Assembly (NCBI RefSeq): GCF_003751945.1
Contig: NZ_RJKL01000001.1
Coordinates: 248,001-312,000, forward strand
Source of the DNA: Couchioplanes caeruleus
GTDB lineage: Bacteria > Actinomycetota > Actinomycetes > Mycobacteriales > Micromonosporaceae
Reading direction: 5' to 3'
Length of the DNA stretch: 64,000 nucleotides
The position numbers were made by a program, and so were the translations under genes. Under the pieces are notes generated by a model. The model was not told the origin of the DNA and did no database searches. It saw only the letters and a program-made list of their open reading frames with translations. Of this stretch, positions 1-64,000 are shown in pieces (within the stretch, counting starts at the first letter, position 1; each line of letters starts with the position of its first letter).

Positions 1-1056
1 GCCGCGGGTTTCGTAGCCGTCGATGTCGCCGCCGTGGCCCCAGTAGATTCCGCCGCAGGGCAGTGGCTTGCTGAGCAGCCCCAGCCCGTAGCGGCTGCCG
101 GCGGGCAGTCCCGGCTGGATGGCGGGAACGGTGGTGCGCATCTGTTCCATCTGGGCCGGCGCTAGCAGTTTGCCGGAGAGCAGGGCGGCGAAGAAGCGGT
201 TGAGGTCACTCGGGCTTGCGATCATCTGACCGGCGGTCCAGGCCACGGACGGGTCCATCTCGGTGACATCGCGCGGCGTCCCCGCTTCGTCGGCCTGGTA
301 GCCGTGCGGATGCCGGCCCTGGATCGTCTTGTCGCCCTGCGCGGGGAAGTAGGTGTCTCGCAACTTCAACGGCTTGATGATCCGCCGGGTGATCTCTTCG
401 GCGATCGGCCGGCCGGTGACCTTCTGCACCAGCAGTCCGGCGACGACGTAGTTGGTGTTGCTGTACCTCCACTGCGTCGGCCCCGCCTTGTGCGCCAAGG
501 CCACGTCTAGCAGGTCCCGTGGCTCGAAGTAGGTGCTGCGGTAGTCGCGGATGTGGTGGCTGTAGTCGGGCAGGCCACTGGTGTGCTGCAGCATCTGCCG
601 TACGGTGATCTGTCGACCATCGATGCCGTCGCCGCGCAGCAGCCCCGGCAGGTACGTCTCCACGGAATCGTCGAGCTTGATCTTGCCTTCGTCGACCAGT
701 TGCAGGACGACCACGGCCACGAAGGTCTTGGTGTTGCTGCCGATCCGCACCCGACCGTCGACCGGCGGCTTCCTGCGCTTGCCGAGCTCGGCCACACCCG
801 CGGTGAGATCGCGGGTCTCGCCATCGCGCCCGCGGACGTTGACCAGCGCGGCAGGGAACCCCTGCTCGGCGACCAGACGGTTGAGGTCGGCTTCGACGGC
901 GCCGAAGGGCTTGCCGGCATGTGCGGGCGCAGCCGGCGCAACGCCGGCCAAGGCGAGGCCACCTACCGCGGCCAACGCCGTCAATGTTCGGGCGGCCCGC
1001 GACGGGCGCCGGGCGCCGGAAAGATCGGTCGGCGGCAGGGGATGACGACGGTACAC
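1..1056 (-). CDS. Secreted serine hydrolase, beta-lactamase / D-Ala-D-Ala carboxypeptidase family (3' end cut by window)
   Basis: A reading frame of 352 codons runs off the left edge of the window, so the C-terminus is missing. The GTG start at 1056 is chosen for its GAGGAG ribosome site about 8 bases upstream. Residues 1-47 form a Tat/Sec-like signal peptide with a long basic n-region and cleavage near APAHA. The S12/class C fold signatures are present: SNTK (Ser107, Lys110), YSN near residue 198 and HGG near residue 341. Such enzymes act on peptidoglycan peptides or small esters outside the cell; the substrate cannot be told. The overlapping longer open frames on both strands are shadows of this gene. 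Confidence 0.88.
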   Translation of the reverse strand, partial: MYRRHPLPPTDLSGARRPSRAARTLTALAAVGGLALAGVAPAAPAHAGKPFGAVEADLNRLVAEQGFPAALVNVRGRDGETRDLTAGVAELGKRRKPPVDGRVRIGSNTKTFVAVVVLQLVDEGKIKLDDSVETYLPGLLRGDGIDGRQITVRQMLQHTSGLPDYSHHIRDYRSTYFEPRDLLDVALAHKAGPTQWRYSNTNYVVAGLLVQKVTGRPIAEEITRRIIKPLKLRDTYFPAQGDKTIQGRHPHGYQADEAGTPRDVTEMDPSVAWTAGQMIASPSDLNRFFAALLSGKLLAPAQMEQMRTTVPAIQPGLPAGSRYGLGLLSKPLPCGGIYWGHGGDIDGYETRG

Positions 1057-1203
1057 GAAGGACGCTCCTCGGACGGTGCGACAGGGACCGCCCAAGCCTC
1101 GTCAGTAACGACTCCAAGAGCGATACGGGCAGCCGGCCGAACCAGGGTGAGGCTAACCCCACTCCAGTTCGACCGGCCGGCCGGCTAGGGAGCGTCTCGG
1201 ATC

Positions 1204-1377
1204 AGTGGTTCGTTGATGGGACGTGAGGGTTCGTCGATGGACCTCTGATGAGATGTGGGCGCCGTTGCAGCCTCATCTGTTCCGGGAATGGACGCCGATG
1301 CCGGCGACCCGGACTGGACCCTCGGCATCGACTCCGCCGCCGGCGGGTCCACATGGTTTCCGAGTGGCTGAAAGTTG
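1204..1377 (+). pseudogene. Degraded IS5-type transposase remnant
   Basis: Two short stretches in different frames resemble the start of an IS5-group transposase: SDEMWAPLQPHL from about 1244, then DPDWTLGIDS from about 1305, where functional relatives have W-x-V-x-VDST. There is no open frame and no inverted repeats were found. This is probably an eroded insertion; the call rests only on these two motifs. Confidence 0.3.
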
Positions 1378-1414
1378 CCATAGCGGAAAACATCTGAGAT
1401 AGTTTCCGCTATGG
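1378..1414. promoter_or_regulatory. 12-bp-arm inverted repeat covering the start codon of the membrane protein gene
   Basis: CCATAGCGGAAA (1378-1389) and TTTCCGCTATGG (1403-1414) are perfect reverse complements separated by 13 bases. The right arm contains the ATG at 1411. This looks like an operator, most simply for the winged-helix regulator encoded by the second gene of the pair. The transcript may be leaderless, because no ribosome site precedes the ATG. Confidence 0.6.
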
Positions 1415-1845
1415 AAAACAACCCGCACGTCCCGAACTCCGTCGAGGCCCGCGAGGCGCTGGCGCACATAGACACAGCCCAGCGTGCCGTGCGGGACGCG
1501 CCGTGGCCCACGTGGATCTACCCGGTCAACGCCCTCCTGCTGGGCGCCATGACGCTGACCTTCGCGCTGGGCGACGACGGCTTCGTGTTCCTCCTCGCCA
1601 CCAGCGCTGCGCTCATCGCGGTCAACATGCTGGCCGGGTACCGGATGGGTGCGCCGTTCACCCTGCCCACCAGCCGCGCCTTCCTCGCCTCGGCCGGCGC
1701 CGCAGGCGCGTGCGTGCTCACCGCGTTCATCGCCGCCGACCTCACCGCGCAGCCATGGCCGATCGTCGTCCTGGCCATCGCGGCGGCCGCCTTCTACCTG
1801 GCAGGCGGCGTAGCGCACCGACGGTCGACAGGGGCGCCCCGGTGA
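1411..1845 (+). CDS. Small integral membrane protein, paired with winged-helix regulator
   Basis: A 144-residue protein with a soluble, acidic N-terminal 33 residues and four hydrophobic segments at about 36-53, 57-75, 87-105 and 112-132. I do not recognise a named family. Its stop overlaps the next start by GTGA, so the two genes are almost certainly translationally coupled. In such arrangements the membrane protein is often the regulated target or a signal partner of the regulator; that is inference. The start codon lies inside a perfect inverted repeat, suggesting autoregulation. A second pair with the same layout lies at 9531-10600. Confidence 0.8.
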   Translation: MENNPHVPNSVEAREALAHIDTAQRAVRDAPWPTWIYPVNALLLGAMTLTFALGDDGFVFLLATSAALIAVNMLAGYRMGAPFTLPTSRAFLASAGAAGACVLTAFIAADLTAQPWPIVVLAIAAAAFYLAGGVAHRRSTGAPR

Positions 1846-2144
1846 CCGCGGACCTCGACCCGATCATCCACCCGACGCACCGGCTGCGTATCTGCGCGAT
1901 GCTCGTCGCCGGCAGCACTCTGGAGCTGTCGGTCATCAAGGAACATCTGAATCTGAGCCCGTCGGCACTGAGCAAACAGGTCGCCGCCCTCGTCGACGCG
2001 GGTTACGTGAAGCAGGAGCGTCTCGGCTCGGACACTCGGCGGGTGTGGCTGTCGATGACACGCCGGGGGTTGAAGGCGTACAAAGGGCATGTCGCCGCGC
2101 TCCGGGAGATCGTCAACGCGACGACGGTTCCCTCCGTGAACTAG
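1842..2144 (+). CDS. Winged-helix (MarR-like, HTH_34-type) transcriptional regulator
   Basis: A 100-residue single-domain DNA-binding protein. The frame shows the pattern of the small winged-helix family: an early conserved HxxRLRIC helix, a recognition helix near residues 40-55 (SPSALSKQVAALVDAGYV), then a basic wing with LGSDTRRVWLS and TRRGLKAYKGH. It starts with GTG inside the stop of the upstream membrane gene (GTGA overlap). The likely operator is the inverted repeat at 1378-1414. Ligand unknown. Confidence 0.85.
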   Translation: MTADLDPIIHPTHRLRICAMLVAGSTLELSVIKEHLNLSPSALSKQVAALVDAGYVKQERLGSDTRRVWLSMTRRGLKAYKGHVAALREIVNATTVPSVN

Positions 2145-2149
2145 GTCGG

Positions 2150-2915
2150 ACGTTGTAGATCTTGAGAGAAGTCCTGAAGTGCCTCGCAACGGCCCACCAC
2201 CACGAACGGCTCCAACGCCCAGTGTTGCCGCTCTGCGTCCGGTCTACGCACCCAGCCGGACGAACTTGGGGTTGAGGACCAGCGGCGCAGAGATTGGCGT
2301 TGAGCCTGACTGGCGGTGGCCCAGTCGACGACTTTGCCGGCGTAGTCCGAGTCGGCCCATACGTGCCGGACGCTCGGGGAGCAGGCGTGCAGCACCCAGA
2401 GCAGGGGCTTCGCGCCGTCGCGGTCTGGGGTGTGGGCGGCGGTGACCAGGACCGCGAGGAGCAGTCCGCAGGTGTCGACCGCGACGTGCCGTTTACGGCC
2501 GTTCACTTTCTTGCCCGCGTCGTAGCCGCGGCTCGTGCGGGCGACGGTCTCCGCGCCGCGTACCGACTGGGAGTCGATCAAAGCCGCCGATGGCTGCCGG
2601 TTACGACCTTCGAGGTGTTCACGGACCTGCTCGCGCAGGCTGTTGTGCATCCGGGTCAGGGTGCCGTCGGCGGCCCACGCCTTGAAGTAGTGGTAGACGA
2701 GTTTGGGGTGGGGGAGGTCGGCGGGCAGGGCGTCCCATTGGTAGCCGGTGCGGTCGAGGTAGCGGATCGCGTCGACGATGTCGCGGCGCGGGTAGACGAT
2801 CGGGCGGCCGCGGCCGGTCGGGACGTGCGGGGCGAGGACCTGCCATTCGGCGTCGCTGGTGTCCGACGGATAGTGGCGGGCCCCCGGACGGTGGGCAGGT
2901 GACGGTGTCCGTCTG
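2150..2915 (-). pseudogene. IS5-family transposase, 3' part lost
   Basis: The minus-strand frame reads like an actinobacterial IS5 transposase: RHYPSDTSDAEW near the start, then DALPADLPHPKLVYHYFK, LIDSQSVRGAETV with the first catalytic Asp, GKKVNGRKRHVAVDT, and WADSDYAGK with the second Asp. After about 2330 the similarity stops: the expected C-terminal RRWVVERTFAW block with the catalytic Glu is absent and the frame runs on into unrelated sequence. There is no start codon in frame ahead of the homology. I therefore call it non-functional. It lies 6 bases downstream of the winged-helix gene and convergent to it. Confidence 0.75.
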
Positions 2916-2998
2916 ACATCGCTGCCGCTACCCCAGCCCGCACCCGGTGGCAGCCGGACCGGTACCCCCGTCGAAACCTTCTTCGGCCGTGACGACTG

Positions 2999-3610
2999 TC
3001 AGGCCCCGGGAGCCAGGGCCTGCAGATAGCCGGTGGTGGCGGTCAGGGCCGCTCGCAGCCGCTCCGGGTCTCGTGTCGTCTTCGCCAGCAGGATCCCGCC
3101 CTGGATGGTGGCAAGGGTGGCGGTGGCCAGAGTCATGACGTCGACGTCGCCGGGCAGCAGCCCCCCAGCGCGTAGCCGATCGAACATCGCGCCGAGTTGT
3201 CGCGTCCAAGCGTCGAAGGCGCCTGCCAGGTCTTGGCGGGCCGGCTCGCTGATGTCGGCGAGTTCGGCAGCGAGCGAGCCGATCGGGCATCCGAGCCGGC
3301 ACTGGCTGTGCCGCTGCGCCTGCACCAGGGCGTCGAACCATGCCTGCAGGGCCGGCCAGCTGTCGACCGCGGCCAGCTCCTGCGCGCTCACGCGCAGGAC
3401 GGTCTCTGCCTGCCAGGCGATGACCGCACGTACCAGCTCCTGCTTGTCCTGGAAGTAGTGGTAGAGCTGGCTTTTGCTGGCGCCGGCCGCGACCAGCACC
3501 TGATCGAGGCTGGTCGCCTCGACTCCATGGTCGGCCATCAGTGTCACGGCACTGGCCACGATGCGCTCGCGGGTTCGTCGCCCGCGCACGGTCTTCGGCT
3601 CCTGCGACAT
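2999..3610 (-). CDS. TetR/AcrR family repressor
   Basis: A 203-residue protein. Residues 10-57 form a standard TetR helix-turn-helix (RERIVASAVTLMADHGVEAT... SKSQLYHYFQDKQEL). The remaining helices resemble the TetR_C group that controls oxidoreductase genes, with a CRLGCPIGSLAAEL segment near residue 105. It is transcribed divergently from the SDR gene at 3698, with 87 bases between the starts holding two matching palindromes at 3629-3671. It very likely represses itself and the SDR gene. The inducer is unknown. Confidence 0.92.
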   Translation of the reverse strand: MSQEPKTVRGRRTRERIVASAVTLMADHGVEATSLDQVLVAAGASKSQLYHYFQDKQELVRAVIAWQAETVLRVSAQELAAVDSWPALQAWFDALVQAQRHSQCRLGCPIGSLAAELADISEPARQDLAGAFDAWTRQLGAMFDRLRAGGLLPGDVDVMTLATATLATIQGGILLAKTTRDPERLRAALTATTGYLQALAPGA

Positions 3611-3628
3611 GCGTCACGCAAACCCTTC

Positions 3629-3649
3629 TGGACTGGACGGTCCAGTCCA
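3629..3649. promoter_or_regulatory. TetR operator, primary palindrome
   Basis: TGGACTGGAC and GTCCAGTCCA flank a single G, giving a perfect 21-bp palindrome in the divergent promoter region between the TetR gene (start 3610) and the SDR gene (start 3698). This size and symmetry are typical of a TetR dimer site. Confidence 0.8.
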
Positions 3650-3656
3650 CTCTACT

Positions 3657-3671
3657 GTTGGACCGACCAGT
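3657..3671. promoter_or_regulatory. TetR operator, second weaker copy
   Basis: GTTGGACCGACCAGT matches the core of the primary site (ACTGGACGGTCCAGT at 3632-3646) at 11 of 15 positions. The two centres are 25 bp apart, on nearly the same helix face. It lies 26 bases before the SDR start codon. Confidence 0.6.
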
Positions 3672-3697
3672 CCAGTTCTACGACTATAGGGGTCTCC

Positions 3698-4438
3698 ATG
3701 CAGCTCACCGGATCTTCGGCACTCATCACCGGCAGCACCTCCGGCATCGGCCGGGCCATCGCCGAGGCATACGGACGCGAGGGTGCGCACGTACTGGTCG
3801 CCGGCCGCGACGCCGACCGGGCCCAGCAGGTCGTCGACACGATCACCGACGCCGGCGGCCGCGCCACCGCGCTGATCGCCGACCTCGCCACTGCCCAAGG
3901 TGTAACGCACCTGCTCGACGCCGCACGCCCGCACGGACCGGTCGACATCCTGGTCAACAACGCCGGAAGCTACCCGTTCATGTCCACGCTGGATACCGAC
4001 GAGTTCACCTTCGACGCCACCATGCACCTAAACGTCCGAGTACCGTTCCTGCTCACCGCAGCAATCGCCCCCGCCATGGCCCAGCGCGGCCGCGGCCGCG
4101 TCATCAACATCAGCTCCATCGCCGCGCACCTCGGCGGCGCCACCTGGCCGCTGTACGGGGCCAGCAAGGCAGCCCTGGAACATCTGACCAAGTCCTGGGC
4201 CGCCGAGTTCGGTTCGGCCGGCGTGAACGTCAATGCCATTGCCCCCGGCCCCACCCGCACTCCCGGCACCGCCCCCATGGGCACAACGCTGGACGACTTC
4301 ACCAGCACCTTCCCGGCCGGCCGACCCGGCACCCCCGAAGAGGTGGCCGGCGCGGCCGTCTACCTTGCCGGACCGCAGGCCAGCTTTCTGCACGGCACCA
4401 CCATCGTCATCGACGGCGGACGCCTCGCCACCGTCTGA
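3698..4438 (+). CDS. Short-chain dehydrogenase/reductase (SDR)
   Basis: A 246-residue classical SDR. Visible motifs are the NAD(P)-binding TGSTSGIG near residues 9-17, NNAG near residue 88, the catalytic Ser in NISSIA, and YGASK with catalytic Tyr153 and Lys157. The C-terminus ends in the usual GTTIVIDGGR. The ATG at 3698 is used because the longer open frame upstream runs antisense through the TetR gene. It is controlled by the adjacent TetR gene through the palindromes at 3629-3671. The substrate cannot be predicted; this SDR class often reduces carbonyls of xenobiotic or fatty substrates. Confidence 0.9.
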   Translation: MQLTGSSALITGSTSGIGRAIAEAYGREGAHVLVAGRDADRAQQVVDTITDAGGRATALIADLATAQGVTHLLDAARPHGPVDILVNNAGSYPFMSTLDTDEFTFDATMHLNVRVPFLLTAAIAPAMAQRGRGRVINISSIAAHLGGATWPLYGASKAALEHLTKSWAAEFGSAGVNVNAIAPGPTRTPGTAPMGTTLDDFTSTFPAGRPGTPEEVAGAAVYLAGPQASFLHGTTIVIDGGRLATV

Positions 4439-4523
4439 CGACCGAGCATCCAGCACGCCGAAGGACCGGCCTCAGCATCCCGACGCCCCACAGCGGGCCA
4501 GCCGTAGGAGCATAGGGACCAGC

Positions 4524-4690
4524 ATGCAGTTACCTCATCAGCCGTTCAGCACCATCACCTGGAAAGACATCGGCCAGACCGTGCACCCCGGCGACACCGG
4601 GACTGCCACATGGAAAACCCAGCATCTCGGCACTATGCGTATCCGCATGTGCACTACAGCCCGGCTACACGGCTGACCATCAGCCACATG
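4524..4690 (+). pseudogene. DHCW-motif cupin-fold protein, frameshifted and truncated
   Basis: The first 44 codons read like the N-terminus of the small DHCW-motif cupin family (ITWKDIGQTVHPGDTGTATWKT ... MRIRM). Restoring one lost base near 4657 brings back YSPGYTADH, the start of the conserved DHCW box, and then homology ends abruptly at about 4680 where the inverted-repeat block begins. The in-frame stop at 4674-4676 comes from the frameshift. A neat example of a gene cut by the rearrangement that created the repeat. Confidence 0.6.
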
Positions 4691-4694
4691 CCCC

Positions 4695-4742
4695 TCTGAC
4701 CAGCCTTACCGCTTGTTTTCACAAGGTCGTCAGTCGAGGGCC
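4695..4742. repeat. 48-bp inverted repeat, left copy
   Basis: Exact reverse complement of 9277-9324. Similarity continues outward (leftwards) for about 14 more bases (ATCAGCCACATGCC) after one indel and one mismatch. Inside it, CTTGT and ACAAG flank four bases, a small dyad. The cupin gene at 4524 is broken off at its outer edge. Confidence 0.9.
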
Positions 4743-4784
4743 GGGCTCCGCGCGAGACATGGCGGCGGGTGCTGGCCGATCGAC

Positions 4785-5222
4785 TCAGCGGCCCTGGGTA
4801 ACCTTGTACTCTCCCACCCGATCAGGCAAGGCCGCTGCCTGCGCGCTCTGCGCACTCAGGTTCCAGCGATGCCCGTATGGATCGACAATCCAGCCGGCGC
4901 GCCGGCCATCGGGGCTGTCGGTCACCGAGCGCTCAAGGGTGGCGCCCGCTGCGACCGCCTGTTCCACCGCCGCGTCAGCGTCAGCCACCTCCAGCACAAA
5001 CGAGACGGGCGTGCGGCCCAGGGTGGTCGGCGACACGACGCCGATCTCCGGATGCTCGTCGGCGAGGTAGACCGGGTTGCCCTGCATGTCGAGCTGAGCG
5101 TGGCCGATCCGGCCATCATCCGCGGTCCACCGTTCGACCTCGACCGCGCCGAACGCGACCTGGTAGAAGGTGATCGCCGCGGCCGCGTCGGCGCAGCACA
5201 GATATGGCGTGAGAGTGTTCAT
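4785..5222 (-). CDS. VOC-superfamily (PhnB-like glyoxalase/bleomycin-resistance fold) protein
   Basis: A 145-residue protein with two paired beta-alpha-beta-beta-beta modules. It has the PhnB-like pattern: start TPYLCCADAAAAITFY, GRIGHAQLDMQGNPVYLADEHPE in the middle, and DPYGHRWNLS near residue 120. Members bind metals or small ligands; the exact job is unknown. It overlaps the AraC-family gene upstream by four bases (ATGA, 5219-5222), so the two form an operon and the VOC protein probably serves in the response governed by that regulator. Confidence 0.88.
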   Translation of the reverse strand: MNTLTPYLCCADAAAAITFYQVAFGAVEVERWTADDGRIGHAQLDMQGNPVYLADEHPEIGVVSPTTLGRTPVSFVLEVADADAAVEQAVAAGATLERSVTDSPDGRRAGWIVDPYGHRWNLSAQSAQAAALPDRVGEYKVTQGR

Positions 5223-6124
5223 GGCGACGACGCTACGGCGTCGCCGAACGCCTCGTCATGTACAGATGTCGCCTTCACTGGCGCCAGGCGCCACGTTGCT
5301 CGAGCCTGGCCCGGTGTCACTCCGGCCAGCTCGCGGAACTCACGGTACAGATGCGACTGGTCGTAGTAGCCGTAGTCGGCGGCGAGGCCGGCCCAGCCCG
5401 TCGAGTGCTGGCTGGTGCGCAGGGCCGTCAGCGCTGACCGGAACCGGACCAACCGCGCCAGCGTATGCGGCGCCAGCCCCAGGTGCCGGCTCACCTGCCG
5501 GTGCAGGTACTGGCGCCCGCAGCCGAGTTCGGCGGCGAGGTCGGCCACGCTGATCCGGCCGGCTTGCTGGTCGAGGATGGCCGCGGCGCTGGTCACCAGG
5601 GCAGGCACCGACGTTTCGGCGCGCCGCCGTAGGAACACCTCAACCAACCGGCGCCGCCCGGCTGGCGTCAATTCCTCGGCGAGCTGCTCGACCAGCCGAC
5701 GTCCGGAGGCCCCCCACATGTCCTCGACCGCAACCGTCGTGTGCCGCAGTTCAATCAGCGGCAGGCCGAGCACAGCGCGGGCCGCCGTCCACGTCAAGTC
5801 GACCTGCACGCCGGCCGCGTCGCCGCGGCAGACCGTATCGGTCCACCGGTCGGTCGGGCCGGCCACGAATCCCCTGGTGAACCCGCCGGTTCCCGGCACG
5901 GTCACTGTTCCGGACCAAGACAAGATCAACGGCACGCCGGCCGGAGCCGCCTCACGACGGCACACCTCACCGTCGATGCGCTCCGCGTAATCAACCAGCC
6001 GGGTCCACAGGGCCACGATCCAGTATCCATCGACGTCGCCGGCACCTGGGCTGTCGGGAGTTTCTTCGCGGAGAAGCCGTCGGCCAGGGATGCCGACCGG
6101 CCCGAGCTGGCCACATTCATGCAT
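5219..6124 (-). CDS. AraC-family transcriptional regulator
   Basis: A frame of 301 codons. The C-terminal ~95 residues are an AraC double helix-turn-helix: ISVADLAAELGCGRQYLHRQVSRHLG followed by WAGLAADYGYYDQSHLYREFRELAGVTP. The N-terminal 190 residues are a sensing domain of the type seen in DUF6597-like regulators. The true start is uncertain: the first ~38 residues look atypical, and a GTG at the VALW position could be used instead. The stop overlaps the VOC gene start by four bases. It is the last intact gene before a series of insertion-sequence debris. Confidence 0.88.
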   Translation of the reverse strand: MHECGQLGPVGIPGRRLLREETPDSPGAGDVDGYWIVALWTRLVDYAERIDGEVCRREAAPAGVPLILSWSGTVTVPGTGGFTRGFVAGPTDRWTDTVCRGDAAGVQVDLTWTAARAVLGLPLIELRHTTVAVEDMWGASGRRLVEQLAEELTPAGRRRLVEVFLRRRAETSVPALVTSAAAILDQQAGRISVADLAAELGCGRQYLHRQVSRHLGLAPHTLARLVRFRSALTALRTSQHSTGWAGLAADYGYYDQSHLYREFRELAGVTPGQARATWRLAPVKATSVHDEAFGDAVASSP

Positions 6125-6282
6125 CCCGGTGACACCCTGGTGCCTGCGCTGGACCCGCTCGGCCGTGGTCGGTCCACAGCACCATGCGCGGCCACCTCCG
6201 GTTCGCGAGCGAGCCGCTCGTCGCGCTCACCGAACCTCAGCGCCGCACCCTCCGCGACCTGCTCTACCTGATGACAGAGTCC
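6125..6282 (+). pseudogene. Short remnant ending at an insertion sequence
   Basis: A 33-codon frame from ATG 6184 (LRFASEPLVALTEPQRRTLRDLL) looks like the last helices of a MarR-type regulator. Its stop codon TAG is supplied by the left end of the insertion sequence at 6283. No upstream part of such a gene is visible, so this is at best a stump. Confidence 0.25.
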
Positions 6283-7447
6283 TAGCTACTTCGCCCTGAA
6301 AAACTAAGATCAACTGGTGGATCCTGCGGCGGGCGAATCGATCGGCGTGGCTACCACGTTCGTCGGACGTGAACTGGGAAAGTTGGCTGGAGGCGTTGCC
6401 GTGTAAGGGGTTGAGGCCCGGATGCTGCGCACACGCAATGACCAGCCAACCTTGTGGGAGTCGGTCCTGCCGCCCGAGGTGCTGCGGTTACCGGCGCAGC
6501 TCGCGCGGGTGGATGCCTTGCTGGACGATGAGCGGTTCTTCGCCCCGTTCCGGGCCTACGTCGACCTGACGTTCGGGCGGCCGTCGATCCCGGTCGAGAC
6601 CTATCTGAGGCTGATGTTTTTGAAGGTCCGCTACCGGCTGGGCTACGAGTCGTTGTGCGCCGAGGTGGCCGACTCGATCGGGTGGCGGTTGTTCTGCCGG
6701 ATCGGACTCGAGGGGCGGGTGCCGCATCCGACCACCCTGATGAAGATCACCACCCGGTGCGGCAGCGAGGTGATCGAGCAGCTCAACGAGGCACTGCTGG
6801 CCAAGGCGGCCGAGGCGAAACTGCTGCGGGTGGGACGGGTCCGCGCCGACACCACCGTGGTCACGGCCAACGTGCAACGCCCGACCGACTCCGGCCTGCT
6901 GGCGAAGGCGATCGGTGTCATGAACCGCCAGATCGCCCGGATCAAGACCGCCGGTGCGGCAGCACGGACCCCGTGGCGGGATCGCACCAGAGCCGCCGGC
7001 CGCCGAGCCCGGCAGATCAACTCCCGACTCCGGCTGCGCCAGGCCGCGCGCGGTGACCGCCGACCGCGGCTACGGCGAAGCCCGCATCGACACCGCTCTG
7101 CACGAACTCGGCGTCCGCACCGTCGCCATCCCCCGCAAGGGAGCACCCGGACCGGCCCGCCGCGAAACCGAACACCGCCGGCCTTTCCGCGAACTGGTCA
7201 AATGGCGCACCGGATGCGAAGGCCGCATCACCCACCTCAAACGCCGATCCGGCTGGGACCGCACCATGCTCGACGGCCTCACCGGCGCCCGGATCTGGTG
7301 CGGACACGGGGTCTTCACCCACAACCTCACCAAGATCAGCGCCCTCGCCGAATAACGACAACGACCCGGCACCACCGCGCCACCACAACCAGCAGCCCCA
7401 ACCAGCCGGCCGAAACCGCCGCCTACTTCTTCAGGTCGAAGTAGCTA
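6283..7447 (+). mobile_element. ISNCY/IS1182-like insertion sequence, internally deleted
   Basis: The ends are imperfect inverted repeats: left 6283-6308 begins TAGCTACTTCG, and right 7422-7447 is its reverse complement with 22 of 26 positions matching. Between them lies a damaged transposase gene. The ends TA|GCTACTTCG and CGAAGTAGC|TA would fit a TA target duplication, but two bases are too few to prove it. Confidence 0.7.
6422..7355 (+). pseudogene. Transposase of the ISNCY/IS1182-like element, frameshifted with internal deletion
   Basis: The first ~200 codons are a good match in style to this transposase group (MLRTRNDQPTLWESVLPP..., PHPTTLMKITTRCG, VRADTTVV). The frame is then lost near 7030. 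A second block resumes in another frame from about 7050 to 7355 (VTADRGYGEARIDTALHELGVRTVAIPRKG ... WRTGCEGRITHLKRRSGWDRT). Intact relatives have roughly 170 more residues between these blocks, so an internal deletion plus frameshift has killed the gene. Start ATG at 6422. Confidence 0.8.
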
Positions 7448-7758
7448 CCGGTGCCCTGCACCGCCGCGCCACCCGCGTCCTGGAGCATTCCGGCCCGGTC
7501 TCCTGGCTCAGGAAACACGACATCTACCGGGCCACCGCGACCGTCCCGGCTCTGCATCGATCCGTCTTCCGTGGCCTCCTGACCAGCTACCACGACTTCT
7601 ACGGCGACCTGGATCCTGTAGAGGCCCGCACCGTACTCGACCAGCTCTCCCTGCCCCCGGACACCGAGCACCTGCCCCAGCTCCGTGCCGTCCTGCAGAC
7701 CGGCGCCTGCAACCACTACCGCAACCCCGACCTCTGGAAGTCCGTCGCCTCGAGCTGA
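7447..7758 (+). pseudogene. Unidentified gene fragment directly right of the insertion sequence
   Basis: An open frame of 103 codons without a start emerges from the right end of the insertion sequence and ends at TGA 7756-7758. It reads ALHRRATRVLEHSGPVSWL ... SYHDFYGDLDPVEARTVLDQL ... HLPQLRAVLQTGACNHY. The codon use is native-looking (high GC at third positions), so it is probably the 3' part of a real gene interrupted by the element. I do not recognise the family. Confidence 0.45.
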
Positions 7759-7943
7759 CGGTGGTCCTGGTCAGATCCCAGAACTCGGGCCTGTCCTCGA
7801 CGGCAACGTGTCGGCCAAGCGGTGGACCGAATCGCACGGCTGGAGCCACTGGGCCGCAAGCGATGTCGACCGTGCCCTGGTCATGCGGCTCTCCGGCCAC
7901 ACCGGCGGCGACAACGTCCACTACAGCGAGATGTTTCCCGCGC
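7759..7943 (+). other. Stretch with one unidentified coding-like fragment
   Basis: One frame reads LGPVLDGNVSAKRWTESHGW followed by DRALVMRLSGHTGGDNVHY without stops, then abruptly joins the integrase fragment in a different frame near 7943. It may be another gene scrap brought together by rearrangement. No family recognised. Confidence 0.3.
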
Positions 7944-8249
7944 TACACGCACGGACTCAGTGTCGGACGCACCGCCGAGATCCTCAGCCTCCTCGGACTG
8001 CTCCACGACGACCGGCCCTCTCAGTTCGACACCTGGCTGGCGCGCAGGCTCACGGGTGTCACGCTCGGCATCCGCGTCGACGTCGAACAGTGGCTACGCA
8101 CCCTGCACCACGGCGGCCCGCGGTCGCGGCCCCGCCGCCTGGAAACCGTCTGGGGCTACCTCAACGAGATCCAGCCCGTGCTGCTCGACTGGTCCACCCG
8201 CTTCGATCACCTACGCGAAGTCACCCGCGACGACGTCATCGCCGTCGGC
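7944..8249 (+). pseudogene. Tyrosine-recombinase (site-specific integrase) N-terminal fragment
   Basis: About 100 codons resemble the SAM-like core-binding region of large actinobacterial integrases: GRTAEILSLLGLLHDD, FDTWLARRL, VEQWLRTLHHGGPRSRPRR, TVWGYLNEIQPVLLDWSTR and the conserved LREVTRDDVIA. Both ends are lost: the 5' end joins unrelated DNA and the 3' end is interrupted at 8250 by an IS256-type end. No catalytic domain remains. Confidence 0.65.
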
Positions 8250-8702
8250 GGGACTGTGGATCTTTCGGTGTTTCCGGCCTGACCCGCCGGGCGTAGCCCG
8301 GCGAGGAAGGTGCCGTGATGACCACGACATTGGATGATGTGACCCCTCGGAAGAAGAAGCCGGAGCCGTCCGCGGAGGCTGCTGCCGCAGCGGAGTTGGT
8401 GCCCCTGGCCAAGGAGCAGGGCCTGTCGTTGACCGGCCCGGGCGGGCTGCTCAAACAGTTCACCAAGACGGTCCTGGAGACCGCGTTGAACGAGGAGATG
8501 ACCGAACACCTCGGCTACGCCAAACGCGATCCGGTCGGTGCCGGGTCGGGCAACGTGCGCAACGGCAGCCGGTCGAAGACGGTACTGACCGATGCCACCG
8601 GTCACGTCGAGATCGAGGTACCGCGAGACAGGGCCGGAACGTTCGAACCGCAGATCGTGAAGAAGCGCCAGCGCCGGCTGACCGGCGTCGACGAGATCGT
8701 GC
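8250..8702 (+). mobile_element. IS256-family element, 5' part only (truncated transposase)
   Basis: The element appears to begin with GGGACTGTGGATCTTTCGGT at 8250. A transposase frame starts at GTG 8315 or ATG 8318 behind GAGGAAGG. It covers the N-terminal ~130 residues of the Mutator/IS256 family (LLKQFTKTVLETALNEEMTE, GNVRNGSRSKTV, VPRDRAGTFEPQIVKKRQRR, LTGVDEIVL), then homology stops at about 8702 where unrelated sequence begins. The catalytic DDE region is absent, so it cannot move itself. It sits in the integrase fragment, showing nested insertion. Confidence 0.75.
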
Positions 8703-8852
8703 TCCCTCGCTTCCGGGACGCCTCTAGACAGGCACCCTGCCGGTCGTGGCAGCCCGAAGGAAAATCTTGGCCGGGATGTCGAGAACCAGGGTGCCGGCTC
8801 CGACCGAGAGCCGACGCCCAGCGACCGGGCGCGCGACGAGAAGGAGCAACCG

Positions 8853-9215
8853 ATGAAGTACATGGTCATGATGTTCAGCGGGATGGGGGCGTCGCGCGCC
8901 GACCGCAGCCCGGAGTGGATCACCGAGATGCAGACCACGATGATGCGGATGGACCGCGAACTACGCCAGGCCGGCGAAGTGATCGAGAGCCGGCACCTGA
9001 CCGACCCGACGCAGGCCACGACCGTCCGGTTCGTCGACGGCGCGCCCGTGCCGACCGACGGCCCGTTCGCGGAGACCAAGGAGAGTCTCGCCGGATACTG
9101 GGTCATAGAGGGCAGCTACGAACGGGCGGTCGAGATCGCCTCGCAGGTGGTCGCGGTGACCGAGTACCCGATGGAGGTCCGGCGGGTCATGGATGAGCCT
9201 CCTACGGACATGTGA
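8853..9215 (+). CDS. YciI-family (DGPF-domain) protein
   Basis: A 120-residue protein with the family start MKYMVMMF, the DGPF box (PTDGPFAETKESLAGYWVIE) in the middle and the VRRVMD tail. ATG 8853 follows GAAGGAGC. These small ferredoxin-like-fold proteins are commonly encoded directly before ECF sigma factor genes. That arrangement holds here: the GTG of a sigma-factor stump overlaps its stop. Biochemical role of the family is not well known. Confidence 0.9.
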   Translation: MKYMVMMFSGMGASRADRSPEWITEMQTTMMRMDRELRQAGEVIESRHLTDPTQATTVRFVDGAPVPTDGPFAETKESLAGYWVIEGSYERAVEIASQVVAVTEYPMEVRRVMDEPPTDM

Positions 9216-9289
9216 GAGTGGGGTTCGTGACCGAGCCGTTCGGGGACCTGTTGCGCGACCTCGCGCCGCAGGTCCTGGCCCTCGACTGA
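9212..9289 (+). pseudogene. ECF sigma factor gene, truncated after ~20 codons
   Basis: A GTG at 9212 (or 9227) opens a frame reading VTEPFGDLLRDLAPQVL, the typical N-terminus of the ECF sigma factors that follow YciI-type genes. The frame then hits the 48-bp repeat at 9277 and ends at a TGA (9287-9289). All sigma-2 and sigma-4 regions are missing, so no factor can be made here. Confidence 0.6.
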
Positions 9290-9324
9290 CGACCTTGTGA
9301 AAACAAGCGGTAAGGCTGGTCAGA
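9277..9324. repeat. 48-bp inverted repeat, right copy
   Basis: Perfect reverse complement of 4695-4742. The sigma-factor stump is broken exactly at its inner edge (9277), while a serine-recombinase remnant lies 45 bases beyond its outer edge. Confidence 0.9.
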
Positions 9325-9369
9325 AGGCATGTGGCTGATTTGAGGACCCTGCTGCTTCGCGGCTGTCGG

Positions 9370-9532
9370 TTACTGGGTCGCCTGGATGACTCGGTGGATG
9401 GTGGAGCGGCCGACGCTGTATTCCTCGGCGACGTCGGCCAGAGAGAGGCCGCCTTCGGCGTAGCGGGAGCGGATGGAGCGTTGGGCGGACTCGGGCAGCT
9501 TGGGTTGTTTGCCGCGGAGTTTGCCCTTGCAT
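9370..9532 (-). pseudogene. Serine recombinase (resolvase/invertase) C-terminal fragment
   Basis: A minus-strand frame ending at TAA 9370-9372 reads KGKLRGKQPKLPESAQ, then RSRYAEGGLSLADVAEEYSV and GRSTIHRVIQATQ: the linker and HTH_7 DNA-binding helix-turn-helix of the resolvase/invertase family. The catalytic N-terminal domain is missing because the frame is replaced by the membrane gene starting at 9531. Its position next to the inverted repeat suggests both came with the same mobile element. Confidence 0.7.
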
Positions 9533-10265
9533 GAACAAGCTCAAGGCCCGGAGCCGACGGCTGGCCGATGGCGGCGCCTGGCTGCCTGCTCTCGCGCTGG
9601 CCGCACTACCGCTGTCAAGCATCGTCCTCTACCAGCACCCCTTCTCCTCGGTCATCAACTCCGGCGGCGATGCGGGAGGCGGAGGCCTCGTCCAGTTTCC
9701 GTACTGGGCCGGCCTGCCGGAGACGCAACGCGCGAGCCTCGCGTCCTACGCCTTCTGGCTCGTGGCTGCGCCGCTCGCCTTCGTCCTCGTCGCACAGTGG
9801 TACCGCTACCGCGAGCACCACCACGGCATCCGGGTGCCCTGGCGCGTGCCTATCGCTGCCGGAACAGTCGGCATTTTCTGCCTTCTGGCGCTCTTCGCCG
9901 CTCCCACCGGAGAACCGGCACGGGCGTGGGCCGCCTCGTTCTCGTGGTGGCAGGGGCTGCTCACTCCCCTACTCAGCATCGCCATCGCCGCGATCGTCCT
10001 CGGGCTCGTCGAGCGCAGCATCGCCATCACGGTATCCGGGGCTTGGATGGCAACTCTGGCCTGGCAGTTCTGCGCCACCGGCCAGGTCGGCGGCCTGCTC
10101 GGCTGGCAGACATGGATCCTCGGCGGCGGTTCTGGGCCCGCACTGGGCGGACAACTGACGCTGCTCGGCATGGATCGCCCCGCGCCTGCCCTGATGATGA
10201 TGGCGCTGCCTCTCGCGCTGAGCGGCCTTTACCGCGCTGCGCGATCCCGCGGACATCTGACGTGA
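9531..10265 (+). CDS. Integral membrane protein, paired with winged-helix regulator
   Basis: A 244-residue protein with about six hydrophobic segments (near 19-36, 73-93, 107-127, 143-165, 170-190 and 220-235) and a periplasmic-type loop around residues 40-65. No family recognised. It overlaps the following regulator gene by GTGA, the same layout as the pair at 1411-2144, though the membrane protein is larger and not obviously homologous. The 5' end abuts a broken recombinase gene, so its native promoter may have been replaced; ATG 9531 has no strong ribosome site. Confidence 0.75.
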   Translation: MNKLKARSRRLADGGAWLPALALAALPLSSIVLYQHPFSSVINSGGDAGGGGLVQFPYWAGLPETQRASLASYAFWLVAAPLAFVLVAQWYRYREHHHGIRVPWRVPIAAGTVGIFCLLALFAAPTGEPARAWAASFSWWQGLLTPLLSIAIAAIVLGLVERSIAITVSGAWMATLAWQFCATGQVGGLLGWQTWILGGGSGPALGGQLTLLGMDRPAPALMMMALPLALSGLYRAARSRGHLT

Positions 10266-10600
10266 GCGACGCACCTCCACACCCTGCAGTCGGGCTCGAC
10301 GACGTCATCCATCAGCGAGTGCGACTAGGGATGCTCGTCATGCTTGCCGAGATTCCCGAATGCGCCTTCTCCACCCTGCGGAACGAATTGCAGCTCACCG
10401 ACGGCAATCTCAACCGTCATGTGCAGGTCCTTGCCGATGCCGGCTTGGTCACCGTCAACAAGGGCTACGAAGGTAACCGGCCCCGAACCTGGCTCAAACT
10501 CACCCAGGATGGTCGCCGCGCTCTCCGCGCCGAACTGCTCGCGCTTGAACAACTCACCGCACGCCTCAAGTCAGCGGACCTCGACGATCCACAGGGTTGA
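10262..10600 (+). CDS. Winged-helix transcriptional regulator (HTH_34-type)
   Basis: A 112-residue protein with the same fold as the regulator at 1842: IHQRVRLGMLVMLAE near residue 16, FSTLRNELQLTDGNLNRHVQVL as the helix-turn-helix, and a basic wing NRPRTWLKLTQDGRRALRAE. Start GTG at 10262 overlaps the membrane protein stop. It probably regulates its own operon. No inverted repeat comparable to 1378-1414 is seen upstream. Confidence 0.87.
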   Translation: MSDAPPHPAVGLDDVIHQRVRLGMLVMLAEIPECAFSTLRNELQLTDGNLNRHVQVLADAGLVTVNKGYEGNRPRTWLKLTQDGRRALRAELLALEQLTARLKSADLDDPQG

Positions 10601-10746
10601 CAGCCACAACCATCCAGGACGCGATCGAGCAGGTGGTCGCCCTCATTGAGCTGCCGGACGGTCGACAGGGCGGGAGGGTTCTGTCCCGCGGATCATGGCC
10701 GTCAGGGACCGCGGGTAGCCAGTCACCGACGCGCGACCTGACGGCA

Positions 10747-10777
10747 CGGCCCCGATCAGCGGTGCTGATCGGGGCCG
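10747..10777. terminator. Bidirectional hairpin between convergent genes
   Basis: CGGCCCCGATCAGC and GCTGATCGGGGCCG are perfect 14-bp arms around a GGT loop. It lies between the regulator gene ending at 10600 and the convergent beta-helix gene ending at 10802. There is no U-tract, as usual in this window. Confidence 0.8.
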
Positions 10778-10801
10778 TTCGATGGTGCGGGTGTTCGCCG
10801 G

Positions 10802-13183
10802 TCAGCCGATGACCGTGGCCGGCGTGGAGTTCTGAAGGTCGCCGGCCCGGTAGGCCACCACGTGGTAGCGGTAAGTCCGCCCGCTGTCGGTCCAGCCCTC
10901 GGTGTTGGTGCCGGCGACGAGGCCGACGCGGTCGATGAGGTGCTGCTCGCCGGCGATCGAGTTGTCGATCACGAGGAACGGCAGGGCGGTCACTGCGCCG
11001 GCCGGGGCCTTTTCGGTGTGCGAAGAGGTGATCCAGTTGCCGGTCGAGGCGATGGTGAACTTGTTCTGGGTCGCCGGCTGGCCGAGTGACTTGTTGTTGG
11101 CGTCGCGCCAGGACATGCCGGCGCGGACCACGCGGCCGCCGCTGGTGACCGCCTTGAACGAGGCCACCGAGGTGTAGGTGGTGCCGGCCGTGACCGGGAC
11201 CGCCTGGCCGTTGAGCGTGACGGTGCGGTTGGTGGCGCCGGTGGTGACCAGCAGCGAGCCGTTGCCGATGGCGGCGTCACCGGTCTTGGCCGCGGCGGTA
11301 CCGCCGTAGACGGTGTACCCGGTGACGCCGGACTCGAAGTCGGCCTGTTCGGCGGTGAGCAGGTTGCCCGGGACGACGGAGCTACCGACCGGAAGGTCTG
11401 CCGCCAGAGAAGCGCCGCGGTAGACCCGGTAGCCCGCGATCGGGCGGTAGCCGAGCGCCGGGTTCTGCGGCACCGACTCCGACCAGGTGACCACGCCGTT
11501 AGACCAGCCCGCCGCCCCCGCAACGAAGGTGGTGGTCACCGAGCTGGTCAGGTTGGTCGGCGGAAGGGCCGCGAGGGCACCGTACTTAATCAGGCCGCCG
11601 ATGATCTCATGCTGGAAGGGGGTTGTGTTCCCGTTGCCGTAGGCGTCAGTGAGGTGGATGTTGGTGACGGAGATGTCGTTGTTGCTGCTCGACCCGATCT
11701 GCAGGCCGTACCAGGTGGTGTGCTGGGCCTGGTTATCCCTGATGCTGTTGCCGTACACCTTGTCGCCGTCGCCGATGCCGATGGCGATGCCGACGGGGTC
11801 GTAGCCGACGTACTCGGTGGTGCCGTCCATGCCCACATTGAAGATACTGTTGCCGGTGATGGTGTCCGGGGCGTCCTTGTCGGAGTTCTTCACGCCGGTG
11901 ATCAGGATCGCGCTCTTGGCGGTGTTCATGATCCCGTTTTCCGTGATCGTGTTGTTGCCACCCGGGTAACGCTTGTGCGGGTTGAGGCTGTCCTGCGGGT
12001 AGTCGTCGTAGACGAGCGAGATGCCGGTGTTGTAGGTGTCGCGGATCTCGTTCCACCTGACCACGAAGTCGCGGCTGTTGGTGACGTGGAAGTTCTCGCC
12101 GGTGTGCTCGTAGTTCGCGTTCGACTTGAGGACGATGTTGGCGCCCTTCAGCTTGTTGCCGATGACGGTGCCGCCGACCACGGACTCGAAGTAGACGGAG
12201 CCGTAGCCCTCCACGTCGCGCAGCTTGGCGTAGTACCGGTTCGCGACGACCTTGTTCCAGTTGAAGGTGACGTTCTTGGCGTGGGTGAAGTCGAAGCTGT
12301 TGCCCCGGATCGTCTGGTCCCACTGGTTGTGCTCGATCACGGTGCCGGTGTTCTCGCCGCCGCCGCCGATGTTGTCCTCGTCGCCGCTGCCGGCGCCGCC
12401 CCAGTTGTCCCACCGGTTGTCGATGATGTGGACGTCGCGGGTCTTGCTGACCCACAGCTTGAAGTAGTTGAAGTTGGTGAAGCGGACCTGCTGGACGGTC
12501 CAGCGGTTGCCCGCCTTGATGCCGCCGCCGGCGTTGTTCTCCGTGGCGAAGTCGCTCTCACATCCGGTCTTCGACTGCGCGTCGGTCCAGATGGTCGGCT
12601 CCTGGCTGGCGCCGTCGGTGTAGGCGCCCTTGCCCTTGATGCACCGGCCGTTGAGGGTCAGGTCGGAGACCGTGTTGACACTGCCCGGCGCAAGATCCTT
12701 CTCACTGTCCGGGTCGACGGTTGGCTTGATGAGGAACGAGTAGTTGAAGTTGATCCACGGCGCGGCGTCGTCAATCTTGATGGCGGTCGTCTTGATGCCC
12801 GCGCCGCGCAGGTTGACGTTCACCGGTACCTTCAGCGGCTTGGTGACCGAGTAGGTGCCGGCGCGGAGCAGCACCGTCGCCGGCACGGCCGGGGTGACCA
12901 CGGTGCCGTTCGCGTCCAGCACCGGGGCCTGGGCCCGGCTGCCGGCGGCGGTCAGCTCGCCCTGAAGTTTGCTCCAGTCGTCGGCGCCGGTCGGGGCGAA
13001 CACGAGCTTGCACCGCACATCCGTGGCACAGCCGGTCAACGGCGCCGGGCTCACGGTGGCGTCCAGCGAGTACGGCGCATCCGGCAGGTCGGTCGCGGCC
13101 AGCGCCGCACTCGTGCCCAGAGGCAGCACGGGTGCAGCAGCCGTGAGTAGGACAGCGGGCAGCACACGCAGCGCCATGCGCAT
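10802..13183 (-). CDS. Secreted right-handed parallel beta-helix protein (pectate-lyase-like)
   Basis: A 793-residue protein from ATG 13183; an in-frame GTG at 13213 is an alternative. Residues 1-31 are a signal peptide ending ALAA. Residues ~60-530 show Asn-rich beta-helix coils with many short repeats of the N-x-I / G-N-x-I kind (VIGNKLKGANIV, TITENGIMN, TITGNSIFNVG, KVYGNSIRDN). The C-terminal ~250 residues look like a fibronectin-like segment (YRPIAGYRVYRG) and a carbohydrate-binding-like beta-sandwich (GRVVRAGMSWRDANNKS). Family members are polysaccharide lyases or glycosidases, but catalytic residues cannot be assigned by eye. It is isolated, with a terminator downstream. Confidence 0.85.
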   Translation of the reverse strand: MRMALRVLPAVLLTAAAPVLPLGTSAALAATDLPDAPYSLDATVSPAPLTGCATDVRCKLVFAPTGADDWSKLQGELTAAGSRAQAPVLDANGTVVTPAVPATVLLRAGTYSVTKPLKVPVNVNLRGAGIKTTAIKIDDAAPWINFNYSFLIKPTVDPDSEKDLAPGSVNTVSDLTLNGRCIKGKGAYTDGASQEPTIWTDAQSKTGCESDFATENNAGGGIKAGNRWTVQQVRFTNFNYFKLWVSKTRDVHIIDNRWDNWGGAGSGDEDNIGGGGENTGTVIEHNQWDQTIRGNSFDFTHAKNVTFNWNKVVANRYYAKLRDVEGYGSVYFESVVGGTVIGNKLKGANIVLKSNANYEHTGENFHVTNSRDFVVRWNEIRDTYNTGISLVYDDYPQDSLNPHKRYPGGNNTITENGIMNTAKSAILITGVKNSDKDAPDTITGNSIFNVGMDGTTEYVGYDPVGIAIGIGDGDKVYGNSIRDNQAQHTTWYGLQIGSSSNNDISVTNIHLTDAYGNGNTTPFQHEIIGGLIKYGALAALPPTNLTSSVTTTFVAGAAGWSNGVVTWSESVPQNPALGYRPIAGYRVYRGASLAADLPVGSSVVPGNLLTAEQADFESGVTGYTVYGGTAAAKTGDAAIGNGSLLVTTGATNRTVTLNGQAVPVTAGTTYTSVASFKAVTSGGRVVRAGMSWRDANNKSLGQPATQNKFTIASTGNWITSSHTEKAPAGAVTALPFLVIDNSIAGEQHLIDRVGLVAGTNTEGWTDSGRTYRYHVVAYRAGDLQNSTPATVIG

Positions 13184-13496
13184 CGGCCGTCGGGGTTCGT
13201 GAGTCAAGTCCACTCCATGTCGTCGGTTCCCGGCGGGTTGCCGTCCGGGTGCGACCGGAGTAACGGCGGGCGCGACCGGAACATGAGCATCCGCAGGAGT
13301 GATGCTCTCCACCGCGACGCCAAGGCTTCTCAGCCGTGCGAACGACCGGTACGCCTGATCGGCTGAGACACCACGCCGGATGGGCCACAGTCGGCTAGTA
13401 CTGCAACGGCAGTAAGCAGGCGGAACGTATCGATGATCGGCTCGTTGTGCCGGGTCCAACTCCGCCGACCAGCCACATCGACATCCGCCATGAGGC

Positions 13497-13676
13497 AAGC
13501 GGATCTCGGAGCTGGAGCGCCTGCGGCGCGGCCCGACCCGGATCTCGGGCATGGCGCTGGCCGGCGCGATCGAGCGGATCGCTGAGATCGCCGGGATCGG
13601 TGTGGGCGAGACGGACCTGGGCGTGGTCCCGCCGCGTCGGGCAGCGGCCGTTGGGGAACAACGGAACGGCCAGTAG
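13497..13676 (+). pseudogene. Tn3-family transposase internal fragment
   Basis: A 59-codon frame reads RISELERLRRGPTRISGMAL, then IERIAEIAGIGVGETDLGVVPPRRAA, resembling the middle of large actinobacterial Tn3-type transposases (RRxPTxISG ... VExxGLGxxDVSxVPxxR). It has no start and ends at TAG 13674. Nothing else of the transposase is visible, so it is a relic. Confidence 0.5.
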
Positions 13677-13697
13677 CGCTAAGGATGATCTTGCGGT
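13675..13697. repeat. 23-bp dispersed repeat, copy 1
   Basis: AGCGCTAAGGATGATCTTGC plus GGT matches 25209-25231 at 21 of 23 positions. It begins at the stop of the Tn3 fragment. It may be part of a transposon end carried at both places. Confidence 0.6.
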
Positions 13698-13727
13698 GAT
13701 CGGCACGGTTGCGACAGCGGCAAGCTC

Positions 13728-14030
13728 GTGCGTGATCGTATTCCGGAGATCATCTCCGCCGGTGGTCAGACTCCAAAGGTCCGGGTGCTGGGCGCCCAAG
13801 AGCTACTTCCCGCGCTGATCGCGAAACTGCACGAGGAGGCGGAGGAAGTCGCCTCCGCCGAGCCGGCCGCGCGACTTGGCGAACTCGCCGACATCCACGA
13901 AGTGCTCGCCGCTCTGACGGCCGCACTCGGCTTCACCGAGGCCGAAGTGGATGAGGCGGCCGCCAGCAAGCCCGCCGAGCGTGGTGCGTTCGCGCGGCGC
14001 CTTTGGCTCGACGAGGTGCTCATCCCCTGA
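13728..14030 (+). CDS. Phosphoribosyl-ATP pyrophosphohydrolase-like (MazG-fold) protein
   Basis: A 100-residue all-alpha protein: RDRIPEII at the start, KLHEEAEEV (the acidic metal-binding ExxE helix near residue 36) and GELADIHEVLAAL (second metal helix ExxD near residue 53). Relatives usually begin GKLVRDRIPEII; in this frame GKL is encoded just ahead of GTG 13728, but no start codon lies there, so the 5' end may have been damaged by the transposon relic upstream. Proteins of this type hydrolyse non-canonical or phosphoribosyl nucleoside triphosphates. Confidence 0.75.
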   Translation: MRDRIPEIISAGGQTPKVRVLGAQELLPALIAKLHEEAEEVASAEPAARLGELADIHEVLAALTAALGFTEAEVDEAAASKPAERGAFARRLWLDEVLIP

Positions 14031-14711
14031 GCTTGTGATTCAACCTCTGGCGCGGCTTGATGTTCCACCTACTACGGGCGGTGCGCGGATGCGCCTTGGC
14101 CGGTGACCAGGATGAACCCGCGTCGTAGCGAGGAGCTCGCTGCTGGCTTCAGAAACCGGCCGGCGCCGATGACCGGGACAACCGAGGTTTACGTACACGC
14201 GCTGCTCAGGCCCTCGTCGCGCCGGGGTTCCTAAACCTCCGCCCGCCCTCAACGGGGGCGCCGCTTCGGTGACACCGGGCCTTCGAGCCCGGCACCACCC
14301 ATGCTGAAGTGTCACTGTCGACCAGCAGTACGTACGGTGTGTTACGGCCGCCCCGCCGCGAGGGTCCGCTCGAACAGTATCCACTTCTGTCGACGATAGT
14401 GCGGTGCGAGGTCGGCCCGGAACAGTTGGACAACGCGCAGCTACCCAGCAGCCGATGTAGTTTCCTAGGCCTCAGAAGGGCAAGGCGTCTGATGCACGTC
14501 AAGTCCGGTCCGGCACGCCATGCCGGACCCACAGTCGAATCTGCTCGGCGGCCTGGTCGGCAACGGCGTGCCCCACCGGGCGAGTCTTCTGGCCGCAGAC
14601 AACGCGCGCCCGGTACCCGCTCCAGCCGCGCTCGGGGCACCGCGCGTCACCCAATGTAGTCAACGCTAGTAACGCGACGAACCCGCCTCCGGTGGCACCG
14701 GGTCGGAGCCG
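14031..14711. other. 680-bp stretch without a supported gene
   Basis: Open frames here are short, overlap on several strands and have no recognisable motif. A minus-strand frame around 14499-14580 reads GHAVADQAAEQIRLWVRHGV, which looks coding-like but I cannot identify it. Composition is lower in GC than the neighbours. It probably consists of decayed sequence between two damaged genes. Confidence 0.5.
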
Positions 14712-15314
14712 GAGGTAAAACGCCAAGCGGAGTGGCAGCACCCGTCGCTGTGCGCCGGCTGGACCGTGCGCGACGTCGCCGCCCACCTGACCCTGCAGCA
14801 GATACGGCTCGGCGAGGCGCTCGGCATGATGCTCCGGGCTCCCGGCGGCATGGACCGGATGATCGACCACGCCGCCCGCCGGCAGGCCGCCGCGCTGACC
14901 ACGATGGAGATCACCGCCCGGATCCGGGGCATGGTCGGTTCGCCGCGGCGCAACATCGGCGTCACCCACCTGGAGGCGCTGATCGACGCCCTGGTCCACA
15001 GCCAGGACATCGCGATCCCGCTCGGACGCCGGCTCGAGCTGCCGGTCGAAGCGGCCGCCACCGCCGCCAGTCGGGCGTGGTCGATGCGCTGGCCGCTGCC
15101 CAGCCCCGCCACCACCGTGGTGAAGGCGTTCCGGGTGACCGCCACCGACACCACCTGGTCAGGCGGCGACGGTCCGCAGGTCCGCGGGCCGATCGCGGCG
15201 ATCCTGCTGGTCTCCGCAGGACGGCTGGCCGCCCTGCCGCAGCTCACCGGCCCCGGCGTGGCGGAGCTGACGGCCCGGCTTCAGCCGCGCCACTCCCGAT
15301 CCAGGACCGCGTAG
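14712..15314 (+). pseudogene. Mycothiol-dependent maleylpyruvate isomerase-family protein, N-terminus missing
   Basis: The frame reads AEWQHPSLCAGWTVRDVAAHLTL, the conserved opening of the DinB-like mycothiol-dependent isomerase family with the first metal-ligand His, then THLEALIDALVHSQDIAIPLGR and the usual hydrophobic tail to TAG 15312. Relatives begin about 25-30 residues earlier; here the region before AEW is unrelated and has no start codon. A GTG at 14766 could still give a 182-residue product lacking the first helix, but function is doubtful. Mycothiol use fits an actinobacterial host. Confidence 0.65.
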
Positions 15315-15423
15315 ATCATCTCGGCGGTCCACTCATTCCCGACGCGTGTCACATCACGCGACTTCTCCGGGCACTGGTTACGCTGCATAGGCCTGATCCA
15401 CCGTCGGCAGGGAGACACCGGCA

Positions 15424-16041
15424 ATGCGGCATCCGTACGCGCGACACCTCACGGGCGTGCTGGCGGTGGCCGGCGTTCTCCTCGCCACCGTGGTGGGCCC
15501 GGCCCAGGCCGGGGGAATCCACCGAGGCGACCCGATCTCGGTCGCCTTCCCGGACATCAAGGTGCCGGCGGGCGGCACCGCCATCGATCCGCTGGGACCG
15601 AACGTCTGGTCCACGGGCCCGACGAAGCTGACGCAGGTGAAGGTCGCCTATGACCTGAGCGGGGTCGCCGGGGTTCAGCTCACCCCGAGCAGAGACGGCG
15701 GCGGCGAATGCGTCACACCGTCACGGACCCGGGTCGTCTGCTCCGATCCGCGGGTGCTCTCGTTCGAGGGAACGACGATCGAGCATTACCTGCCCGTGAT
15801 GGTGAAAGCCGCCAAGACCGCCGAGATCGGCGACACCGGTACGGTGACCATCACGTTCTCCGCCAAGGGACTGACGCCGATCACCGGCACCAGCAAGGTC
15901 CGCATCGTCGGTGGCCGTGACAGCCTGGCGGTCACCGGCCCCGTGGCCGGGTTGATCGGTGGAACCGGCCTGCTGCTGCTCGGCGCCGGTGCGGTGGGCG
16001 TGCTGACCGCCCGTCGCCGCCGCGCCCTCTTCGTCGCCTAG
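15424..16041 (+). CDS. Secreted, C-terminally anchored protein with LAVTG motif
   Basis: A 205-residue protein. Residues 1-29 are a signal peptide (cleavage near AQAG). The middle is beta-rich, with two Cys (near 97 and 110) that could form a disulfide. The C-terminus has LAVTG at about residue 166, a hydrophobic segment and an RRRR tail: the layout of a class E sortase substrate (LAxTG). I do not recognise the extracellular domain. ATG 15424 follows GGGAGACACCGGCA. It stands alone; no sortase gene lies in the window. Confidence 0.8.
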   Translation: MRHPYARHLTGVLAVAGVLLATVVGPAQAGGIHRGDPISVAFPDIKVPAGGTAIDPLGPNVWSTGPTKLTQVKVAYDLSGVAGVQLTPSRDGGGECVTPSRTRVVCSDPRVLSFEGTTIEHYLPVMVKAAKTAEIGDTGTVTITFSAKGLTPITGTSKVRIVGGRDSLAVTGPVAGLIGGTGLLLLGAGAVGVLTARRRRALFVA

Positions 16042-16163
16042 GTGGGGACCGGGCAGGCCGCCGAAGCCGCCATCGTCGACCGCCTCACCGGCACCTCCAC
16101 CCCCTGGCCCACATCCGACAGACACCTCACCGCCGCCGCGACCGGCACACCCTCCACCAACGG

Positions 16164-16646
16164 TCATTGCGGCGCACGGCCGTGCTCCTCGCGTTCGCTA
16201 CACGCGACCTCCCGATCAATCTCGGCCTGCTCGCGGTTCGTCCGGCGCGTACTGCTGACCAGGGCGGCGTCGGCGCGTTCCAGCCGCTGCCGTGAACGCT
16301 GCAGTGCCGCTCGAGCCAGCTCGAGAGACTCCATGCTGTTGTCGATGTGATGGTCCGCGACGTGCTGCAGACACCGGGCCCGTTCGTCGAGGCGCCCCTG
16401 CCACTCGCTCAGCCTGTCCTCGCGCGCATCAGCGACATCCTGACGGCGGTCGGCGATGCGTTCACGTTCGTCGGCGGCGCGCTCCCGCTCGTCCGACAGG
16501 CGATCCCGGTCATCAGCTACCCGGTCACGCCGGTCGGCCGCCCGCGTCCGAGCGTCCACCTCCCGCTCCCGCTGGGCGAGCGCGCCTTCGAGCTCGGCCA
16601 GCGCCTGCTCCTGCTGGCCGGGCTGCACGTCGTCGCGGTCGGACAC
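16164..16646 (-). CDS. Highly charged coiled-coil protein, unknown function
   Basis: A 160-residue protein almost entirely predicted coiled coil, with repeated seven-residue-like units (RDRVADDRDRLSDERERAADERERIADRRQD). GTG 16646 is preferred because GAGGG precedes it; the open frame extends further upstream to ATG 16724 and beyond but loses coding character. Similar charged segments occur in actinobacterial GAF or ANTAR-type signalling proteins, but no such domain is present. Possible cytoplasmic scaffold; low certainty about role. Confidence 0.65.
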   Translation of the reverse strand: MSDRDDVQPGQQEQALAELEGALAQREREVDARTRAADRRDRVADDRDRLSDERERAADERERIADRRQDVADAREDRLSEWQGRLDERARCLQHVADHHIDNSMESLELARAALQRSRQRLERADAALVSSTRRTNREQAEIDREVACSEREEHGRAPQ

Positions 16647-16814
16647 GATCCCTCGCTGCGGTGTTTGCCGTCGAAGTGCCACGCACCGCATCCACCCTAC
16701 CGACCGCACACCGGAACGAGACATCAGCTTCGTGGCCCGTCCGGTCGTGTCGACGGACACCTCAGTGAGGTTGGTGATACCGCTCCGGGATGATCGCTTG
16801 CTAAGCATGAAGCC

Positions 16815-17345
16815 GTGACGACCGGCGATGTGAAGTTCTGGCTGCGGGAGCGCGGCACCGAGACGATCGACCATCCTGGTGGGACGTTGTATGCCCATCT
16901 TGGCCGTGTCCACGATCGGCTGGCCGGGTTCGGGCACGGCCCGGACGTCTGCCTCGCCGGTCTTGCCCATGCCGTCTACGGCACCGACGGGTTCGACCTG
17001 ACGCTGCTGGACCCCGGCGACCGGGCCCCGCTGCGGCACCTCGTCGGCGAGCGTGCCGAGGCGCTCGTGTACCTGTACGGCGCATGCGACCGGTCCCGTA
17101 CGTGGAAGGTCCTGCCGGAGAACCGCCAGGTGTGGAACCGCTGGACCGGCGTCGCCGCGCCGCTGCCCGACGACCTGGCCACGGGCTTCGCCGACCTGAG
17201 CATCGTCAACGAGCTCGACGTCGCGGAGCATGACGCGTCGGTGGCGCAGAAGCACGGCCCGTACTTCCGCTCGGTCTTCACCACCTGGCAGGGCCTGGCC
17301 TCGGAGCCCGTGCTGGCCGAGGCAAGCCGGGTGTTCGCCGCATGA
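16815..17345 (+). CDS. DUF6817-like protein
   Basis: A 176-residue soluble protein. It shows an HD-like layout of His residues (TLYAHLGRVHDRLAGFG, CLAGLAHAVYGTDGFD) followed by ALVYLYGACDRSR and SIVNELDVAEHD, the pattern I associate with DUF6817. A metal-dependent hydrolase fold is possible. GTG 16815 start; the stop overlaps the CoA-transferase start by ATGA (17342), so the two are co-translated and probably act together. Confidence 0.75.
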   Translation: MTTGDVKFWLRERGTETIDHPGGTLYAHLGRVHDRLAGFGHGPDVCLAGLAHAVYGTDGFDLTLLDPGDRAPLRHLVGERAEALVYLYGACDRSRTWKVLPENRQVWNRWTGVAAPLPDDLATGFADLSIVNELDVAEHDASVAQKHGPYFRSVFTTWQGLASEPVLAEASRVFAA

Positions 17346-18616
17346 GTGCGCTGCCCGTCGCCGAGTGCGCGGTCGCCTCCGTGTCGGCCTGTCTGACGGC
17401 CGCGGCCGAGCTGGCGTTCGCGCGCACCGGCCGGCGGCCCGAGATCACCCTGGACCCGGCGCACGTCGCCGCGGCGGTGCGCAGCGAGGTGCTGCTCCGG
17501 GATCCGGCCGGTCGGGGCGTACCCGGATTCGCGCCGCTGTCGCGGTTGTGGCGGGCCGCCGACGGCTGGGTGCGTACCCATGCGAACTATCCCTGGCACC
17601 GATCCGCCCTGCTCGCCGCCCTCGGGGTGGCCGATGGGCCCGACGACGTCGTCGCGGCCGCGGTGGGAGAGACGATCGCCGCGCTGCCTGCTACCGGAAT
17701 CGAGCAACGCGTGTACGCGGCGGGCGGGCTCGCCGTCGCGGCCCGCACCGCCGGGCAGTGGCGGGCGGAGAACCCGCCGGACGATACACCACTGGTGAAT
17801 GCGGTCGCGCTGGGGCCTGCGGGAGTCCTACCGGCGCCCGGCGAGCTGCCCGCCTCCGGGGTGAAGGTCCTCGATCTGACCCGGGTCATCGCCGGGCCCG
17901 TCGCGACCCGGATGCTCGCGGCGCTCGGCGCCGACGTGCTGCGCGTCGACGACCCGGCCCGGCCCGAGCTGGACTCGCTGCAGGTCGAGGGCGTCGTCGG
18001 CAAGGCGAGCACCACGGTGGACGGGCGTACGGGCGCGGGCCGAGAGGTTCTCGACCGGCTCGTGGCGCAGGCCGACGTGGTCGTCACCGCGGGCCGTCCC
18101 GGCGCGCTGGACCGGCTCGGGCTGGCGCCCGGCCGGATCGCCGACCGCTTCCCCGGCACGATCGTGGCCACCCTGAGCGCCTGGGGTACGGCGGGCGCGT
18201 GGGGCACCCGCCGCGGCTTCGACAGCCTGGTGCAGATCGCCACCGGCATCGGCGCGATGACCAGCGTGGACGGGGACCGGCCGGGCGCCCTGCCGTGCCA
18301 GCTCCTCGACCACGCCACCGGCTACTTCCTCGCGGCGGGTGTGCTGGATGCCCTGACCCGCCGGTGCCGTGGCGGCGCAGCCACGCACGTGTCCGTGTCG
18401 CTGGAGCGGACGGCCCGGTGGCTGCTCGGTCACGACACCGTCGCCGCCACGGCCGGCGAGGTGGATCCGGACGCCTACCGGGTGGACCTGGGCGGCGGGT
18501 GGAGCGGCGTCAGCCCGCCCGGAATGCTCGACGGGCGGGCGCTGAGCTGGCCGCGTCTGCCCGCGGCGTACGGTGCGGCCCCGGCCGCCTGGCCGCTCTC
18601 ATCCGACGGCCAGTGA
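17342..18616 (+). CDS. CaiB/BaiF-family (class III) CoA-transferase
   Basis: A 424-residue protein. A family III CoA-transferase half is clear from residue ~170: [33 protein letters not shown], later [17 protein letters not shown] and [13 protein letters not shown]. The usual NRGKRS loop is replaced by VVGKAS. The N-terminal 165 residues carry a further, less conserved CoA-transferase-like segment. Substrate unknown. It is co-translated with the DUF6817-like gene. The 3' end overlaps the convergent exporter gene by 18 bases. Confidence 0.85.
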
Positions 18617-19192
18617 CACCCCGAGAGCCGTCATGATCACGGCGATCGCTCCGTCCACGACCCGCCAGGCCGCCGGGCGGGCGAGCAGCGGCGCCAGCCG
18701 GCGGGCGCCGATGCCCAGTGCCGCGAACCACAGCAGGCTCGCCGCCGCCGCACCGGCGCCGAACGGCCACGGGTGCGGGTCGTGGTGCGCGACCGTGCCG
18801 AGCAGCACCACCGTGTCGAGGTAGACGTGCGGGTTGAGGAAGGTGAAGGCCAGGCAGGCCAGCAGCGTCGCGCGCAGCGTGGCCGGGGGACGGTCGAGCG
18901 GGGAGAGGGCGGCGGGTCGCCAGGCCCGGCGGGCCGCCAGCGCCGCGTACCCGATCAGGAAGGCGGCACCACCCCACCGTACGGCGCTCAGCACGGTGGG
19001 GGCGTCCGTCAGGACCGCACCCAGGCCGGCGATACCGGCGGTCATCAGGACGGCGTCGGCGCAGGCGCAGACCGCCACGACGGGCAGGACGTGTTCGCGA
19101 CGCAGCCCCTGGCGCAGCACGAAGGCGTTCTGCGCCCCGATGGCGACGATCAGCGCGAGAGAGAAGCCGAAGCCGGCCAGGACGGAACCCAT
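18599..19192 (-). CDS. LysE/ArgO-type amino-acid exporter
   Basis: A 197-residue membrane protein with six hydrophobic segments and the family signatures [17 protein letters not shown] (residues ~18-32) and [15 protein letters not shown] (residues ~117-131). LysE/ArgO carriers expel excess basic amino acids (lysine, arginine) in exchange for protons. The gene is divergent from the LysR-type regulator at 19263, the classical lysE-lysG arrangement. Confidence 0.93.
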
Positions 19193-19262
19193 GACCGCCA
19201 GGCTAGGGCGGCGGCCCGCTGTCACTCCAGCTAAAGATTCTTCAGTACGGTTAAAATCGCTT

Positions 19263-20144
19263 ATGACGCTCGACCCCGTGCAGCTCGCCACGTTCCAGGC
19301 CGTCATCGAGCACGGCAGCTTCGACGCCGCGGCGCGGATGCTGCACGTCACCCCGTCCGCGGTCAGCCAGCGGATCAAGGCGTTGGAGCAGGTCGTCGGG
19401 CAGGTGCTCGTACGCCGGGCGCGGCCGTGCGTGCCGACCGGCGCCGGTCGGCCGCTGGTGCGCCTCGGCGGGCAACTGGCCCTGCTGGAGGCCGAGGCCC
19501 TCGATGCCGCGCGCGGCGCCCTGAGCGGCAGCGCCCGCACCCGCGTGGCCGTCGTCGTCAACGCGGACTCCCTGGACGGCTGGTTCCTGCCGGCCCTGAC
19601 CGCGCTGCCCGACGTGGACTTCGACCTGCGCACCGACGACGAAGGGCACACGGCCGAGCTGCTGCGCGACGGCACCGTGATGGCCGCCGTCACCACCGAC
19701 AGGGTCGCGGTGCAGGGCTGCCGCGTGCACCGGCTCGGCGCGATGCGATACCTCGCCGTCGCCGCCCCCGAGTGCCACACGGCATGGTTCGCCGGCCGCG
19801 AGCTCTCGGCGGCGTTCGCGGCCGCGCCGATGATCCGCTTCAACCGCAAGGACACCCTGCAACACCGCTTCGCCCGTACGGTGACCCGCCGCGACATCGA
19901 CCCGCCGACGCATTTCGTGCCGGCATCGGCGAGCTTCACCGCGGCGATCCGGCTCGGACTCGGCTGGGGGCTGATTCCCGAGGCCTCCGCCCGTACCGAC
20001 ATCGCCGCCGGACGGCTCGTCGACCTGGCCGGCGGGCACCACCTGGACGTGCCGCTGTACTGGCAGTACTGGCGCCTGGAGTCGCCGGTGCTGTCGGCGC
20101 TGACGGCCGCGGTCCGCGCGGCCGCCGCCGACGCTCTGCGCTAG
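19263..20144 (+). CDS. LysR-type regulator of the LysG/ArgP group
   Basis: A 293-residue protein. Residues 5-63 form the LysR helix-turn-helix ([36 protein letters not shown]). The effector domain carries the ArgP/LysG-type segment [14 protein letters not shown] near residue 190 and [20 protein letters not shown] near 220. In the family, intracellular lysine or arginine switches on the divergent exporter gene. ATG 19263 lies 70 bases from the lysE start. The spacer is AT-rich (CTAAAGATTCTTCAGTACGG), fitting a T-N11-A LysR box. Confidence 0.92.
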
Positions 20145-20155
20145 GGTCCCTGGCC

Positions 20156-21478
20156 ATGGCTGATCGACTGCTGGTCACCGGCGCGACCGGGCACCTCGGG
20201 CGCACGACCGTGCAACGGGCGGTAGCCGCGGGCTGGTCCGTGTCCGGCACCTACCTCACCGCGCCGTCGGCGATCGCCCGGGAACGTTTGGACATCCGCG
20301 ACCCGGCCGCCGTGCGCGAGCTGCTGCACCGCCTGCGCCCCGACGCGGTGATCCACACCGCCGCCGGCCGCGACGACTGGCACGCCATCGCCGACGGCGC
20401 CGCCCACGTCGCGGTCGCGGCGGCCGCCCTGGGCATCCGGCTCGTGCACGTCTCCAGCGACGCGATCTTCTCGGGCCGGGAGGTCCACTACGACGAGACG
20501 GCGCCACCGGATCCGGTGTACCGGTACGGCGCGGCGAAGGCCGCGGCCGAGACGGCGATCCGGGCCATCGACCCGACGGCCGCCGTGGTCCGCACCTCCA
20601 CGATCCTGGGCGATGGCGGCGGAGCCCACGAGGTCCTCACCCACCAGCTCGCCTCCGGCCGGGCCGACGGGGTGTTGTTCACCGATCAGCTCCGCAAGCC
20701 GATCCACGTCGACGACCTCGCCGACGCCCTGCTGGAGCTGGCGACGAACAGGTATCCGGGCATCATCAACGTGGCGGGCCCGGACGTCATCAGCCGCTAC
20801 GACCTCGGCCTACTCGTCGCCCGGCGCGACGGCCTCGATCCCGCCTTGATCCCCGCCGGCGCGATCGCCGAGCGGGGCCTGCGACTGCCCGCCGACGTAC
20901 GGTTGCGCACCGACACGGCCGAGTCGGTGCTCCGCACCCGGCTGCGCGGAGCCCAGGAGTTCATGGCGCGCGTCCGGGTCGTGCACCTGAGCGGCCCGGC
21001 ATTTCAGGCCCTGGCCGACGGCGACGTCGCGGCGGCGAACGCGCTCAGCCCCGTACCCGTCTCGGACTATCTCGCCGGCCCCGCGTGCCGGAGTGTGTGG
21101 CGGATGCGCAGTCGGCAGGCCGGGGAGGACCCGCAGGCCGCGGACTGGGTCACCGGCATCATCTGGGACGAGCGCCGGCGGACGGCGGTCGGCCGGGCCG
21201 GTTTCCACGCGCCGCCGGACGCCGACGGGATGGTGGAGATCGGATACGCCGTCGACCCGGCACACCGGCGACAGGGCTACGCCCGCGCCGCCCTCGAGAT
21301 CCTTCTCGCCCGGGCGGCCCGGGAGCCGGGGGTACGCCGCATACGGGTCAGCATCGCCCCGGACAACGTCGCCTCCTACCAACTCGCCTCCCAGTACGGC
21401 TTCCGCAAGGTCGGCGAGCAGTGGGACGACGAGGACGGGCTGGAGTTCGTGTACGAGGCGCCGGCCGGCCGATCCTGA
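20156..21478 (+). CDS. RmlD-like NAD-dependent reductase fused to a GNAT acetyltransferase
   Basis: One uninterrupted 440-residue frame. Residues 1-265 are an extended SDR/dTDP-4-dehydrorhamnose reductase-like domain: LLVTGATGHLGRT (nucleotide binding), VHVSSDAIFSG, the YRYGAAKAAAE active-site Tyr/Lys region and RLRTDTAESVLRTRLRGAQEF, which is normally the end of such proteins. From residue ~270 a GNAT domain follows (ADWVTGIIWDERRRTAVGRAGFH, EIGYAVDPAHRRQGYARAAL with the acetyl-CoA loop, SYQLASQYGFRKVGEQ). An ATG at 20963 could restart the second domain. Fusion of these two activities is unusual. It starts 12 bases after the LysR gene. Confidence 0.85.
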   Translation: MADRLLVTGATGHLGRTTVQRAVAAGWSVSGTYLTAPSAIARERLDIRDPAAVRELLHRLRPDAVIHTAAGRDDWHAIADGAAHVAVAAAALGIRLVHVSSDAIFSGREVHYDETAPPDPVYRYGAAKAAAETAIRAIDPTAAVVRTSTILGDGGGAHEVLTHQLASGRADGVLFTDQLRKPIHVDDLADALLELATNRYPGIINVAGPDVISRYDLGLLVARRDGLDPALIPAGAIAERGLRLPADVRLRTDTAESVLRTRLRGAQEFMARVRVVHLSGPAFQALADGDVAAANALSPVPVSDYLAGPACRSVWRMRSRQAGEDPQAADWVTGIIWDERRRTAVGRAGFHAPPDADGMVEIGYAVDPAHRRQGYARAALEILLARAAREPGVRRIRVSIAPDNVASYQLASQYGFRKVGEQWDDEDGLEFVYEAPAGRS

Positions 21479-21999
21479 CCCGGTTCAGCACGGACCGGCG
21501 AAGAAGGACACCGTGACCCGGACCGGCGGTGTGCCGCGCTCGGTGAGGCTAATGGGCCTCGTCAATAGAATTGTACGTACTTGACCGCCGGGTGTGAATC
21601 TGCACCCGGCTAACGTGCTGCTCAAGTCTATATTCATGGTCATCCGACGTCCGGAGGAAGATTGTGACAATGGGCGGTTCGGCATGTTGAAAGTCGATGC
21701 CAGATTTCCTCCTCCCGCGGCTGTGTGCAAATGCTGACGTCAGCGGCGGGGCGGGATGACCTGAGCTTTGCCGTCAACCGCCTCACTATGGCGACCAGAC
21801 CGTTGAGGATCGCAGCATTGATCCACCACCGCCACCGCAACGGCCGTCACGCCCGCCACTGACACCTTGTGAGAGACCTACTGACGTCCCGGTGAGAATC
21901 AGCACTGACACGTTGGCGAGAGGTCTCACGTGCGGCGGCGAGCCGAGTGGGAGCCCGCGAGCCGGCACTCGCCCTTCGGCGCCCCGCGGCCCCGTCACC
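21479..21999. other. 520-bp gene-free stretch with insertion-sequence-like repeats
   Basis: Relatively AT-rich and without a supported gene. CACTGACACCTTGTGAGAG at 21857 and CACTGACACGTTGGCGAGAG at 21903 are near-identical direct repeats, followed by GGTCTCAC that mirrors GTGAGAGACC. Repeated motifs of this kind occur at the ends of IS21-type elements; no transposase is left. Confidence 0.45.
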
Positions 22000-22608
22000 T
22001 CATGGGCCTGGGTCGGCGGGACGGCGAGTCTTGGCGGGCACCGGGCGCAGTCCGTCAAGCATGAACGCCAGCAGGCGGTTGCCCTGCTCGTCGGAGACCT
22101 GCTCGCGGACCCAGGCGGCCGCGTTGATGAGCGCGAACATGTCGTCGGCGCCGGCCTCGGCCCGTACGAGACCCGCCGCGCGCGCTCGGTCGAGCAGCCG
22201 CTGGCCAGCGGCGGTCATCTGCTGGCAGGCCCGGTACAGCGGGGAATTCTCGTCCTTCAGGCTGCTCAGTAGCGAGGTGGCCAGTCCTCGGTAGGCGGAC
22301 ATGTGTGCTGCGGTCGCGCGGGCCCACCGGGTGAGCGCCTCGCCGGGCGACGGGTGCGTGAGCAACTCCTCGGCGGTGGCGACGAGCCGGTCGATGCTTT
22401 CGTGGAGCATCGCTTCGAGCAGCGCCTGCCGGGTCGGAAAGTGCCCGTACAGGGTGCCGATCGACACCCCGGCACGGCGCGCGATCTCCTCCAGCGACGC
22501 CTCCGTGCCCCGTTCCCGGAAGGCGACCTCCGCCTCCGCAAGCAGCCGTTCGTAGTTGCGGCGGGCGTCGGCACGCATCGGGCGGTAGGGCGTGTTCGCA
22601 GCGTTCAC
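22000..22608 (-). CDS. TetR/AcrR family repressor
   Basis: A 202-residue protein with a TetR helix-turn-helix at residues 15-60 (RRNYERLLAEAEVAFRERGTEASLEEIARRAGVSIGTLYGHFPTR in sense). The C-terminal half fits the SbtR-like TetR_C group, with conserved DMFALINAAAWVREQ. GTG 22608 is used. It is divergent from the MFS gene at 22688, and two palindromes lie between them. It looks intact although the pump gene it would control is broken. Confidence 0.92.
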   Translation of the reverse strand: MNAANTPYRPMRADARRNYERLLAEAEVAFRERGTEASLEEIARRAGVSIGTLYGHFPTRQALLEAMLHESIDRLVATAEELLTHPSPGEALTRWARATAAHMSAYRGLATSLLSSLKDENSPLYRACQQMTAAGQRLLDRARAAGLVRAEAGADDMFALINAAAWVREQVSDEQGNRLLAFMLDGLRPVPAKTRRPADPGP

Positions 22609-22625
22609 GGTAACCCCTTGCTAAG

Positions 22626-22640
22626 TTGAGGCCGCCTCAA
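22626..22640. promoter_or_regulatory. TetR operator, perfect palindrome
   Basis: TTGAGGC-C-GCCTCAA, a 15-bp perfect palindrome in the divergent spacer between the TetR gene (start 22608) and the MFS gene (start 22688). Confidence 0.75.
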
Positions 22641-22647
22641 TATGTTG

Positions 22648-22662
22648 TCGAGGCAACCTCAG
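22648..22662. promoter_or_regulatory. TetR operator, second copy
   Basis: TCGAGGCAACCTCAG matches the first site at 11 of 15 positions. The two centres are 22 bp apart, about two helical turns. Confidence 0.6.
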
Positions 22663-22687
22663 CTTAGCCGGCCACGAGGGGACTCCC

Positions 22688-23693
22688 ATGTCGACCAGGG
22701 CCACCGCGCCTATCAGCACGGCACCCACGCCGGGCGCATCCACATCCCGGCGTGGCGCCGTCCTGGCGATCATCGCCGCCTGCCAGTGGATGGTGGTGCT
22801 GGACAGCACCGTCGTGTACGTGGCGCTCCCCAAGATCCAGGCCGACCTCGGCTTCACCGCAAGCGGCCTGTCCTGGGTGGTCAACTCGTACACGCTGGCC
22901 TTTGGCGGCCTGCTGCTTCTGGGCGGGCGGGCCGGTGACATCCTCGGCCAGCGCTGGGTCTTCGTCACCGGCATCGCCGTAGCCTCCACCGACGGCTGGG
23001 GCGATCCGGTCGTCTTGACCGCCCTCGCCGGCGCGGTGGCGCTGCTCGGGGCGTTCCTCGTCGTGGAGGTCCGCGTCCGGCAGCCGATCGTCCCGCTGCG
23101 GCTGTTCGCCGACCGGGCGCGCGCCAGCGCGTTCCTGACGGTGCTGCTCTTCCCCGGCGGCCATGTTCGGCATGTTCTTCTTCCTGACTCAGTTCCTGCA
23201 ACAGACGCATGGCTACGGCGCGCTGCGGACCGGGTTCGCGTTCCTGCCGATAACAATCCTGATCCTCGCCTCATCCGCGCTCGCGGTTCGGCTCCTGCCC
23301 CGAGTTGGTGTTCCGAGGCTGGCGATCGCGGGCGGTGTGGTGACCACCGCCGGCATGGTTTGGCTCGGGCAGATCTCGCGGGACTCCGGGTACGCCGAAG
23401 GCATCCTCGGCCCGGTGCTGCTCTTCGGCGCTGGCGCGGGACTCGTCTTCGCGCCGCTGACCACGTCGATCCTTTCCCGGGTCGAGCCGGCCGAGTCCGG
23501 CGCGGCGGCCGGCCTGCTCAACGCGATGCAGCAGGTGGGCGGCGCGCTCGGGCTGGCCGTGCTGGTCACCGTCGCAACGTCGGCGACCGCGCCGATCGAC
23601 GGAATGTCGCGTGCGTTCGGGGCCGCCAGCGCGTTGACGGCCACAGCCGTCGTGCTGGCGTTGGTCAACCGGCGCCCGACTCCGGCGGCGTGA
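22688..23693 (+). pseudogene. DHA2-type MFS drug transporter, internally deleted and frameshifted
   Basis: The first ~100 residues are a normal EmrB/QacA-type start (CQWMVVLDSTVVYVALPKIQADLG, GGRAGDILGQRWVFVTGIA). The frame then jumps from helix 3 straight to STDGWGDPVVLTAL, a region normally about 110 residues later, so helices 4-6 are gone. A further frameshift near 23155 (FPGG then MFGMFFFLTQFLQ) moves the rest, through helices 10-14, into another frame ending at 23693. No functional pump can be made. Its TetR gene and operators remain intact. Confidence 0.8.
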
Positions 23694-23925
23694 CTGGACG
23701 TGCACCGTGCTCCGCGCCACCACACGCGTCCCGCTCGCCGTCGCCCGCGAACCGGCCGGGGCCGTCCCCGCCGGGGTGCTGCTGCAACGGCGCGCCACGA
23801 CCGAGGCCCGGGACGAGCGCTGTCCGGCGCCGAAAAGTGAGTGGAGCCGGGCCACGACAGTGCGGATAGACCACTACCCGCGGCCACGGCGTGGCCCCGC
23901 GGACCTGGATGAGAAGGAGTGAACG

Positions 23926-24288
23926 ATGCCGATCGCCACGGTACGAGGCATGACTATGGACTGCGCCGATCCCCGGGCCCTGGCCCGGTTTTACCAAGAG
24001 CTGACAGGCATGGCCCTCAGCTATGACGCAGACGAGTTCGTCGCCCTGACCGCCGGTTCGGGCTGCGACCTGGGCTTCCAGCGAGTCGACGGATACCGGG
24101 CCCCGCAGTGGCCCGGTCAGGACGTGCCGCAACAGTTCCACCTCGACCTCCGAGTCGAGGACCTTGACGCCGCGGAGAAGCAGGCGCTGGAACTCGGCGC
24201 GGTCAGGCCCGACCACCAGCCGGGCGGCGACCGGTGGCGGGTCCTGCTGGACCCGGCCGGTCACCCGTTCTGCCTGGCCGCCGGCTGA
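23926..24288 (+). CDS. VOC-superfamily (glyoxalase-like) protein
   Basis: A 120-residue, two-module VOC protein: MTMDCADPRALARFYQELTGM at the start, QQFHLDLRVEDLDAAEKQALELGA in the middle and LLDPAGHPFCLA at the end, the pattern of glyoxalase-like domain proteins in actinobacteria. His and Glu ligands typical of metal-binding members are partly present. ATG 23926 follows GAGAAGGAG at good spacing. Monocistronic, with a strong hairpin immediately downstream. Confidence 0.88.
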   Translation: MPIATVRGMTMDCADPRALARFYQELTGMALSYDADEFVALTAGSGCDLGFQRVDGYRAPQWPGQDVPQQFHLDLRVEDLDAAEKQALELGAVRPDHQPGGDRWRVLLDPAGHPFCLAAG

Positions 24289-24293
24289 CCACC

Positions 24294-24327
24294 GGAGTCC
24301 GCCGCGGACCGGTCCGCGGCGGACTCC
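24294..24327. terminator. Perfect 17-bp-arm hairpin after the VOC gene
   Basis: GGAGTCCGCCGCGGACC followed directly by its reverse complement GGTCCGCGGCGGACTCC, starting 6 bases after the VOC stop codon. Confidence 0.85.
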
Positions 24328-24349
24328 GATGTGACGATCCAGGTCAAGC

Positions 24350-24501
24350 GTGCGGCCGGCCGCGTCGAAGGCGACGCTCGTCTCGGTGATCCGGGGCGCC
24401 AGGCTGATAAGGCAGGCGAGACCCAACAGCCCGGTGAGGAGGGAGTCCTTGACAAAGATCATCGTTGTACTGCGAAAGACCAAGGCCCCGATCCTTCTCA
24501 A
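24350..24501 (-). pseudogene. VC0807/DUF3159-like membrane protein fragment
   Basis: A minus-strand stretch reads RRIGALVFRSTTMIFVKDSL then LTGLLGLACLISL, resembling the central helices of VC0807-family membrane proteins (RRxxRIGxLV ... FxKDSxLTGLxGL). About 20 residues between GALV and FVKD that relatives have are missing, and neither end of the gene exists. Probably a relic. Confidence 0.4.
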
Positions 24502-24641
24502 CCCCTGGCTGCCGCTGACCCGCCTTGCCGAGCCAGCAGCGACCCGGTCTTGCGGTGTCAGCGTGGCTGCGCCAGTGTGCTGCGCATGGAGATCTGTCCG
24601 GTCTTACCGCAGGTGCCAAGAATCGAGCAGGAGGACTGAGA

Positions 24642-25133
24642 GTGACCGTAGATCCGGGCGAATCACACCGGGTGCGCCTCAGGGCCGTCGAAGATAGCGA
24701 TCTCGATGTGCTTTTCGGCCACCAGGCAGATCCGGAGGCAGCCGAGATGGCTGCCTTCGTATCGCGCGACCGGGAGCAGTTCGACGCGCACTGGGCGAAG
24801 ATCCGTCTCGATGATGCAGTGGTCCTACGGACGATCGTGGCCAATGGCGTCGTCGCGGGCGGCATCAGCAGCTGGCAGGACGACGACGGGCGGCGGCTGG
24901 TCGGCTACTGGATCGGGCGCGAGCACTGGGGGCAAGCCGTAGCGACGCGAGCGCTCAAGCAGTTCGTAAACGAGGTGCCGGACCGGCCGTTGTATGCCTA
25001 CGTCGCCGCCCACAACGCCGGTTCGATCCGCGTCCTGCAGAAGTGCGGCTTCCAACGAGACCGTGCACGCGAGGCCAAAACGCCCGATCCTGAGGATGGG
25101 ATCGAGGATCTCATCTTCGTTCTCGCCGAATAG
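24642..25133 (+). CDS. GNAT-family N-acetyltransferase
   Basis: A 163-residue GNAT of the RimJ/RimL-like type: VRLRAVEDSDLDVLFGHQAD at the start, RRLVGYWIGREHWGQAVATRALKQF (acetyl-CoA loop region) and VAAHNAGSIRVLQKCGFQRD near the end. GTG 24642 is chosen because GGAGG lies 8 bases upstream; longer in-frame extensions lack homology. Substrate unknown (amino groups of proteins or small molecules in the family). Confidence 0.9.
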   Translation: MTVDPGESHRVRLRAVEDSDLDVLFGHQADPEAAEMAAFVSRDREQFDAHWAKIRLDDAVVLRTIVANGVVAGGISSWQDDDGRRLVGYWIGREHWGQAVATRALKQFVNEVPDRPLYAYVAAHNAGSIRVLQKCGFQRDRAREAKTPDPEDGIEDLIFVLAE

Positions 25134-25533
25134 AACCGACCAATCGATCCCTCTCAAGATCCATCGCCGAACTTGAGCCCGGGGTTGGGGAAGAGCGGTG
25201 CAGCGGTTAGCGCTGAGAATGATCTTGCGGTTGAGGTCTCACATATACGACGACACCGCATGAGTCGCCAGCGCAGCTGACAATCACCAGTCTCGCCAGG
25301 AGCCAGCTTGCCGTTAACCTCCGGCGCCTGGTAAGGGTCAGGCGGACGAGACCGCGCAGCGATAGCCCCGACTACGGTCCGTGTCCGGCGAGTGGGCCAA
25401 ATGGGGCACAGGATTGGTCGGGCGCGTGTTGTCTGCGGCTACTCCGGATACTCGATCAGCGTGAGCGCCGAACGCAGGGATGGCCGCATGCGCTGCCCCG
25501 CCACTGGGGCCGGCCAGAGCATCGGATGACAGT
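25134..25533. other. 400-bp gene-free stretch
   Basis: Contains the second copy of the 23-bp dispersed repeat (25209-25231) followed by AT-richer sequence. No gene or clear promoter seen. Confidence 0.5.
25209..25231. repeat. 23-bp dispersed repeat, copy 2
   Basis: AGCGCTGAGAATGATCTTGC plus GGT, same orientation as the copy at 13675-13697 (21 of 23 identical). It lies in a gene-free gap. Confidence 0.6.
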
Positions 25534-26340
25534 ATGGGCCCGGTGACGCATGTGGAGATCAACGGCGGCCCGGCGGATATCGATGCGGTGTATCGAGCAG
25601 CGACCTGGAACTACGGCCACTTCACGTCCATGCAGGTGCGTCGCCGTGCAGTAGCCGGCCTGGCCCTTCACCTGCGCCGCCTGCGCGAAAGTTCGGCCGT
25701 GCTTTTCCCCGATGCCACGCCGCCCTCCGACGACGAGATCAGGGCGTTCATCGACCACGCGCTGCGGGATCAGCAGGACGCCTCCGTGCGGGTCACCGTT
25801 CTTCCGAGTCTGACGAACGGTACCGGTACTGACGTCATGGTGTCCGTTTCCGAGCCGGCCCGGGACACTCCACGCCCACCGCTGCGGGTTCGCACCGTTC
25901 GGTACGAGCGGGAGTTGCCTCACCTCAAGCACCTGGCGACGATGGGGCTCACCTACCACTCCCTGCAGGTTCGCCGCGCCGGATTCGACGACGTGCTCTT
26001 CGCGGGGCAGGACGGCTTTCTGCGTGAGGGCTCGGTGTGGAATATCGCTTTCTGGGACGGCGACCGAGTCATCTGGCCTGAAGCCCCGATGCTGGCCGGC
26101 ATCACCATGCAAATTCTGCGGCTGGGCATGCGAAGGCTCGGCATTCCCGACGAGACACGGCGCTTGACGGGCGAATCACTAAACGGCATGAGAGCCGCTG
26201 CCGCGACCAACTCGCACTGCTCAGCCCAGCCGATCGCTGCCGTGGACGAGACAGTCTTCCCCGGCGACGAGGCGCTTACCAGCCTGCTGCAGCGAGCCTG
26301 GCAGGAGGCTGTCTGGGAGCCAGTCCGCATAGCTCGGTAG
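25534..26340 (+). CDS. Class IV aminotransferase-like PLP enzyme
   Basis: A 268-residue protein of the branched-chain aminotransferase/4-amino-4-deoxychorismate lyase fold. LPHLKHLATMG holds the likely Schiff-base Lys (~residue 132). GQDGFLREGSVWNIAFWDGD carries the cofactor-binding Glu and Asn, and APMLAGITMQILR resembles the phosphate-loop region. Shorter than branched-chain aminotransferases (about 300-360), closer to the lyase type. ATG 25534 used, GTG 25543 also possible. Substrate not predictable; monocistronic. Confidence 0.85.
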   Translation: MGPVTHVEINGGPADIDAVYRAATWNYGHFTSMQVRRRAVAGLALHLRRLRESSAVLFPDATPPSDDEIRAFIDHALRDQQDASVRVTVLPSLTNGTGTDVMVSVSEPARDTPRPPLRVRTVRYERELPHLKHLATMGLTYHSLQVRRAGFDDVLFAGQDGFLREGSVWNIAFWDGDRVIWPEAPMLAGITMQILRLGMRRLGIPDETRRLTGESLNGMRAAAATNSHCSAQPIAAVDETVFPGDEALTSLLQRAWQEAVWEPVRIAR

Positions 26341-27050
26341 GAGCCTGTCCCAGGTGTGGAGATGCCTCCACCTCGGCCGCGAGGTGACGTGGGCGACCCC
26401 GCCCCAGACGTCACGGCGCTCCGGGAGCTGCGCGCGGTGGTCTCCCGGGGACGGCCGGTCACCCTGCCCCCTCCGTCATCAGCCGGCGGTGCCCGCCGCG
26501 GCGCGGACCGTCGCCCTCGTCCGGTTCTCCCCCAGGCCGACACCAACTGGCATTCCCCCGCTGTCGGCCAGGCCCCGCGTCACCGAGGGCTGCGCCTGGT
26601 CGGCATCCGCGACTACTCCGTCTTCCGCGTGCGCGGCGCCGCATCGGCGGGACCAGGCCCATGTCCGGTCCGCGCGGTCAGCGGCTTGCGGGTGATCTGG
26701 CAGCGCAGCAGGGTAGTCGGGCCGCCACGCATCTCGGTCAGCAGCGCCGGACGACGTCCGGCAGTGAAGATTGTCGTCAGCGTCCGTCCGGCACCGATCT
26801 TCCTCGGTCCAGGCCTCGGGCTCCGTCCGGATCGCGGCGTCGCCGATCAGGCCGGCTCCGTCCGGATGCTGCCCGCGTCGGTGCCCGTGTCGGGTGCCGG
26901 GGTCCGCTGGCTGCTGCGGGACCGTTCGGGCCACGTCCGGTCAGGGGCTACGGGGCCGCCGTTCGGGCCGGGTCCGATACTCGGGGTGGCCGGTGGCGCG
27001 GGCGGCGTCCATCGGAGGGGCTGCGGGTGTCCGGGGCGCGCCTGCGGTGC
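26341..27050. other. 710-bp stretch with no confident gene
   Basis: Open frames exist on both strands (for example 26479-26934 minus, hydrophilic, 151 codons), but none shows a recognisable motif or consistent codon bias. The sequence CGTCCGG recurs many times between 26510 and 26950, which may be what keeps frames open. It could hold a decayed gene. Confidence 0.4.
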
Positions 27051-28277
27051 TCAGCCGCCGCCCGGGGGTGGTGGGGTGGGCGGACGCCAGCCGCGGCGGC
27101 GGCCGTGGCGGAGCGCCGCCGCCAGCATGATCACCAACACCATCGCTCCGGCGCCGGCGGCCGCCACCATCAAGGACAGGTCCTGGGCGCGGGCGCGGCG
27201 GGCCTTGAGGGCCACGGCTGCCGGGTCGTCGGTCACGACCACCTTCGGCGCGGGGGCGGCCGGCTTCTCGGGGCCCAGGGTCTCGGTGAGGGCCCGATAG
27301 GGGTTGAGCACGCCGAAGCCGTACTCGTCGCTGCGGGCGCCGCCCGGGGCCGGGTCGGTGGTGGCCAGGATGCGGCGTGCCACCTGGGCCGGGGTCGCGG
27401 TGGGGAAACGCTGCTTGACGAGGGCGGCCGTGGCGGAGACGAAGGGCGCCGCATAGCTGGTGCCCTGGGCGGAGGTGTGACCGCCGCGGCGGGCGGCGAC
27501 GGTGATGTCGACGCCCGGTGCCATCACGTCCACATAGTCACCACGCTGGGAGAAGCCGGCGCGGGCGCCGCCCGCGTCGATGGCGCCGACGCCGATCACG
27601 CCGGGGTAGGACGCCGGGAACGGCGTGGGATTGCCGGCGTCGGCGCCGCCGCGGTTGCCCGCCGCCGCGACGATGACCACACCGCGCTCGGCGGCCCGCT
27701 CGACCGCCGAGCGCACCTGGTCGCTGGGGTCGGTCATCACCAGGGACATGTTGATGACGTCGGCGTTGCCACCGGACGGGCTTGCGGCCCAGTCGATGGC
27801 GTCCGCGAACCTCCCCGGATCGACCGGGTCGGACCCGCCGGGCCTCTCGGTGTCGGTCTGCTCGCTGACCCGCACCGGCACGATCGTCGCATCCGGGGCG
27901 AGCCCGCGCAGGCCGGCCGAGTCGACGTGACGGGCGGCGATGATGCTCGCCACACCGGTGCCGTGGCCGACGCAGTCCTGCCGGCCGTCGGGGTTGCCGT
28001 GCAGGAAGTCACGGCCGCTGTCGACCTGGCCGCGCAACTGGGGGTGGTCGGCGTCCACACCCGAGTCGATCACTGCCACCCGCACCCCGGCGCCTGTGGC
28101 GAAAGGCGCCAACCTGTCCGGGGCGAACATCTTGTCCTCGTACGGCTGGGCCTTGCTGACCTGGGCGGCGACGGCCTGCTTGTCGGGGCATGTGAACGCG
28201 CGCGCCTGTGCCGGCGCGGCGGGCATCAGCCCTCCGGCCACCACGGCGACGGCCAGTGCCGCCCTTCTCATCCGCAT
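27051..28277 (-). CDS. Mycosin-like subtilisin (S8) protease, membrane anchored
   Basis: A 408-residue protein from ATG 28277, behind AGGAG at 6 bases. Signal peptide to about residue 26 (AAPAQA). The subtilase triad is visible: Asp in VAVIDSGVD (~70), His in GHGTGVAS (~104) and Ser in GTSYAAPFVSA (~269); oxyanion Asn in AAAGNRGG. A single membrane helix near residues 360-380 is followed by a basic, Pro-rich tail. This is the layout of type VII secretion mycosins, which process or stabilise ESX machinery. No ESX genes are in the window, so the assignment to type VII is inference. Confidence 0.88.
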   Translation of the reverse strand: MRMRRAALAVAVVAGGLMPAAPAQARAFTCPDKQAVAAQVSKAQPYEDKMFAPDRLAPFATGAGVRVAVIDSGVDADHPQLRGQVDSGRDFLHGNPDGRQDCVGHGTGVASIIAARHVDSAGLRGLAPDATIVPVRVSEQTDTERPGGSDPVDPGRFADAIDWAASPSGGNADVINMSLVMTDPSDQVRSAVERAAERGVVIVAAAGNRGGADAGNPTPFPASYPGVIGVGAIDAGGARAGFSQRGDYVDVMAPGVDITVAARRGGHTSAQGTSYAAPFVSATAALVKQRFPTATPAQVARRILATTDPAPGGARSDEYGFGVLNPYRALTETLGPEKPAAPAPKVVVTDDPAAVALKARRARAQDLSLMVAAAGAGAMVLVIMLAAALRHGRRRGWRPPTPPPPGGG

Positions 28278-28413
28278 GCTCACTCCTGTGCCACGACCGC
28301 GTTGGATGCTACCGGTCCCGGGCCGGGGCTGGAGATCCACGGCGGGACGGTGGGCACATCGTCAGAATTGGTGTGCGGGGGGCCGCGATTGACCGCCTCA
28401 CCGGCGCGCCGCT

Positions 28414-28535
28414 AGGTTGTGGGAACCATCTGCGGCGTCGCGAGGGAAACCGGTGCAACTCCGGTGCGGTCGCGCCACTGTGAACGGATCCGTCGGATCC
28501 GTGAGTCAGGACGCTCACGCGCCGCAGGCCTGTCG
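28414..28535 (+). ncRNA. Cobalamin (B12) riboswitch
   Basis: The stretch shows the conserved core AGGGAAACCGGTGCAACTCC then GGTGCGGTCGCGCCACTGT (28443-28481) and later AGTCAGGACGCTC (28504-28516), the B12-box and flanking elements of cobalamin riboswitches. It lies directly ahead of cbtB (ATG 28574). The ribosome site AAGGAGG is at 28556-28562, after the element. AdoCbl binding is expected to shut off translation or transcription of the cobalt uptake genes. Confidence 0.9.
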
Positions 28536-28573
28536 ATCGGGACGCGTCATCCCGCAAGGAGGTCCTCTCCGTT

Positions 28574-28777
28574 ATGCCCAAGGTCCAGACGGTTCGCCCG
28601 CTGCACCCCACTACCGTCTCCCCCCGCGTGCTGGGGGCTGCGTTCGGCGTCGTGGCGACCCTGCTGCTGCTCGCCTACCTGGTCGCGTTCGACCAGGGCG
28701 CGGTCTCGCAGAGCGGGATGTTCCTGCACGAGCTGATGCACGACGGCCGCCACCTGCTCGGCGTCCCGTGTCACTGA
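28574..28777 (+). CDS. cbtB: Cobalt transporter subunit CbtB
   Basis: A 67-residue single-pass membrane protein: helix at about 20-40 and the C-terminal metal-binding motif MFLHELMHDGRHLLGVPCH, with four His and a Cys. CbtB partners with CbtA in cobalt uptake for B12 synthesis. It is the first gene after the cobalamin riboswitch. The stop overlaps the cbtA start by 10 bases. Confidence 0.93.
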   Translation: MPKVQTVRPLHPTTVSPRVLGAAFGVVATLLLLAYLVAFDQGAVSQSGMFLHELMHDGRHLLGVPCH

Positions 28778-29571
28778 CGCAGAGCCGCACCGCGCCCACC
28801 TACGGCGTCCTGCTGCTGCGGGGGCTGCTGGCGGGCCTCATCGCCGGCTTGCTCGCCGGCGCCTTCGCGTACGCGCTGGGCGAGCCGAAGGTCGACGCGG
28901 CGATCGCGATCGAGGAGGCCGCCGCGCACGCCGAGGCGGCGTCCGGGGCGCCGGCCGCCGAGGACCACCACGGCGAGGATGCCCTGGTGTCCCGCCACGG
29001 TCAGAAGGGCGGGCTGTTCCTGGCCACCGCGCTGTTCGGCGTGGCGATGGGCGGCCTGCTCGCCACGGCGTACACGCTGCTGCGCCGGCGGCTGCGCACC
29101 GAGCATGACTCCCATGCGGCGCTGGGCCTGGCCGCGGCGGCGTTGCTCGGCATGGTGCTGGTGCCGTTCGTGAAGTATCCGCCGAATCCTCCCGCTGTCG
29201 GCGACCCGGCGACGATCAACCAGCGCACGATCAGCTACCTGTCGATCGTGGTGATCGGCCTGGCGGCCGTCTGGGCGGCCGTGATCGCGGCCCGGGCACC
29301 GCACGCCGGCGCCGCGGACTGGGTCCGTGCGGCCGCGGGCCTGGGCGGTTTCCTGGTGGTCGTGGTCGTGGGCTACGTGCTGCTGCCGAACATCGACGAG
29401 GTGCCGGAGACGTTCCCGCCGAGCCTGTTGTGGAACTTCCGGGTCACCTCGCTGGGCACCCAGGTGACGCTCTGGGCGGCGCTGGGGCTGGCGTTCACCG
29501 CCCTGCTGCCGCGCTCCGCTTCGAGCGAAGCCGTCACGGGACGCGGGAGGACGGAGTCCGTGCCGGTGTGA
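28768..29571 (+). CDS. cbtA: Cobalt transporter subunit CbtA
   Basis: A 267-residue membrane protein starting at GTG 28768 within the cbtB tail. Five to six helices; after the first helix a His-rich loop (AEDHHGEDALVSRHGQKGG) that could bind Co(II). FVKYPPNPPAVGDPATINQRT is a strongly conserved CbtA segment. It acts with CbtB in the membrane. The C-terminal stop overlaps the following gene by GTGA. Confidence 0.93.
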   Translation: MSLTQSRTAPTYGVLLLRGLLAGLIAGLLAGAFAYALGEPKVDAAIAIEEAAAHAEAASGAPAAEDHHGEDALVSRHGQKGGLFLATALFGVAMGGLLATAYTLLRRRLRTEHDSHAALGLAAAALLGMVLVPFVKYPPNPPAVGDPATINQRTISYLSIVVIGLAAVWAAVIAARAPHAGAADWVRAAAGLGGFLVVVVVGYVLLPNIDEVPETFPPSLLWNFRVTSLGTQVTLWAALGLAFTALLPRSASSEAVTGRGRTESVPV

Positions 29572-30119
29572 GTGGCCTGCGGCTACTCGCACACGCCCCG
29601 ACAGCGGCCCTGCGGGGTGCGCACTTCGGCGGCGACGACGACATCGACGAGGGCGGCCGCCGGGCCGCCCTCGCCATGTCCCCGCTGGGCCGCGGCGACC
29701 TGTGGGTCTGCGCGCCGTCACGGGCGGCCCGCGAGACCGCACAGGCGCTCGGCCACTCGGCGGCCGTCGAGCGGGCGCTGGCCGATCCCGACTTCGGCGA
29801 GTGGAACGGCCGCAGCCTCGACGAGGTGTCCGCGGCCGATCCCGCCGGCCTGCAGCAGTGGCTGACCGATGTCCGGTCCGCACCCCACGGCGGCGAATCG
29901 CTGGCCTCGGTCCGCGGCAGGACCGGCGCCTGGCTGGACGCGATGGCCGGCCAGCGGGTCGTGGCCGTCGCACACCCCCTCGTGGTACGGGCGGCGATCG
30001 CCCACGCCCTCGCCCTGCCCGACGACGCGATCTGGAGCCTGGACGTGGCACCGCTGTCGTTGACCCGCCTCACCTACCGGGCACATCGCTGGCACCTGCA
30101 CTTCCCCGCCGCGGGATGA
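29568..30119 (+). CDS. Histidine-phosphatase-like protein with altered RHG motif (CobC-like position)
   Basis: A 183-residue protein of the phosphoglycerate-mutase/histidine phosphatase fold. The expected RHG at the N-terminus reads AHA (LRLLAHAPT), so the catalytic His is kept but the phosphate-binding Arg and the Gly are lost. Other landmarks are normal: APSRAARETAQALG, DPDFGEWNGRSLDEV and the second His in VVAVAHPLVVRAAI. GTG 29568 overlaps the cbtA stop. Placed under the B12 riboswitch, it may take the place of CobC (alpha-ribazole phosphatase) or have become a binding protein. Confidence 0.85.
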   Translation: MSGLRLLAHAPTAALRGAHFGGDDDIDEGGRRAALAMSPLGRGDLWVCAPSRAARETAQALGHSAAVERALADPDFGEWNGRSLDEVSAADPAGLQQWLTDVRSAPHGGESLASVRGRTGAWLDAMAGQRVVAVAHPLVVRAAIAHALALPDDAIWSLDVAPLSLTRLTYRAHRWHLHFPAAG

Positions 30120-30187
30120 CCGCACCGTGCCCATGATCGGCGCGGTGGCCGAATGTTGTCGGTGGGTGGCGCTAGGGTCGGGTCGCG

Positions 30188-31597
30188 ATGGCAGAAGACG
30201 ACGTTTCCCCGCCGACGCGGCCGGTGCCGAAGCAGGCCGTGCTGACCGTGGCGATCCCCGGCGAGCCGCCGGGCCGCACCGCCGCGCCCCGGGCCACGGT
30301 GCCCCCGGTCGCGGCGACGCAGGTCGCGGCGAAACCTGACATGGCGAAACCTGACATGGCCGAACCTGACATGGCCGAACCTGACGCGGCGAAACGTGAC
30401 GCGGCCGAGTCTGATGTCGCGACCTACGACCGGTCGCGCAGCGAGCTCGACGCGGCCGAGCCGCCGCCGGAGACGCGGCCGTGTGCGCACTGCGGCCGGC
30501 CGGTGCCGCAACGGGCCTCGGCCGGACGGCCGTTCCGCTACTGCCGGGACAACGACGGCGAATGCCAGCGCGCGTCCCGCAACGTCCGGATGCGGCATCG
30601 TTCCTCGCCAGGTCTGGCCGGACAGGTGGCCCGCACCTGGGAACTCGTCGACCGCCTCGACCAGTTCGTCGGCACACTCAGCGAGGCCCTGCACGCCGAG
30701 ATGTCCCCGTCCGGGGTCGAACGGCAGGTCGCCGAGGTGCGCGCCGAGACGTCGCGGCAGGTCGCGGCCGCGCACGCCGAGCGCGACGACGCCCGGCGCG
30801 ATGCCGACCGGGCCGCCGACGCCGCCGCCACCGCCGTGCAGGAGGCCCTGGCCGCCCGCGCGGAACGCGACGAGGCGCTGCAGGCGGCGCAGGCCGCGCA
30901 CCGGCTGGCGGAGTCCGCCGCGGCCGATGCGCGGCAGGCGGTCGCGTCCCGCGACGAGGCACTGGCCGAGGCCCACGCGGCCGCCGCATTGCGGATGCGC
31001 GCGGAGGCGGACCGCGACGCGGCCCGCCGCGAGGCCGACGGGATGCGCCAGGAGCGCGACGAGGCCCGCCATCAGATCGATTCCGTACGCCGGGAGCTGA
31101 CCGACACCCGCCACGAATCCGCGACCCGCGCCCGCGAACTGGACCAGGCGCTAGCCGATCTGCGTGCGGCCCGGAGTGACCGGGACGGCGCGAACGCCGC
31201 ACGCGAGGCAGCGCTGCAGGAGCGCGACGAGGCACGCACGGCACGGGACGAGGCCACGGCGGCCCTGAACGCCGCGCGCGCCGACGTCGAACGGGCCGTC
31301 GGGCAGGTTGCCGAGGCCCAGGCGCAGGCGGCACGGGCGGCGGAGGAATCCGCGTCGTCGCAGCGTGTGCTCGCCGAAGTGCGGGCCGGAGCCGACCGCG
31401 ACCGGCAGGCGCGGGAACGGGCGACGGCCGAGATCGCCGAGGTGCGGGGAGCCGCCGAACGCGACGCGGAGGAGTTGAGGCGGCGGCTGGACGCGGCGCG
31501 GACGGACGTGGACGCCGCACACGAGCGGGTGGCGCAGTTGTCGGCCCAGGTCAGCGACTTGGCCTCGGCGCTCGCAGCCCTGGGCTCAAACCGATAG
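30188..31597 (+). CDS. Zinc-finger plus long coiled-coil protein, unknown function
   Basis: A 469-residue cytoplasmic protein. Residues ~48-77 are a five-residue repeat (KPDMA/EPDMA type). Residues ~97-125 hold a CxxC (CAHC) and a later CRDNDGEC that could form a zinc site. From about residue 150 to the end there is an almost unbroken Ala/Arg/Glu-rich coiled coil. The layout resembles actinobacterial Ala-rich cytoskeletal or DNA-associated proteins, but no name is justified. Monocistronic. Confidence 0.8.
   Translation: MAEDDVSPPTRPVPKQAVLTVAIPGEPPGRTAAPRATVPPVAATQVAAKPDMAKPDMAEPDMAEPDAAKRDAAESDVATYDRSRSELDAAEPPPETRPCAHCGRPVPQRASAGRPFRYCRDNDGECQRASRNVRMRHRSSPGLAGQVARTWELVDRLDQFVGTLSEALHAEMSPSGVERQVAEVRAETSRQVAAAHAERDDARRDADRAADAAATAVQEALAARAERDEALQAAQAAHRLAESAAADARQAVASRDEALAEAHAAAALRMRAEADRDAARREADGMRQERDEARHQIDSVRRELTDTRHESATRARELDQALADLRAARSDRDGANAAREAALQERDEARTARDEATAALNAARADVERAVGQVAEAQAQAARAAEESASSQRVLAEVRAGADRDRQARERATAEIAEVRGAAERDAEELRRRLDAARTDVDAAHERVAQLSAQVSDLASALAALGSNR
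30329..30418 (+). repeat. Six tandem 15-bp repeats inside the coiled-coil gene
   Basis: Units of the form GCGAAACCTGACATG run in frame from 30329; the first three differ at one or two positions, and later ones decay (GCGAAACGTGACGCG, GCCGAGTCTGATGTC). They encode the AKPDM-type pentapeptides. Copy number may vary between strains. Confidence 0.85.
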
Positions 31598-32029
31598 TCC
31601 GCTCGGCCCCAAAGCGGTCGGGCCCGAAGCGCGCGGTCGGGTCCCGCGCGTCTCAGGCGACGCTGGGCCGCACGCAACTCCCGAAGGCGCTCGGATCCAG
31701 CCGCCCGCCCGAGATGTCCGGGCGCCGCGATTGCGGTGCCCCGGGCGGGTCGGGCGAGCTTCGACGACTCGTCCAGCGCCGCCCGAAGTGGGGTCGCGGC
31801 GGCCGGGCTGTCGGGGACGCGGGAGGGCGCGGCCGCAGGCTGGTGGAGGTCGGGCTGGTAGGTAGGTGGGCTGTCGGGGACGCGGGAGGGCGCGGCCGCA
31901 GGCTGGTGGAGGCGCGTGGCGGCCGGGCTGGTAGGTAGGTGGCTGGCGGGGACACGGGCGGGGCGCGGCTGCCGGGCTGGCGGGGGCGGGATAGGCTAGG
32001 GCCGCAGGGCGGAGGCGGGTCCCTCGTCC
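31598..32029. other. Gene-free stretch dominated by repeats
   Basis: No gene is supported. G-rich sequence with a duplicated 63-bp unit at 31805-31930. Open frames on the minus strand reflect the repeats (Pro/Arg/Ser-rich). Confidence 0.5.
31805..31912. repeat. Tandem repeat, 63-bp period
   Basis: A 45-bp block (31805-31849, starting GGGCTGTCGGGGACGCGGGA) recurs exactly at 31868-31912. The intervening GGTAGGTAGGT motif also recurs at about 31930-31940. Confidence 0.85.
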
Positions 32030-32074
32030 GATGCCGGTCAGCGAGCGGGGCCTTGCTCCCGCGTGACCGGCATC
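32030..32074. terminator. Hairpin upstream of the rbpA promoter region
   Basis: GATGCCGGTCA (32030-32040) pairs with TGACCGGCATC (32064-32074); the inner bases (AGCGGGG/CTCCCGC) pair imperfectly. It may insulate rbpA from upstream transcription. Confidence 0.6.
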
Positions 32075-32105
32075 GCACTATCCGTAGATCTCTCATTGTG
32101 CCGTA

Positions 32106-32125
32106 AAGTGGACCAAGGTCCACTT
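32106..32125. promoter_or_regulatory. Perfect 20-bp palindrome upstream of rbpA
   Basis: AAGTGGACC-AA-GGTCCACTT lies 86 bases before the SigR-type promoter. A dyad of this size may be an operator for an unknown dimeric regulator. Confidence 0.55.
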
Positions 32126-32210
32126 CAGGACGGGCGGAGACGGCCGATAGGGGACGCTGCCGGTTACGCTCGAAGCGTTAACACCGCCGACACACACACG
32201 GCGGTCGCCA

Positions 32211-32236
32211 GGAATCTCGCGACCGCCCCTTTCGTT
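32211..32236 (+). promoter_or_regulatory. SigR-type promoter of rbpA
   Basis: GGAAT (32211-32215), exactly 18 bases, then GTT (32234-32236): the consensus of the thiol-stress sigma factor SigR/SigH. It ends 43 bases before the rbpA start. rbpA is a known SigR target in Streptomyces, which supports the match. Confidence 0.75.
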
Positions 32237-32279
32237 ACACCAACGGAAGCAGCACCACGAGCGAGGGGAAAAGCCGATC

Positions 32280-32618
32280 ATGGGCGAACGCATGCTGCGC
32301 GGCAGCCGACTTGGCGCAGTCAGCTACGAGTCCGACCGCAACACGGAGCTGGCCCCCCGGCAGACCCGCGAGTACCTCTGCGTGAAGGGTCACCAGTTCG
32401 AGGTGCCGTTCGCCGTCGACGCCGAGGTGCCGATCACCTGGGAGTGCAAGTTCGACGGCAGCGTCGCGCGCCTGGTCGACGGCAACGAGCCGGAGCAGAA
32501 GAAGGCGAAGCCGCCGCGCACCCACTGGGACATGCTGCTGGAGCGGCGGTCGATCTCGGAGCTGGAGGACATCCTCAACGAGCGGCTCCAGGAGGTTCGC
32601 ACCCGCCGCGGTCGTTGA
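32280..32618 (+). CDS. rbpA: RNA polymerase-binding protein RbpA
   Basis: A 112-residue RbpA with the expected pieces: N-terminal tail (MLRGSRLGAVSYESDRN), core domain with EYLCVKGHQFEVPFAVDAEVP and TWECKFDG, a basic linker (EQKKAKPPRTHWDMLLERRS) and the C-terminal sigma-interaction helix (ELEDILNERLQEVRTRRG). RbpA binds the principal sigma factor and helps open promoters; it is confined to actinobacteria. ATG 32280 follows GAGGGGAAAAGCCG. Confidence 0.97.
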   Translation: MGERMLRGSRLGAVSYESDRNTELAPRQTREYLCVKGHQFEVPFAVDAEVPITWECKFDGSVARLVDGNEPEQKKAKPPRTHWDMLLERRSISELEDILNERLQEVRTRRGR

Positions 32619-32739
32619 TCCACGGCATCTGATCGCCGTTTCGCCACACCAGGGCGGGACGGCGATTTGCTGTGTCCGCCCAACGGGACACAACGCCGCC
32701 CGACGAATAGGCACGCAGGGAACAACCACGCGCGACAGA

Positions 32740-32801
32740 CACCACGCGGGGAACCGGACCGCGGAAGGGACACCACGCGGGAAACCGGACCGCCGAAGGG
32801 A
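32740..32801. repeat. Two tandem 31-bp repeats
   Basis: 32740-32770 and 32771-32801 are adjacent copies beginning CACCACGCGGG and ending GAAGGGA, identical at 29 of 31 positions; a partial third copy follows (CAGCGCGCGGGGAA). In the 250-bp gap between rbpA and fxsA. Confidence 0.85.
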
Positions 32802-32870
32802 CAGCGCGCGGGGAAGCACCAGCGCGGGCGAGCTCCCGACAGTGCGATGAGCGGATGCAGCCCGCCCGGG

Positions 32871-33428
32871 TCAGCGGATGATCTCGCCCTCGACGACCTC
32901 ACCGGTGACGACCGGCCCGGGTCGGACCTCCCCGGGCGAGACCACCCCTGTCGCGACCGTCGGGGACTGCGGCGCCGGCTCGCCGACCGGGTCGGCCTGG
33001 TGGACCCGTACCCGCCGGGGCCCGAACAGGTCACCGGCGACCGCCGACGGCACCCGCCGCTCGGTGAAGCGTTCCACCGCGCGCCGGGCCAGGATCCGTC
33101 CCGGCGGCACGATCAGCAGCAGGCCGGCGATGGCCGAGACGAAACCGGGCATCGCCAGCAGCAGCGCGCCGAGCAGACCGACGAGCGAGTTGCTGACCTG
33201 GGGTCCGGGCGGGCGCCTCTGCTCGGCGGCGGCGCGGAACGCCCGCCATCCGCGGATGCCCTCACGGCGCAGCAGCGCCGTCCCGGCGATGCTGGACGCG
33301 GCGATGAGCAGCACCGCCCAGCCCGCGCCCAGGGCGTGCGCCACCGCGGCGAACACGGCGATCTCGGCCACGGCCAGCAGCAACAGCCCCAGCGGAAGTA
33401 GAGCCAGGCCTCGACGCAACTCCGTCAC
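32871..33428 (-). CDS. fxsA: FxsA-family membrane protein
   Basis: A 185-residue protein with an N-terminal FxsA domain: helices near 10-30, 35-55 and 80-105, and the family features EIAVFAAVAHALGAGWAVLLI, IAGTALLRREG and PGFVSAIAGLLLIVPPGR. The C-terminal 60 residues are soluble and Val/Pro-rich. FxsA is best known in E. coli for suppressing F-exclusion of phage T7; the normal function is unclear. GTG 33428 start. Confidence 0.92.
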   Translation of the reverse strand: MTELRRGLALLPLGLLLLAVAEIAVFAAVAHALGAGWAVLLIAASSIAGTALLRREGIRGWRAFRAAAEQRRPPGPQVSNSLVGLLGALLLAMPGFVSAIAGLLLIVPPGRILARRAVERFTERRVPSAVAGDLFGPRRVRVHQADPVGEPAPQSPTVATGVVSPGEVRPGPVVTGEVVEGEIIR

Positions 33429-33596
33429 CCTCCCTCACCGACGGCGGCGACCCACGCACGAACGGACGGCGGCGACCCACGCACGAACCCGCGCTCCGCG
33501 CGGGACAGGACGACGGGCCGACGGCCGGCGGGGCATCGGGCGGCGAGGCCATCCCATGTCACACCGGCTCGTCCAGCATGACACGCCGGTGCGCGG

Positions 33597-34406
33597 TCAC
33601 GGCCAGGTCGACGGCTGCTTCCGCGTACGCCCGAACTTGTTCAGCAGCGTCTCCTTGCGGGCCGCCGCACCCCACAGCGTGACCCTGAGCAGTTGTTCCT
33701 TGAAGATGTTGCCGCTCATCTTGCTGACGCCGTGTTCGCGCTCGGTGAACGTGATCGGCACCTCCGCCATCCGGAAACCGTGCCGGTAGGTGCGCCAGGC
33801 CAGTTCGACCTGGAACGAGTAGCCCTGCGAGGCGACCGTCGACACGTCGATCGCGTCGAGGACCGGCATGCGGTAGGCGCGGTAGCCGCCGGTGGCGTCC
33901 TTGAACGGCATGCCCAGCGCCATGCGGATGTAGATGTTGCCGCCGCGGGAGAGCAGCAGCCGGTGCAGCGGCCAGTTGTGCACGCTGCCGCCGGGGATGT
34001 AGCGGGTGCCGAGCACCGCGTCGGTGTCGCGCAGGGCGTCGAGCAGCTTCGGCAGTTCCTCGGGGGCGTGCGAGCCGTCGGCGTCCATTTCGACGACCGC
34101 GTCGTAGCCCTTGTCCTTGGCCCAGGCGAATCCGGCGACGTACGCGGCGCCGAGGCCTTCCTTGCCGGCGCGGTGCAGCACGAACACGTGGTCGTCGGCG
34201 GCGGAGATCTCGTCGGCGATGGCGCCGGTGCCGTCGGGTGAGTTGTCGTCGGCGACGAGGATGTCGACCGACGGCACCGCGGTGCGCACCCGCTCGGTGA
34301 TCAACCGCAGGTTGTCGGCCTCGTTGTAGGTGGGGATGACCACGAGGACACGGCCGACCCCTGGGTACCCGTCCGAGCCCGCTGCCATCGGGTTCGCGTC
34401 GCTCAC
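33597..34406 (-). CDS. ppm1: Polyprenol monophosphomannose synthase (GT2)
   Basis: A 269-residue GT2 glycosyltransferase from GTG 34406. VVIPTYNEADNL, DILVADDNSPDGTG and the metal-binding DAD in VVEMDADGSH are visible, as are GTRYIPGG and KDATGGYRAYR. It transfers mannose from GDP-mannose to polyprenol phosphate at the inner membrane face, making the donor for lipoglycan and protein mannosylation. It overlaps lnt by GTGA. In mycobacteria the two activities are fused in one protein; here they are separate but coupled. Confidence 0.93.
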   Translation of the reverse strand: MSDANPMAAGSDGYPGVGRVLVVIPTYNEADNLRLITERVRTAVPSVDILVADDNSPDGTGAIADEISAADDHVFVLHRAGKEGLGAAYVAGFAWAKDKGYDAVVEMDADGSHAPEELPKLLDALRDTDAVLGTRYIPGGSVHNWPLHRLLLSRGGNIYIRMALGMPFKDATGGYRAYRMPVLDAIDVSTVASQGYSFQVELAWRTYRHGFRMAEVPITFTEREHGVSKMSGNIFKEQLLRVTLWGAAARKETLLNKFGRTRKQPSTWP

Positions 34407-36070
34407 CGTTCCTCCGTCTTTCCCTGTGCGTCGATCATGTCGCTGTTCCGGCGGCGTCGCCGGAGTGGTACCGCCCCGGCCAGGACGAGCAAAGTCAGGG
34501 CGACCAGAGCGAGCTCCGGCCACTGTCCCAGACGAGTGGCCAGCGTACGCGGTCCGCCCACCCGCATGTCACGCAGGACCACGGCGTCCACATTGAATCC
34601 CGTGGAGGCGTGTACCCGGCCGTCCGGGCCGGCGAACGCGGACACTCCGACCGTCGATACCATCAGCGCCTCCCGGCCGTGCTCGACAGCGCGTAGCCGC
34701 ACCATCGCAAGCTGCTGACGTGCCTCTGCCTCATTGAAGGTGGCGTTGTTTGTCTGCACCGCGAGGATCTGTGCGCCGCCGGTCACCGTGTCGCGCACGA
34801 TGCCGTCGTAGGCGACCTCGAAGCAGATCACGTCGCCGATCGTCGCCGCCTCGGTGCGGATGACGCCCGGGGTGCTGCCGGCCAGCATGTTCTGCACCAG
34901 ATCGACCTTGGTGGAGACCAGCCGGGCGATCGGGCGCATCGGCATGTACTCGGCGAACGGCACGGGGTGCCGCTTGACGTACAACTGGGCGAGGTCGGGT
35001 CCGGTGACCGGCATCCACAGCACTCCGGCGTTGCGGATCTCCCCCGGCACGTCGCCGCGCAGCACCGTGCCGACGAGGATCGGCACGCCGATCGCGTTCG
35101 CCGCCCCGGCGATCTTCTGCGCGGCGTCCTGGTCGCGCAGCGGGTCGATGTCGCTGGAGTTCTCCGGCCAGATCACCAGCGCCGGCTGCGGCTTGCCGCC
35201 CGCGCGCACCTCGGCGGCGAGCCTCTCGGTGGCGCGTACATGGTTGAGCAGCACCGCGGCGCGCTGGGCGTTGAAGTCGAGCCCGAGACGCGGCACATTG
35301 CCCTGCACGATGGCGACCGTACGGGTCTGCGACGCGGGCGCGGCGGTGGGCACGAACGCGGGGCCGGCGAGCAGCGCCGCGGCGGCCACCGCGAACCCGG
35401 CGGCGCCCAGCCACGCCCGCGGGTCCCTGTCGCCGACCGCGGGCGTGCGGCCGCGCCATGACGACACCGCCTGCCACGCCAGCGCCACCAGGGCACCGCC
35501 GGCGGCGGCGAGCGCGAACGTCACCAGGGGCGCGCCGCCGAGCACGGCCAGCCGCAGCGCCGGCGCATCCTGCGCGGCGAACGCCAACCGCCCCCAGGGG
35601 AACCCGCCGAACGGCGCCCGGTCCCGCAGCGCCTCCTGTGTCACCCACAGCAGCCCGGCCACCCACGGCCAGGCGGCGCGGAACCGGTCGACCAGCGGCG
35701 ACAGCCACGCCGTGGCCAGGCCCAGCAGACCCAGGTATCCGGCCTGCGCGAGCGACAGCAGCATCCACGGCAGCCACCCGGCGGCGATGTGGGTCCAGTC
35801 CAGCAGCGGCACGAACAGCACCAGCCCGGCGAGCATGCCGACGCCGAAGCCGGCCCGCAGCCGCCGGCGGTGCGCCGCCGCGGCCAGCAGCGCCACCGAG
35901 ACCGGCGCCAGCCACCACAGGTCGTACGGTGGGAACGACAGCAGCAGCCCGGCGCCCGCGGCGAGAGCGAGCACGACGGACGCCCACCGCGGCAGCGGCC
36001 GCGGCCCGCGCGGCGGGGCCGTCACGGCGCCGGCCGGCGCGGGTGCGGGCTGAAGCGTCGACAAATCCAC
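34403..36070 (-). CDS. lnt: Apolipoprotein N-acyltransferase
   Basis: A 555-residue membrane enzyme. The N-terminal 230 residues have about seven helices. The nitrilase-like domain holds the catalytic triad: Glu in VIWPENSS (~300), Lys in LYVKRHPVPFAEYMP (~365) and Cys in GDVICFEVAYD (~418). Lnt N-acylates the lipidated cysteine of lipoproteins. GTG 36070 start. It is co-translated with ppm1, its partner in actinobacteria. Confidence 0.95.
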   Translation of the reverse strand: MDLSTLQPAPAPAGAVTAPPRGPRPLPRWASVVLALAAGAGLLLSFPPYDLWWLAPVSVALLAAAAHRRRLRAGFGVGMLAGLVLFVPLLDWTHIAAGWLPWMLLSLAQAGYLGLLGLATAWLSPLVDRFRAAWPWVAGLLWVTQEALRDRAPFGGFPWGRLAFAAQDAPALRLAVLGGAPLVTFALAAAGGALVALAWQAVSSWRGRTPAVGDRDPRAWLGAAGFAVAAAALLAGPAFVPTAAPASQTRTVAIVQGNVPRLGLDFNAQRAAVLLNHVRATERLAAEVRAGGKPQPALVIWPENSSDIDPLRDQDAAQKIAGAANAIGVPILVGTVLRGDVPGEIRNAGVLWMPVTGPDLAQLYVKRHPVPFAEYMPMRPIARLVSTKVDLVQNMLAGSTPGVIRTEAATIGDVICFEVAYDGIVRDTVTGGAQILAVQTNNATFNEAEARQQLAMVRLRAVEHGREALMVSTVGVSAFAGPDGRVHASTGFNVDAVVLRDMRVGGPRTLATRLGQWPELALVALTLLVLAGAVPLRRRRRNSDMIDAQGKTEER

Positions 36071-36185
36071 CCGCGGAAGGCTACCCGGCAGCGGTCACGA
36101 AACCGTCGCGCCACCGGCCGGACGCGGAGGACGCCGGGAAACGCCGCCCGTCAGGCCGAGGGGGCGTGAGCCGAGGGGCCGAGGG

Positions 36186-36219
36186 AATCGGGGCACGGCC
36201 CGCGGGCCGTGCCCCGATT
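36186..36219. terminator. Perfect 34-bp palindrome, hairpin
   Basis: AATCGGGGCACGGCCCG followed by its exact reverse complement. It lies in the 520-bp gap (36071-36589) upstream of lnt. The gap holds no gene I can support. Possibly a terminator of a lost plus-strand gene or a regulatory hairpin. Confidence 0.6.
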
Positions 36220-36550
36220 GCTCCCAGAGATCCCGTTCCGAGCCGGTGCGCCGGCGTGGCGTCGCGTGACCTTCGGACCGACCCGCCGCAGGCTGGCTGC
36301 CGGCGTCGTGCCGTTGTCTACTGGCCCCGTTCCACCCCGCCCGCCCCGGAAAGTCGCGGCCGGTCCGCGCCGCCCCGTCGACCCCCACCCCCTGGACCTG
36401 GCGTACGCGCGTTCGGTCTTGCCGCGTGGCCATTGAGCGAAGGAACGAAGCGAACAACAACCGCTTCCCGGAAAAGGACCCATCGACGGTACGCCGCACC
36501 CCCGCCGCCTTGTCAACCAGGTCACCCGTGCCCGGGCGTGTCGCATTCTC

Positions 36551-36589
36551 CGGCGTGTCGCCGCGCGGGCGAAGCGCGGCGACACGCCG
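36551..36589 (-). terminator. Terminator of the kdd-kam-mutL operon
   Basis: CGGCGTGTCGCCGCGC and GCGCGGCGACACGCCG form 16-bp arms around a 7-base loop, ending directly at the stop codon of the mutL-type gene (36590). Confidence 0.85.
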
Positions 36590-37858
36590 TCACAGGCTGT
36601 TGACCAACGCCGCCGCGACCGCCGGATGATCTTCGGCGAGCATGCCGGCGGCCGCCAGCACGTACCGGGTGTCGACCACCCGCCGGACCTGGCGTGGGGC
36701 CGCCCAGCCGCCGGCGGTGTCGCCGAGAACCGCATCCAGCACGGCCTGCCCGCCGCCGTGGCGCAGCACCCCGCCGGAACCGACGACCAGCCGCACGTCG
36801 CGCAGGTCGCGCCCGCCCGTGCGGGGCAGCCCCGGCCCGGGGGAATGGCCGCGGGCATGCCGGCGCAGCGCGATCATCGCCGCGGTCGACGCCAGCGCCC
36901 GGTCGACCGCCACGTCATACGGCCTTCCACCCGAAATATCCGGCCCGGGCAGTTTCTCGGTGGCCGCGGCGGCGACCACCCCGGCCGCACCCACCCCGAC
37001 GCCCAGGTCACCCTCCACGGTCCGCGACCGCCACAACGTGCCCGCCACATCCCGCTGCGGGCCGTGCTCCAACTCCCCGTCCGGCACCAACGCCGAATAC
37101 ACGTCGGTGGTAGCCCCGCCCACGTCCACCACGAGCACCCCGGCGGCCGTCTCGTCGGCCAGCAGCGACACCCCGGCCAGCACCGCGTCCGGCGTCGCAC
37201 ACCGCACCAACGACGCGAACCGCCTGCCCTTCGACAGCCTCTTCCCGCCGATCACGTGCCGCAGGAACATCTCCCGGATCGCCGCCCGCGCCGGCAACGC
37301 GTCCAACACCCCGATCCGCGGCAGCACATTGCCGGTCACCACCACCGGCACGCCCCGCTCGGTCAACACCCGCGCCGCATCCGGACGAGCGTCGGCGTTG
37401 CCGGCCACCACCACGGGCACCCGCATCCGCGACGTCGCGAGCCGCCCCGCGTTGTGCCGCAGCGTCTCCTCGTCACCGCCGTCGGTCCCACCGACCAGCA
37501 GGATCACGTCCGGTCGCGCCGCACGCAGCGCCGCGATCGCCTTGCCGTCCAGCAGACCCGCCGCCACGTGCACCACCTGCGCGCCCGCCGACAGACCGAC
37601 CCGGTGCCCGGCCTCGGCCGTCACCAACGACTCGTAGCCCACCACGGCCAGCCGCAGTCCACCACCGGCCGACGAGCACACGAACAGCTCGTCGGCGGCG
37701 CCGCCGGCGGCTTCCACCGCCGCGTCCAAGCCGTGCAGCACGTCCGACGTCGACGTGGTGGGCGCCTCCGAGCGGGCCAGCACCCGCCCGGAGCCCAGAT
37801 CCACCCGCAAGGCCTTCGTGTACGTGGACCCGACGTCCACGCAAACGGCCTCGCTCAC
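36590..37858 (-). CDS. MutL/GlmL-type ASKHA protein (B12 mutase-associated)
   Basis: A 422-residue protein from GTG 37858 with an actin-like ATPase fold: phosphate-1 loop [36 protein letters not shown] (typical of glutamate mutase L proteins), and phosphate-2 loop [15 protein letters not shown]. In glutamate mutase operons MutL is thought to protect or reactivate the B12 enzyme. Here it is the last gene after kal, kamE and kamD, so it probably serves lysine 5,6-aminomutase. The start overlaps the kal stop by GTGA. Nothing to do with DNA-repair MutL. Confidence 0.9.
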
Positions 37859-38220
37859 GCCTTCGGCGGCACGACCACCGTGCCCGTCGCCGTCACCGCG
37901 ACGATCGGCTCGTCCAACACGGCCGCCGACGAACCGCCCGAGCCCCGGCACACCACGGTCGACGAGAACTCGATCTTGCGCGAGCGGGTGCCCATCTTCA
38001 CCACCGTCGCCGCCACCTCGAGCACGTCACCGGCCTGCACCGGCGCCTTGAACTGCACGTCGTCGTACGACGCGAACAGACCCTCGTCGCCGTCGAGCTG
38101 GATGCACACCTCGGTCGCCACGTCGCCGAACAGGCCCAGAGAGTACGCCCCGTCGACCAGATTGCCCGCGTAGTGCGCGTGCGCGTACGGCACGTAACGA
38201 CGATGCTTCACAGTGATCAT
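37855..38220 (-). CDS. kal: 3-aminobutyryl-CoA ammonia-lyase (hotdog fold)
   Basis: A 121-residue single-hotdog protein. The N-terminus ([21 protein letters not shown]) and [27 protein letters not shown] match the Kal type, which eliminates ammonia from L-3-aminobutyryl-CoA to give crotonyl-CoA. It sits between the mutL-type gene and kamE with four-base overlaps on both sides. Without this context it could only be called a hotdog thioesterase-like protein; the operon makes Kal likely. Confidence 0.85.
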
Positions 38221-38951
38221 GCGGAACTCCCGGTCAGCGCGTGAACAAGGTACGAGGCGACCTCCCGGGGCGTCGTACCCCGGGAGAAGATCCGGTCGAC
38301 ACCGAGCTCCTCGGTCATCAACTCGTCGAAGCGCGGCCCGCCGACGATCAGCAGCGGCCGCTTGCCCGCCGGCAGCGCCTCCCGGAACGCCGCCGACATC
38401 TGCCGCGTGTTCAGCAGATGCGCGTCGCGCTGCGTCACCACCTGCGACACCAGCACGGCGTCGGCCTTGCACGCCTTCGCCGTCTCCACCAGGTCCGGCA
38501 CCGACACCTGCGCGCCCATGTTCGTCACCGACATCTCCCGGTACGACTCCAGGCCCTTCTCCCCCGCGATGCCCTTGAGGTTGAGGATCGCGTCGATGCC
38601 GACCGTGTGCGCATCCGTGCCGATGCAGGCGCCCACCACATTCATCCGGCGCCGCATCCGGCGCTTGATGACCGCGTTGACCTCCTTGGCCGACAAGAGC
38701 GGGAAGTCGCGCTCCACGACCTGCACCTTCTCGGTGTCGACGAGGTGGTTCACCTTGCCGTACACGACGAAGAAGGTGAAGCCCTCGCCCATCGGCTTGG
38801 CGTGCACCAGCATCGCCGGGTCCATGCCCATCTTGTTCGCCAACTGGATCGCGGCGCCCTCGGCCCGCTTGTCGTGCACCAGCGGCAGGGTGAACGACAC
38901 CTGCACCATGCCGTCACCGGTCGTGTCCCCGTAGGGCCGGACGATGCTCAT
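38217..38951 (-). CDS. kamE: Lysine 5,6-aminomutase beta subunit (B12-binding)
   Basis: A 244-residue subunit. The dimerisation part starts [20 protein letters not shown]. The cobalamin-binding Rossmann domain contains [19 protein letters not shown], with the DxHxxG base-off motif (Asp-Ala-His). [16 protein letters not shown] and [14 protein letters not shown] are also typical. With KamD it moves the 6-amino group of beta-lysine to carbon 5 using adenosylcobalamin and PLP. ATGA overlap with kamD. Confidence 0.94.
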
Positions 38952-40501
38952 GCCTCCAGGGCCTCCGTCACCGGGTTGAAGTAGTCGGCGTCGTGCTTCG
39001 CGACCCCGTCGAGGCCCTTGCCCCGGTCCGCGGGCCGCTTCATGATGCCGAACGTGCCGTCCGCGATCGCGTTGAGCATGCCGTCGTCGACGACCCGCTC
39101 CAGCAGCTCCACCGCCTCGCCCAGCACCGAGTGCGCCCGCTGCTGGATGAAACCGCCCGGCGCCGGCACGAAGTCCTCGTGCAGGTTGCCGGCGCCGTCG
39201 AGCACGTACCGCACGTTCTGCAGCGCGATGTCGCGGTCGGACAGCCACGGCGTCACCACCGCCTCGGTCATCATCCCCACCAGCAGGATCCCCTGACCGG
39301 TCAGCGCGCCCACCAGGTTGAAGAAGCCGTCCAGCAGATTGCCGCGGAACACGTCGCCGGTCATGTGCTTGGTCGGCGGCATCCACTTCAGCGGCGCATC
39401 CGGGAACAGCTCCCGTGCCAGCAGCGCGTGCGCCAGCTCCAGCCGGAACGACTCCGGCAGCTCCGGGTTGATCTCGAACGCGTGCCCGAGACCCAGTTGC
39501 CAGTCCTCCAGGCCCGCCTCGTGCGCGAAGAACTCGTTCAGAAGCTGCGACACCGTCACCGTGTGCGCCGCCTCGACCGCGTCCGCCGTGGTCAGGTAGT
39601 TGTCCTCACCGGTGTTGATGATGATGCCCGCCCGGGCGTGCACCTGCCGCGAGAACCGCTGGTCCACGAACGTCCGGATCGGGTTGATGTCACGGAACAG
39701 AATCCCGTACATCGAGTCGTTGAGCATCATGTCGAGCCGCTCCAGGCCCGCCAGCGCCGCGATCTCCGGCATGCACAGACCCGACGCGTAGTTCGTCAAC
39801 CGCACGTAGCGGCCCAGCTCCTTCGACGACTCGTCCAGCGCCGCCCGCATCAGCCGGAAGTTCTCCTGCGTCGCGTACGTACCCGCGAAACCCTCCCGGG
39901 TCGCACCCTCCGGCACGTAGTCGAGCAGCGACTGCCCCGTCGACCGGATCACCGCGATCACGTCCGCGCCGGCCCGCGCCGCCGCCTGCGCCTGCGGAAT
40001 GTCCTCGTAGATGTCACCGGTCGCCACGATCAGATAGATCCACGGCCGCCGCGGCGGATCCCCGTACCGTTTGATCAGCCGGTCCCGCTCCACCCGGCGC
40101 CGGTCCACCACCTTCAGACCCGCGTTGGCCGCGCGCCGCGCGGCCCGCTTGGCCGCGGTCACCTCGGCCTTCTTCTCCGGTACGGCGAAGCGCACCGCAC
40201 CCGCCGCCGCCTTCTGCGCCAGCACCGTCACGTCGTCGAGGCCCTCGGCGGCGAGCGCATGGAACACCGGCACCGCCACCCCGTGCCCCAGGCCCACGTC
40301 CGCGCGGACCGCGTCCACGAGCCGGTTCACCCACGGGATGCCGTCGGAGTCCGCGCCCCGCACACCCGCCAGCCGCAGCACGGCCCGCTCCACCGACACG
40401 GTCGTGTGCGACCGCGCCAGATCCACGACCGGCTGTCCCGCCCGCGCGGCGAGCTCCCGTGCCCGCCGCACCACCTCCGGGTCCAGACCCAGCTTCCGCA
40501 C
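38948..40501 (-). CDS. kamD: Lysine 5,6-aminomutase alpha subunit
   Basis: A 517-residue TIM-barrel subunit that binds PLP and substrate. Characteristic segments are IYLIVATGDIYEDIPQAQAA, ADVIAVIRSTGQSLLDYVPEG, YVRLTNYASGLCMPEIA, MLNDSMYGILFRDINPIRT and APLKWMPPTKHMTGDVFRG. GTG 40501 is behind GAGGAG at 5 bases, starting 2 bases after the amidohydrolase stop. Length matches clostridial KamD. Presence in an apparently aerobic actinomycete is the notable point. Confidence 0.95.
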   Translation of the reverse strand: MRKLGLDPEVVRRARELAARAGQPVVDLARSHTTVSVERAVLRLAGVRGADSDGIPWVNRLVDAVRADVGLGHGVAVPVFHALAAEGLDDVTVLAQKAAAGAVRFAVPEKKAEVTAAKRAARRAANAGLKVVDRRRVERDRLIKRYGDPPRRPWIYLIVATGDIYEDIPQAQAAARAGADVIAVIRSTGQSLLDYVPEGATREGFAGTYATQENFRLMRAALDESSKELGRYVRLTNYASGLCMPEIAALAGLERLDMMLNDSMYGILFRDINPIRTFVDQRFSRQVHARAGIIINTGEDNYLTTADAVEAAHTVTVSQLLNEFFAHEAGLEDWQLGLGHAFEINPELPESFRLELAHALLARELFPDAPLKWMPPTKHMTGDVFRGNLLDGFFNLVGALTGQGILLVGMMTEAVVTPWLSDRDIALQNVRYVLDGAGNLHEDFVPAPGGFIQQRAHSVLGEAVELLERVVDDGMLNAIADGTFGIMKRPADRGKGLDGVAKHDADYFNPVTEALEA

Positions 40502-40503
40502 CG

Positions 40504-42045
40504 TCACTCCTCGTAGATCGTCTCGCCGGACAACACCGTCCGGCGGCACACCGGCCGCGCCGGTACGTCACCGTCGGGCCCCGGCAGCAGCGCCGGCAAG
40601 CCCCCGTCCAGACCCGCGGGCGTGTCCCACACCGCGAAGGTCGCCTGCGCGCCCGGCGCCAGCTCCCCCGCGTCGTCGATCCCCACGGCCCGCCAGCCAC
40701 CGCGCGTCGACGCCGCGAACGCCGCCCGCACACCCATCCGGAACACCGGATTGCGCGGCGCCGCCGCCGCGACCACCGCCGCCCACGGATCCAGCGGCGT
40801 CACCGGCGCGTCCGAGCCGAACGCCAGCGCCACCCCCGTCGCGTGCATCGCCCCGATCGGATTCGACGCCAGCGCCCGGTCCACACCCAGCCGCTGCGCG
40901 TACATCCGGTCCGGGCCGCCCCACAGCGCGTCGAACACCGGCTGCACGCTGGCCACCACCCCGAACTCGACCATCCGGGCGATCATCGCCCGGTCCGCCA
41001 GCTCCACGTGCTCGATCCGGTGCCGGCCCGCGCGCACCCGCTCCACGCCGACCGCCTGCGCCGCGATGGCGAACCCGTCCAGCACGCTCGCGATCGCCGC
41101 GTCCCCGATCGCGTGGAAGCCACCCTGCACACCCAGCTCGATGCACTCGAGCAGATGCGCCCCGGCCTGCTCCGCCGACACGAACGCCTCGCCGCACCCG
41201 CCGCCGTCGGCGTAGGGCGTGCCCACCGACGCCGTGCGCGAACCCAGCGCCCCGTCCGCATACAGGTCGCCGGCCGCACCCACCGCACCCAGATCCTTCG
41301 CGCGCTGCGCACCGCCCAGCTCACCCCAGTAGCCCAGGACCCGAGGCAAGCCCTGGCCCGACAACGCCAGCACCGAGGCCAGATCCTGCTCGCTGGACGT
41401 GCCCGGGCCCGCGCACTCGTGCACCGACGCCACCCCGCGCGACGCCGCCAGCCGCAACGCCGAGCGCTGCGCCGCCTCGCGCTGCGCCGGCGTCAACGAC
41501 CCCAGCGCCACCGCGCGCACCGCATGATGGGCGTGCTCGCGCAGCCACCCCGACGCGTCGTACCCGCCGGTCGCCTCGATGCCCGGGCACGCCGCGAGCA
41601 GCGCCCGCGACGCCAGCGCCGAATGCACCGACGCCTGCGACAGGTACACCCGCCGCCCACCGGCGACCCGGCCCAACTCGTCCGCGTCCGGCGGCGTCTG
41701 ATCCGCCCACGTCGACTCGTCCCACCCGTGCCCGTGCACGACCGCGTCCGGCGCCCGCGTCTGCGCGAACGCCGCCACCGCGGCCAGCAACTGCCCCGCC
41801 GAGCGCACCCCCGACAGATCCAGGCCGTCGGCCGCCAGCCCCGTGTCCGTGGCGTGCACATGCGCGTCCACGAACGCCGGCGTCACCAGGGCACCACCCA
41901 GATCCACCACCGCGTCGGCCGTCGGCGCGTCCGCGGACGCACCCATCCAGGCGATCCGGCCGTCACGGACCAGCATCGCCGCGGCACACGGAGCCGCCGC
42001 CGAGAAGAACCGGCCATTGCGGTAGAGCGTCGAGGGGAGAGTCAT
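40504..42045 (-). CDS. Amidohydrolase (YtcJ-like) inside the lysine aminomutase operon
   Basis: A 513-residue metal-dependent amidohydrolase. The metal-binding DAHVHAT is at ~60, HGHGWDES at ~105, GDLYADGALGSRTA mid-protein, HAIGDAAI (His ligand) at ~315, HRIEHVEL (His) at ~345 and the final Asp in AFGSDAPV at ~415. YtcJ-like enzymes hydrolyse C-N bonds of varied amides. Lying 5 bases from kdd and 2 from kamD, it is surely co-expressed with them. Its substrate could be an N-acylated lysine derivative or a cyclic amide formed from pathway intermediates; that is inference. Confidence 0.9.
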   Translation of the reverse strand: MTLPSTLYRNGRFFSAAAPCAAAMLVRDGRIAWMGASADAPTADAVVDLGGALVTPAFVDAHVHATDTGLAADGLDLSGVRSAGQLLAAVAAFAQTRAPDAVVHGHGWDESTWADQTPPDADELGRVAGGRRVYLSQASVHSALASRALLAACPGIEATGGYDASGWLREHAHHAVRAVALGSLTPAQREAAQRSALRLAASRGVASVHECAGPGTSSEQDLASVLALSGQGLPRVLGYWGELGGAQRAKDLGAVGAAGDLYADGALGSRTASVGTPYADGGGCGEAFVSAEQAGAHLLECIELGVQGGFHAIGDAAIASVLDGFAIAAQAVGVERVRAGRHRIEHVELADRAMIARMVEFGVVASVQPVFDALWGGPDRMYAQRLGVDRALASNPIGAMHATGVALAFGSDAPVTPLDPWAAVVAAAAPRNPVFRMGVRAAFAASTRGGWRAVGIDDAGELAPGAQATFAVWDTPAGLDGGLPALLPGPDGDVPARPVCRRTVLSGETIYEE

Positions 42046-42050
42046 GAACG

Positions 42051-43109
42051 TCAGTGTGCCGCGATCCGCGCCTCGAACAACGCGCGCACCGCGGGAGTAC
42101 GCCGCAGAACATCCAGGGCGAACTCCGCGTGCCCCGGCAGATAGCCGTTACCGACCAGCATCGTCACGTCCGCCGCCAGGCCCTCCGCGCCCAGCGCCGC
42201 CGCCGAGAAGCTCGTCGCCATCGAGAAGAAGATGACCGTGCCGCCGTGACCCGTCGACAGGATCGCGCCGTGCTCACAGCCCGGCACGTCCACGCAGACG
42301 ACCGTCACCGTCGCCGGCGCACCCAGCGCGTCCGCCACCGCGGTCGACACCGCCACCGGATCCCGGGCGTCGGCGATCGCCACGTGATCGGCCAGGCCCG
42401 CCGACGTCAGCGCGTCCCGCTCGGCCTCCGAGACCACCACCCCCACCGTACGGGCACCCGCCAGCCGCGCCGCCGTCAACGCCAGCGACCCGCTCTTACC
42501 GGCCCCGCCCAGCACCGCCACCGTCACCGGCTCGCGGTCACCGGCGATCCCGGCCGCACCCACGTACGCCTTCACCACCCGGTCCGTCAGCGCCGGCGCA
42601 CCGCACACGTCGAACACCGCCAGGGCCAGCTCCGGCGCCAGATCCTGCGGCAGCACCGCCACCACCGAGCGCCCGAACAGGATCGCGTGCCCCGACGCCG
42701 GCACCTGCTCGCCGAGGCCGTCCCAGCCGGCCAGCTCGTCGTCGATCACCAGCGGGGTCAGCGTCAGCGACACCAGCGTCGCCACACGGTCGCCCACCTT
42801 CACCGGCAGCGGCGACTCCGGGCCCACCTCGTCCACGACCCCGATCAGCATGCCGCCCGAGCCCGTCACCGGGTTATGCATCTTGCCGCGGGTCCGCACG
42901 ATCTCCAGGACCTCGGCACGCACGGCGGCGCCGTCGCCGTCATGTTTGCCGGCGAGCTGCCGATAGCTGGCGGCGTCCAGGTTCAGCCGCTCCACCCGGA
43001 TCCGCACCTCGTCCGGCCCGATCTCCGGCCGCGCGTCCAACCGCCACGCCGCCTGCGGCAGCACACCCGCCGGCTCGAGCACCCGGGACAGACCCACAGC
43101 GAACGACAT
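42051..43109 (-). CDS. kdd: L-erythro-3,5-diaminohexanoate dehydrogenase
   Basis: A 352-residue MDR-like dehydrogenase with an NAD-binding segment VAVLGGAGKSGSLALTAARLAGA (~190) and conserved Kdd features NLDAASYRQLAG, RGKMHNPVTGSGGMLIG and VVCVDVPGCEHGAILST. It oxidises 3,5-diaminohexanoate to 3-keto-5-aminohexanoate. ATG 43109 is preferred over ATG 43118 because GAGG is then 9 bases upstream. First gene of the minus-strand operon, divergent from kamA. Confidence 0.92.
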   Translation of the reverse strand: MSFAVGLSRVLEPAGVLPQAAWRLDARPEIGPDEVRIRVERLNLDAASYRQLAGKHDGDGAAVRAEVLEIVRTRGKMHNPVTGSGGMLIGVVDEVGPESPLPVKVGDRVATLVSLTLTPLVIDDELAGWDGLGEQVPASGHAILFGRSVVAVLPQDLAPELALAVFDVCGAPALTDRVVKAYVGAAGIAGDREPVTVAVLGGAGKSGSLALTAARLAGARTVGVVVSEAERDALTSAGLADHVAIADARDPVAVSTAVADALGAPATVTVVCVDVPGCEHGAILSTGHGGTVIFFSMATSFSAAALGAEGLAADVTMLVGNGYLPGHAEFALDVLRRTPAVRALFEARIAAH

Positions 43110-43242
43110 ACTCACCATCCTCACGAGAAACAAGGCGCTGCAACGCTGCTACACCGTAAATCCTCCGGACCTACGGTTTCTAGACCGAAGATTCTCCAGT
43201 ATCGTGATCGCTGACTACCCCCGACCCCCCAGGAGGCCACCG
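43110..43242. promoter_or_regulatory. Divergent kdd / kamA promoter region with nested dyads
   Basis: Between the start codons lie ACCGTA (43153-43158) with TACGGT (43172-43177), and overlapping it CGGT-TTCTAG-ACCG (43174-43187). The pair of dyads sharing CGGT suggests binding of a regulator that controls both directions. The binding protein is unknown; an Lrp-type factor would fit the metabolism. Confidence 0.5.
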
Positions 43243-44616
43243 GTGACTCAGCCGGCCACCGCTCCGGAAACTCCCGCCGGCCAGCCGTACGAGTACCGGC
43301 GCCGGCCCCTCGTCGAGCCCGACTGGACCCGGTTCCCCGGCTGGCGCGACATCACCGCCGCCCAGTGGGAATCCGCCCAGTGGCAGCGCGTCAACTGCGT
43401 CAAGAACGTCAAGCAGCTCCGCAACGTCATGGGCGACCTGCTCGACGAGCGCTTCTACACCGACCTCGAGACCGACATGGCGCGCCTCGCCACCATGTCG
43501 ATGCTCATCCCGCCGCAGATGCTCAACACCATGGTGCCCGACCGCACCCCCGACACGGAGTCGTTCTACGCAGACCCGGTCCGGCGCTACATGCTCCCGG
43601 TCGCCACCGACCGCCGCCTCGACTGGCCGTCGCACCCGCACGCCAGCCGCGACAGCCTCCACGAGCACGACATGTGGGTCGCCGAAGGCCTCACCCACCG
43701 CTACCCGACCAAGGTCCTCGCCGAGCTGCTCAGCACCTGCCCGCAGTACTGCGGCCACTGCACCCGCATGGACCTCGTCGGCAACAGCACCCCCGTCGTC
43801 GACAAGCTCAAGCTCACCCTCAAGCCCGTCGACCGCTACGACGCCCACCTCGCCTACCTCAAGTCCCACCCCGGCGTGCGCGACGTGGTCGTCTCCGGCG
43901 GCGACGTCGCCAACGTCCCCTGGAAGCAGCTCGAGACCTACCTCATGGGCCTGCTCTCCGTGCCCACCGTGCGCGACATCCGCCTCGCCACCAAGGCGCT
44001 CATGGGCCTGCCCCAGCACTGGATCCAGCCCGACGTCGTCGAGGGCCTGCACCGCGTCGCCATCACCGCCGAACGGCGCGGCGTCAACCTCGCGGTGCAC
44101 ACCCACGTCAACCACGTCAACTCGCTGACGCCGCTGGTCGCCCGCGCCGCCCGTACGCTCATCGAGGTCGGCGTCCGCGACGTCCGCAACCAGGGCGTGC
44201 TCATGCGCGGCGTCAACGCCACCAGCACCGACCTGCTCGACCTCTGCTTCGGGCTCCAGGGCGAAGCGGGCATCCTGCCGTACTACTTCTACATGTGCGA
44301 CATGATCCCCAACGCCGAGCACTGGCGCGTCCCGGTCTGGCACGCCCAGCAGCTCCAGCACGACATCATGGGCTACCTGCCGGGATACGCCACCCCGCGC
44401 ATCGTCTGCGACGTGCCGTTCGTCGGCAAGCGCTGGGTGCACATGGTCTCCGAGTACGACCGCGAGAACGGCATCTCGTACTGGAGCAAGAACTACCGCA
44501 CGTCCATCGAGCACGACGACGCCGAGGCGTTGAACAAGCTCTACGCGTACTACGACCCGATCGACACGCTGCCCGAGGCGGGCCAGGAATGGTGGCGCAA
44601 GCAGAGCGCCGAGTGA
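43243..44616 (+). CDS. kamA: Lysine 2,3-aminomutase-like radical SAM enzyme
   Basis: A 457-residue protein. GTG 43243 is set by AGGAGG 6 bases upstream, rather than GTG 43204. GLTHRYPTKVLAELLSTCPQYCGHCTRM carries the CxxxCxxC 4Fe-4S/SAM motif in CPQYCGHC (~165-175). VVVSGGDVANVPWKQLE is the SAM-binding GGD, and DVPFVGKRWVHMVSEY near residue 395 replaces the usual PGGGGK loop but keeps a Lys for PLP. It would turn L-lysine into L-beta-lysine. The sequence is divergent from clostridial KamA, so another amino-acid substrate cannot be excluded. Confidence 0.88.
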   Translation: MTQPATAPETPAGQPYEYRRRPLVEPDWTRFPGWRDITAAQWESAQWQRVNCVKNVKQLRNVMGDLLDERFYTDLETDMARLATMSMLIPPQMLNTMVPDRTPDTESFYADPVRRYMLPVATDRRLDWPSHPHASRDSLHEHDMWVAEGLTHRYPTKVLAELLSTCPQYCGHCTRMDLVGNSTPVVDKLKLTLKPVDRYDAHLAYLKSHPGVRDVVVSGGDVANVPWKQLETYLMGLLSVPTVRDIRLATKALMGLPQHWIQPDVVEGLHRVAITAERRGVNLAVHTHVNHVNSLTPLVARAARTLIEVGVRDVRNQGVLMRGVNATSTDLLDLCFGLQGEAGILPYYFYMCDMIPNAEHWRVPVWHAQQLQHDIMGYLPGYATPRIVCDVPFVGKRWVHMVSEYDRENGISYWSKNYRTSIEHDDAEALNKLYAYYDPIDTLPEAGQEWWRKQSAE

Positions 44617-44631
44617 CACGAGCCGCGTGAG

Positions 44632-44664
44632 AAAGGGCCCCGGGAGAAGCTCCCGGGGCCCTTT
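44632..44664 (+). terminator. Rho-independent-type hairpin after kamA
   Basis: AAAGGGCCCCGGGAG and CTCCCGGGGCCCTTT form perfect 15-bp arms around AAG, 15 bases after the kamA stop; followed by CGTGTG, no U-tract. Confidence 0.9.
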
Positions 44665-44686
44665 CGTGTGTCTGCGCAGCGGCCTA

Positions 44687-45961
44687 GTGCGCTGTCCATG
44701 AACGTTCACCGGGTTGGTGACACGCCGTGTGGCGTCCGGGCGGTATGGGGCTGGGGGGATCACTCTCGACGGCGGTGATGTTCGCCGTTGAGAGTGGGTG
44801 AGCGGGTTGGCCGAGCCGGTTCGGGCACGGCGGTTGACGCAGGATGAGGGCCGCAGACTGCAGCAACTGGTGCGGCGCGGTAAGCACGACTCGGTTCGGG
44901 TGCGACGGGCGCTGATCATCATGGCGTCGGCTTCGGGGACGCCGGTGGTGTCGATCGCTCGTCTCGTGGCGGCGCACGAGGACACCGTCCGCGACGTGAT
45001 CCATCTGTTCAATGAGATGGGTCTTCGCGCGTTGGACCCTCAGTGGGCGGGAGGCCGTCCCCGCCGGATCAATGACGACGATGAGGCGTTCATCGTCGCG
45101 ACGGCCACCACGCGCCCGAGCAAACTCGGACGCCCGTTCACCCGCTGGAGCCTGCGGAAACTCGCCGACTATCTTGCCCGAGACGCTGATCGGCGGGTGG
45201 TCTGCGGCCGGGAACGGCTGCGGCAGTTGCTGCGCGCCAACGACGTCAGCTGGCAGCGCACGAGGACGTGGAAGGAATCCACGGATCCGGACTTCGACAC
45301 GAAACTCGATCGCATTGAGCGGGTCACCACACAGTTCCCGCAGCGGTGTTTCGCGTTCGACCAGTTCGGGCCGTTGTCGATCCGCCCGCACCATGGCACC
45401 ACCTGGCAGAAGCGCAAGCGTCCGGACCGGCTACCGGCGACCTACACGCGCACGCACGGGATCCGCTACTTCCACGGCTGTTACAGCTTCGCTGACGATC
45501 AGCTCTGGGGTGTGGTTCGCCGCCGCAAGGGCGCAGACCACACCCTGTCCGCGCTCAAATCGATCCGGGCCGCGCGGCCGGACGGGGCACCGATCTACGT
45601 CATCATGGACAACTTGTCGGCGAACAAGACCCCGACCATCCGAGATTGGGCTGCCCGGAACAAGGTCGAGCTCTGCCTGACCCCCACCAGCACGTCCTGG
45701 GCGAACCCGATCGAGGCGCAGTTCGGGCCGCTCCGAACGTTCACGATGGCCGGTTCGAACCACCCGAACCACACCGTCCAGACCCGCGAGCTGCAGAGGT
45801 ATCTGCGCTGGCGCAACGCCAACGCCCGCCACCCCGACGTCCTTGCCGCTCAACGCCGTGAACGAGCCCGCGTCCGCAGCGAACGCCAACAGCGTTGGGG
45901 CCGACCCCGCACCAAAGCCGCCTGACCGCTCAGACCCGGTGAACGTTCATGGACAGCGCAC
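44687..45961 (+). mobile_element. IS630-family insertion sequence, apparently intact
   Basis: Perfect terminal inverted repeats: 44687-44714 begins GTGCGCTGTCCATGAACGTT, mirrored at 45934-45961. Both ends are flanked by TA (44685-44686 and 45962-45963), the target duplication of IS630/Tc1-type elements. The single transposase gene is full length, so the element may be mobile. It has inserted in the stop codon of the csbD gene, which survives. Confidence 0.92.
44798..45925 (+). CDS. IS630-family transposase
   Basis: A 375-residue protein. The N-terminal helix-turn-helix pair runs to about residue 100 (IARLVAAHEDTVRDVIHLFNEMGLRAL). The DDE catalytic core follows: CFAFDQFGPLSI (first Asp, ~188), VIMDNLSANKT (second Asp, ~271) and TPTSTSWANPIEAQFGPLRT (Glu, ~306). 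GTG 44798 start. No frameshift, in contrast to the other insertion sequences in this window. Confidence 0.94.
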   Translation: MSGLAEPVRARRLTQDEGRRLQQLVRRGKHDSVRVRRALIIMASASGTPVVSIARLVAAHEDTVRDVIHLFNEMGLRALDPQWAGGRPRRINDDDEAFIVATATTRPSKLGRPFTRWSLRKLADYLARDADRRVVCGRERLRQLLRANDVSWQRTRTWKESTDPDFDTKLDRIERVTTQFPQRCFAFDQFGPLSIRPHHGTTWQKRKRPDRLPATYTRTHGIRYFHGCYSFADDQLWGVVRRRKGADHTLSALKSIRAARPDGAPIYVIMDNLSANKTPTIRDWAARNKVELCLTPTSTSWANPIEAQFGPLRTFTMAGSNHPNHTVQTRELQRYLRWRNANARHPDVLAAQRRERARVRSERQQRWGRPRTKAA

Positions 45962-46152
45962 TAGCTGAAGGCGTCCCGCACGTCCTTGCCGGCGTCCTTC
46001 ACGTGCTCACCCGCCTGCTTCGCGTGCGCGGCCGTCTCCTGCGCCTGGCCCTCGGCGATGAGCCGCTCGTTGTCCGTCGCGTCGCCGATGCCCTGCTTCG
46101 CCTTACCGGTCAGCTCTTCGGCCTTGTTCTTGACCTTGTCAGTGAAGCTCAT
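45961..46152 (-). CDS. CsbD-family stress protein
   Basis: A 63-residue, highly hydrophilic helical protein (TDKVKNKAEELTGKAKQGIGDATDNERLIAEGQAQ in sense) ending KDVRDAFS. CsbD-like proteins are general-stress proteins in bacteria, with unknown molecular role. ATG 46152 follows GAGAGG. Its stop codon TAG spans the right junction of the IS630 element: T and A come from the target duplication and G from the element. A SigB-like promoter lies upstream. Confidence 0.9.
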   Translation of the reverse strand: MSFTDKVKNKAEELTGKAKQGIGDATDNERLIAEGQAQETAAHAKQAGEHVKDAGKDVRDAFS

Positions 46153-46200
46153 CGTCAACCTCTCACCGCTCGAACTTGTTTGTTCTTGCTGGTGAGTTCA

Positions 46201-46226
46201 GTGCCCGAAGGGCTCCTGTGTGAAAC
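46201..46226 (-). promoter_or_regulatory. SigB-like promoter of csbD
   Basis: On the minus strand GTTT (46226-46223), 16 bases, then GGGCAC (46206-46201), close to the actinobacterial stress-sigma pattern GTTT-N14-16-GGGTAC/T. It lies about 50 bases before the csbD start. Confidence 0.5.
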
Positions 46227-46256
46227 CCGGTGTAACCGGGCGCACGCCGCGTAAAG

Positions 46257-46267
46257 CATCCTAGGAT
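46257..46267. repeat. CATCCTAGGAT motif, copy 1
   Basis: Part of a 23-base block (CGCGTAAAGCATCCTAGGAT core) that recurs at 50095-50117 with two differences. Lies between csbD and the small gene at 46290. Confidence 0.6.
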
Positions 46268-46289
46268 CCTGAGATATAGGGAAGGGCCG

Positions 46290-46457
46290 TCAGACGGCCC
46301 AGCCTTGGCGGACGTGCCAGTCGTTGGCGTCGCCGTTCATCGGGTCATGGGCGGCCTGTACCAGCGGCTGCACCGGGACCATCTCCTCGGGGGTGATCCG
46401 CGGCGGCAGGTGCCGAAAGTCCTGCTCAGGCTTGATTTCCTCGGCGTGCTTCTCCAT
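46290..46457 (-). CDS. Small hypothetical protein (55 aa)
   Basis: A short frame from ATG 46457 to TGA 46290: MEKHAEEIKPEQDFRHLPPR, then ITPEEMVPVQPLVQAAHDPM and a tail ending HVRQGWAV. Codon use is native, with G/C at nearly all third positions. The hairpin GGGCCGT-CAG-ACGGCCC (46284-46300) covers the stop codon, as expected for a gene end. No family recognised. Confidence 0.65.
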   Translation of the reverse strand: MEKHAEEIKPEQDFRHLPPRITPEEMVPVQPLVQAAHDPMNGDANDWHVRQGWAV

Positions 46458-46483
46458 GTGCCCAGGCTAGACACCGGGTGCCA

Positions 46484-48256
46484 TCACCGATAGGCGCGCT
46501 CCTGCAGCCGGTACAACTCGGCATATCCCCCACCGGCGGCCATCAGCTCCGCGTGGCTGCCCTGCTCCACCACGCGGCCACCGTCGAGGACCACGATGCG
46601 GTCGGCCATCCGTACGGTGGTGAAGCGGTGCGAGACCACGACGGTGACCGCACCGGCGCGCCGGGCGCGGCTCAACTGGCCGACGAAATGCCGGAACAGC
46701 TCGTGCTCGGCCAGCGGATCCAGCGAGGCCGTCGGCTCGTCCAGCACGACGCAGAGCGGCACACGGTCGCCGCACACCTCGCGCATCAACGAGCGGGCGA
46801 GAGCCAGACGCTGCCACTGCCCGAGCGACGGCTCCACCCCGCCGAAGGCGGCGCCGAGCCGGGTGTCGAGCCCCCGCAGCAACGGCGCGCCCGCCCGGTC
46901 GATCGCCGCTGCCACCGCGGCGCGGTCCCGCACGAAGCGGACGTTGCCCACCCCGACCGTCTCCCCCACCCGCAGCCGCAGCCGGGCGAAGTCCTGGAAG
47001 ACGCCGGAGAGCCGAGCCCGCCAGCCGATGCCGCTCAGCCCGGCCAGCGGCATCCCGTCCACCGTGATGCGGCCGGTGCTCGGCTCGTGCATGCCCGTGA
47101 GCAGCTTGATCAAGGTGGACTTACCGGCGCCGTTCGCCCCGATGATCGCCACCGTGCCACCGGCGGGAAGATGCAGGTCGACGTCGTGCAGCACGTCGGT
47201 CTCGGCCCCGGGATACCGGAAGCCCACACCGGACAGGGTGATGCCGTCGCGCAGCACGACCGGCACCGGCGCACCCGGCCGCTCGGCGGCGGCCGCGTAG
47301 CGCTTGAGCCACCAGTAGTGCGACACGACCTGCCCGGCCTCCGCCGTCTCCGTGAGACTCTCCAGGACCATGCGCAACTGACCCTGGAGCTGGGTGGCCA
47401 GCGAGACGACCAGGACGACGGCACCGACGCCGGTCCGGCCCGACCGGATCTCCTGGGCGACGAGCACCAGAGCGGCGGCGAACCCGGCGGCGTACAGCAC
47501 CCAAGCGCCGGCCTGCCAGGCGGCGCCGCGCAGCCGGGCCGCCGCCTCGCCCCCGGCCGCCGCCTCCCACAGATCGGTGGCCCGCCGGCTCCACCGCTGG
47601 GCGCCGCCGGTCAGCAGCACCTCCTTGGCCGACTCCGGCTCGACGCACATGTCGTGCAGGCGGTGGTGCAGGCGCAGCGCCTCGGTCGCAGCGTCCCGGG
47701 CCTCCCGCAGCAGCCGGTCCGCGCGGCGAGCCGAAGCATAGAGCGGCACCCCGAGAAGCGCGAGCAGGCAGAGATACGGGCTCACCGAGACGAGCAGCCC
47801 GACCGTGACCGCCAGGCCGGCGGCGGCCACCACCGCGTTCAGCGCCGACCACGGCATCGCCGCCAGCGCCTGCGAGCTCTCGAAGAGGCGGTCCCACCGG
47901 TTGATGAAGGGACTGTGCTCGAGGTGGGCGAGCGTCGGGATGGACGAGACCAGGCGCTGGGTCCGCTCGTTCTGCATGCCCCGGACCCGGCCGACCAGGT
48001 AGACCTGCAGGTTGCCGCGCACCCGGCCGGCCGTCGCCGAGACGGCGTACGCCGCCGCGCCGAGCAGGACGGCCACCACGACCCCGGCGCCGCGACCGGC
48101 CGCGCTGTCGTCGACGAGCTTGCGCTGGCTCAGGCCGATCCCGGCGATGACGCCGGCCTGGGCGACGGTGCACAGGGCCAGCATCAGGGCGGGCCGCCGC
48201 CCGGCCCGCACGGTGAGCCGGACCATGTCCCGCAGCAGCCGGAACCAGTCGGTCAT
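46484..48256 (-). CDS. ABC exporter, fused membrane and ATPase domains (second half-transporter)
   Basis: A 590-residue half-transporter from ATG 48256. Six helices in residues ~1-320, then an ATPase domain: Walker A GANGAGKST (~374), altered signature PSLGQWQRLALAR (~474; the usual LSGGQ Ser-Gly-Gly is changed) and Walker B CVVLDEPTASLD (~500). It overlaps the companion gene by ATGA. The two proteins almost certainly form a heterodimeric exporter with one degenerate ATP site. Substrate unknown; peptides or lipids are typical. Confidence 0.9.
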   Translation of the reverse strand: MTDWFRLLRDMVRLTVRAGRRPALMLALCTVAQAGVIAGIGLSQRKLVDDSAAGRGAGVVVAVLLGAAAYAVSATAGRVRGNLQVYLVGRVRGMQNERTQRLVSSIPTLAHLEHSPFINRWDRLFESSQALAAMPWSALNAVVAAAGLAVTVGLLVSVSPYLCLLALLGVPLYASARRADRLLREARDAATEALRLHHRLHDMCVEPESAKEVLLTGGAQRWSRRATDLWEAAAGGEAAARLRGAAWQAGAWVLYAAGFAAALVLVAQEIRSGRTGVGAVVLVVSLATQLQGQLRMVLESLTETAEAGQVVSHYWWLKRYAAAAERPGAPVPVVLRDGITLSGVGFRYPGAETDVLHDVDLHLPAGGTVAIIGANGAGKSTLIKLLTGMHEPSTGRITVDGMPLAGLSGIGWRARLSGVFQDFARLRLRVGETVGVGNVRFVRDRAAVAAAIDRAGAPLLRGLDTRLGAAFGGVEPSLGQWQRLALARSLMREVCGDRVPLCVVLDEPTASLDPLAEHELFRHFVGQLSRARRAGAVTVVVSHRFTTVRMADRIVVLDGGRVVEQGSHAELMAAGGGYAELYRLQERAYR

Positions 48257-50019
48257 GCGTCCTCCCCGCCGAAGGCGGCCGCCTGGGTGGTGAAGAACGT
48301 GGCGTAGCCGCCGCCGGCCGCGAGCAGTTCGTCGTGGGTGCCGTCCTCGACGACCCGGCCGTCCCGCAACAGCAGGATCCGGTCGGCATACCGGACCGTG
48401 GACAGCCGGTGAGAGATCAGAACGGTCGTCGTGTCCCGCACCCGGGACATCACCTGCTCGTGGAATTCCGCTTCGGCCCGCACATCGAGGCTGGCGGTGG
48501 GCTCGTCGAGCACCAGCAGCCGCTTCCCGGCGCCGACGGCGAAGAGCGCGCGGGCCAGCGCCACGCGCTGCCACTGGCCGCCGGACAGATCGGTGCCGCC
48601 GGCACCCTCCCGCCACAGCAGGGTGCCGAGGTCCTCCGGCAGGCCGGTCGCGCCGGCCCGGCGCAGCGCGTCGCGGACCGCATCGTCATCCGCGCCGCGC
48701 TCGGGCACGGCCGGCGTGACGTTGTCGCGCAGACTCGCCGGATAGCGCACGAAGTCCTGGAACAGCACGGTGATCGGCGGGCGGCGCGAGTGCGGGTCGG
48801 CCCCGTCCACGGTGACCCGTCCGGAATCCGGCCGGTACAGACCCGCCATCAGCTTCACGAAGGTGGTCTTGCCGACGCCGTTCTCCCCGACCACGGCGAC
48901 GACCTCGCCCGGGCGCAGGGTCAGGCTCAGGCCGTCGAGGACGCGACGGTCGGATCCCGGGTAGGAGAAGACGACGTCGTCGAACCGTACGACCGGAGCC
49001 TGCGAGGCGGCCACGACCTCGGGGCGTGGCGCCGCGGCGGCGCACCGGTCGGCCAGTTCGTCGGCGGCGGCCAGCCCGCGCAGGCCGTACTCGATGTCGT
49101 ATGCCTCCATGCCCATGGCGCTGATGTTCAGGACCGCGAGACCGGCGATGACCGCGGTGACGAGCTGCGCGGGATCCGCGTCGCCGGACAGCACCGCGAC
49201 GGCCGGCACGCCCAGGGCCGCCGCACTCGCCACCAGCAACATGCCCGCGGCCCACCACTGCTGTGGCAGCACCCCGAGCAGCTCACGCCAGACGGGCGCG
49301 TACGTCCGCGCGACCGCGGCCCGGAACCGACCCGCGAACCAGTCGCTGAGGCCGTAGAGCCGCACGTCCTTGGGCGCGCCGACGACCGCCTGTGACGCCA
49401 GGTAGAACTCGTATCGCTGGCCCGCCGTGTCGGCATCCAGTTTGTCGATGATGCGCATCCACTGCCGGCGGACGCATGCCCGGACCGCCAGGGCCAGGAC
49501 CAGCAGACCGGCCGCGAGCGGCGGCGACCAGGTCGCCAAGAGCGCCGCCGCGGCACCCGCGCTGAGCATCCGTACGGTCAACTCGAGCTGGCCCGCCGCC
49601 GCGTTGCCCACCGACCGGTCCCGGGCGACGCCGGTTCCGGAGTCCACGGCCCGGGCCATCCGGTCCTGGAACGCTTCGCTCTCGAGCACATCCAGGCTGG
49701 GCACCGAGGCCGCCAGGACCCGCACCCGGGCCCGTAGGTCGCCGTCGATCCGCTTGACGAGCAGGGTACGGACCGGATCGATGAGGAGCCAGACGATCTG
49801 GTCGGTGAGGAACGCCGCGGCGACCAGGACCGCGGCGACGGCCGCGTCTGCCCCGGTCCGCGCGGCAAGCAGGTCGGCCACCAGCCGGCCCACGGCGAGC
49901 GCGAGCGCCACCGGCACGACGGCTCGGATGAGTTGGAGAAGGACGAGGAGGACGGCGAGCCCGACGCCGCCGCGGGCCAACAGACGCAACAGCCGCAGGC
50001 GGGCAGCAATCATCGACAC
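48253..50019 (-). CDS. ABC exporter, fused membrane and ATPase domains (first half-transporter)
   Basis: A 588-residue half-transporter. Membrane part ~1-320. ATPase with Walker A GENGVGKTT (~377), canonical signature LSGGQWQRVALAR (~475), Walker B RLLVLDEPTASLD (~503) and an H-loop ISHRLSTV. GTG 50019 is listed; ATG 50013 behind GGGGG is equally plausible. First gene of a two-gene operon with the next half-transporter. It has no modification or precursor gene of recognisable kind beside it, apart from a doubtful 44-codon frame at 50115. Confidence 0.92.
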   Translation of the reverse strand: MSMIAARLRLLRLLARGGVGLAVLLVLLQLIRAVVPVALALAVGRLVADLLAARTGADAAVAAVLVAAAFLTDQIVWLLIDPVRTLLVKRIDGDLRARVRVLAASVPSLDVLESEAFQDRMARAVDSGTGVARDRSVGNAAAGQLELTVRMLSAGAAAALLATWSPPLAAGLLVLALAVRACVRRQWMRIIDKLDADTAGQRYEFYLASQAVVGAPKDVRLYGLSDWFAGRFRAAVARTYAPVWRELLGVLPQQWWAAGMLLVASAAALGVPAVAVLSGDADPAQLVTAVIAGLAVLNISAMGMEAYDIEYGLRGLAAADELADRCAAAAPRPEVVAASQAPVVRFDDVVFSYPGSDRRVLDGLSLTLRPGEVVAVVGENGVGKTTFVKLMAGLYRPDSGRVTVDGADPHSRRPPITVLFQDFVRYPASLRDNVTPAVPERGADDDAVRDALRRAGATGLPEDLGTLLWREGAGGTDLSGGQWQRVALARALFAVGAGKRLLVLDEPTASLDVRAEAEFHEQVMSRVRDTTTVLISHRLSTVRYADRILLLRDGRVVEDGTHDELLAAGGGYATFFTTQAAAFGGEDA

Positions 50020-50105
50020 CCCCGAAGTCGATCGGCGTCAATCCTCACCCCCGGCGCCGCCCGGGGCAATTCGCTTTACCGAGAGCCGGATCACGTCGCG
50101 TAGAG

Positions 50106-50117
50106 CATCCTAGGATG
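50106..50117. repeat. CATCCTAGGATG palindrome, copy 2
   Basis: Perfect 12-bp palindrome in the 226-bp spacer between the ABC operon (start 50019) and the Lrp gene end (50246). Shares 21 of 23 bases with the block around 46245-46267. Confidence 0.65.
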
Positions 50118-50249
50118 AAGTGGGTAGCGGCGGGCGGTCAGGGTCGCACGTTTATCTCAATCCGGGCTTATGCCGTCGGCGGCATAGCGTTCGGCGCTAC
50201 CCCGATCGGAAGGGACGATCACACCGCCTGGGGCATCCTAGGAGGCTAG
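50115..50249 (+). CDS. Doubtful 44-codon small frame divergent from the ABC exporter
   Basis: ATG 50115 opens a frame to TAG 50247: MKWVAAGGQGRTFISIRAYA, then a Gly-rich tail GGIAFGATPIGRDDHTAWGI ending LGG. The tail is Gly-rich like some exported peptides, and the frame sits beside a peptide-type exporter. Against it: no ribosome site, only about 70% G/C at third positions, no Cys, and a small hairpin (TATGCCG-TCGG-CGGCATA) inside. Treat as a candidate only. Confidence 0.25.
   Translation: MKWVAAGGQGRTFISIRAYAVGGIAFGATPIGRDDHTAWGILGG
50234..50245. repeat. CATCCTAGGAGG, copy 3 (imperfect)
   Basis: Third occurrence of the CATCCTAGGA core, directly beside the Lrp gene end. The half-site on the right is altered. 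Confidence 0.5.
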
Positions 50250-50740
50250 TCAGTATCGGCGATCCGCGGCGGGCGGTTCTCGTACGGGGTACTCAGCACC
50301 ACCGTCGTGCGCGTCGTGACGTTGGCCGCCGTACGGATCTCCTGCAGGAGCCGTTCCAGGTCGGCCGGGCTCGCCACCCGGACCAACAGCAGGTAGAAAT
50401 CCTCCCCCGCCACCGAGTAGCAGGAGTCGATCTCCGCGAGGTGGCGCAGCCGCTCCGGCGCGTCGTCCGGCTGCGACGGGTCGAACGGGCGGATCGCCAC
50501 GAAGGCGGTCAGCGGCAGGTCCAGGGCCTCGTACGAGACCACGGCCGTGTACCCGTTGATGACACCCCGCTGCTCGAGGCGGCGCACGCGCTGGTGCACG
50601 GCCGACACGCTCAGCCCGACCCGCTCGGCGAGCACGGTGTAGGACAGCCGGCCGTCCGCGGTGAGGGCGCCCACGATCGCCCGGTCGATCTCTTCCACCG
50701 CGTCAAGATACCGGTCGACGCTGAGCCGCCCCGCACCCAT
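50246..50740 (-). CDS. Lrp/AsnC-family regulator
   Basis: A 164-residue protein from ATG 50740. HTH at residues ~15-65 (EEIDRAIVGALTADGRLSYTVLAERVGLSVSAVHQRVRRLE in sense), then the RAM ligand-binding domain (AFVAIRPFDPSQ, IDSCYSVAGEDFYLLLVRV). Such proteins sense amino acids as octamers or dimers. It lies 50 bases downstream of an acyl-CoA dehydrogenase gene on the same strand, suggesting control of branched-chain or other amino-acid catabolism. Confidence 0.92.
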   Translation of the reverse strand: MGAGRLSVDRYLDAVEEIDRAIVGALTADGRLSYTVLAERVGLSVSAVHQRVRRLEQRGVINGYTAVVSYEALDLPLTAFVAIRPFDPSQPDDAPERLRHLAEIDSCYSVAGEDFYLLLVRVASPADLERLLQEIRTAANVTTRTTVVLSTPYENRPPRIADTD

Positions 50741-50790
50741 TCCGGCATACCGCTCCCGGCCTGCGGAAAGTCCATACGAGACGGGCCGGC

Positions 50791-51933
50791 TCAGTCGCGG
50801 GTCAGCGAGCGGGAGATCACCAGCCGCTGGATCTGGTTGGTCCCCTCCACGATCTGCAGCACCTTCGCCTCGCGGAACCACCGCTCGGCCGGGTGGTCGT
50901 TCACGTAACCCGATCCGCCCAGCACCTGCACCGCGTCCGTCGTCACCTTCATCGCGACGTCCGTCGCGAAGAGCTTCGCCTTGGCGGCCTCCGTCGAGAA
51001 CGGCCGGCCGGCGTCCTTGAGCCGCGCCGCCTCCAGCATCAGCGCCCGGGCCGCCGAGACCTGGGTGGCCATGTCGGCCAGCATGAAGCCCAGACCCTGG
51101 AAGGAGGCGATCGGCTTGCCGAACTGGGTGCGCTCCTTCGCGTACGCGGCCGCGTAGTCGACGGCCGCCTGGGCGAGTCCCACCGCGCACGCCGCGATGC
51201 CGAGGCGGCCCGCGTCCAGCGCCTGCATGGCGATCCGGAATCCGCCGCCTTCCTCGCCCACGAGGCGGTCGGCCGGGATGCGGGCACCGTCGAGCACGAT
51301 CTGGGCCGGCGCGGACGAGCGCAGGCCCATCAGCCGCTCCGGCGCCTGCGGCAGCAGTCCCCCGGTGGCCGCGTCGGCCAGCAGGCAGGAGATGCCGCCC
51401 GGGCCGGGGCCGCCGGTGCGGCAGAAGATGTTGTAGAAGTCCGCGCGCCCGCCGTGGGTGATCCACGCCTTGGTGCCGGTCACCACGTACTCGTCGACCT
51501 CGCGCACCGCACGGGTGGCCAGGGCCGCCGCGTCGCTGCCGCCCTGCGGCTCGGACAGGCAGTACGCCCCCAGCAACTCGCCGCCGAGCATCTCCGGCAG
51601 GGACTTGCGCTGCCGCTCGGTGCCGAACGCGGCCACCGGGAAGCACGACAGGGTGTGCACGCTGACGGCCTCGGCGATGGCCACCCACGACGACGCGAGG
51701 ATCTCCAGGACCTGGAGGTACACCTCGTAGGGCTGGCCCCCGCCGCCATCGGCCTCCGGGTAGGGCAGGCCCAGCAGGCCGGCCCGGCCGATGGTCCGCA
51801 GAATGTCGCGGGGGAACTCACCCTTCTGCTCGTACCGGGCGACTTGCGGGGCGAGCTCGCCCTGCGCGATCTCCCGGGTGAGCCCCAGCAACTCGTATGC
51901 CTCTTCGGTGGGAAGAATCCGCTCGACCGTCAC
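50791..51933 (-). CDS. Acyl-CoA dehydrogenase
   Basis: A 380-residue flavoenzyme with all standard parts: LLGAYCLSEPQGGSDAAAL (FAD contact), VVTGTKAWITHGGRAD, GRLGIAACAVGLAQAA, RTQFGKPIASFQGLGFMLADM and the catalytic-Glu segment QIVEGTNQIQR near the C-terminus. It oxidises an acyl-CoA to the 2-enoyl-CoA, passing electrons to ETF. The chain length preference cannot be read. Adjacent Lrp regulator points to amino-acid degradation. Confidence 0.94.
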   Translation of the reverse strand: MTVERILPTEEAYELLGLTREIAQGELAPQVARYEQKGEFPRDILRTIGRAGLLGLPYPEADGGGGQPYEVYLQVLEILASSWVAIAEAVSVHTLSCFPVAAFGTERQRKSLPEMLGGELLGAYCLSEPQGGSDAAALATRAVREVDEYVVTGTKAWITHGGRADFYNIFCRTGGPGPGGISCLLADAATGGLLPQAPERLMGLRSSAPAQIVLDGARIPADRLVGEEGGGFRIAMQALDAGRLGIAACAVGLAQAAVDYAAAYAKERTQFGKPIASFQGLGFMLADMATQVSAARALMLEAARLKDAGRPFSTEAAKAKLFATDVAMKVTTDAVQVLGGSGYVNDHPAERWFREAKVLQIVEGTNQIQRLVISRSLTRD

Positions 51934-51943
51934 GCCCGCAAGC

Positions 51944-52876
51944 TTAACGGCCGTTAGGTTCCGCCGTCACGCCGAGGGCATCGATCAGGCGCCGGGCGGA
52001 ACCGGCCAGATTCCACCTCTCGGCGAGCGCAAGCAGCGCGTCGGAATCCTCCGGCGCCCTCGGCACCGTGGGGTCGAACGCCGGCAGCGGCACGTCCAGC
52101 GCCACCCGACACACCGGCAGCGCCGCCGCGAGGTAGTCCTTCGCCGCCAGGAGCCTGGTCCGCACCCCGGGTGCGAAGCCCGACGCCGGGTCGTCCAGGG
52201 CCGCGACGATCTGCTCGACACCGCCGTAGCGGGCGATGAGCCGGGCCGCCGTCTTCTCCCCCACCCCGGGCACGCCCGGCAGGCCGTCGCTCGGGTCGCC
52301 GCGCATCGCCGCGAAGTCCGCATACCACCGGGGCGGGACGCCGTACTTGACCTGGACCGCCGCGTCGTCGCTGTCCTCGAGCTTGGCCACGCCGCGGCCG
52401 CAGTAGAGCAGGCGGGTGCCGCGGGCGTCGTCGACGAGTTGGAACAGGTCGCGGTCGCCGGAGACCACCTCGACCGGCCCCGGCTGGGTGGCGGCCAGCG
52501 TGCCGAGCACGTCGTCGGCCTCGTAGCCGGCGACACCGAAGGCCGGGATGCCGACCGCCTCGAGCACCTGCAACAACACCGGAATCTGCTTCTCCAGCGC
52601 GGCGGGCACCTCCTCCACGTCGCCGTGGGCGACGCGATGCCGCTTGTACGAGGGCACGAGCGCCACCCGCCACGCTGGGCGCCAGTCGGCGTCGAGCGCG
52701 CACACCACCCGCCCCGGGCGGCGCGTGCGGATGAGCTGCGCGAGCATGTCCAGGAAGCCCCGGATCGCGTTCACCGGCTCCCCCGCGGCGGTCCGGGCGG
52801 CCGACTCGGGGATGCCGTGGAACGCCCGGAAGTACAGACTCGGGGCGTCCACGGCCAGCAGAGGTCGTTCGGTCAC
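51944..52876 (-). CDS. 5'-3' exonuclease (PolI N-terminal domain-like)
   Basis: A 310-residue FEN-type nuclease from GTG 52876. The acidic residues are present: LLAVDAPSLYFRAFHG, ALDADWRPAWR, GYEADDVLGTLA, VVSGDRDLFQLVDD and GDPSDGLPGVPGVGEKTAARL (the helix-three-turn motif). It removes RNA primers or flaps as a stand-alone partner to DNA polymerase I. It lies 10 bases from the acyl-CoA dehydrogenase start, in the same direction. Confidence 0.94.
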   Translation of the reverse strand: MTERPLLAVDAPSLYFRAFHGIPESAARTAAGEPVNAIRGFLDMLAQLIRTRRPGRVVCALDADWRPAWRVALVPSYKRHRVAHGDVEEVPAALEKQIPVLLQVLEAVGIPAFGVAGYEADDVLGTLAATQPGPVEVVSGDRDLFQLVDDARGTRLLYCGRGVAKLEDSDDAAVQVKYGVPPRWYADFAAMRGDPSDGLPGVPGVGEKTAARLIARYGGVEQIVAALDDPASGFAPGVRTRLLAAKDYLAAALPVCRVALDVPLPAFDPTVPRAPEDSDALLALAERWNLAGSARRLIDALGVTAEPNGR

Positions 52877-53272
52877 GGCACCGACCCTAGTGCCGCCCTC
52901 CGACAACCGGCGGACGCCGTGTTCACCCGTACGTCACATCTGTCCGGCACCGTGCTTGCAGGGAGGTCCCCACCGGCCCCGATCGGGCGGTGCCGGTCGC
53001 GCGGCGCTACCGCCTGCGCTCGACCCCGCCGCGTCCCGGGTCCGGCGAGACGTCGCCGGACCCGGGACGTCACGCCCGGTCGTCGCCCGGGGACGGCTCC
53101 CGGGCGTCCGCCGGGCCGGGCGCAAGCGGGTGACGATACGGGCAGCGGGGTCGCAAACGCCCACGCCGGGTCGGGCGTAATCCGGTTGCGATGCGCGCGG
53201 CGGGTCAGGAACGCCGCCGCCGGGCCGATGGAGAGGGTGTCACCCCCAGACCCGGCCGGAACAGGAGCCCGC
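52877..53272. other. 396-bp spacer with a strong hairpin
   Basis: Divergent promoter region between the exonuclease and the GGDEF-EAL gene. Contains the hairpin at 53033-53068. No gene supported. Confidence 0.6.
53033..53068. terminator. 16-bp-arm hairpin in divergent spacer
   Basis: GTCCCGGGTCCGGCGA and TCGCCGGACCCGGGAC flank GACG. Unusual for a terminator, since both neighbouring genes point away; it may be a leader attenuator for the plus-strand gene. Confidence 0.55.
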
Positions 53273-56200
53273 ATGACGACGCGATTCGCTCGCGGATGCC
53301 TCGTCGCGTGGTTCACCCTCCTCACCGCGATCTTCTACGCCTGGCCCGAGTCACACATGTACTCCTGGGCCGCGATCGGCTTGTCGGGCGTGGCCTGCAT
53401 CCTGCTGGGCGTGCGCATCCACCGGCCCGAGCGTCGCTCGCCGTGGTACCTGCTCGCGACCGCGCTGCTGTTCTTCAGCGCCGGTGACACCTTCGGCTTC
53501 ATCGGGCTCACGAGCGGCCGTACGGCATGGGTCTCGGTCGTGTCCGACGTGCTGTACATCCTCGTCTACCCGCTGCTCGCCGGCGGGCTGGTGCTGTTCG
53601 TACGGGCGCGCTCCGGCGACCGCAACCGGGCCGCGCTGCTCGACGGGCTGGTGCCGACGGTCAGCCTCGGCCTGCTGTGCTGGATCTGGCTGATCGCGCC
53701 GTACACCCGCGCCACCGATCTGACGCTGATGGAGAAGACGATCTCCATCGCGTACCCGCTGGGCGACGTGCTCGCGCTCGCGATGCTGCTGCGGCTGCTC
53801 ACCGCGCCCGGCCGTAAGCCCGCCGCCGTCGGCCTGCTCTGCGCCGGCGTGGTCGGCGTGCTCGTCTCGGACGTGGTCTACGGCCTCGCCCGCCTCGACA
53901 ACTCCTGGGACGTCGGCGGCGCGATCGACCTCGGCTGGGTCGTCTTCTACGCCGCCATGGGCCTGGCCGCGCTGCACCCGTCCATGACCTGGCTCAGCAC
54001 GGACGCCACCCCGGCCGACACCGCCCCGGTCACCGCCCGCTGGCGCCGCCTCGCCCTGCTGACCATGGCCGTGCTCATCGCGCCCGGTGTCCTGATCACC
54101 CAGCACCTCACCGGCGGTGTCGTCGACGCCCCGGTCATCGCGGCCGGCTCCGCGGCGCTGATCCTGCTGGTCATGGCCCGCGTCGGCGGGCTGCTGACCG
54201 ACCAGCGCCGGGCCAACCACCGCGAGCGGGCCCTGCGCCAGGCCGCCGCCACGCTGGCGGGCGCCGCGACCACCGACGACGTGCTCGCCGCGGTGCGCAC
54301 CGCGATCGCCACGATCATGCCGCCGGACGAGCCCTACACGCTGCTCACCGGCGAGCCTGTGCCGGTCGCCGACGACGACACGCTCGACCTGGAGGTCACG
54401 CTCGCCTCCACCGACCCGTCCGCCACGGGCTTCCCGTGCGCGCTGCACGCCGCGATCGTCGTGCCGGGCACGCCGCCGCAGCGCATCACGCTCCAGCTCG
54501 CCGCGCGGATCGGCACGCTGCGCGCCGTACGCCCCGCCATGCAGGCGCTGCTCACCCAGGTCGGCATGGTCGTGGACCGGATCGCCCTGGCCGCCGAGAT
54601 CAGCCGCCGCGACGGCGAGGCCTACTTCCGGACGCTGATCCAGAGCGCCTCCGACGTGATCCTCATCGTCGGCGACGACGACCGCATCCGGTACGCGAGC
54701 CCGGCCGCCGGCACCGTCCTGGGCCGCCCCGACCTGGTGGACACCCCGCTGTCCCGGCTCATCGCGGACACCCACCACGAGGCCCTCGCCGCCCTGCTCG
54801 AGCGGGCCCGTGCGGGGCGCGGCGACGGCACGGACCTCACCGCCGTCTGCGCCGACCGCCGGCTGCTCCAGGTCGAGTGCACCGCCCGCGACCTGCGCGA
54901 CGACCCGACCGTACGCGGACTGGTGCTGACCGTGCGCGACGTGACCGAGCGCCGCCGCCTGGAGAACGACCTGGCCCACCAGGCGTTCCACGACGGCCTG
55001 ACCGGCCTGGCCAACCGCGTGCTCTTCCGCGACCGGCTCGAGCAGGCGTTCACCGCCGCCGCGTGCGACGGCAGCGAGCTCGGCGTGCTCTTCGTCGACC
55101 TCGACGACTTCAAGGAGGTCAACGACTCGCTCGGGCACGCCGTGGGTGACCAGTTGCTGGTCGCCGTCGGGCAGCGCATCGCCGGCGCCATCGGCGCACG
55201 CGACACGGCGGCCCGCATGGGCGGCGACGAGTTCGCCGTCCTGGTCGCGGCGGCCCCGGACGCCGGGGCGGCCGAGGAGGTCGCGACGCGCATCGTCGCC
55301 GCGCTCAGCGCGCCGATCGAGGTCAGCGACGGGCTCGGCGGCAGCCACGTGGTCAGCGGCGCGGCCAGCGTCGGCATCGCCACCAACCGCGACGCGGACA
55401 GTCCCACCGGGCTGCTGCGCCACGCCGACCTGGCGCTCTACCTGGCCAAGGGCGCGGGCAAGGGCACCTGGCAGCGGTACCGCAGCGAGCTGCACACCGC
55501 GATGGTCGAGCGGCTCGCCCTGCGCACCGCGCTGCACGAGGCGGTCGAGGCGGGACAGTTCGTCCTGCAGTACCAGCCCATCGTCGACCTGGGCACCCGC
55601 GACGTCGTGGGCGTCGAGTCGCTGGTCCGGTGGCAGCACCCGCAGCGGGGTCTGCTGGGGCCGTACCACTTCATCGAGCTGGCCGAGGAGAGCGGCGCCA
55701 TCGTCGGGCTCGGCGCCTGGGTCCTGCGCGAGTCCCTGCGCCAGTTGGCGCAGTGGCGGGCCGACAGCGCCGGACCGGCGCCGCGCTACGTCAGCGTGAA
55801 CGTGTCGGCACGGCAGTTCCGCCAGCCCGGCTTCGTCGATCAGGTGCGTGACGCCCTCGCCGCGGCCGGGGCCGAGCCGGGATGGCTCCAGCTCGAGATC
55901 ACCGAGAGTCTGGTGCTGCGCGACGCCGAGCAGGTCTGCGCCGATCTGGAGGAGCTGCGCGCGCTCGGCGTACGCGTGGCGATCGACGACTTCGGCACCG
56001 GCTACTCGTCGCTGAGCTACCTGCGGCAGATCCCGGTCGACGTACTGAAGATCGACAAGTCGTTCATCGACGACATCATCGGCAGCGAGCAGCAGCGGGC
56101 GCTGGTCGACGCGATCGTGACGCTGGCCCGCAACCTGCACCTGGCGGTGGTGGCCGAGGGCATCGAGGACGCGGAGCAGCGGGCCGTCCTCGCCGACATG

Positions 56201-56290
56201 GGCTGCCCGTACGGCCAGGGCTATCTGTTCTCCCGTCCGGTGTGGGCGCCCGAGATCCCCGCGCTGACCGGCACGGTCGTGGCCGCCTGA
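53273..56290 (+). CDS. Membrane GGDEF-EAL cyclic-di-GMP protein with PAS domain
   Basis: A 1005-residue protein; ATG 53273 follows AGGAGCCCGC. Residues 1-330 hold about nine membrane helices. PAS is at ~450-560 (YFRTLIQSASDVILIVGDDDRIRYASPAAG in sense). GGDEF domain at ~565-735 has an intact MGGDEF (~650). EAL domain at ~745-1000 has the motif as ESL (GVESLVRWQHP), with DDFGTGYSSL, LKIDKSFI and VAEGIED all present. Both synthesis and breakdown of c-di-GMP are therefore possible. It likely controls surface or developmental traits. Confidence 0.94.
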   Translation: MTTRFARGCLVAWFTLLTAIFYAWPESHMYSWAAIGLSGVACILLGVRIHRPERRSPWYLLATALLFFSAGDTFGFIGLTSGRTAWVSVVSDVLYILVYPLLAGGLVLFVRARSGDRNRAALLDGLVPTVSLGLLCWIWLIAPYTRATDLTLMEKTISIAYPLGDVLALAMLLRLLTAPGRKPAAVGLLCAGVVGVLVSDVVYGLARLDNSWDVGGAIDLGWVVFYAAMGLAALHPSMTWLSTDATPADTAPVTARWRRLALLTMAVLIAPGVLITQHLTGGVVDAPVIAAGSAALILLVMARVGGLLTDQRRANHRERALRQAAATLAGAATTDDVLAAVRTAIATIMPPDEPYTLLTGEPVPVADDDTLDLEVTLASTDPSATGFPCALHAAIVVPGTPPQRITLQLAARIGTLRAVRPAMQALLTQVGMVVDRIALAAEISRRDGEAYFRTLIQSASDVILIVGDDDRIRYASPAAGTVLGRPDLVDTPLSRLIADTHHEALAALLERARAGRGDGTDLTAVCADRRLLQVECTARDLRDDPTVRGLVLTVRDVTERRRLENDLAHQAFHDGLTGLANRVLFRDRLEQAFTAAACDGSELGVLFVDLDDFKEVNDSLGHAVGDQLLVAVGQRIAGAIGARDTAARMGGDEFAVLVAAAPDAGAAEEVATRIVAALSAPIEVSDGLGGSHVVSGAASVGIATNRDADSPTGLLRHADLALYLAKGAGKGTWQRYRSELHTAMVERLALRTALHEAVEAGQFVLQYQPIVDLGTRDVVGVESLVRWQHPQRGLLGPYHFIELAEESGAIVGLGAWVLRESLRQLAQWRADSAGPAPRYVSVNVSARQFRQPGFVDQVRDALAAAGAEPGWLQLEITESLVLRDAEQVCADLEELRALGVRVAIDDFGTGYSSLSYLRQIPVDVLKIDKSFIDDIIGSEQQRALVDAIVTLARNLHLAVVAEGIEDAEQRAVLADMGCPYGQGYLFSRPVWAPEIPALTGTVVAA

Positions 56291-56343
56291 CCGGGCGGCC
56301 CCTGGGTGCACCACGACGAGCGACGCGTGCGAGAGGCGGTTCG

Positions 56344-57036
56344 ATGCGAGGACGAGGCTGGATGGCCGTCGCGGCCGCCACGGCGGCGGTGATCGCCGGA
56401 TTCCGGCTGCTGCCGGACGATCCGAGGTGGACGACGGCCTGGCAGGTCGCCGCCCTGGCGCTGCTCGCCGTGCTGGTCGTCCTGACGGCCCGGCTCTCGC
56501 GGCAGGTCACGGGGCAGTCCCGGCAGATCCGCGAGCTGGCGCGCACCGACGAACTCACCGGCCTGCCGAACCGCCGCGCCTGGAACGAGGAGCTGCCCCG
56601 CGCTCTGGAGCACGCGCGGCGCGAGGGCACGCCGGTGTGCGTCGCCGTGTTCGACCTCGACCGGTTCCGGCAGTTCAACGACGAGCACGGGCCGGCCGCC
56701 GGCGACCGGTTCCTCAAGGCGGCCGCCGCGGCCTGGCACGGGGCGCTGCGACGGGTGGACACCCTCGCCCGCGACGGCGGCGAGGAGTTCGCCGTGCTGC
56801 TGCCCGGCGCGGATCTCGACCGGGCGCGGGCGGCGGTCACCCGGGCGCTGGCCGCGACGCCGCTCGGGCAGACGTTCTCGGCGGGCGTCGCCCTCTGGGA
56901 CGGCGCCGAGACCTCGGACGAGCTCGTCGCGCGCGCCGACGGCGCGCTCTACGCCGCGAAGGCGGCCGGGCGCAACCGGGTCGTGGCCGCCGGCGCCGGC
57001 GCCGGGCCGGATGCGCATATGCGCAGCTCAGCATAG
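56344..57036 (+). CDS. Diguanylate cyclase (GGDEF), membrane anchored
   Basis: A 230-residue protein. Two N-terminal hydrophobic segments (6-22 and 34-52), then a GGDEF domain from about residue 68: RTDELTGLPNRRAWNEEL, VAVFDLDRFRQFNDEHG (metal Asp), and the active-site DGGEEFAVLLPG near residue 141. No I-site RxxD is seen at the usual place. It lies 53 bases after the GGDEF-EAL gene and is probably co-transcribed with it. Confidence 0.92.
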   Translation: MRGRGWMAVAAATAAVIAGFRLLPDDPRWTTAWQVAALALLAVLVVLTARLSRQVTGQSRQIRELARTDELTGLPNRRAWNEELPRALEHARREGTPVCVAVFDLDRFRQFNDEHGPAAGDRFLKAAAAAWHGALRRVDTLARDGGEEFAVLLPGADLDRARAAVTRALAATPLGQTFSAGVALWDGAETSDELVARADGALYAAKAAGRNRVVAAGAGAGPDAHMRSSA

Positions 57037-57128
57037 ATGACTTCACCCGATCGCGGGGCGGGGGCGGGCGGGGCGACCCGGTAGGGTGGGGCGCGGCCCG
57101 CACCCGACCGTGACCCGGAGCGCCCCCC

Positions 57129-58136
57129 GTGACAGCAACCGAACAGATCGACGAAGAGGTGGCCGCCGCGCCGGCACCGGACACCGGGCGCCGGTTCGGC
57201 TCGGTCGAGGTCCTCGCGGTCCTGCTGGTGCTGCTCGTCGTCCTCCGGGGACCGCTGGCCACGCTCGTCTCCGACGCGCGGCTGCAGACCTGGACGACGG
57301 TCTTCGTCTCCGTGCTGGTGCAGGCCGTCCCGTTCCTGGTCTTCGGCGTGGCGCTGTCCGCGGTCATCGCCGTGTTCGTGCCCCGCTCGTTCTGGGCCCG
57401 CGCACTGCCCCGGCACCCCGCCCTGGCCGTGCCGGCCGCCGGCCTGGCCGGCGTGGTGCTGCCCGGCTGCGAGTGCGGCAGCGTACCCATCGCGGGCTCG
57501 CTAATCCGCCGCGGCGTGACCCCGGCGGCGGCGCTGGCGTTCCTGCTCGCCGCACCGGCGATCAACCCCATCGTGCTGACCGCGACGGCGGTCGCCTTCC
57601 CGGACGATCCCGCGATGGTCGTCGCCCGCGGAGGCGCCAGCCTGATCGTGGCGGTCGTGATGGGCTGGCTCTGGCTCCGCCTCGGCAAGGCCGAGTGGAT
57701 CAAGCTGCCGCACCGCCCGGACCTCGAGGGCATGAGCCGCGGCAACGCGTTCTGGGCGGCCGCACGCCACGACGTCATGCACGCCGGCGGCTTCCTGGTC
57801 CTCGGCGCCGCGGCCGCCGCCACGATCAACGTGGTGGTGCCGGAGGCCTGGCTCAACGCCCTGGCGGACAACCCGGTGCTGTCCGTGCTGGCGCTGGCCG
57901 TGCTCGCCGTCCTGCTGTCGCTCTGCAGCGAGGCCGACGCGTTCGTGGCCGCCTCGCTGTCGCAGTTCTCGCTGACCTCGCGGCTGGTGTTCCTGGTGGT
58001 CGGCCCGATGGTCGACCTCAAGCTGATCAGCATGCAGACCGGCGTGTTCGGCCGCCGCTTCGCCGCGCGCTTCGCCCCGGTGACGTTCGCCGTCGCGGTC
58101 CTCGTCGGCTCGGTCGCGGGGGCGGTGCTGCTGTGA
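57129..58136 (+). CDS. ArsP/UPF0718-type permease
   Basis: A 335-residue membrane protein with about eight helices. The family signature LPGCECGSVPIAGSLIRRGVTPAAALAFLLAAPAINP (in sense, ~110-147) includes the two Cys of the CECG motif; LCSEADAFVAASL is the second conserved loop. Such permeases export organoarsenicals in ArsP, or act with a TIGR03943 partner in metal or redox handling. GTG 57129; the stop overlaps the next gene by GTGA. Confidence 0.9.
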   Translation: MTATEQIDEEVAAAPAPDTGRRFGSVEVLAVLLVLLVVLRGPLATLVSDARLQTWTTVFVSVLVQAVPFLVFGVALSAVIAVFVPRSFWARALPRHPALAVPAAGLAGVVLPGCECGSVPIAGSLIRRGVTPAAALAFLLAAPAINPIVLTATAVAFPDDPAMVVARGGASLIVAVVMGWLWLRLGKAEWIKLPHRPDLEGMSRGNAFWAAARHDVMHAGGFLVLGAAAAATINVVVPEAWLNALADNPVLSVLALAVLAVLLSLCSEADAFVAASLSQFSLTSRLVFLVVGPMVDLKLISMQTGVFGRRFAARFAPVTFAVAVLVGSVAGAVLL

Positions 58137-58840
58137 ACCGGCAGGCCCAGGCAGTGATCATGATGCTCTTCGGCGGAGCGATCCTCAAGGCCAGTTTCGG
58201 CGACCTCTACCTGCGCTACGTCAAGGAGGGCCTGCGGCCCTTCCTCATCGGCGCGGGCCTGCTGCTGGTCGCGGCGGGCGTCATGACGCTCTGGTACGAG
58301 CTGCGCCCCCGCCGGCCGCAACCCGAGGAGCACCACCACCACGAGCCTCGGGTCGGCTGGCTGCTGATCCTGCCGGTGCTCGGCCTGCTGCTCGTGGCGC
58401 CACCCGCGCTCGGGTCGTACGCCGCCGCTCAGGCCGGCAGCGTGCTGGCCGCGCAGAGCTCCGAGTCGGACTACCCGCCGCTGCCGGCCGGCGATCCCGT
58501 CGACGTGGGCCTGTTGGACTACGCGTCCCGGGCGGTGTTCGACGAGGGTCGCAGCCTCACCGGCCGTACGCTGCGGCTCTCCGGCTTCGTCACCCCCGGC
58601 CCGGACGGCGAGCCCATGCTGGCCCGGATGGTCCTGTCCTGCTGCGCCGCGGACGGCCGCCCGATCAAGGTGGGGCTGGCCGGAAAGGGCCCCGCCGGCG
58701 TCGCCCCGGACACATGGGTGCAGGTCGTCGGCACATACTCCGAGCGGGTCGGCGAGGATCCGGTCAACGGCGCCGAGGTGCCGTATCTGCAGGTGCAGAG
58801 CTGGCAGGAGATCGCCGCGCCGAAGCAGCAGTACGAATGA
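58133..58840 (+). CDS. TIGR03943-family permease partner
   Basis: A 235-residue protein. Two helices at the N-terminus (8-26 and 36-54), a His-rich loop (EEHHHHEP) that could hold a metal, another helix near 75-92, then a soluble domain with LVLSCCAADGRPIKV (double Cys) and PYLQVQSWQEI. This family is found next to UPF0718 permeases. Overlaps both neighbours by four bases. Confidence 0.9.
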   Translation: MNRQAQAVIMMLFGGAILKASFGDLYLRYVKEGLRPFLIGAGLLLVAAGVMTLWYELRPRRPQPEEHHHHEPRVGWLLILPVLGLLLVAPPALGSYAAAQAGSVLAAQSSESDYPPLPAGDPVDVGLLDYASRAVFDEGRSLTGRTLRLSGFVTPGPDGEPMLARMVLSCCAADGRPIKVGLAGKGPAGVAPDTWVQVVGTYSERVGEDPVNGAEVPYLQVQSWQEIAAPKQQYE

Positions 58841-59922
58841 GCGGTGGCCGGCGGTGGCGCGTCCCGACCGGGGTGGCGCTCGCGGTCTCGCTGGTGGCCG
58901 CCGGGCTGCTGCTCGCGTATCCCCCGGGCAGTGACGAGCCCGCGCCCGCAAGCCGGACGAGCCTGGCGCAGGCGTGGCCCGGCGCCGCTCGGGCCGAGAT
59001 CCCGGGCAACCTGCCCGACGGGCCGGTCTACCAACCGCTGATCTTCCTCGACGCGCGCACCAGCGCCGGCACCGCGCCCAGCCCCGACGGCACCGGACTC
59101 CGGCTCGTGCTGCGCGGGGCCGACGGCACGCCGCGGGAGCTGCGCCGGCGCCCGCTGGAGTCGCATCCCGAGTTCGCCACGATGGCCGTCTCGGGCACCG
59201 ATCTGGTGTGGACCGAGTCCGCCGGCGACGGGCCCACCGAGGTCTGGGCGGCCACCACCTCCGGCACCGAGGTCCGGCGCCTCACCCGCGACACCGGCAA
59301 CGCGGTCTTCTTCGGCTCGCAGTGGGACGTGGTGATCGCCGACGGCCGGGCCTGGTGGGCCGCGGCCGCCGACGACCCGGAGGTCACCGAGATCCGGTCG
59401 GTCCCGCTGGCGGGAGGAGCCGTCACCGTACGCCGGGAGCCCGGCACCTGGGCCCTGACGACCTGGCCCTGGCTGACCGACGGGAGCGGCGACCAGACCG
59501 GCACCACCAGGCTGCGGTCCCTGGCCTCCCCCGAGGAAGTGCGGGTCGCGTCGTCGGGCACCGAGCTGGCCACCTGCGGCCCCGCCTGGTGCCGGGTGCT
59601 GGTGCTGACCTCGGAGGGGTTGGCCCGCATCGACGCCATGCGGCCCGACGGCACCGGGCGGCGTCGCATCGCCGACGGCACGGCGGGCGCGGCGGTCCCG
59701 GACGTGGCCGTCCTGGACCGCTTCGAGATCCTGTCGGAGGCGGACCCGAACTCGGCCCTCACCGGCACCGAGGGCCTGCTCGTCCACGACCTGCGCGACG
59801 GGCGCACGGTCGACGTCAGCGCGGCCGCCGAGGCGGCGTACGCCCGCAACGGCGTGCTGTGGTGGTCCACCGGTGACCAGGACTCCCTGGTCTGGCACAC
59901 GCTGGACCTGCGCACCGTCTGA
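58837..59922 (+). CDS. Membrane-anchored beta-propeller (TolB-like) protein
   Basis: A 361-residue protein with one N-terminal helix (12-28) and an extracytoplasmic domain with repeated WD/TolB-like blades (DLVWTESAGDGPTEVWAA, AWWAAAADDPEVTEIRSV, GLARIDAMRPDGTGRRRI). ATG overlaps the TIGR03943 stop by ATGA, making a three-gene operon with the permease. It may be an accessory that senses or binds a ligand outside the cell; inference only. Confidence 0.8.
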   Translation: MSGGRRWRVPTGVALAVSLVAAGLLLAYPPGSDEPAPASRTSLAQAWPGAARAEIPGNLPDGPVYQPLIFLDARTSAGTAPSPDGTGLRLVLRGADGTPRELRRRPLESHPEFATMAVSGTDLVWTESAGDGPTEVWAATTSGTEVRRLTRDTGNAVFFGSQWDVVIADGRAWWAAAADDPEVTEIRSVPLAGGAVTVRREPGTWALTTWPWLTDGSGDQTGTTRLRSLASPEEVRVASSGTELATCGPAWCRVLVLTSEGLARIDAMRPDGTGRRRIADGTAGAAVPDVAVLDRFEILSEADPNSALTGTEGLLVHDLRDGRTVDVSAAAEAAYARNGVLWWSTGDQDSLVWHTLDLRTV

Positions 59923-60056
59923 CCGACCGATCGTCCACCCTCCGCACGGTGCTTGCCATATGGCAATCATTCGGGTGAACGGCGTAGAAAGATCCTCCGG
60001 CTACGCGGCAGGATGCATTCCAGGCCGGTTCACTGCTTCGGGAAGGGATGCGCCAC

Positions 60057-60629
60057 ATGAGCCCGGATGAGGAAAGCGGATCCGCGGACGCACTGTCCCG
60101 GGTGCACCTACTGCTGGGTGCGGCGGCCGCCGCACCGTCCGATGCGGACATGCTGGAACTCGGACTGAGCCAGGCCATCGCCGCCACCGGCGCCGGCAGT
60201 GCGGTGCTCGGCACCCTGCGGGACCGCAGCACGCTCGACCTGGCAATGGTCACCGAGGGCGGCGGACGCATCAGCCGGTGCGGCGCCCTCCGGGTGGGAC
60301 CGCGGTATCCGCTGACCGACGCGATCGCCCGGGAGCGGCCGGTCTGGCTGTCGTCGGCGGCCGAGATCGCCGCCGCGTACCCGACCGCCGGCGGCCTGTG
60401 GGGACGCGCCTTCGCCGCCGTGCCGGTGATGGTCCGCGGCGTCCCGATGGGTGCGATCGGCGTCATTCACGACGAAGGCGGGCACCTCTTCACCGCCGCG
60501 CAACGCACCTGCCTGCGGGCCGTGGCGGACATCTGTGCCCTCGTCATGGCGTACCGACAGGCCGTCGGAGTCGACCGGCCGATGCCACCCCTGGGCCATC
60601 GGTACGCCGCCCATGAGGCCGGCCGCTGA
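60057..60629 (+). CDS. GAF-domain protein
   Basis: A 190-residue protein made of one GAF domain (residues ~25-170; LELGLSQAIAATGAGSAVLGTL, RPVWLSSAAEIAAAYP, AVPVMVRGVPMGAIGVIH). No output domain, so it may work by binding partners or ligands. ATG 60057 is preferred over ATG 60048 because GGGAAGGG is then at proper distance. Confidence 0.85.
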   Translation: MSPDEESGSADALSRVHLLLGAAAAAPSDADMLELGLSQAIAATGAGSAVLGTLRDRSTLDLAMVTEGGGRISRCGALRVGPRYPLTDAIARERPVWLSSAAEIAAAYPTAGGLWGRAFAAVPVMVRGVPMGAIGVIHDEGGHLFTAAQRTCLRAVADICALVMAYRQAVGVDRPMPPLGHRYAAHEAGR

Positions 60630-60651
60630 CGACCTGGAGAGTCCGAGGTCG

Positions 60652-60691
60652 CCGGTGTGGGCCGGGCCGTCTCCAGCCCGGCCCACACCGG
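60652..60691. terminator. Hairpin between convergent GAF and phoX genes
   Basis: CCGGTGTGGGCCGGGC and GCCCGGCCCACACCGG, perfect 16-bp arms with an 8-base loop, 22 bases after the GAF gene and 49 before the end of phoX. Confidence 0.85.
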
Positions 60692-60740
60692 CGGCCTGCT
60701 GCCGGGCCGGGCCGTCTCCAGCCCCGCCTGCACCGGCCTG

Positions 60741-62822
60741 TCAGCTCCCGACCGGGCCGCCGTCGAGGCGCCAGGTCACCACCACCGCCGGCTTGGCGAA
60801 GTCGCCGTCGGGCCAGGTGGAGGCGGGCTTCTCCAGCGACGCGCCGGAGATCTCGCCGGGGTGTTGCACCGCGACGAAGACCGAGCGGTCGTCGCCGGTG
60901 ATGAACGGCCCGCAGGTCTCCGCGCCGATCGGCACGGTGAGGAACTGCTTGAGATGGCCGCGCTCGGGACCCTCGATCGCGGTGGCGAACAGACCGTCGT
61001 TGCTGCCCAGCGCATTGCCATCGGTGGAGATCCACAGGTTGCCGGCGCTGTCGAAGGCGACGTTGTCCGGGCACGAGATCGGCGAGACCGCCCCCTTGTC
61101 GTAGCCCGCGAAGTAGGTCGACGGGTCGGCCGGGTCGCCGCAGACGATCGGCAGCGACCAGGTGAAACTGTCCCCGGTGTGGTCGCCGCCGTCCTCGACC
61201 AGCTCGAAGATCTGGCCGTGCTTGTTCGCCGCCCGCGGGTTCGCCTCGTCCACACCCGGATAGGTGCCGACCGCCCGGTTGGTGTTGTTGGTCAGCGCCG
61301 CATAGATCTTTCCGGTGACCAGGCTCGGCTGGACGTCCTCGGGGCGGTCCATCTTGGTCGCGCCGACCGCGTCCCCGGCAAGGCGGGCGTACGTGAGGAC
61401 CTCCACGACGCTCATGCCCGGGACGTGCGACCGCTGGCCGGAGGCGAGCTTGATCCAGCGGCCGGTACCGTCGAAGGCGCCGTCGGACGGCAACTTGCCC
61501 GTCCCGTCGATCTCCGCCGGAGGGCTGTCACCGGTCAACTTGGCCACATACAAGGTGCCGGACTCCAGCAGCATCAGGTTGTGCCGGCGGTTACCCGGAA
61601 TGAACCTCTTCGCCGAGACGAACTTGTACAGATAATCGAAACGCTCGTCATCACCCATGTACGCCACCACGTGACCGCTCTTGGCCACGATCACGTTGGC
61701 GCCCTCGTGCTTGAACCGGCCCATCGCCGTGTGCTTACGCGGCCGCGACCGCGGATCGTGCGGATCCACCTCGACGATCCAGCCGAACCGGTGCGCCTCG
61801 TTCGGGTGCTTCGCCAGGTCGAACCGCTCCTGCGCCCGCTCCCACCGCCGCGACCCGCTGGGATACCGCGCCGTGATCGAGATGCCGTACCGGGCAAGCT
61901 TCGGCTTCAGCGCCTCCGGGGCCTGATCACCGCCGACGAAGTACTGGTTGAAATTCTCCTCACCCGACAACACCGTGCCCCACGGCGTGACACCACCGGC
62001 ACAGTTGTTGAGCGTACCGATCGCGGTCCGCCCCTTCGGGTCCGCCGCGGTCCGCAGCAGCGACGACCCGGCGGCCGGGCCGGTGAAGTCGAACGGCGTG
62101 CGCAGGGCGGTGATGCGGCGGTTGTACGGCAGCCGGTTGCCGCGCACAGGGCGCCACTCGCCGGTGCGGCCCACCCGCTCGATCTCCACGACGGACAGGC
62201 CGTGCGCGGCCATGGCGGTCTGGATCTGGCCGGTGGTCATCGCCTCGAGGGTGGTGAAGCCGGGGAACATCAGCTCCTCGTTGGTGTACTCGTGGTTCAC
62301 CACGAGCAGCGCCCGCCGCCCGTCCCGACCCACCGGCAGCACCCCGACGAAGTCGTTGTTGTAGCCGAACTGCGCAGCCTGCCGGTCGGCGGTCTGCCGA
62401 TGCACGTCCAGCGGGGGCGCGCCGGGAAGGACCGGGTCGCCCCACCGGATCACCACGGCGGAGTCGTAGCCGTGGGGCACGATCACCGCGTCGAGCGTGT
62501 TGGGCGGGATCGGGACGAAGGTCAGCTCGCCGCCCGCGGAGGGAGGAGCGGCGGCCGCGGGACCGGTCGCGGCCTGCGCGGGCCGGGCCGGAGCCGACCC
62601 GGCGCCGAAGCCGAGCACCAGAGCGCCGGCCGCACCGAGCCGGACGAGGCCCCGCCGGGTCATCCCGGCACGGACCAGGTCGCCGAGGTAAGGGTTGGCG
62701 GAGGTGTTGGGAACCGGATGGTCGCAGGCGTTGCCGCACCGGTGGAGGCACGTCATGGGGTCGCGGCCGGAGTGGGTGGACAGCAGCGGCATCGGCTTGG
62801 GCCTCGGTGGTCCGGACATCAC
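60741..62822 (-). CDS. phoX: PhoX-family alkaline phosphatase
   Basis: A 693-residue secreted enzyme with a long n-region and a Tat motif TRRGLVRLG at residues 55-63, followed by a hydrophobic stretch and cleavage near PAQA (~83). Key parts: LLVVNHEYTNEELMFPG (Ca/Fe ligand region), TLNNCAGGVTPWGTVLSGEENFNQYF, MGRFKHEGANVI, KMDRPEDVQ and SCPDNVAFDSAGNLWISTDG. PhoX uses Fe and Ca to release phosphate from organic esters. A PHO box lies just upstream. GTG 62822 or ATG 62819. Confidence 0.93.
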   Translation of the reverse strand: MMSGPPRPKPMPLLSTHSGRDPMTCLHRCGNACDHPVPNTSANPYLGDLVRAGMTRRGLVRLGAAGALVLGFGAGSAPARPAQAATGPAAAAPPSAGGELTFVPIPPNTLDAVIVPHGYDSAVVIRWGDPVLPGAPPLDVHRQTADRQAAQFGYNNDFVGVLPVGRDGRRALLVVNHEYTNEELMFPGFTTLEAMTTGQIQTAMAAHGLSVVEIERVGRTGEWRPVRGNRLPYNRRITALRTPFDFTGPAAGSSLLRTAADPKGRTAIGTLNNCAGGVTPWGTVLSGEENFNQYFVGGDQAPEALKPKLARYGISITARYPSGSRRWERAQERFDLAKHPNEAHRFGWIVEVDPHDPRSRPRKHTAMGRFKHEGANVIVAKSGHVVAYMGDDERFDYLYKFVSAKRFIPGNRRHNLMLLESGTLYVAKLTGDSPPAEIDGTGKLPSDGAFDGTGRWIKLASGQRSHVPGMSVVEVLTYARLAGDAVGATKMDRPEDVQPSLVTGKIYAALTNNTNRAVGTYPGVDEANPRAANKHGQIFELVEDGGDHTGDSFTWSLPIVCGDPADPSTYFAGYDKGAVSPISCPDNVAFDSAGNLWISTDGNALGSNDGLFATAIEGPERGHLKQFLTVPIGAETCGPFITGDDRSVFVAVQHPGEISGASLEKPASTWPDGDFAKPAVVVTWRLDGGPVGS

Positions 62823-62867
62823 CCTCAGAGCTCCTCGCAGATCGACTGCGGCGAGTCTAAGCGGGAC

Positions 62868-62889
62868 TCTGTGTAAACGAAAGGTTAAC
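62868..62889 (-). promoter_or_regulatory. PHO box (PhoP site) of phoX
   Basis: On the minus strand two 11-base direct units: GTTAACCTTTC (62889-62879) and GTTTACACAGA (62878-62868), matching the actinobacterial PhoP consensus GTTCACC-N4. A TTAGACT -10-like box follows. About 46 bases from the phoX start. Confidence 0.75.
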
Positions 62890-62898
62890 GCTCGGCAA

Positions 62899-63828
62899 TC
62901 AAGTTGCCAGCGAGGCGACCTCGTCCGCGCAGCCCCAGGACAGGGTCATGCCGGCGCCGCCGTGGCCGTACGCGTGCACGACGGTCCCGCCGGACATCTT
63001 CTCGACCTCGACCCGCGGTCCGCCGCGCCGGGCCGGGCGCAGGCCCACCTTCTCCCCCACCACCGGTGCGCCCGCGAGCTCCGGCACGAGCGTCAGGCAT
63101 CGCTCGACGATCGCGGCGCGGGTCGCCGGATCGGGGGTGGTGTTCCAACTGTTCTCGTCGAAGGTGCCGCCCAGCACGACGTCGCGGGTGCGCGGGTGCA
63201 CGTACGTGCTGGGCCGGGTCAGGTCGCGCACCGAGACGAAGACGCCCGGGTTGGCGACCAGCACGATCTGCCCGCGGACCGGGTACACGTCGGGGTCGCC
63301 GCAGAGCGAGCCGGCGGCCAGGCCCGTGGCGTTGACGATCACCGGCGCCTCCGCGAGGGCCTCCTCCAGCCGGTCGACCCGGCGGCGCACCACCCGCCCG
63401 CCGGCACGCTCGAACCGCTGCCGCAACCACGGCAGGTAGACGTCCATCTCGACCGCCGGGGCGTCGAAGCGCACCTCGCGGGTCCACGGCGGATCGGCCG
63501 GCAGGTAGCGCACCCGGCCGGCGGCCGGCGCCCACCACGGCTCGCCGGTCGCGCCGTCGCGCTCGAGGTTGCGGGTCTCGCGGACCATCACCCCGGGCAC
63601 GCCGTCGCGGGCCTGGCGGCGGAAGTGCGCGTACGTCGCCGCGGCCCAGGCGAGCACCCGGGGCTCGAAGGTGAGCCCGGTCGGATACCAGGACGCCGCG
63701 GCGACCGCGGAGACCGTGTCCGCGGGCGCGTCCGGACTCCAGAGTGTCACGTCAAGGCCGCGCTCGCGCAGCCGCATCGCCGCCGTCATCCCGATGATCC
63801 CGCCGCCCACCACGATGACATCCGCCAT
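62899..63828 (-). CDS. FAD-dependent D-amino-acid oxidase-like enzyme
   Basis: A 309-residue protein of the DAAO family. N-terminal Rossmann motif VIVVGGGIIGMTAA, then SAVAAASWYPTGLTFEPRVL (family block near residue 45), VNATGLAAGSL, PVRGQIVLVANPGV, TYVHPRTRDVVLGGTF and C-terminal VVHAYGHGGAGMTLSWG. It would oxidise a neutral or basic D-amino acid to the keto acid. ATG 63828 is preferred over 63846 because AGGA lies 7 bases upstream. Confidence 0.92.
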   Translation of the reverse strand: MADVIVVGGGIIGMTAAMRLRERGLDVTLWSPDAPADTVSAVAAASWYPTGLTFEPRVLAWAAATYAHFRRQARDGVPGVMVRETRNLERDGATGEPWWAPAAGRVRYLPADPPWTREVRFDAPAVEMDVYLPWLRQRFERAGGRVVRRRVDRLEEALAEAPVIVNATGLAAGSLCGDPDVYPVRGQIVLVANPGVFVSVRDLTRPSTYVHPRTRDVVLGGTFDENSWNTTPDPATRAAIVERCLTLVPELAGAPVVGEKVGLRPARRGGPRVEVEKMSGGTVVHAYGHGGAGMTLSWGCADEVASLAT

Positions 63829-63889
63829 CCCGTCATCCTGCGCCATGACCGGTCGCCGGGTGCGTGACAGTCGGGTTGGCGACCGACAC

Positions 63890-63926
63890 GCGGACTCGCC
63901 CGGCCACGAGGGCCGGGCGAGTCCGC
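63890..63926. terminator. Hairpin after the partial right-edge gene
   Basis: GCGGACTCGCCCGGCC and GGCCGGGCGAGTCCGC, perfect 16-bp arms around ACGAG, 17 bases beyond the stop (63944) of the minus-strand gene entering from the right. Confidence 0.85.
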
Positions 63927-63943
63927 GGGGGGATGGGATGACG

Positions 63944-64000
63944 TCAGTTGGCCTTGAGCAGGATCCGGCCGGTCTGTGCGGCGCAGCTGCCCCACTTGTT
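63944..64000 (-). CDS. C-terminal 18 residues of a gene continuing past the window
   Basis: Minus-strand frame NKWGSCAAQTGRILLKAN ending at TGA 63944-63946, followed by a strong terminator hairpin, so it is most likely the true end of a gene. Too short to identify. Confidence 0.6.
   Translation of the reverse strand, partial: NKWGSCAAQTGRILLKAN

Follow-up and report, generated by a model that had tools for sequence, protein, structure and literature searches.

The genome of Couchioplanes caeruleus raises the question of why a lysine-degradation operon should carry an amidohydrolase between two of its pathway genes. The operon lies in a stretch of 64,000 nucleotides, which is called the window here. 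On the minus strand, kdd (3,5-diaminohexanoate dehydrogenase, 42051..43109), a YtcJ-like amidohydrolase gene (40504..42045), kamD (38948..40507), kamE (38217..38951), kal (3-aminobutyryl-CoA ammonia lyase, 37855..38220) and a gene for a GlmL/MutL-type ATPase (36590..37858) follow one another head to tail, and kamA (probable lysine 2,3-aminomutase, plus strand, 43243..44616) is divergent. The starts of kdd (43109), kamD (40507), kamE (38951), kal (38220), the MutL-type gene (37858) and kamA (~43243) were refined by eye from the translations; that of kamA is approximate, and its longest open reading frame begins at 43204. With these starts, kdd and the amidohydrolase gene are separated by 5 bases, and the other four junctions are 4-base overlaps, in agreement with the preliminary description. 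All seven of its genes are confirmed. According to Pfam and NCBIfam profiles, the operon extends to lnt (apolipoprotein N-acyltransferase, 34403..36070, minus strand; TIGR00546 218 bits, cut-off 133, and Pfam LNT_N), a conserved downstream neighbour, and on to a GT2 glycosyltransferase gene (33597..34523, minus strand; Pfam Glycos_transf_2), fxsA (32871..33428, minus strand; Pfam FxsA 97 bits) and rbpA (32280..32618, plus strand; Pfam RbpA 150 bits). The glycosyltransferase reaches no NCBIfam equivalog, and it is called ppm-like here on our assumption that the name applies.

The assignment of these genes to the lysine aminomutase pathway proved right. Kdd (NF052381, 261 bits against a cut-off of 200), KamD (NF052384, 703 against 600), KamE (NF052385, 341 against 280) and Kal (NF052388, 180 against 160) all score above their NCBIfam cut-offs. 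Kdd matches PDB entry 7dl3 (E 1e-58), and KamD matches 8t0v (E 5e-166) and 1xrs. In KamE, the TDAHTVG motif and the next Lys-Gly line up with 9q1a, and Kal matches a related lyase, the beta-alanyl-CoA:ammonia lyase 4mtu (E 8e-18). KamDE, Kdd and Kal are thus placed in the pathway by equivalog cut-offs and PDB matches. KamA scores 158 bits with the AblA equivalog TIGR03820, far under the cut-off of 525; its sole PDB match is the lysine 2,3-aminomutase 2a5h (E 3e-41), the CxxxCxxC motif is kept, and the residue that is presumably the PLP lysine is offset by one position from that of 2a5h in an ungapped alignment. The ATPase reaches 398 bits with Pfam MutL (PF13941) and 213 bits with the GlmL family (TIGR01319), barely over the cut-off of 204, and a gene of this type is present in 22 of 80 named loci.

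Different actinomycete families share the gene order kamA / kdd - amidohydrolase - kamD - kamE - kal - lnt - ppm-like - fxsA / rbpA. Since it is the same in most of the 80 named GTDB loci, the lysine gene set is not a product of chance. The core of the order was also found in one family (f47) outside the class, from which 8 of 10 KamD-bearing genomes were retrieved (all but G497 and G607). Its recurrence across families, together with this outside family, indicates that the arrangement is old.

A tblastn search of the window with the Kce protein of this genome gave no kce gene, in agreement with the preliminary description, which had proposed either that Kce is encoded elsewhere or that 3-keto-5-aminohexanoate is diverted through the amidohydrolase. 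The former appears to hold. The genome contains one Kce-type (BKACE) gene, 4.8 Mb from the operon, which scores 309 bits, over the Pfam cut-off, and has a bona fide Kce (2y7d, E 3e-57) as its best PDB match. The top NCBIfam model of this protein is Lys_ferment_KCE at 276 bits, under the cut-off of 382, and the product of the kce gene that adjoins kamA in one locus (L040) is similarly low on that model (266 bits). Of the 80 named loci, 79 show no kce in the stretch retrieved. It directly adjoins kamA in Glycomyces artemisiae and in four retrieved loci from the family of the window. Among the 296 genomes of the class, both KamD and Kce were detected in 60, KamD only in 3, Kce only in 6 and neither in 227 (E cut-offs 1e-60 and 1e-40), which means that 60 of 63 KamD-positive genomes have Kce.

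The idea that the amidohydrolase stands in for Kce by acting on cyclised 3-keto-5-aminohexanoate fits the lack of kce in the window and in nearly all retrieved stretches, but it is scarcely credible and was rejected because Kce is present with or without a detected amidohydrolase (31/33 versus 29/30 KamD-positive genomes). In two of the 30 negative genomes, the slot is occupied by a diverged amidohydrolase; when both are excluded, Kce is found in 27 of 28. Moreover, in three near-complete genomes (G093, G105 and G121), KamD has been lost and there is no BKACE gene, yet the amidohydrolase still adjoins kamA. Its assayed relatives cleave N-epsilon-acetyl-lysine (PMC11511702, PMC10699109).

The window amidohydrolase scores 244 bits with Pfam Amidohydro_3. 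It is the sole one of 14 Amidohydro_3 matches in the genome that spans the model (the next reaches 61 bits), and its best PDB match is 3icj (E 5e-27). The Streptomyces epsilon-lysine acylases SmELA, ScELA, SamELA and SgELA (EC 3.5.1.17) are likewise YtcJ-like and share five metal ligands, H76, H78, H330, H365 and D431, all of which are kept in the window protein. H177, to which PMC10699109 gives a role in forming the oxyanion hole, is not kept; its column, in a poorly aligned region, holds an aspartate, and the histidine is also missing in 17 of 20 aligned Streptomyces-type proteins. The assayed acylases share about 76–94% identity with one another (PMC11511702, PMC10699109).

The SgELA cloning primers and residue features, taken from PMC10699109, served as the query for the link to an assayed enzyme. 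The reverse primer has an exact match in 8 of 392 genomes of one genus (g66), which is taken to be Streptomyces from the primer match and the size of the genus; six of the eight also match the forward primer exactly. These six genes encode a 548-residue protein of 56.80–56.87 kDa with His76, His78, His177, His330, His365 and Asp431 present, and the mass published for SgELA is 56.9 kDa (PMC11511702). All eight reverse-primer genes are flanked by an AsnC gene and a glycosyltransferase gene. The window amidohydrolase is 54% identical to the SgELA-type gene product, and sequence and locus together indicate orthology with the assayed SgELA. By this comparison, it corresponds in both position and sequence to the Streptomyces epsilon-lysine acylases, and it probably feeds the pathway by freeing lysine for KamA. 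An identity of just 54% to the SgELA type and the missing H177 are points against the acylase reading, in which the putative substrate is assigned from sequence and locus; the low model scores of KamA and of the Kce-type protein weigh against the reading of the locus as a complete pathway.

The amidohydrolase fills the slot between kdd and kamD in 53 of the 75 loci in which the slot is visible (the window included), with the matched ends a median of 21 and 28 bases apart, and it does so in all six f47 loci outside the class. It is missing from the other 22 operons; taken with the loci in which kce adjoins kamA, this gives a mixed outcome for the refuting conditions that the preliminary description had set. 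Its presence in the class is independent of KamD at the cut-offs used (33/63 versus 110/233, p = 0.48), which, together with the 22 operons, indicates that neither needs the other. The notion that the amidohydrolase belongs to a lysine-only module is weakened by this independence. Where the operon is absent, the amidohydrolase adjoins lnt, the glycosyltransferase gene or rbpA in 8 of 9 loci from other genera (L058 is the exception) and in all 21 Streptomyces-type loci. In G011 and G128 (genus g12), G013 and G014, of the window's family, the acylase gene remains at lnt while the lysine genes lie at another place, which also counts against the main reading. A quick tree covered 64 of 82 loci; in the remaining 18, an amidohydrolase match was missing, short or interrupted by a stop.

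Because the lysine genes and the amidohydrolase have each been lost without the other, a passenger role is possible. The amidohydrolase would then be a long-standing companion of the lnt - ppm-like - fxsA - rbpA genes that has its own housekeeping role, having inherited its operon position without sharing the function. Its independence from KamD, its usual neighbours in operon-free loci and its retention in the three genomes without KamD and Kce agree with this, but its tight placement between kdd and kamD, its continued adjacency to kamA in those same genomes and the fitting acyl-lysine substrate of its assayed relatives make it unlikely. Lower still is the probability that the enzyme repairs another amide within the pathway, for instance N-acetyl-beta-lysine or a lactam to which 3,5-diaminohexanoate or 3-keto-5-aminohexanoate gives rise. 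Its position in the slot would suit such a task, and its retention with kamA in the three genomes would suit a beta-lysine derivative; however, 22 of 75 operons manage without it, and SgELA is active on N-epsilon-acetyl-lysine only among the substrates reported in PMC10699109.

It is therefore considered fairly probable that the locus combines aminomutase lysine breakdown with its own lysine-releasing enzyme. As orthology with the assayed Streptomyces enzymes suggests, the amidohydrolase would convert N-epsilon-acyl (chiefly acetyl) lysine to L-lysine. KamA would then convert lysine to beta-lysine and KamDE beta-lysine to 3,5-diaminohexanoate, which Kdd would oxidise to 3-keto-5-aminohexanoate; Kce would bridge the steps of Kdd and Kal, and Kal would remove ammonia to give crotonyl-CoA, and the GlmL/MutL-type protein possibly reactivates the B12 enzyme.

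The closest known system is the lysine fermentation of Clostridium, Fusobacterium, Cloacamonas and Intestinimonas (KamA-KamDE-Kdd-Kce-Kal). All enzymes of that route appear to be encoded here too, and the window Kdd and KamDE and the genomic Kce-type protein match solved enzymes of the pathway. Unlike in the anaerobes, the genes belong to actinomycetes, many of which are aerobes, kce is unlinked in most of the loci examined, and an acylase orthologue stands in the operon within an lnt - rbpA locus. If the reading is true, an oxygen-sensitive pathway is common in bacteria that are usually grown in air: KamD was detected in 142 of the 150 family genomes (in G063 only at E 1e-3) and in 63 of the 296 from the class. 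A similar feed-in of modified lysine, through lysine, to the same aminomutase pathway is described for fructoselysine in Intestinimonas AF211 (PMC4697335); there a kinase and a deglycase act on a sugar adduct, whereas here a hydrolase would act on acyl-lysine. What emerges is a familiar pathway to which a new feed-in step, open to test, is proposed. In a literature search with most subscription journals outside its scope, no paper was recognised that describes this operon for actinomycetes or connects it to the acylase.

The Streptomyces acylases share the AsnC - acylase - glycosyltransferase - rbpA surroundings with the window amidohydrolase; unlike in those loci, the window orthologue is embedded in a lysine-degradation operon. 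The arrangement is probably ancestral in actinomycetes, with Streptomyces and several other lineages having lost the aminomutase genes and retained the acylase. We hold it as a tentative view, a little short of an even chance, that the Streptomyces enzymes are what is left of an ancient system by which actinobacteria salvaged acyl-lysine. Acetyl-lysine, which could come from the breakdown of acetylated proteins, would be deacylated and burned via the radical and B12-dependent pathway, elsewhere described as an anaerobic fermentation, at a locus whose tie to lnt, the ppm-like gene and rbpA would predate the divergence of the actinomycete families. These enzymes are treated as biocatalysts in the portions of the literature at hand. 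If the proposal is true, an industrial acylase gains a physiological role, and acyl-lysine becomes an added entry point to the classic lysine pathway.

Beyond kamA lie an IS630-type transposase gene (44798..45925, plus strand; NF033545 157 bits, cut-off 100) and then an AsnC/Lrp-family regulator gene (50252..50746, minus strand; Pfam AsnC domains), which is conserved near kamA, is 90% identical to the gene adjoining kamA in one locus (L035) and probably regulates the locus. An operator shared by the kamA-kdd spacer and the kce promoter was considered and dropped; AT-rich blocks of the spacer are alike in several Micromonosporaceae, and inspection by eye showed no such block upstream of kce. 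Adjoining the regulator gene is an acyl-CoA dehydrogenase gene (50791..51933, minus strand; Pfam), whose top NCBIfam model is acryloyl-CoA reductase (344 bits, under the cut-off of 640). A search of the genome for a CoA-transferase that could serve the acetoacetate step of the pathway gave two adjacent CoA_trans matches, one strong and the other weak, at C1:752948-754377.

The operon lies in the window (bases 248,001–312,000 of the genome's larger contig; genome size 8.43 Mb) and comprises, on the minus strand, kdd (42051–43109), an amidohydrolase gene (40504–42045), kamD (38948–40507), kamE (38217–38951), kal (37855–38220) and a GlmL/MutL-type gene (36590–37858), from which kamA (43243–44616) diverges. 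Kdd, KamD, KamE and Kal passed the NCBIfam equivalog cut-offs, with PDB matches to 3,5-diaminohexanoate dehydrogenase, lysine 5,6-aminomutase (KamD and KamE) and beta-alanyl-CoA:ammonia lyase, and the MutL-type protein scored above the NCBIfam GlmL subfamily cut-off. KamA matched lysine 2,3-aminomutase (PDB 2a5h); it is a divergent family member scoring well under the AblA cut-off. The close named relatives of the window belong to Pseudosporangium, Couchioplanes, Actinoplanes and other Micromonosporaceae. In the kamA–kdd spacer (43150–43200), two similar blocks, CCGTAAATCCTCC and CCGAAGATTCTCC, are discernible by eye, as is related sequence in other Micromonosporaceae; they may be regarded as a candidate operator.

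Streptomyces epsilon-lysine acylases have been described as YtcJ-like amidohydrolases (PMC11511702, PMC10699109). According to PMC10699109, the S. griseus enzyme SgELA cleaves N-epsilon-acetyl-lysine; the N-alpha-acyl amino acids assayed were not hydrolysed. The published SgELA reverse primer was used as a query against 392 genomes of a genus taken to be Streptomyces. It was found exactly in eight, always in a gene between AsnC and a glycosyltransferase. In six of them the forward primer is exact as well and falls where the same 548-residue frame begins; G188 and G799 have one and seven mismatches to it. The six proteins (56.80–56.87 kDa, published 56.9) carry all six published residues at the published numbers, and five end in the C-terminus encoded by the codon-optimised primer. 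These genes match the SgELA type, though they may not be that of the assayed strain. The window amidohydrolase is 54% identical to this type, and no other Amidohydro_3 match in its genome spans the model. An alignment of 44 proteins shows no variation at H76, H78 and H365, and 43 of them keep H330 and D431; all five residues are retained in the window protein. H177 is not conserved, being absent from the window protein and from 17/20 Streptomyces-type proteins. An FDALWGG...MY stretch is common, with small changes, to the window and Streptomyces-type proteins and was not found in the structural relative 3icj. By sequence and locus, the window amidohydrolase is an orthologue of the assayed Streptomyces acylases.

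The preliminary description had proposed, as one of two options, that in an operon without the cleavage enzyme Kce the amidohydrolase diverts 3-keto-5-aminohexanoate. Its alternative, that Kce is encoded elsewhere, is very probably right: a single BKACE gene was found in the genome, 4.8 Mb away from the operon (the control of this search gave a signal in 1/14 named genomes). The top PDB match of its product is Kce 2y7d (E 3e-57; second best, 2e-41). Kce also ranks first among the NCBIfam models, at a score under the curated cut-off and similar to that of the kce adjoining kamA in L040. Such direct adjacency occurs in four of the loci fetched from the window's family (L040 and L050 of genus g12, L042 of G013, L044 of G014) and in Glycomyces artemisiae (L163). 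Some BKACE gene is present in 145/150 genomes of the family. The five without it are G059 and G063 (77–82% complete) and G093, G105 and G121 (99–100% complete). KamD is absent in eight family genomes: G059, G093, G105 and G121, likewise without BKACE; G030, with no more than a weak BKACE match (E 1e-26); and three where this match is strong, G002, G033 and G113. In the class, KamD and Kce occur together in 60 of 296 genomes; KamD alone occurs in three (G172, 80% complete; G298, 68% complete; G408, complete), Kce alone in six (three with matches at 33–51% identity) and neither in 227. Given this co-occurrence and the BKACE gene, the pathway is very probably complete in the window's genome. With the amidohydrolase scored as present at E 1e-80, Kce occurs in 31/33 KamD-positive genomes with it versus 29/30 without, or 27/28 when G230 and G420, whose slot holds an amidohydrolase of 32–36% identity, are left out; the amidohydrolase is therefore very unlikely to substitute for Kce.

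The arrangement was compared in 80 named loci, the best 80 of 588 from a KamD profile search. The usual order among them is kamA | kdd - amidohydrolase - kamD - kamE - kal - (MutL) - lnt - GT2 - fxsA | rbpA, GT2 being a ppm-like glycosyltransferase; lnt is present in 65/80, GT2 in 62/80 and rbpA in 58/80, some contigs being short, and MutL in 22/80, which are Micromonosporaceae and Glycomyces loci. Many loci, including the window, have an AsnC/Lrp gene on the kamA side, often with an acyl-CoA dehydrogenase gene. In the window, these neighbours are set apart from kamA by a stretch (44798–50019) that carries an IS630 transposase gene and two genes for ABC transporters. The kdd–kamD slot is occupied by the amidohydrolase in 53 of the 75 loci showing both genes (window counted). 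Of the 22 others, 15 are labelled Nocardioides, four Phycicoccus, Humibacillus or Knoellia, and the remainder are from Glycomyces and two unplaced MAGs; in two of the 22, other genes stand between kdd and kamD. Outside the class, all six loci of family f47 have an amidohydrolase of 34–35% identity in the slot and kamA in the same orientation as kdd; lnt lies downstream in four and was not found within about 7.7 kb downstream in the other two. The kdd - amidohydrolase - kamD order was not seen in L182 and L183, also outside the class.

The amidohydrolase also occurs in loci that lack the aminomutase genes. It lies between AsnC and a glycosyltransferase in 21/21 such Streptomyces-type loci, and beside lnt, the glycosyltransferase or rbpA in 8/9 such loci examined in other genera (exception, L058). 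Across the class its presence (E 1e-80) is independent of KamD (33/63 with KamD vs 110/233 without, p = 0.48). Where both occur, they are less than 5 kb apart in 29/33 genomes by hand count; in three of the remaining four they are on different contigs, and in G408 they are separate. In a quick tree of 64 amidohydrolases, the operon label changes 10 times, at least six of these forced by starred branches, and Streptomyces-type proteins fall beside three operon-borne ones (support only 82). The amidohydrolase could be an old neighbour whose place in the lysine operon is simply inherited; we hold this reading to be improbable, but the loss of each part without the other keeps it alive. In G093, G105 and G121 (L035–L037), kamA and the amidohydrolase are retained adjoining lnt; kdd, kamDE and kal were not found in the fetched stretches, nor KamD and BKACE genome-wide. 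G030 (L038) is similar, but its contig ends within kamA.

In the most likely mechanism, the amidohydrolase would free lysine from N-epsilon-acyl-lysine, KamA, KamDE, Kdd, Kce and Kal would turn lysine into acetoacetate and crotonyl-CoA, the GlmL/MutL-type protein would reactivate KamDE, and AsnC would act as regulator. There is a precedent for such a feed-in in Intestinimonas, where fructoselysine, a modified lysine, feeds the same pathway (PMC4697335). The enzymes and the lysine pathway are known. A literature search, with most subscription papers outside its scope and some queries poorly worded, turned up neither the arrangement of the operon in actinomycetes, nor its association with the lnt - rbpA locus, nor a link of the acylase to lysine catabolism; given that scope and wording, this is no proof of novelty for any of the three.

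Several other loci deserve mention. L084 (G408 C1:599000-618000), in a Streptomyces-type genome, holds a separate kamA-kdd-kamD-kamE cluster beside AMP-ligase, luciferase-like monooxygenase and GNAT acetyltransferase genes; kal was not found in this stretch, nor kce anywhere in the genome at E 1e-40, and the cluster seems to put the first half of the pathway to biosynthetic use. L045 (G048 C1:4901000-4918000) holds a second kamDE pair, 43–46% identical to that of the window, with a higher KamD model score (764 vs 703 bits); kdd, kamA and kal were not found in the stretch. The actinomycete-like operon on a contig labelled Spirochaetaceae MAG (L138, KamD 79% identical) probably reflects a binning error. 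Genes for phosphoketolase, phosphate acetyltransferase and acetate kinase (not every locus has all three) adjoin kdd within four lysine loci from two Phycicoccus, one Knoellia and one further genome (L133:715-5266, L160:6477-9673, L143:5801-7858, L090:16031-18493), which suggests a supply of acetyl-CoA/acetyl-phosphate, or energy yield. In L047 (11457-13394), a defence-type pair, an AAA ATPase and a RloB-like gene, is inserted between kamE and kal.
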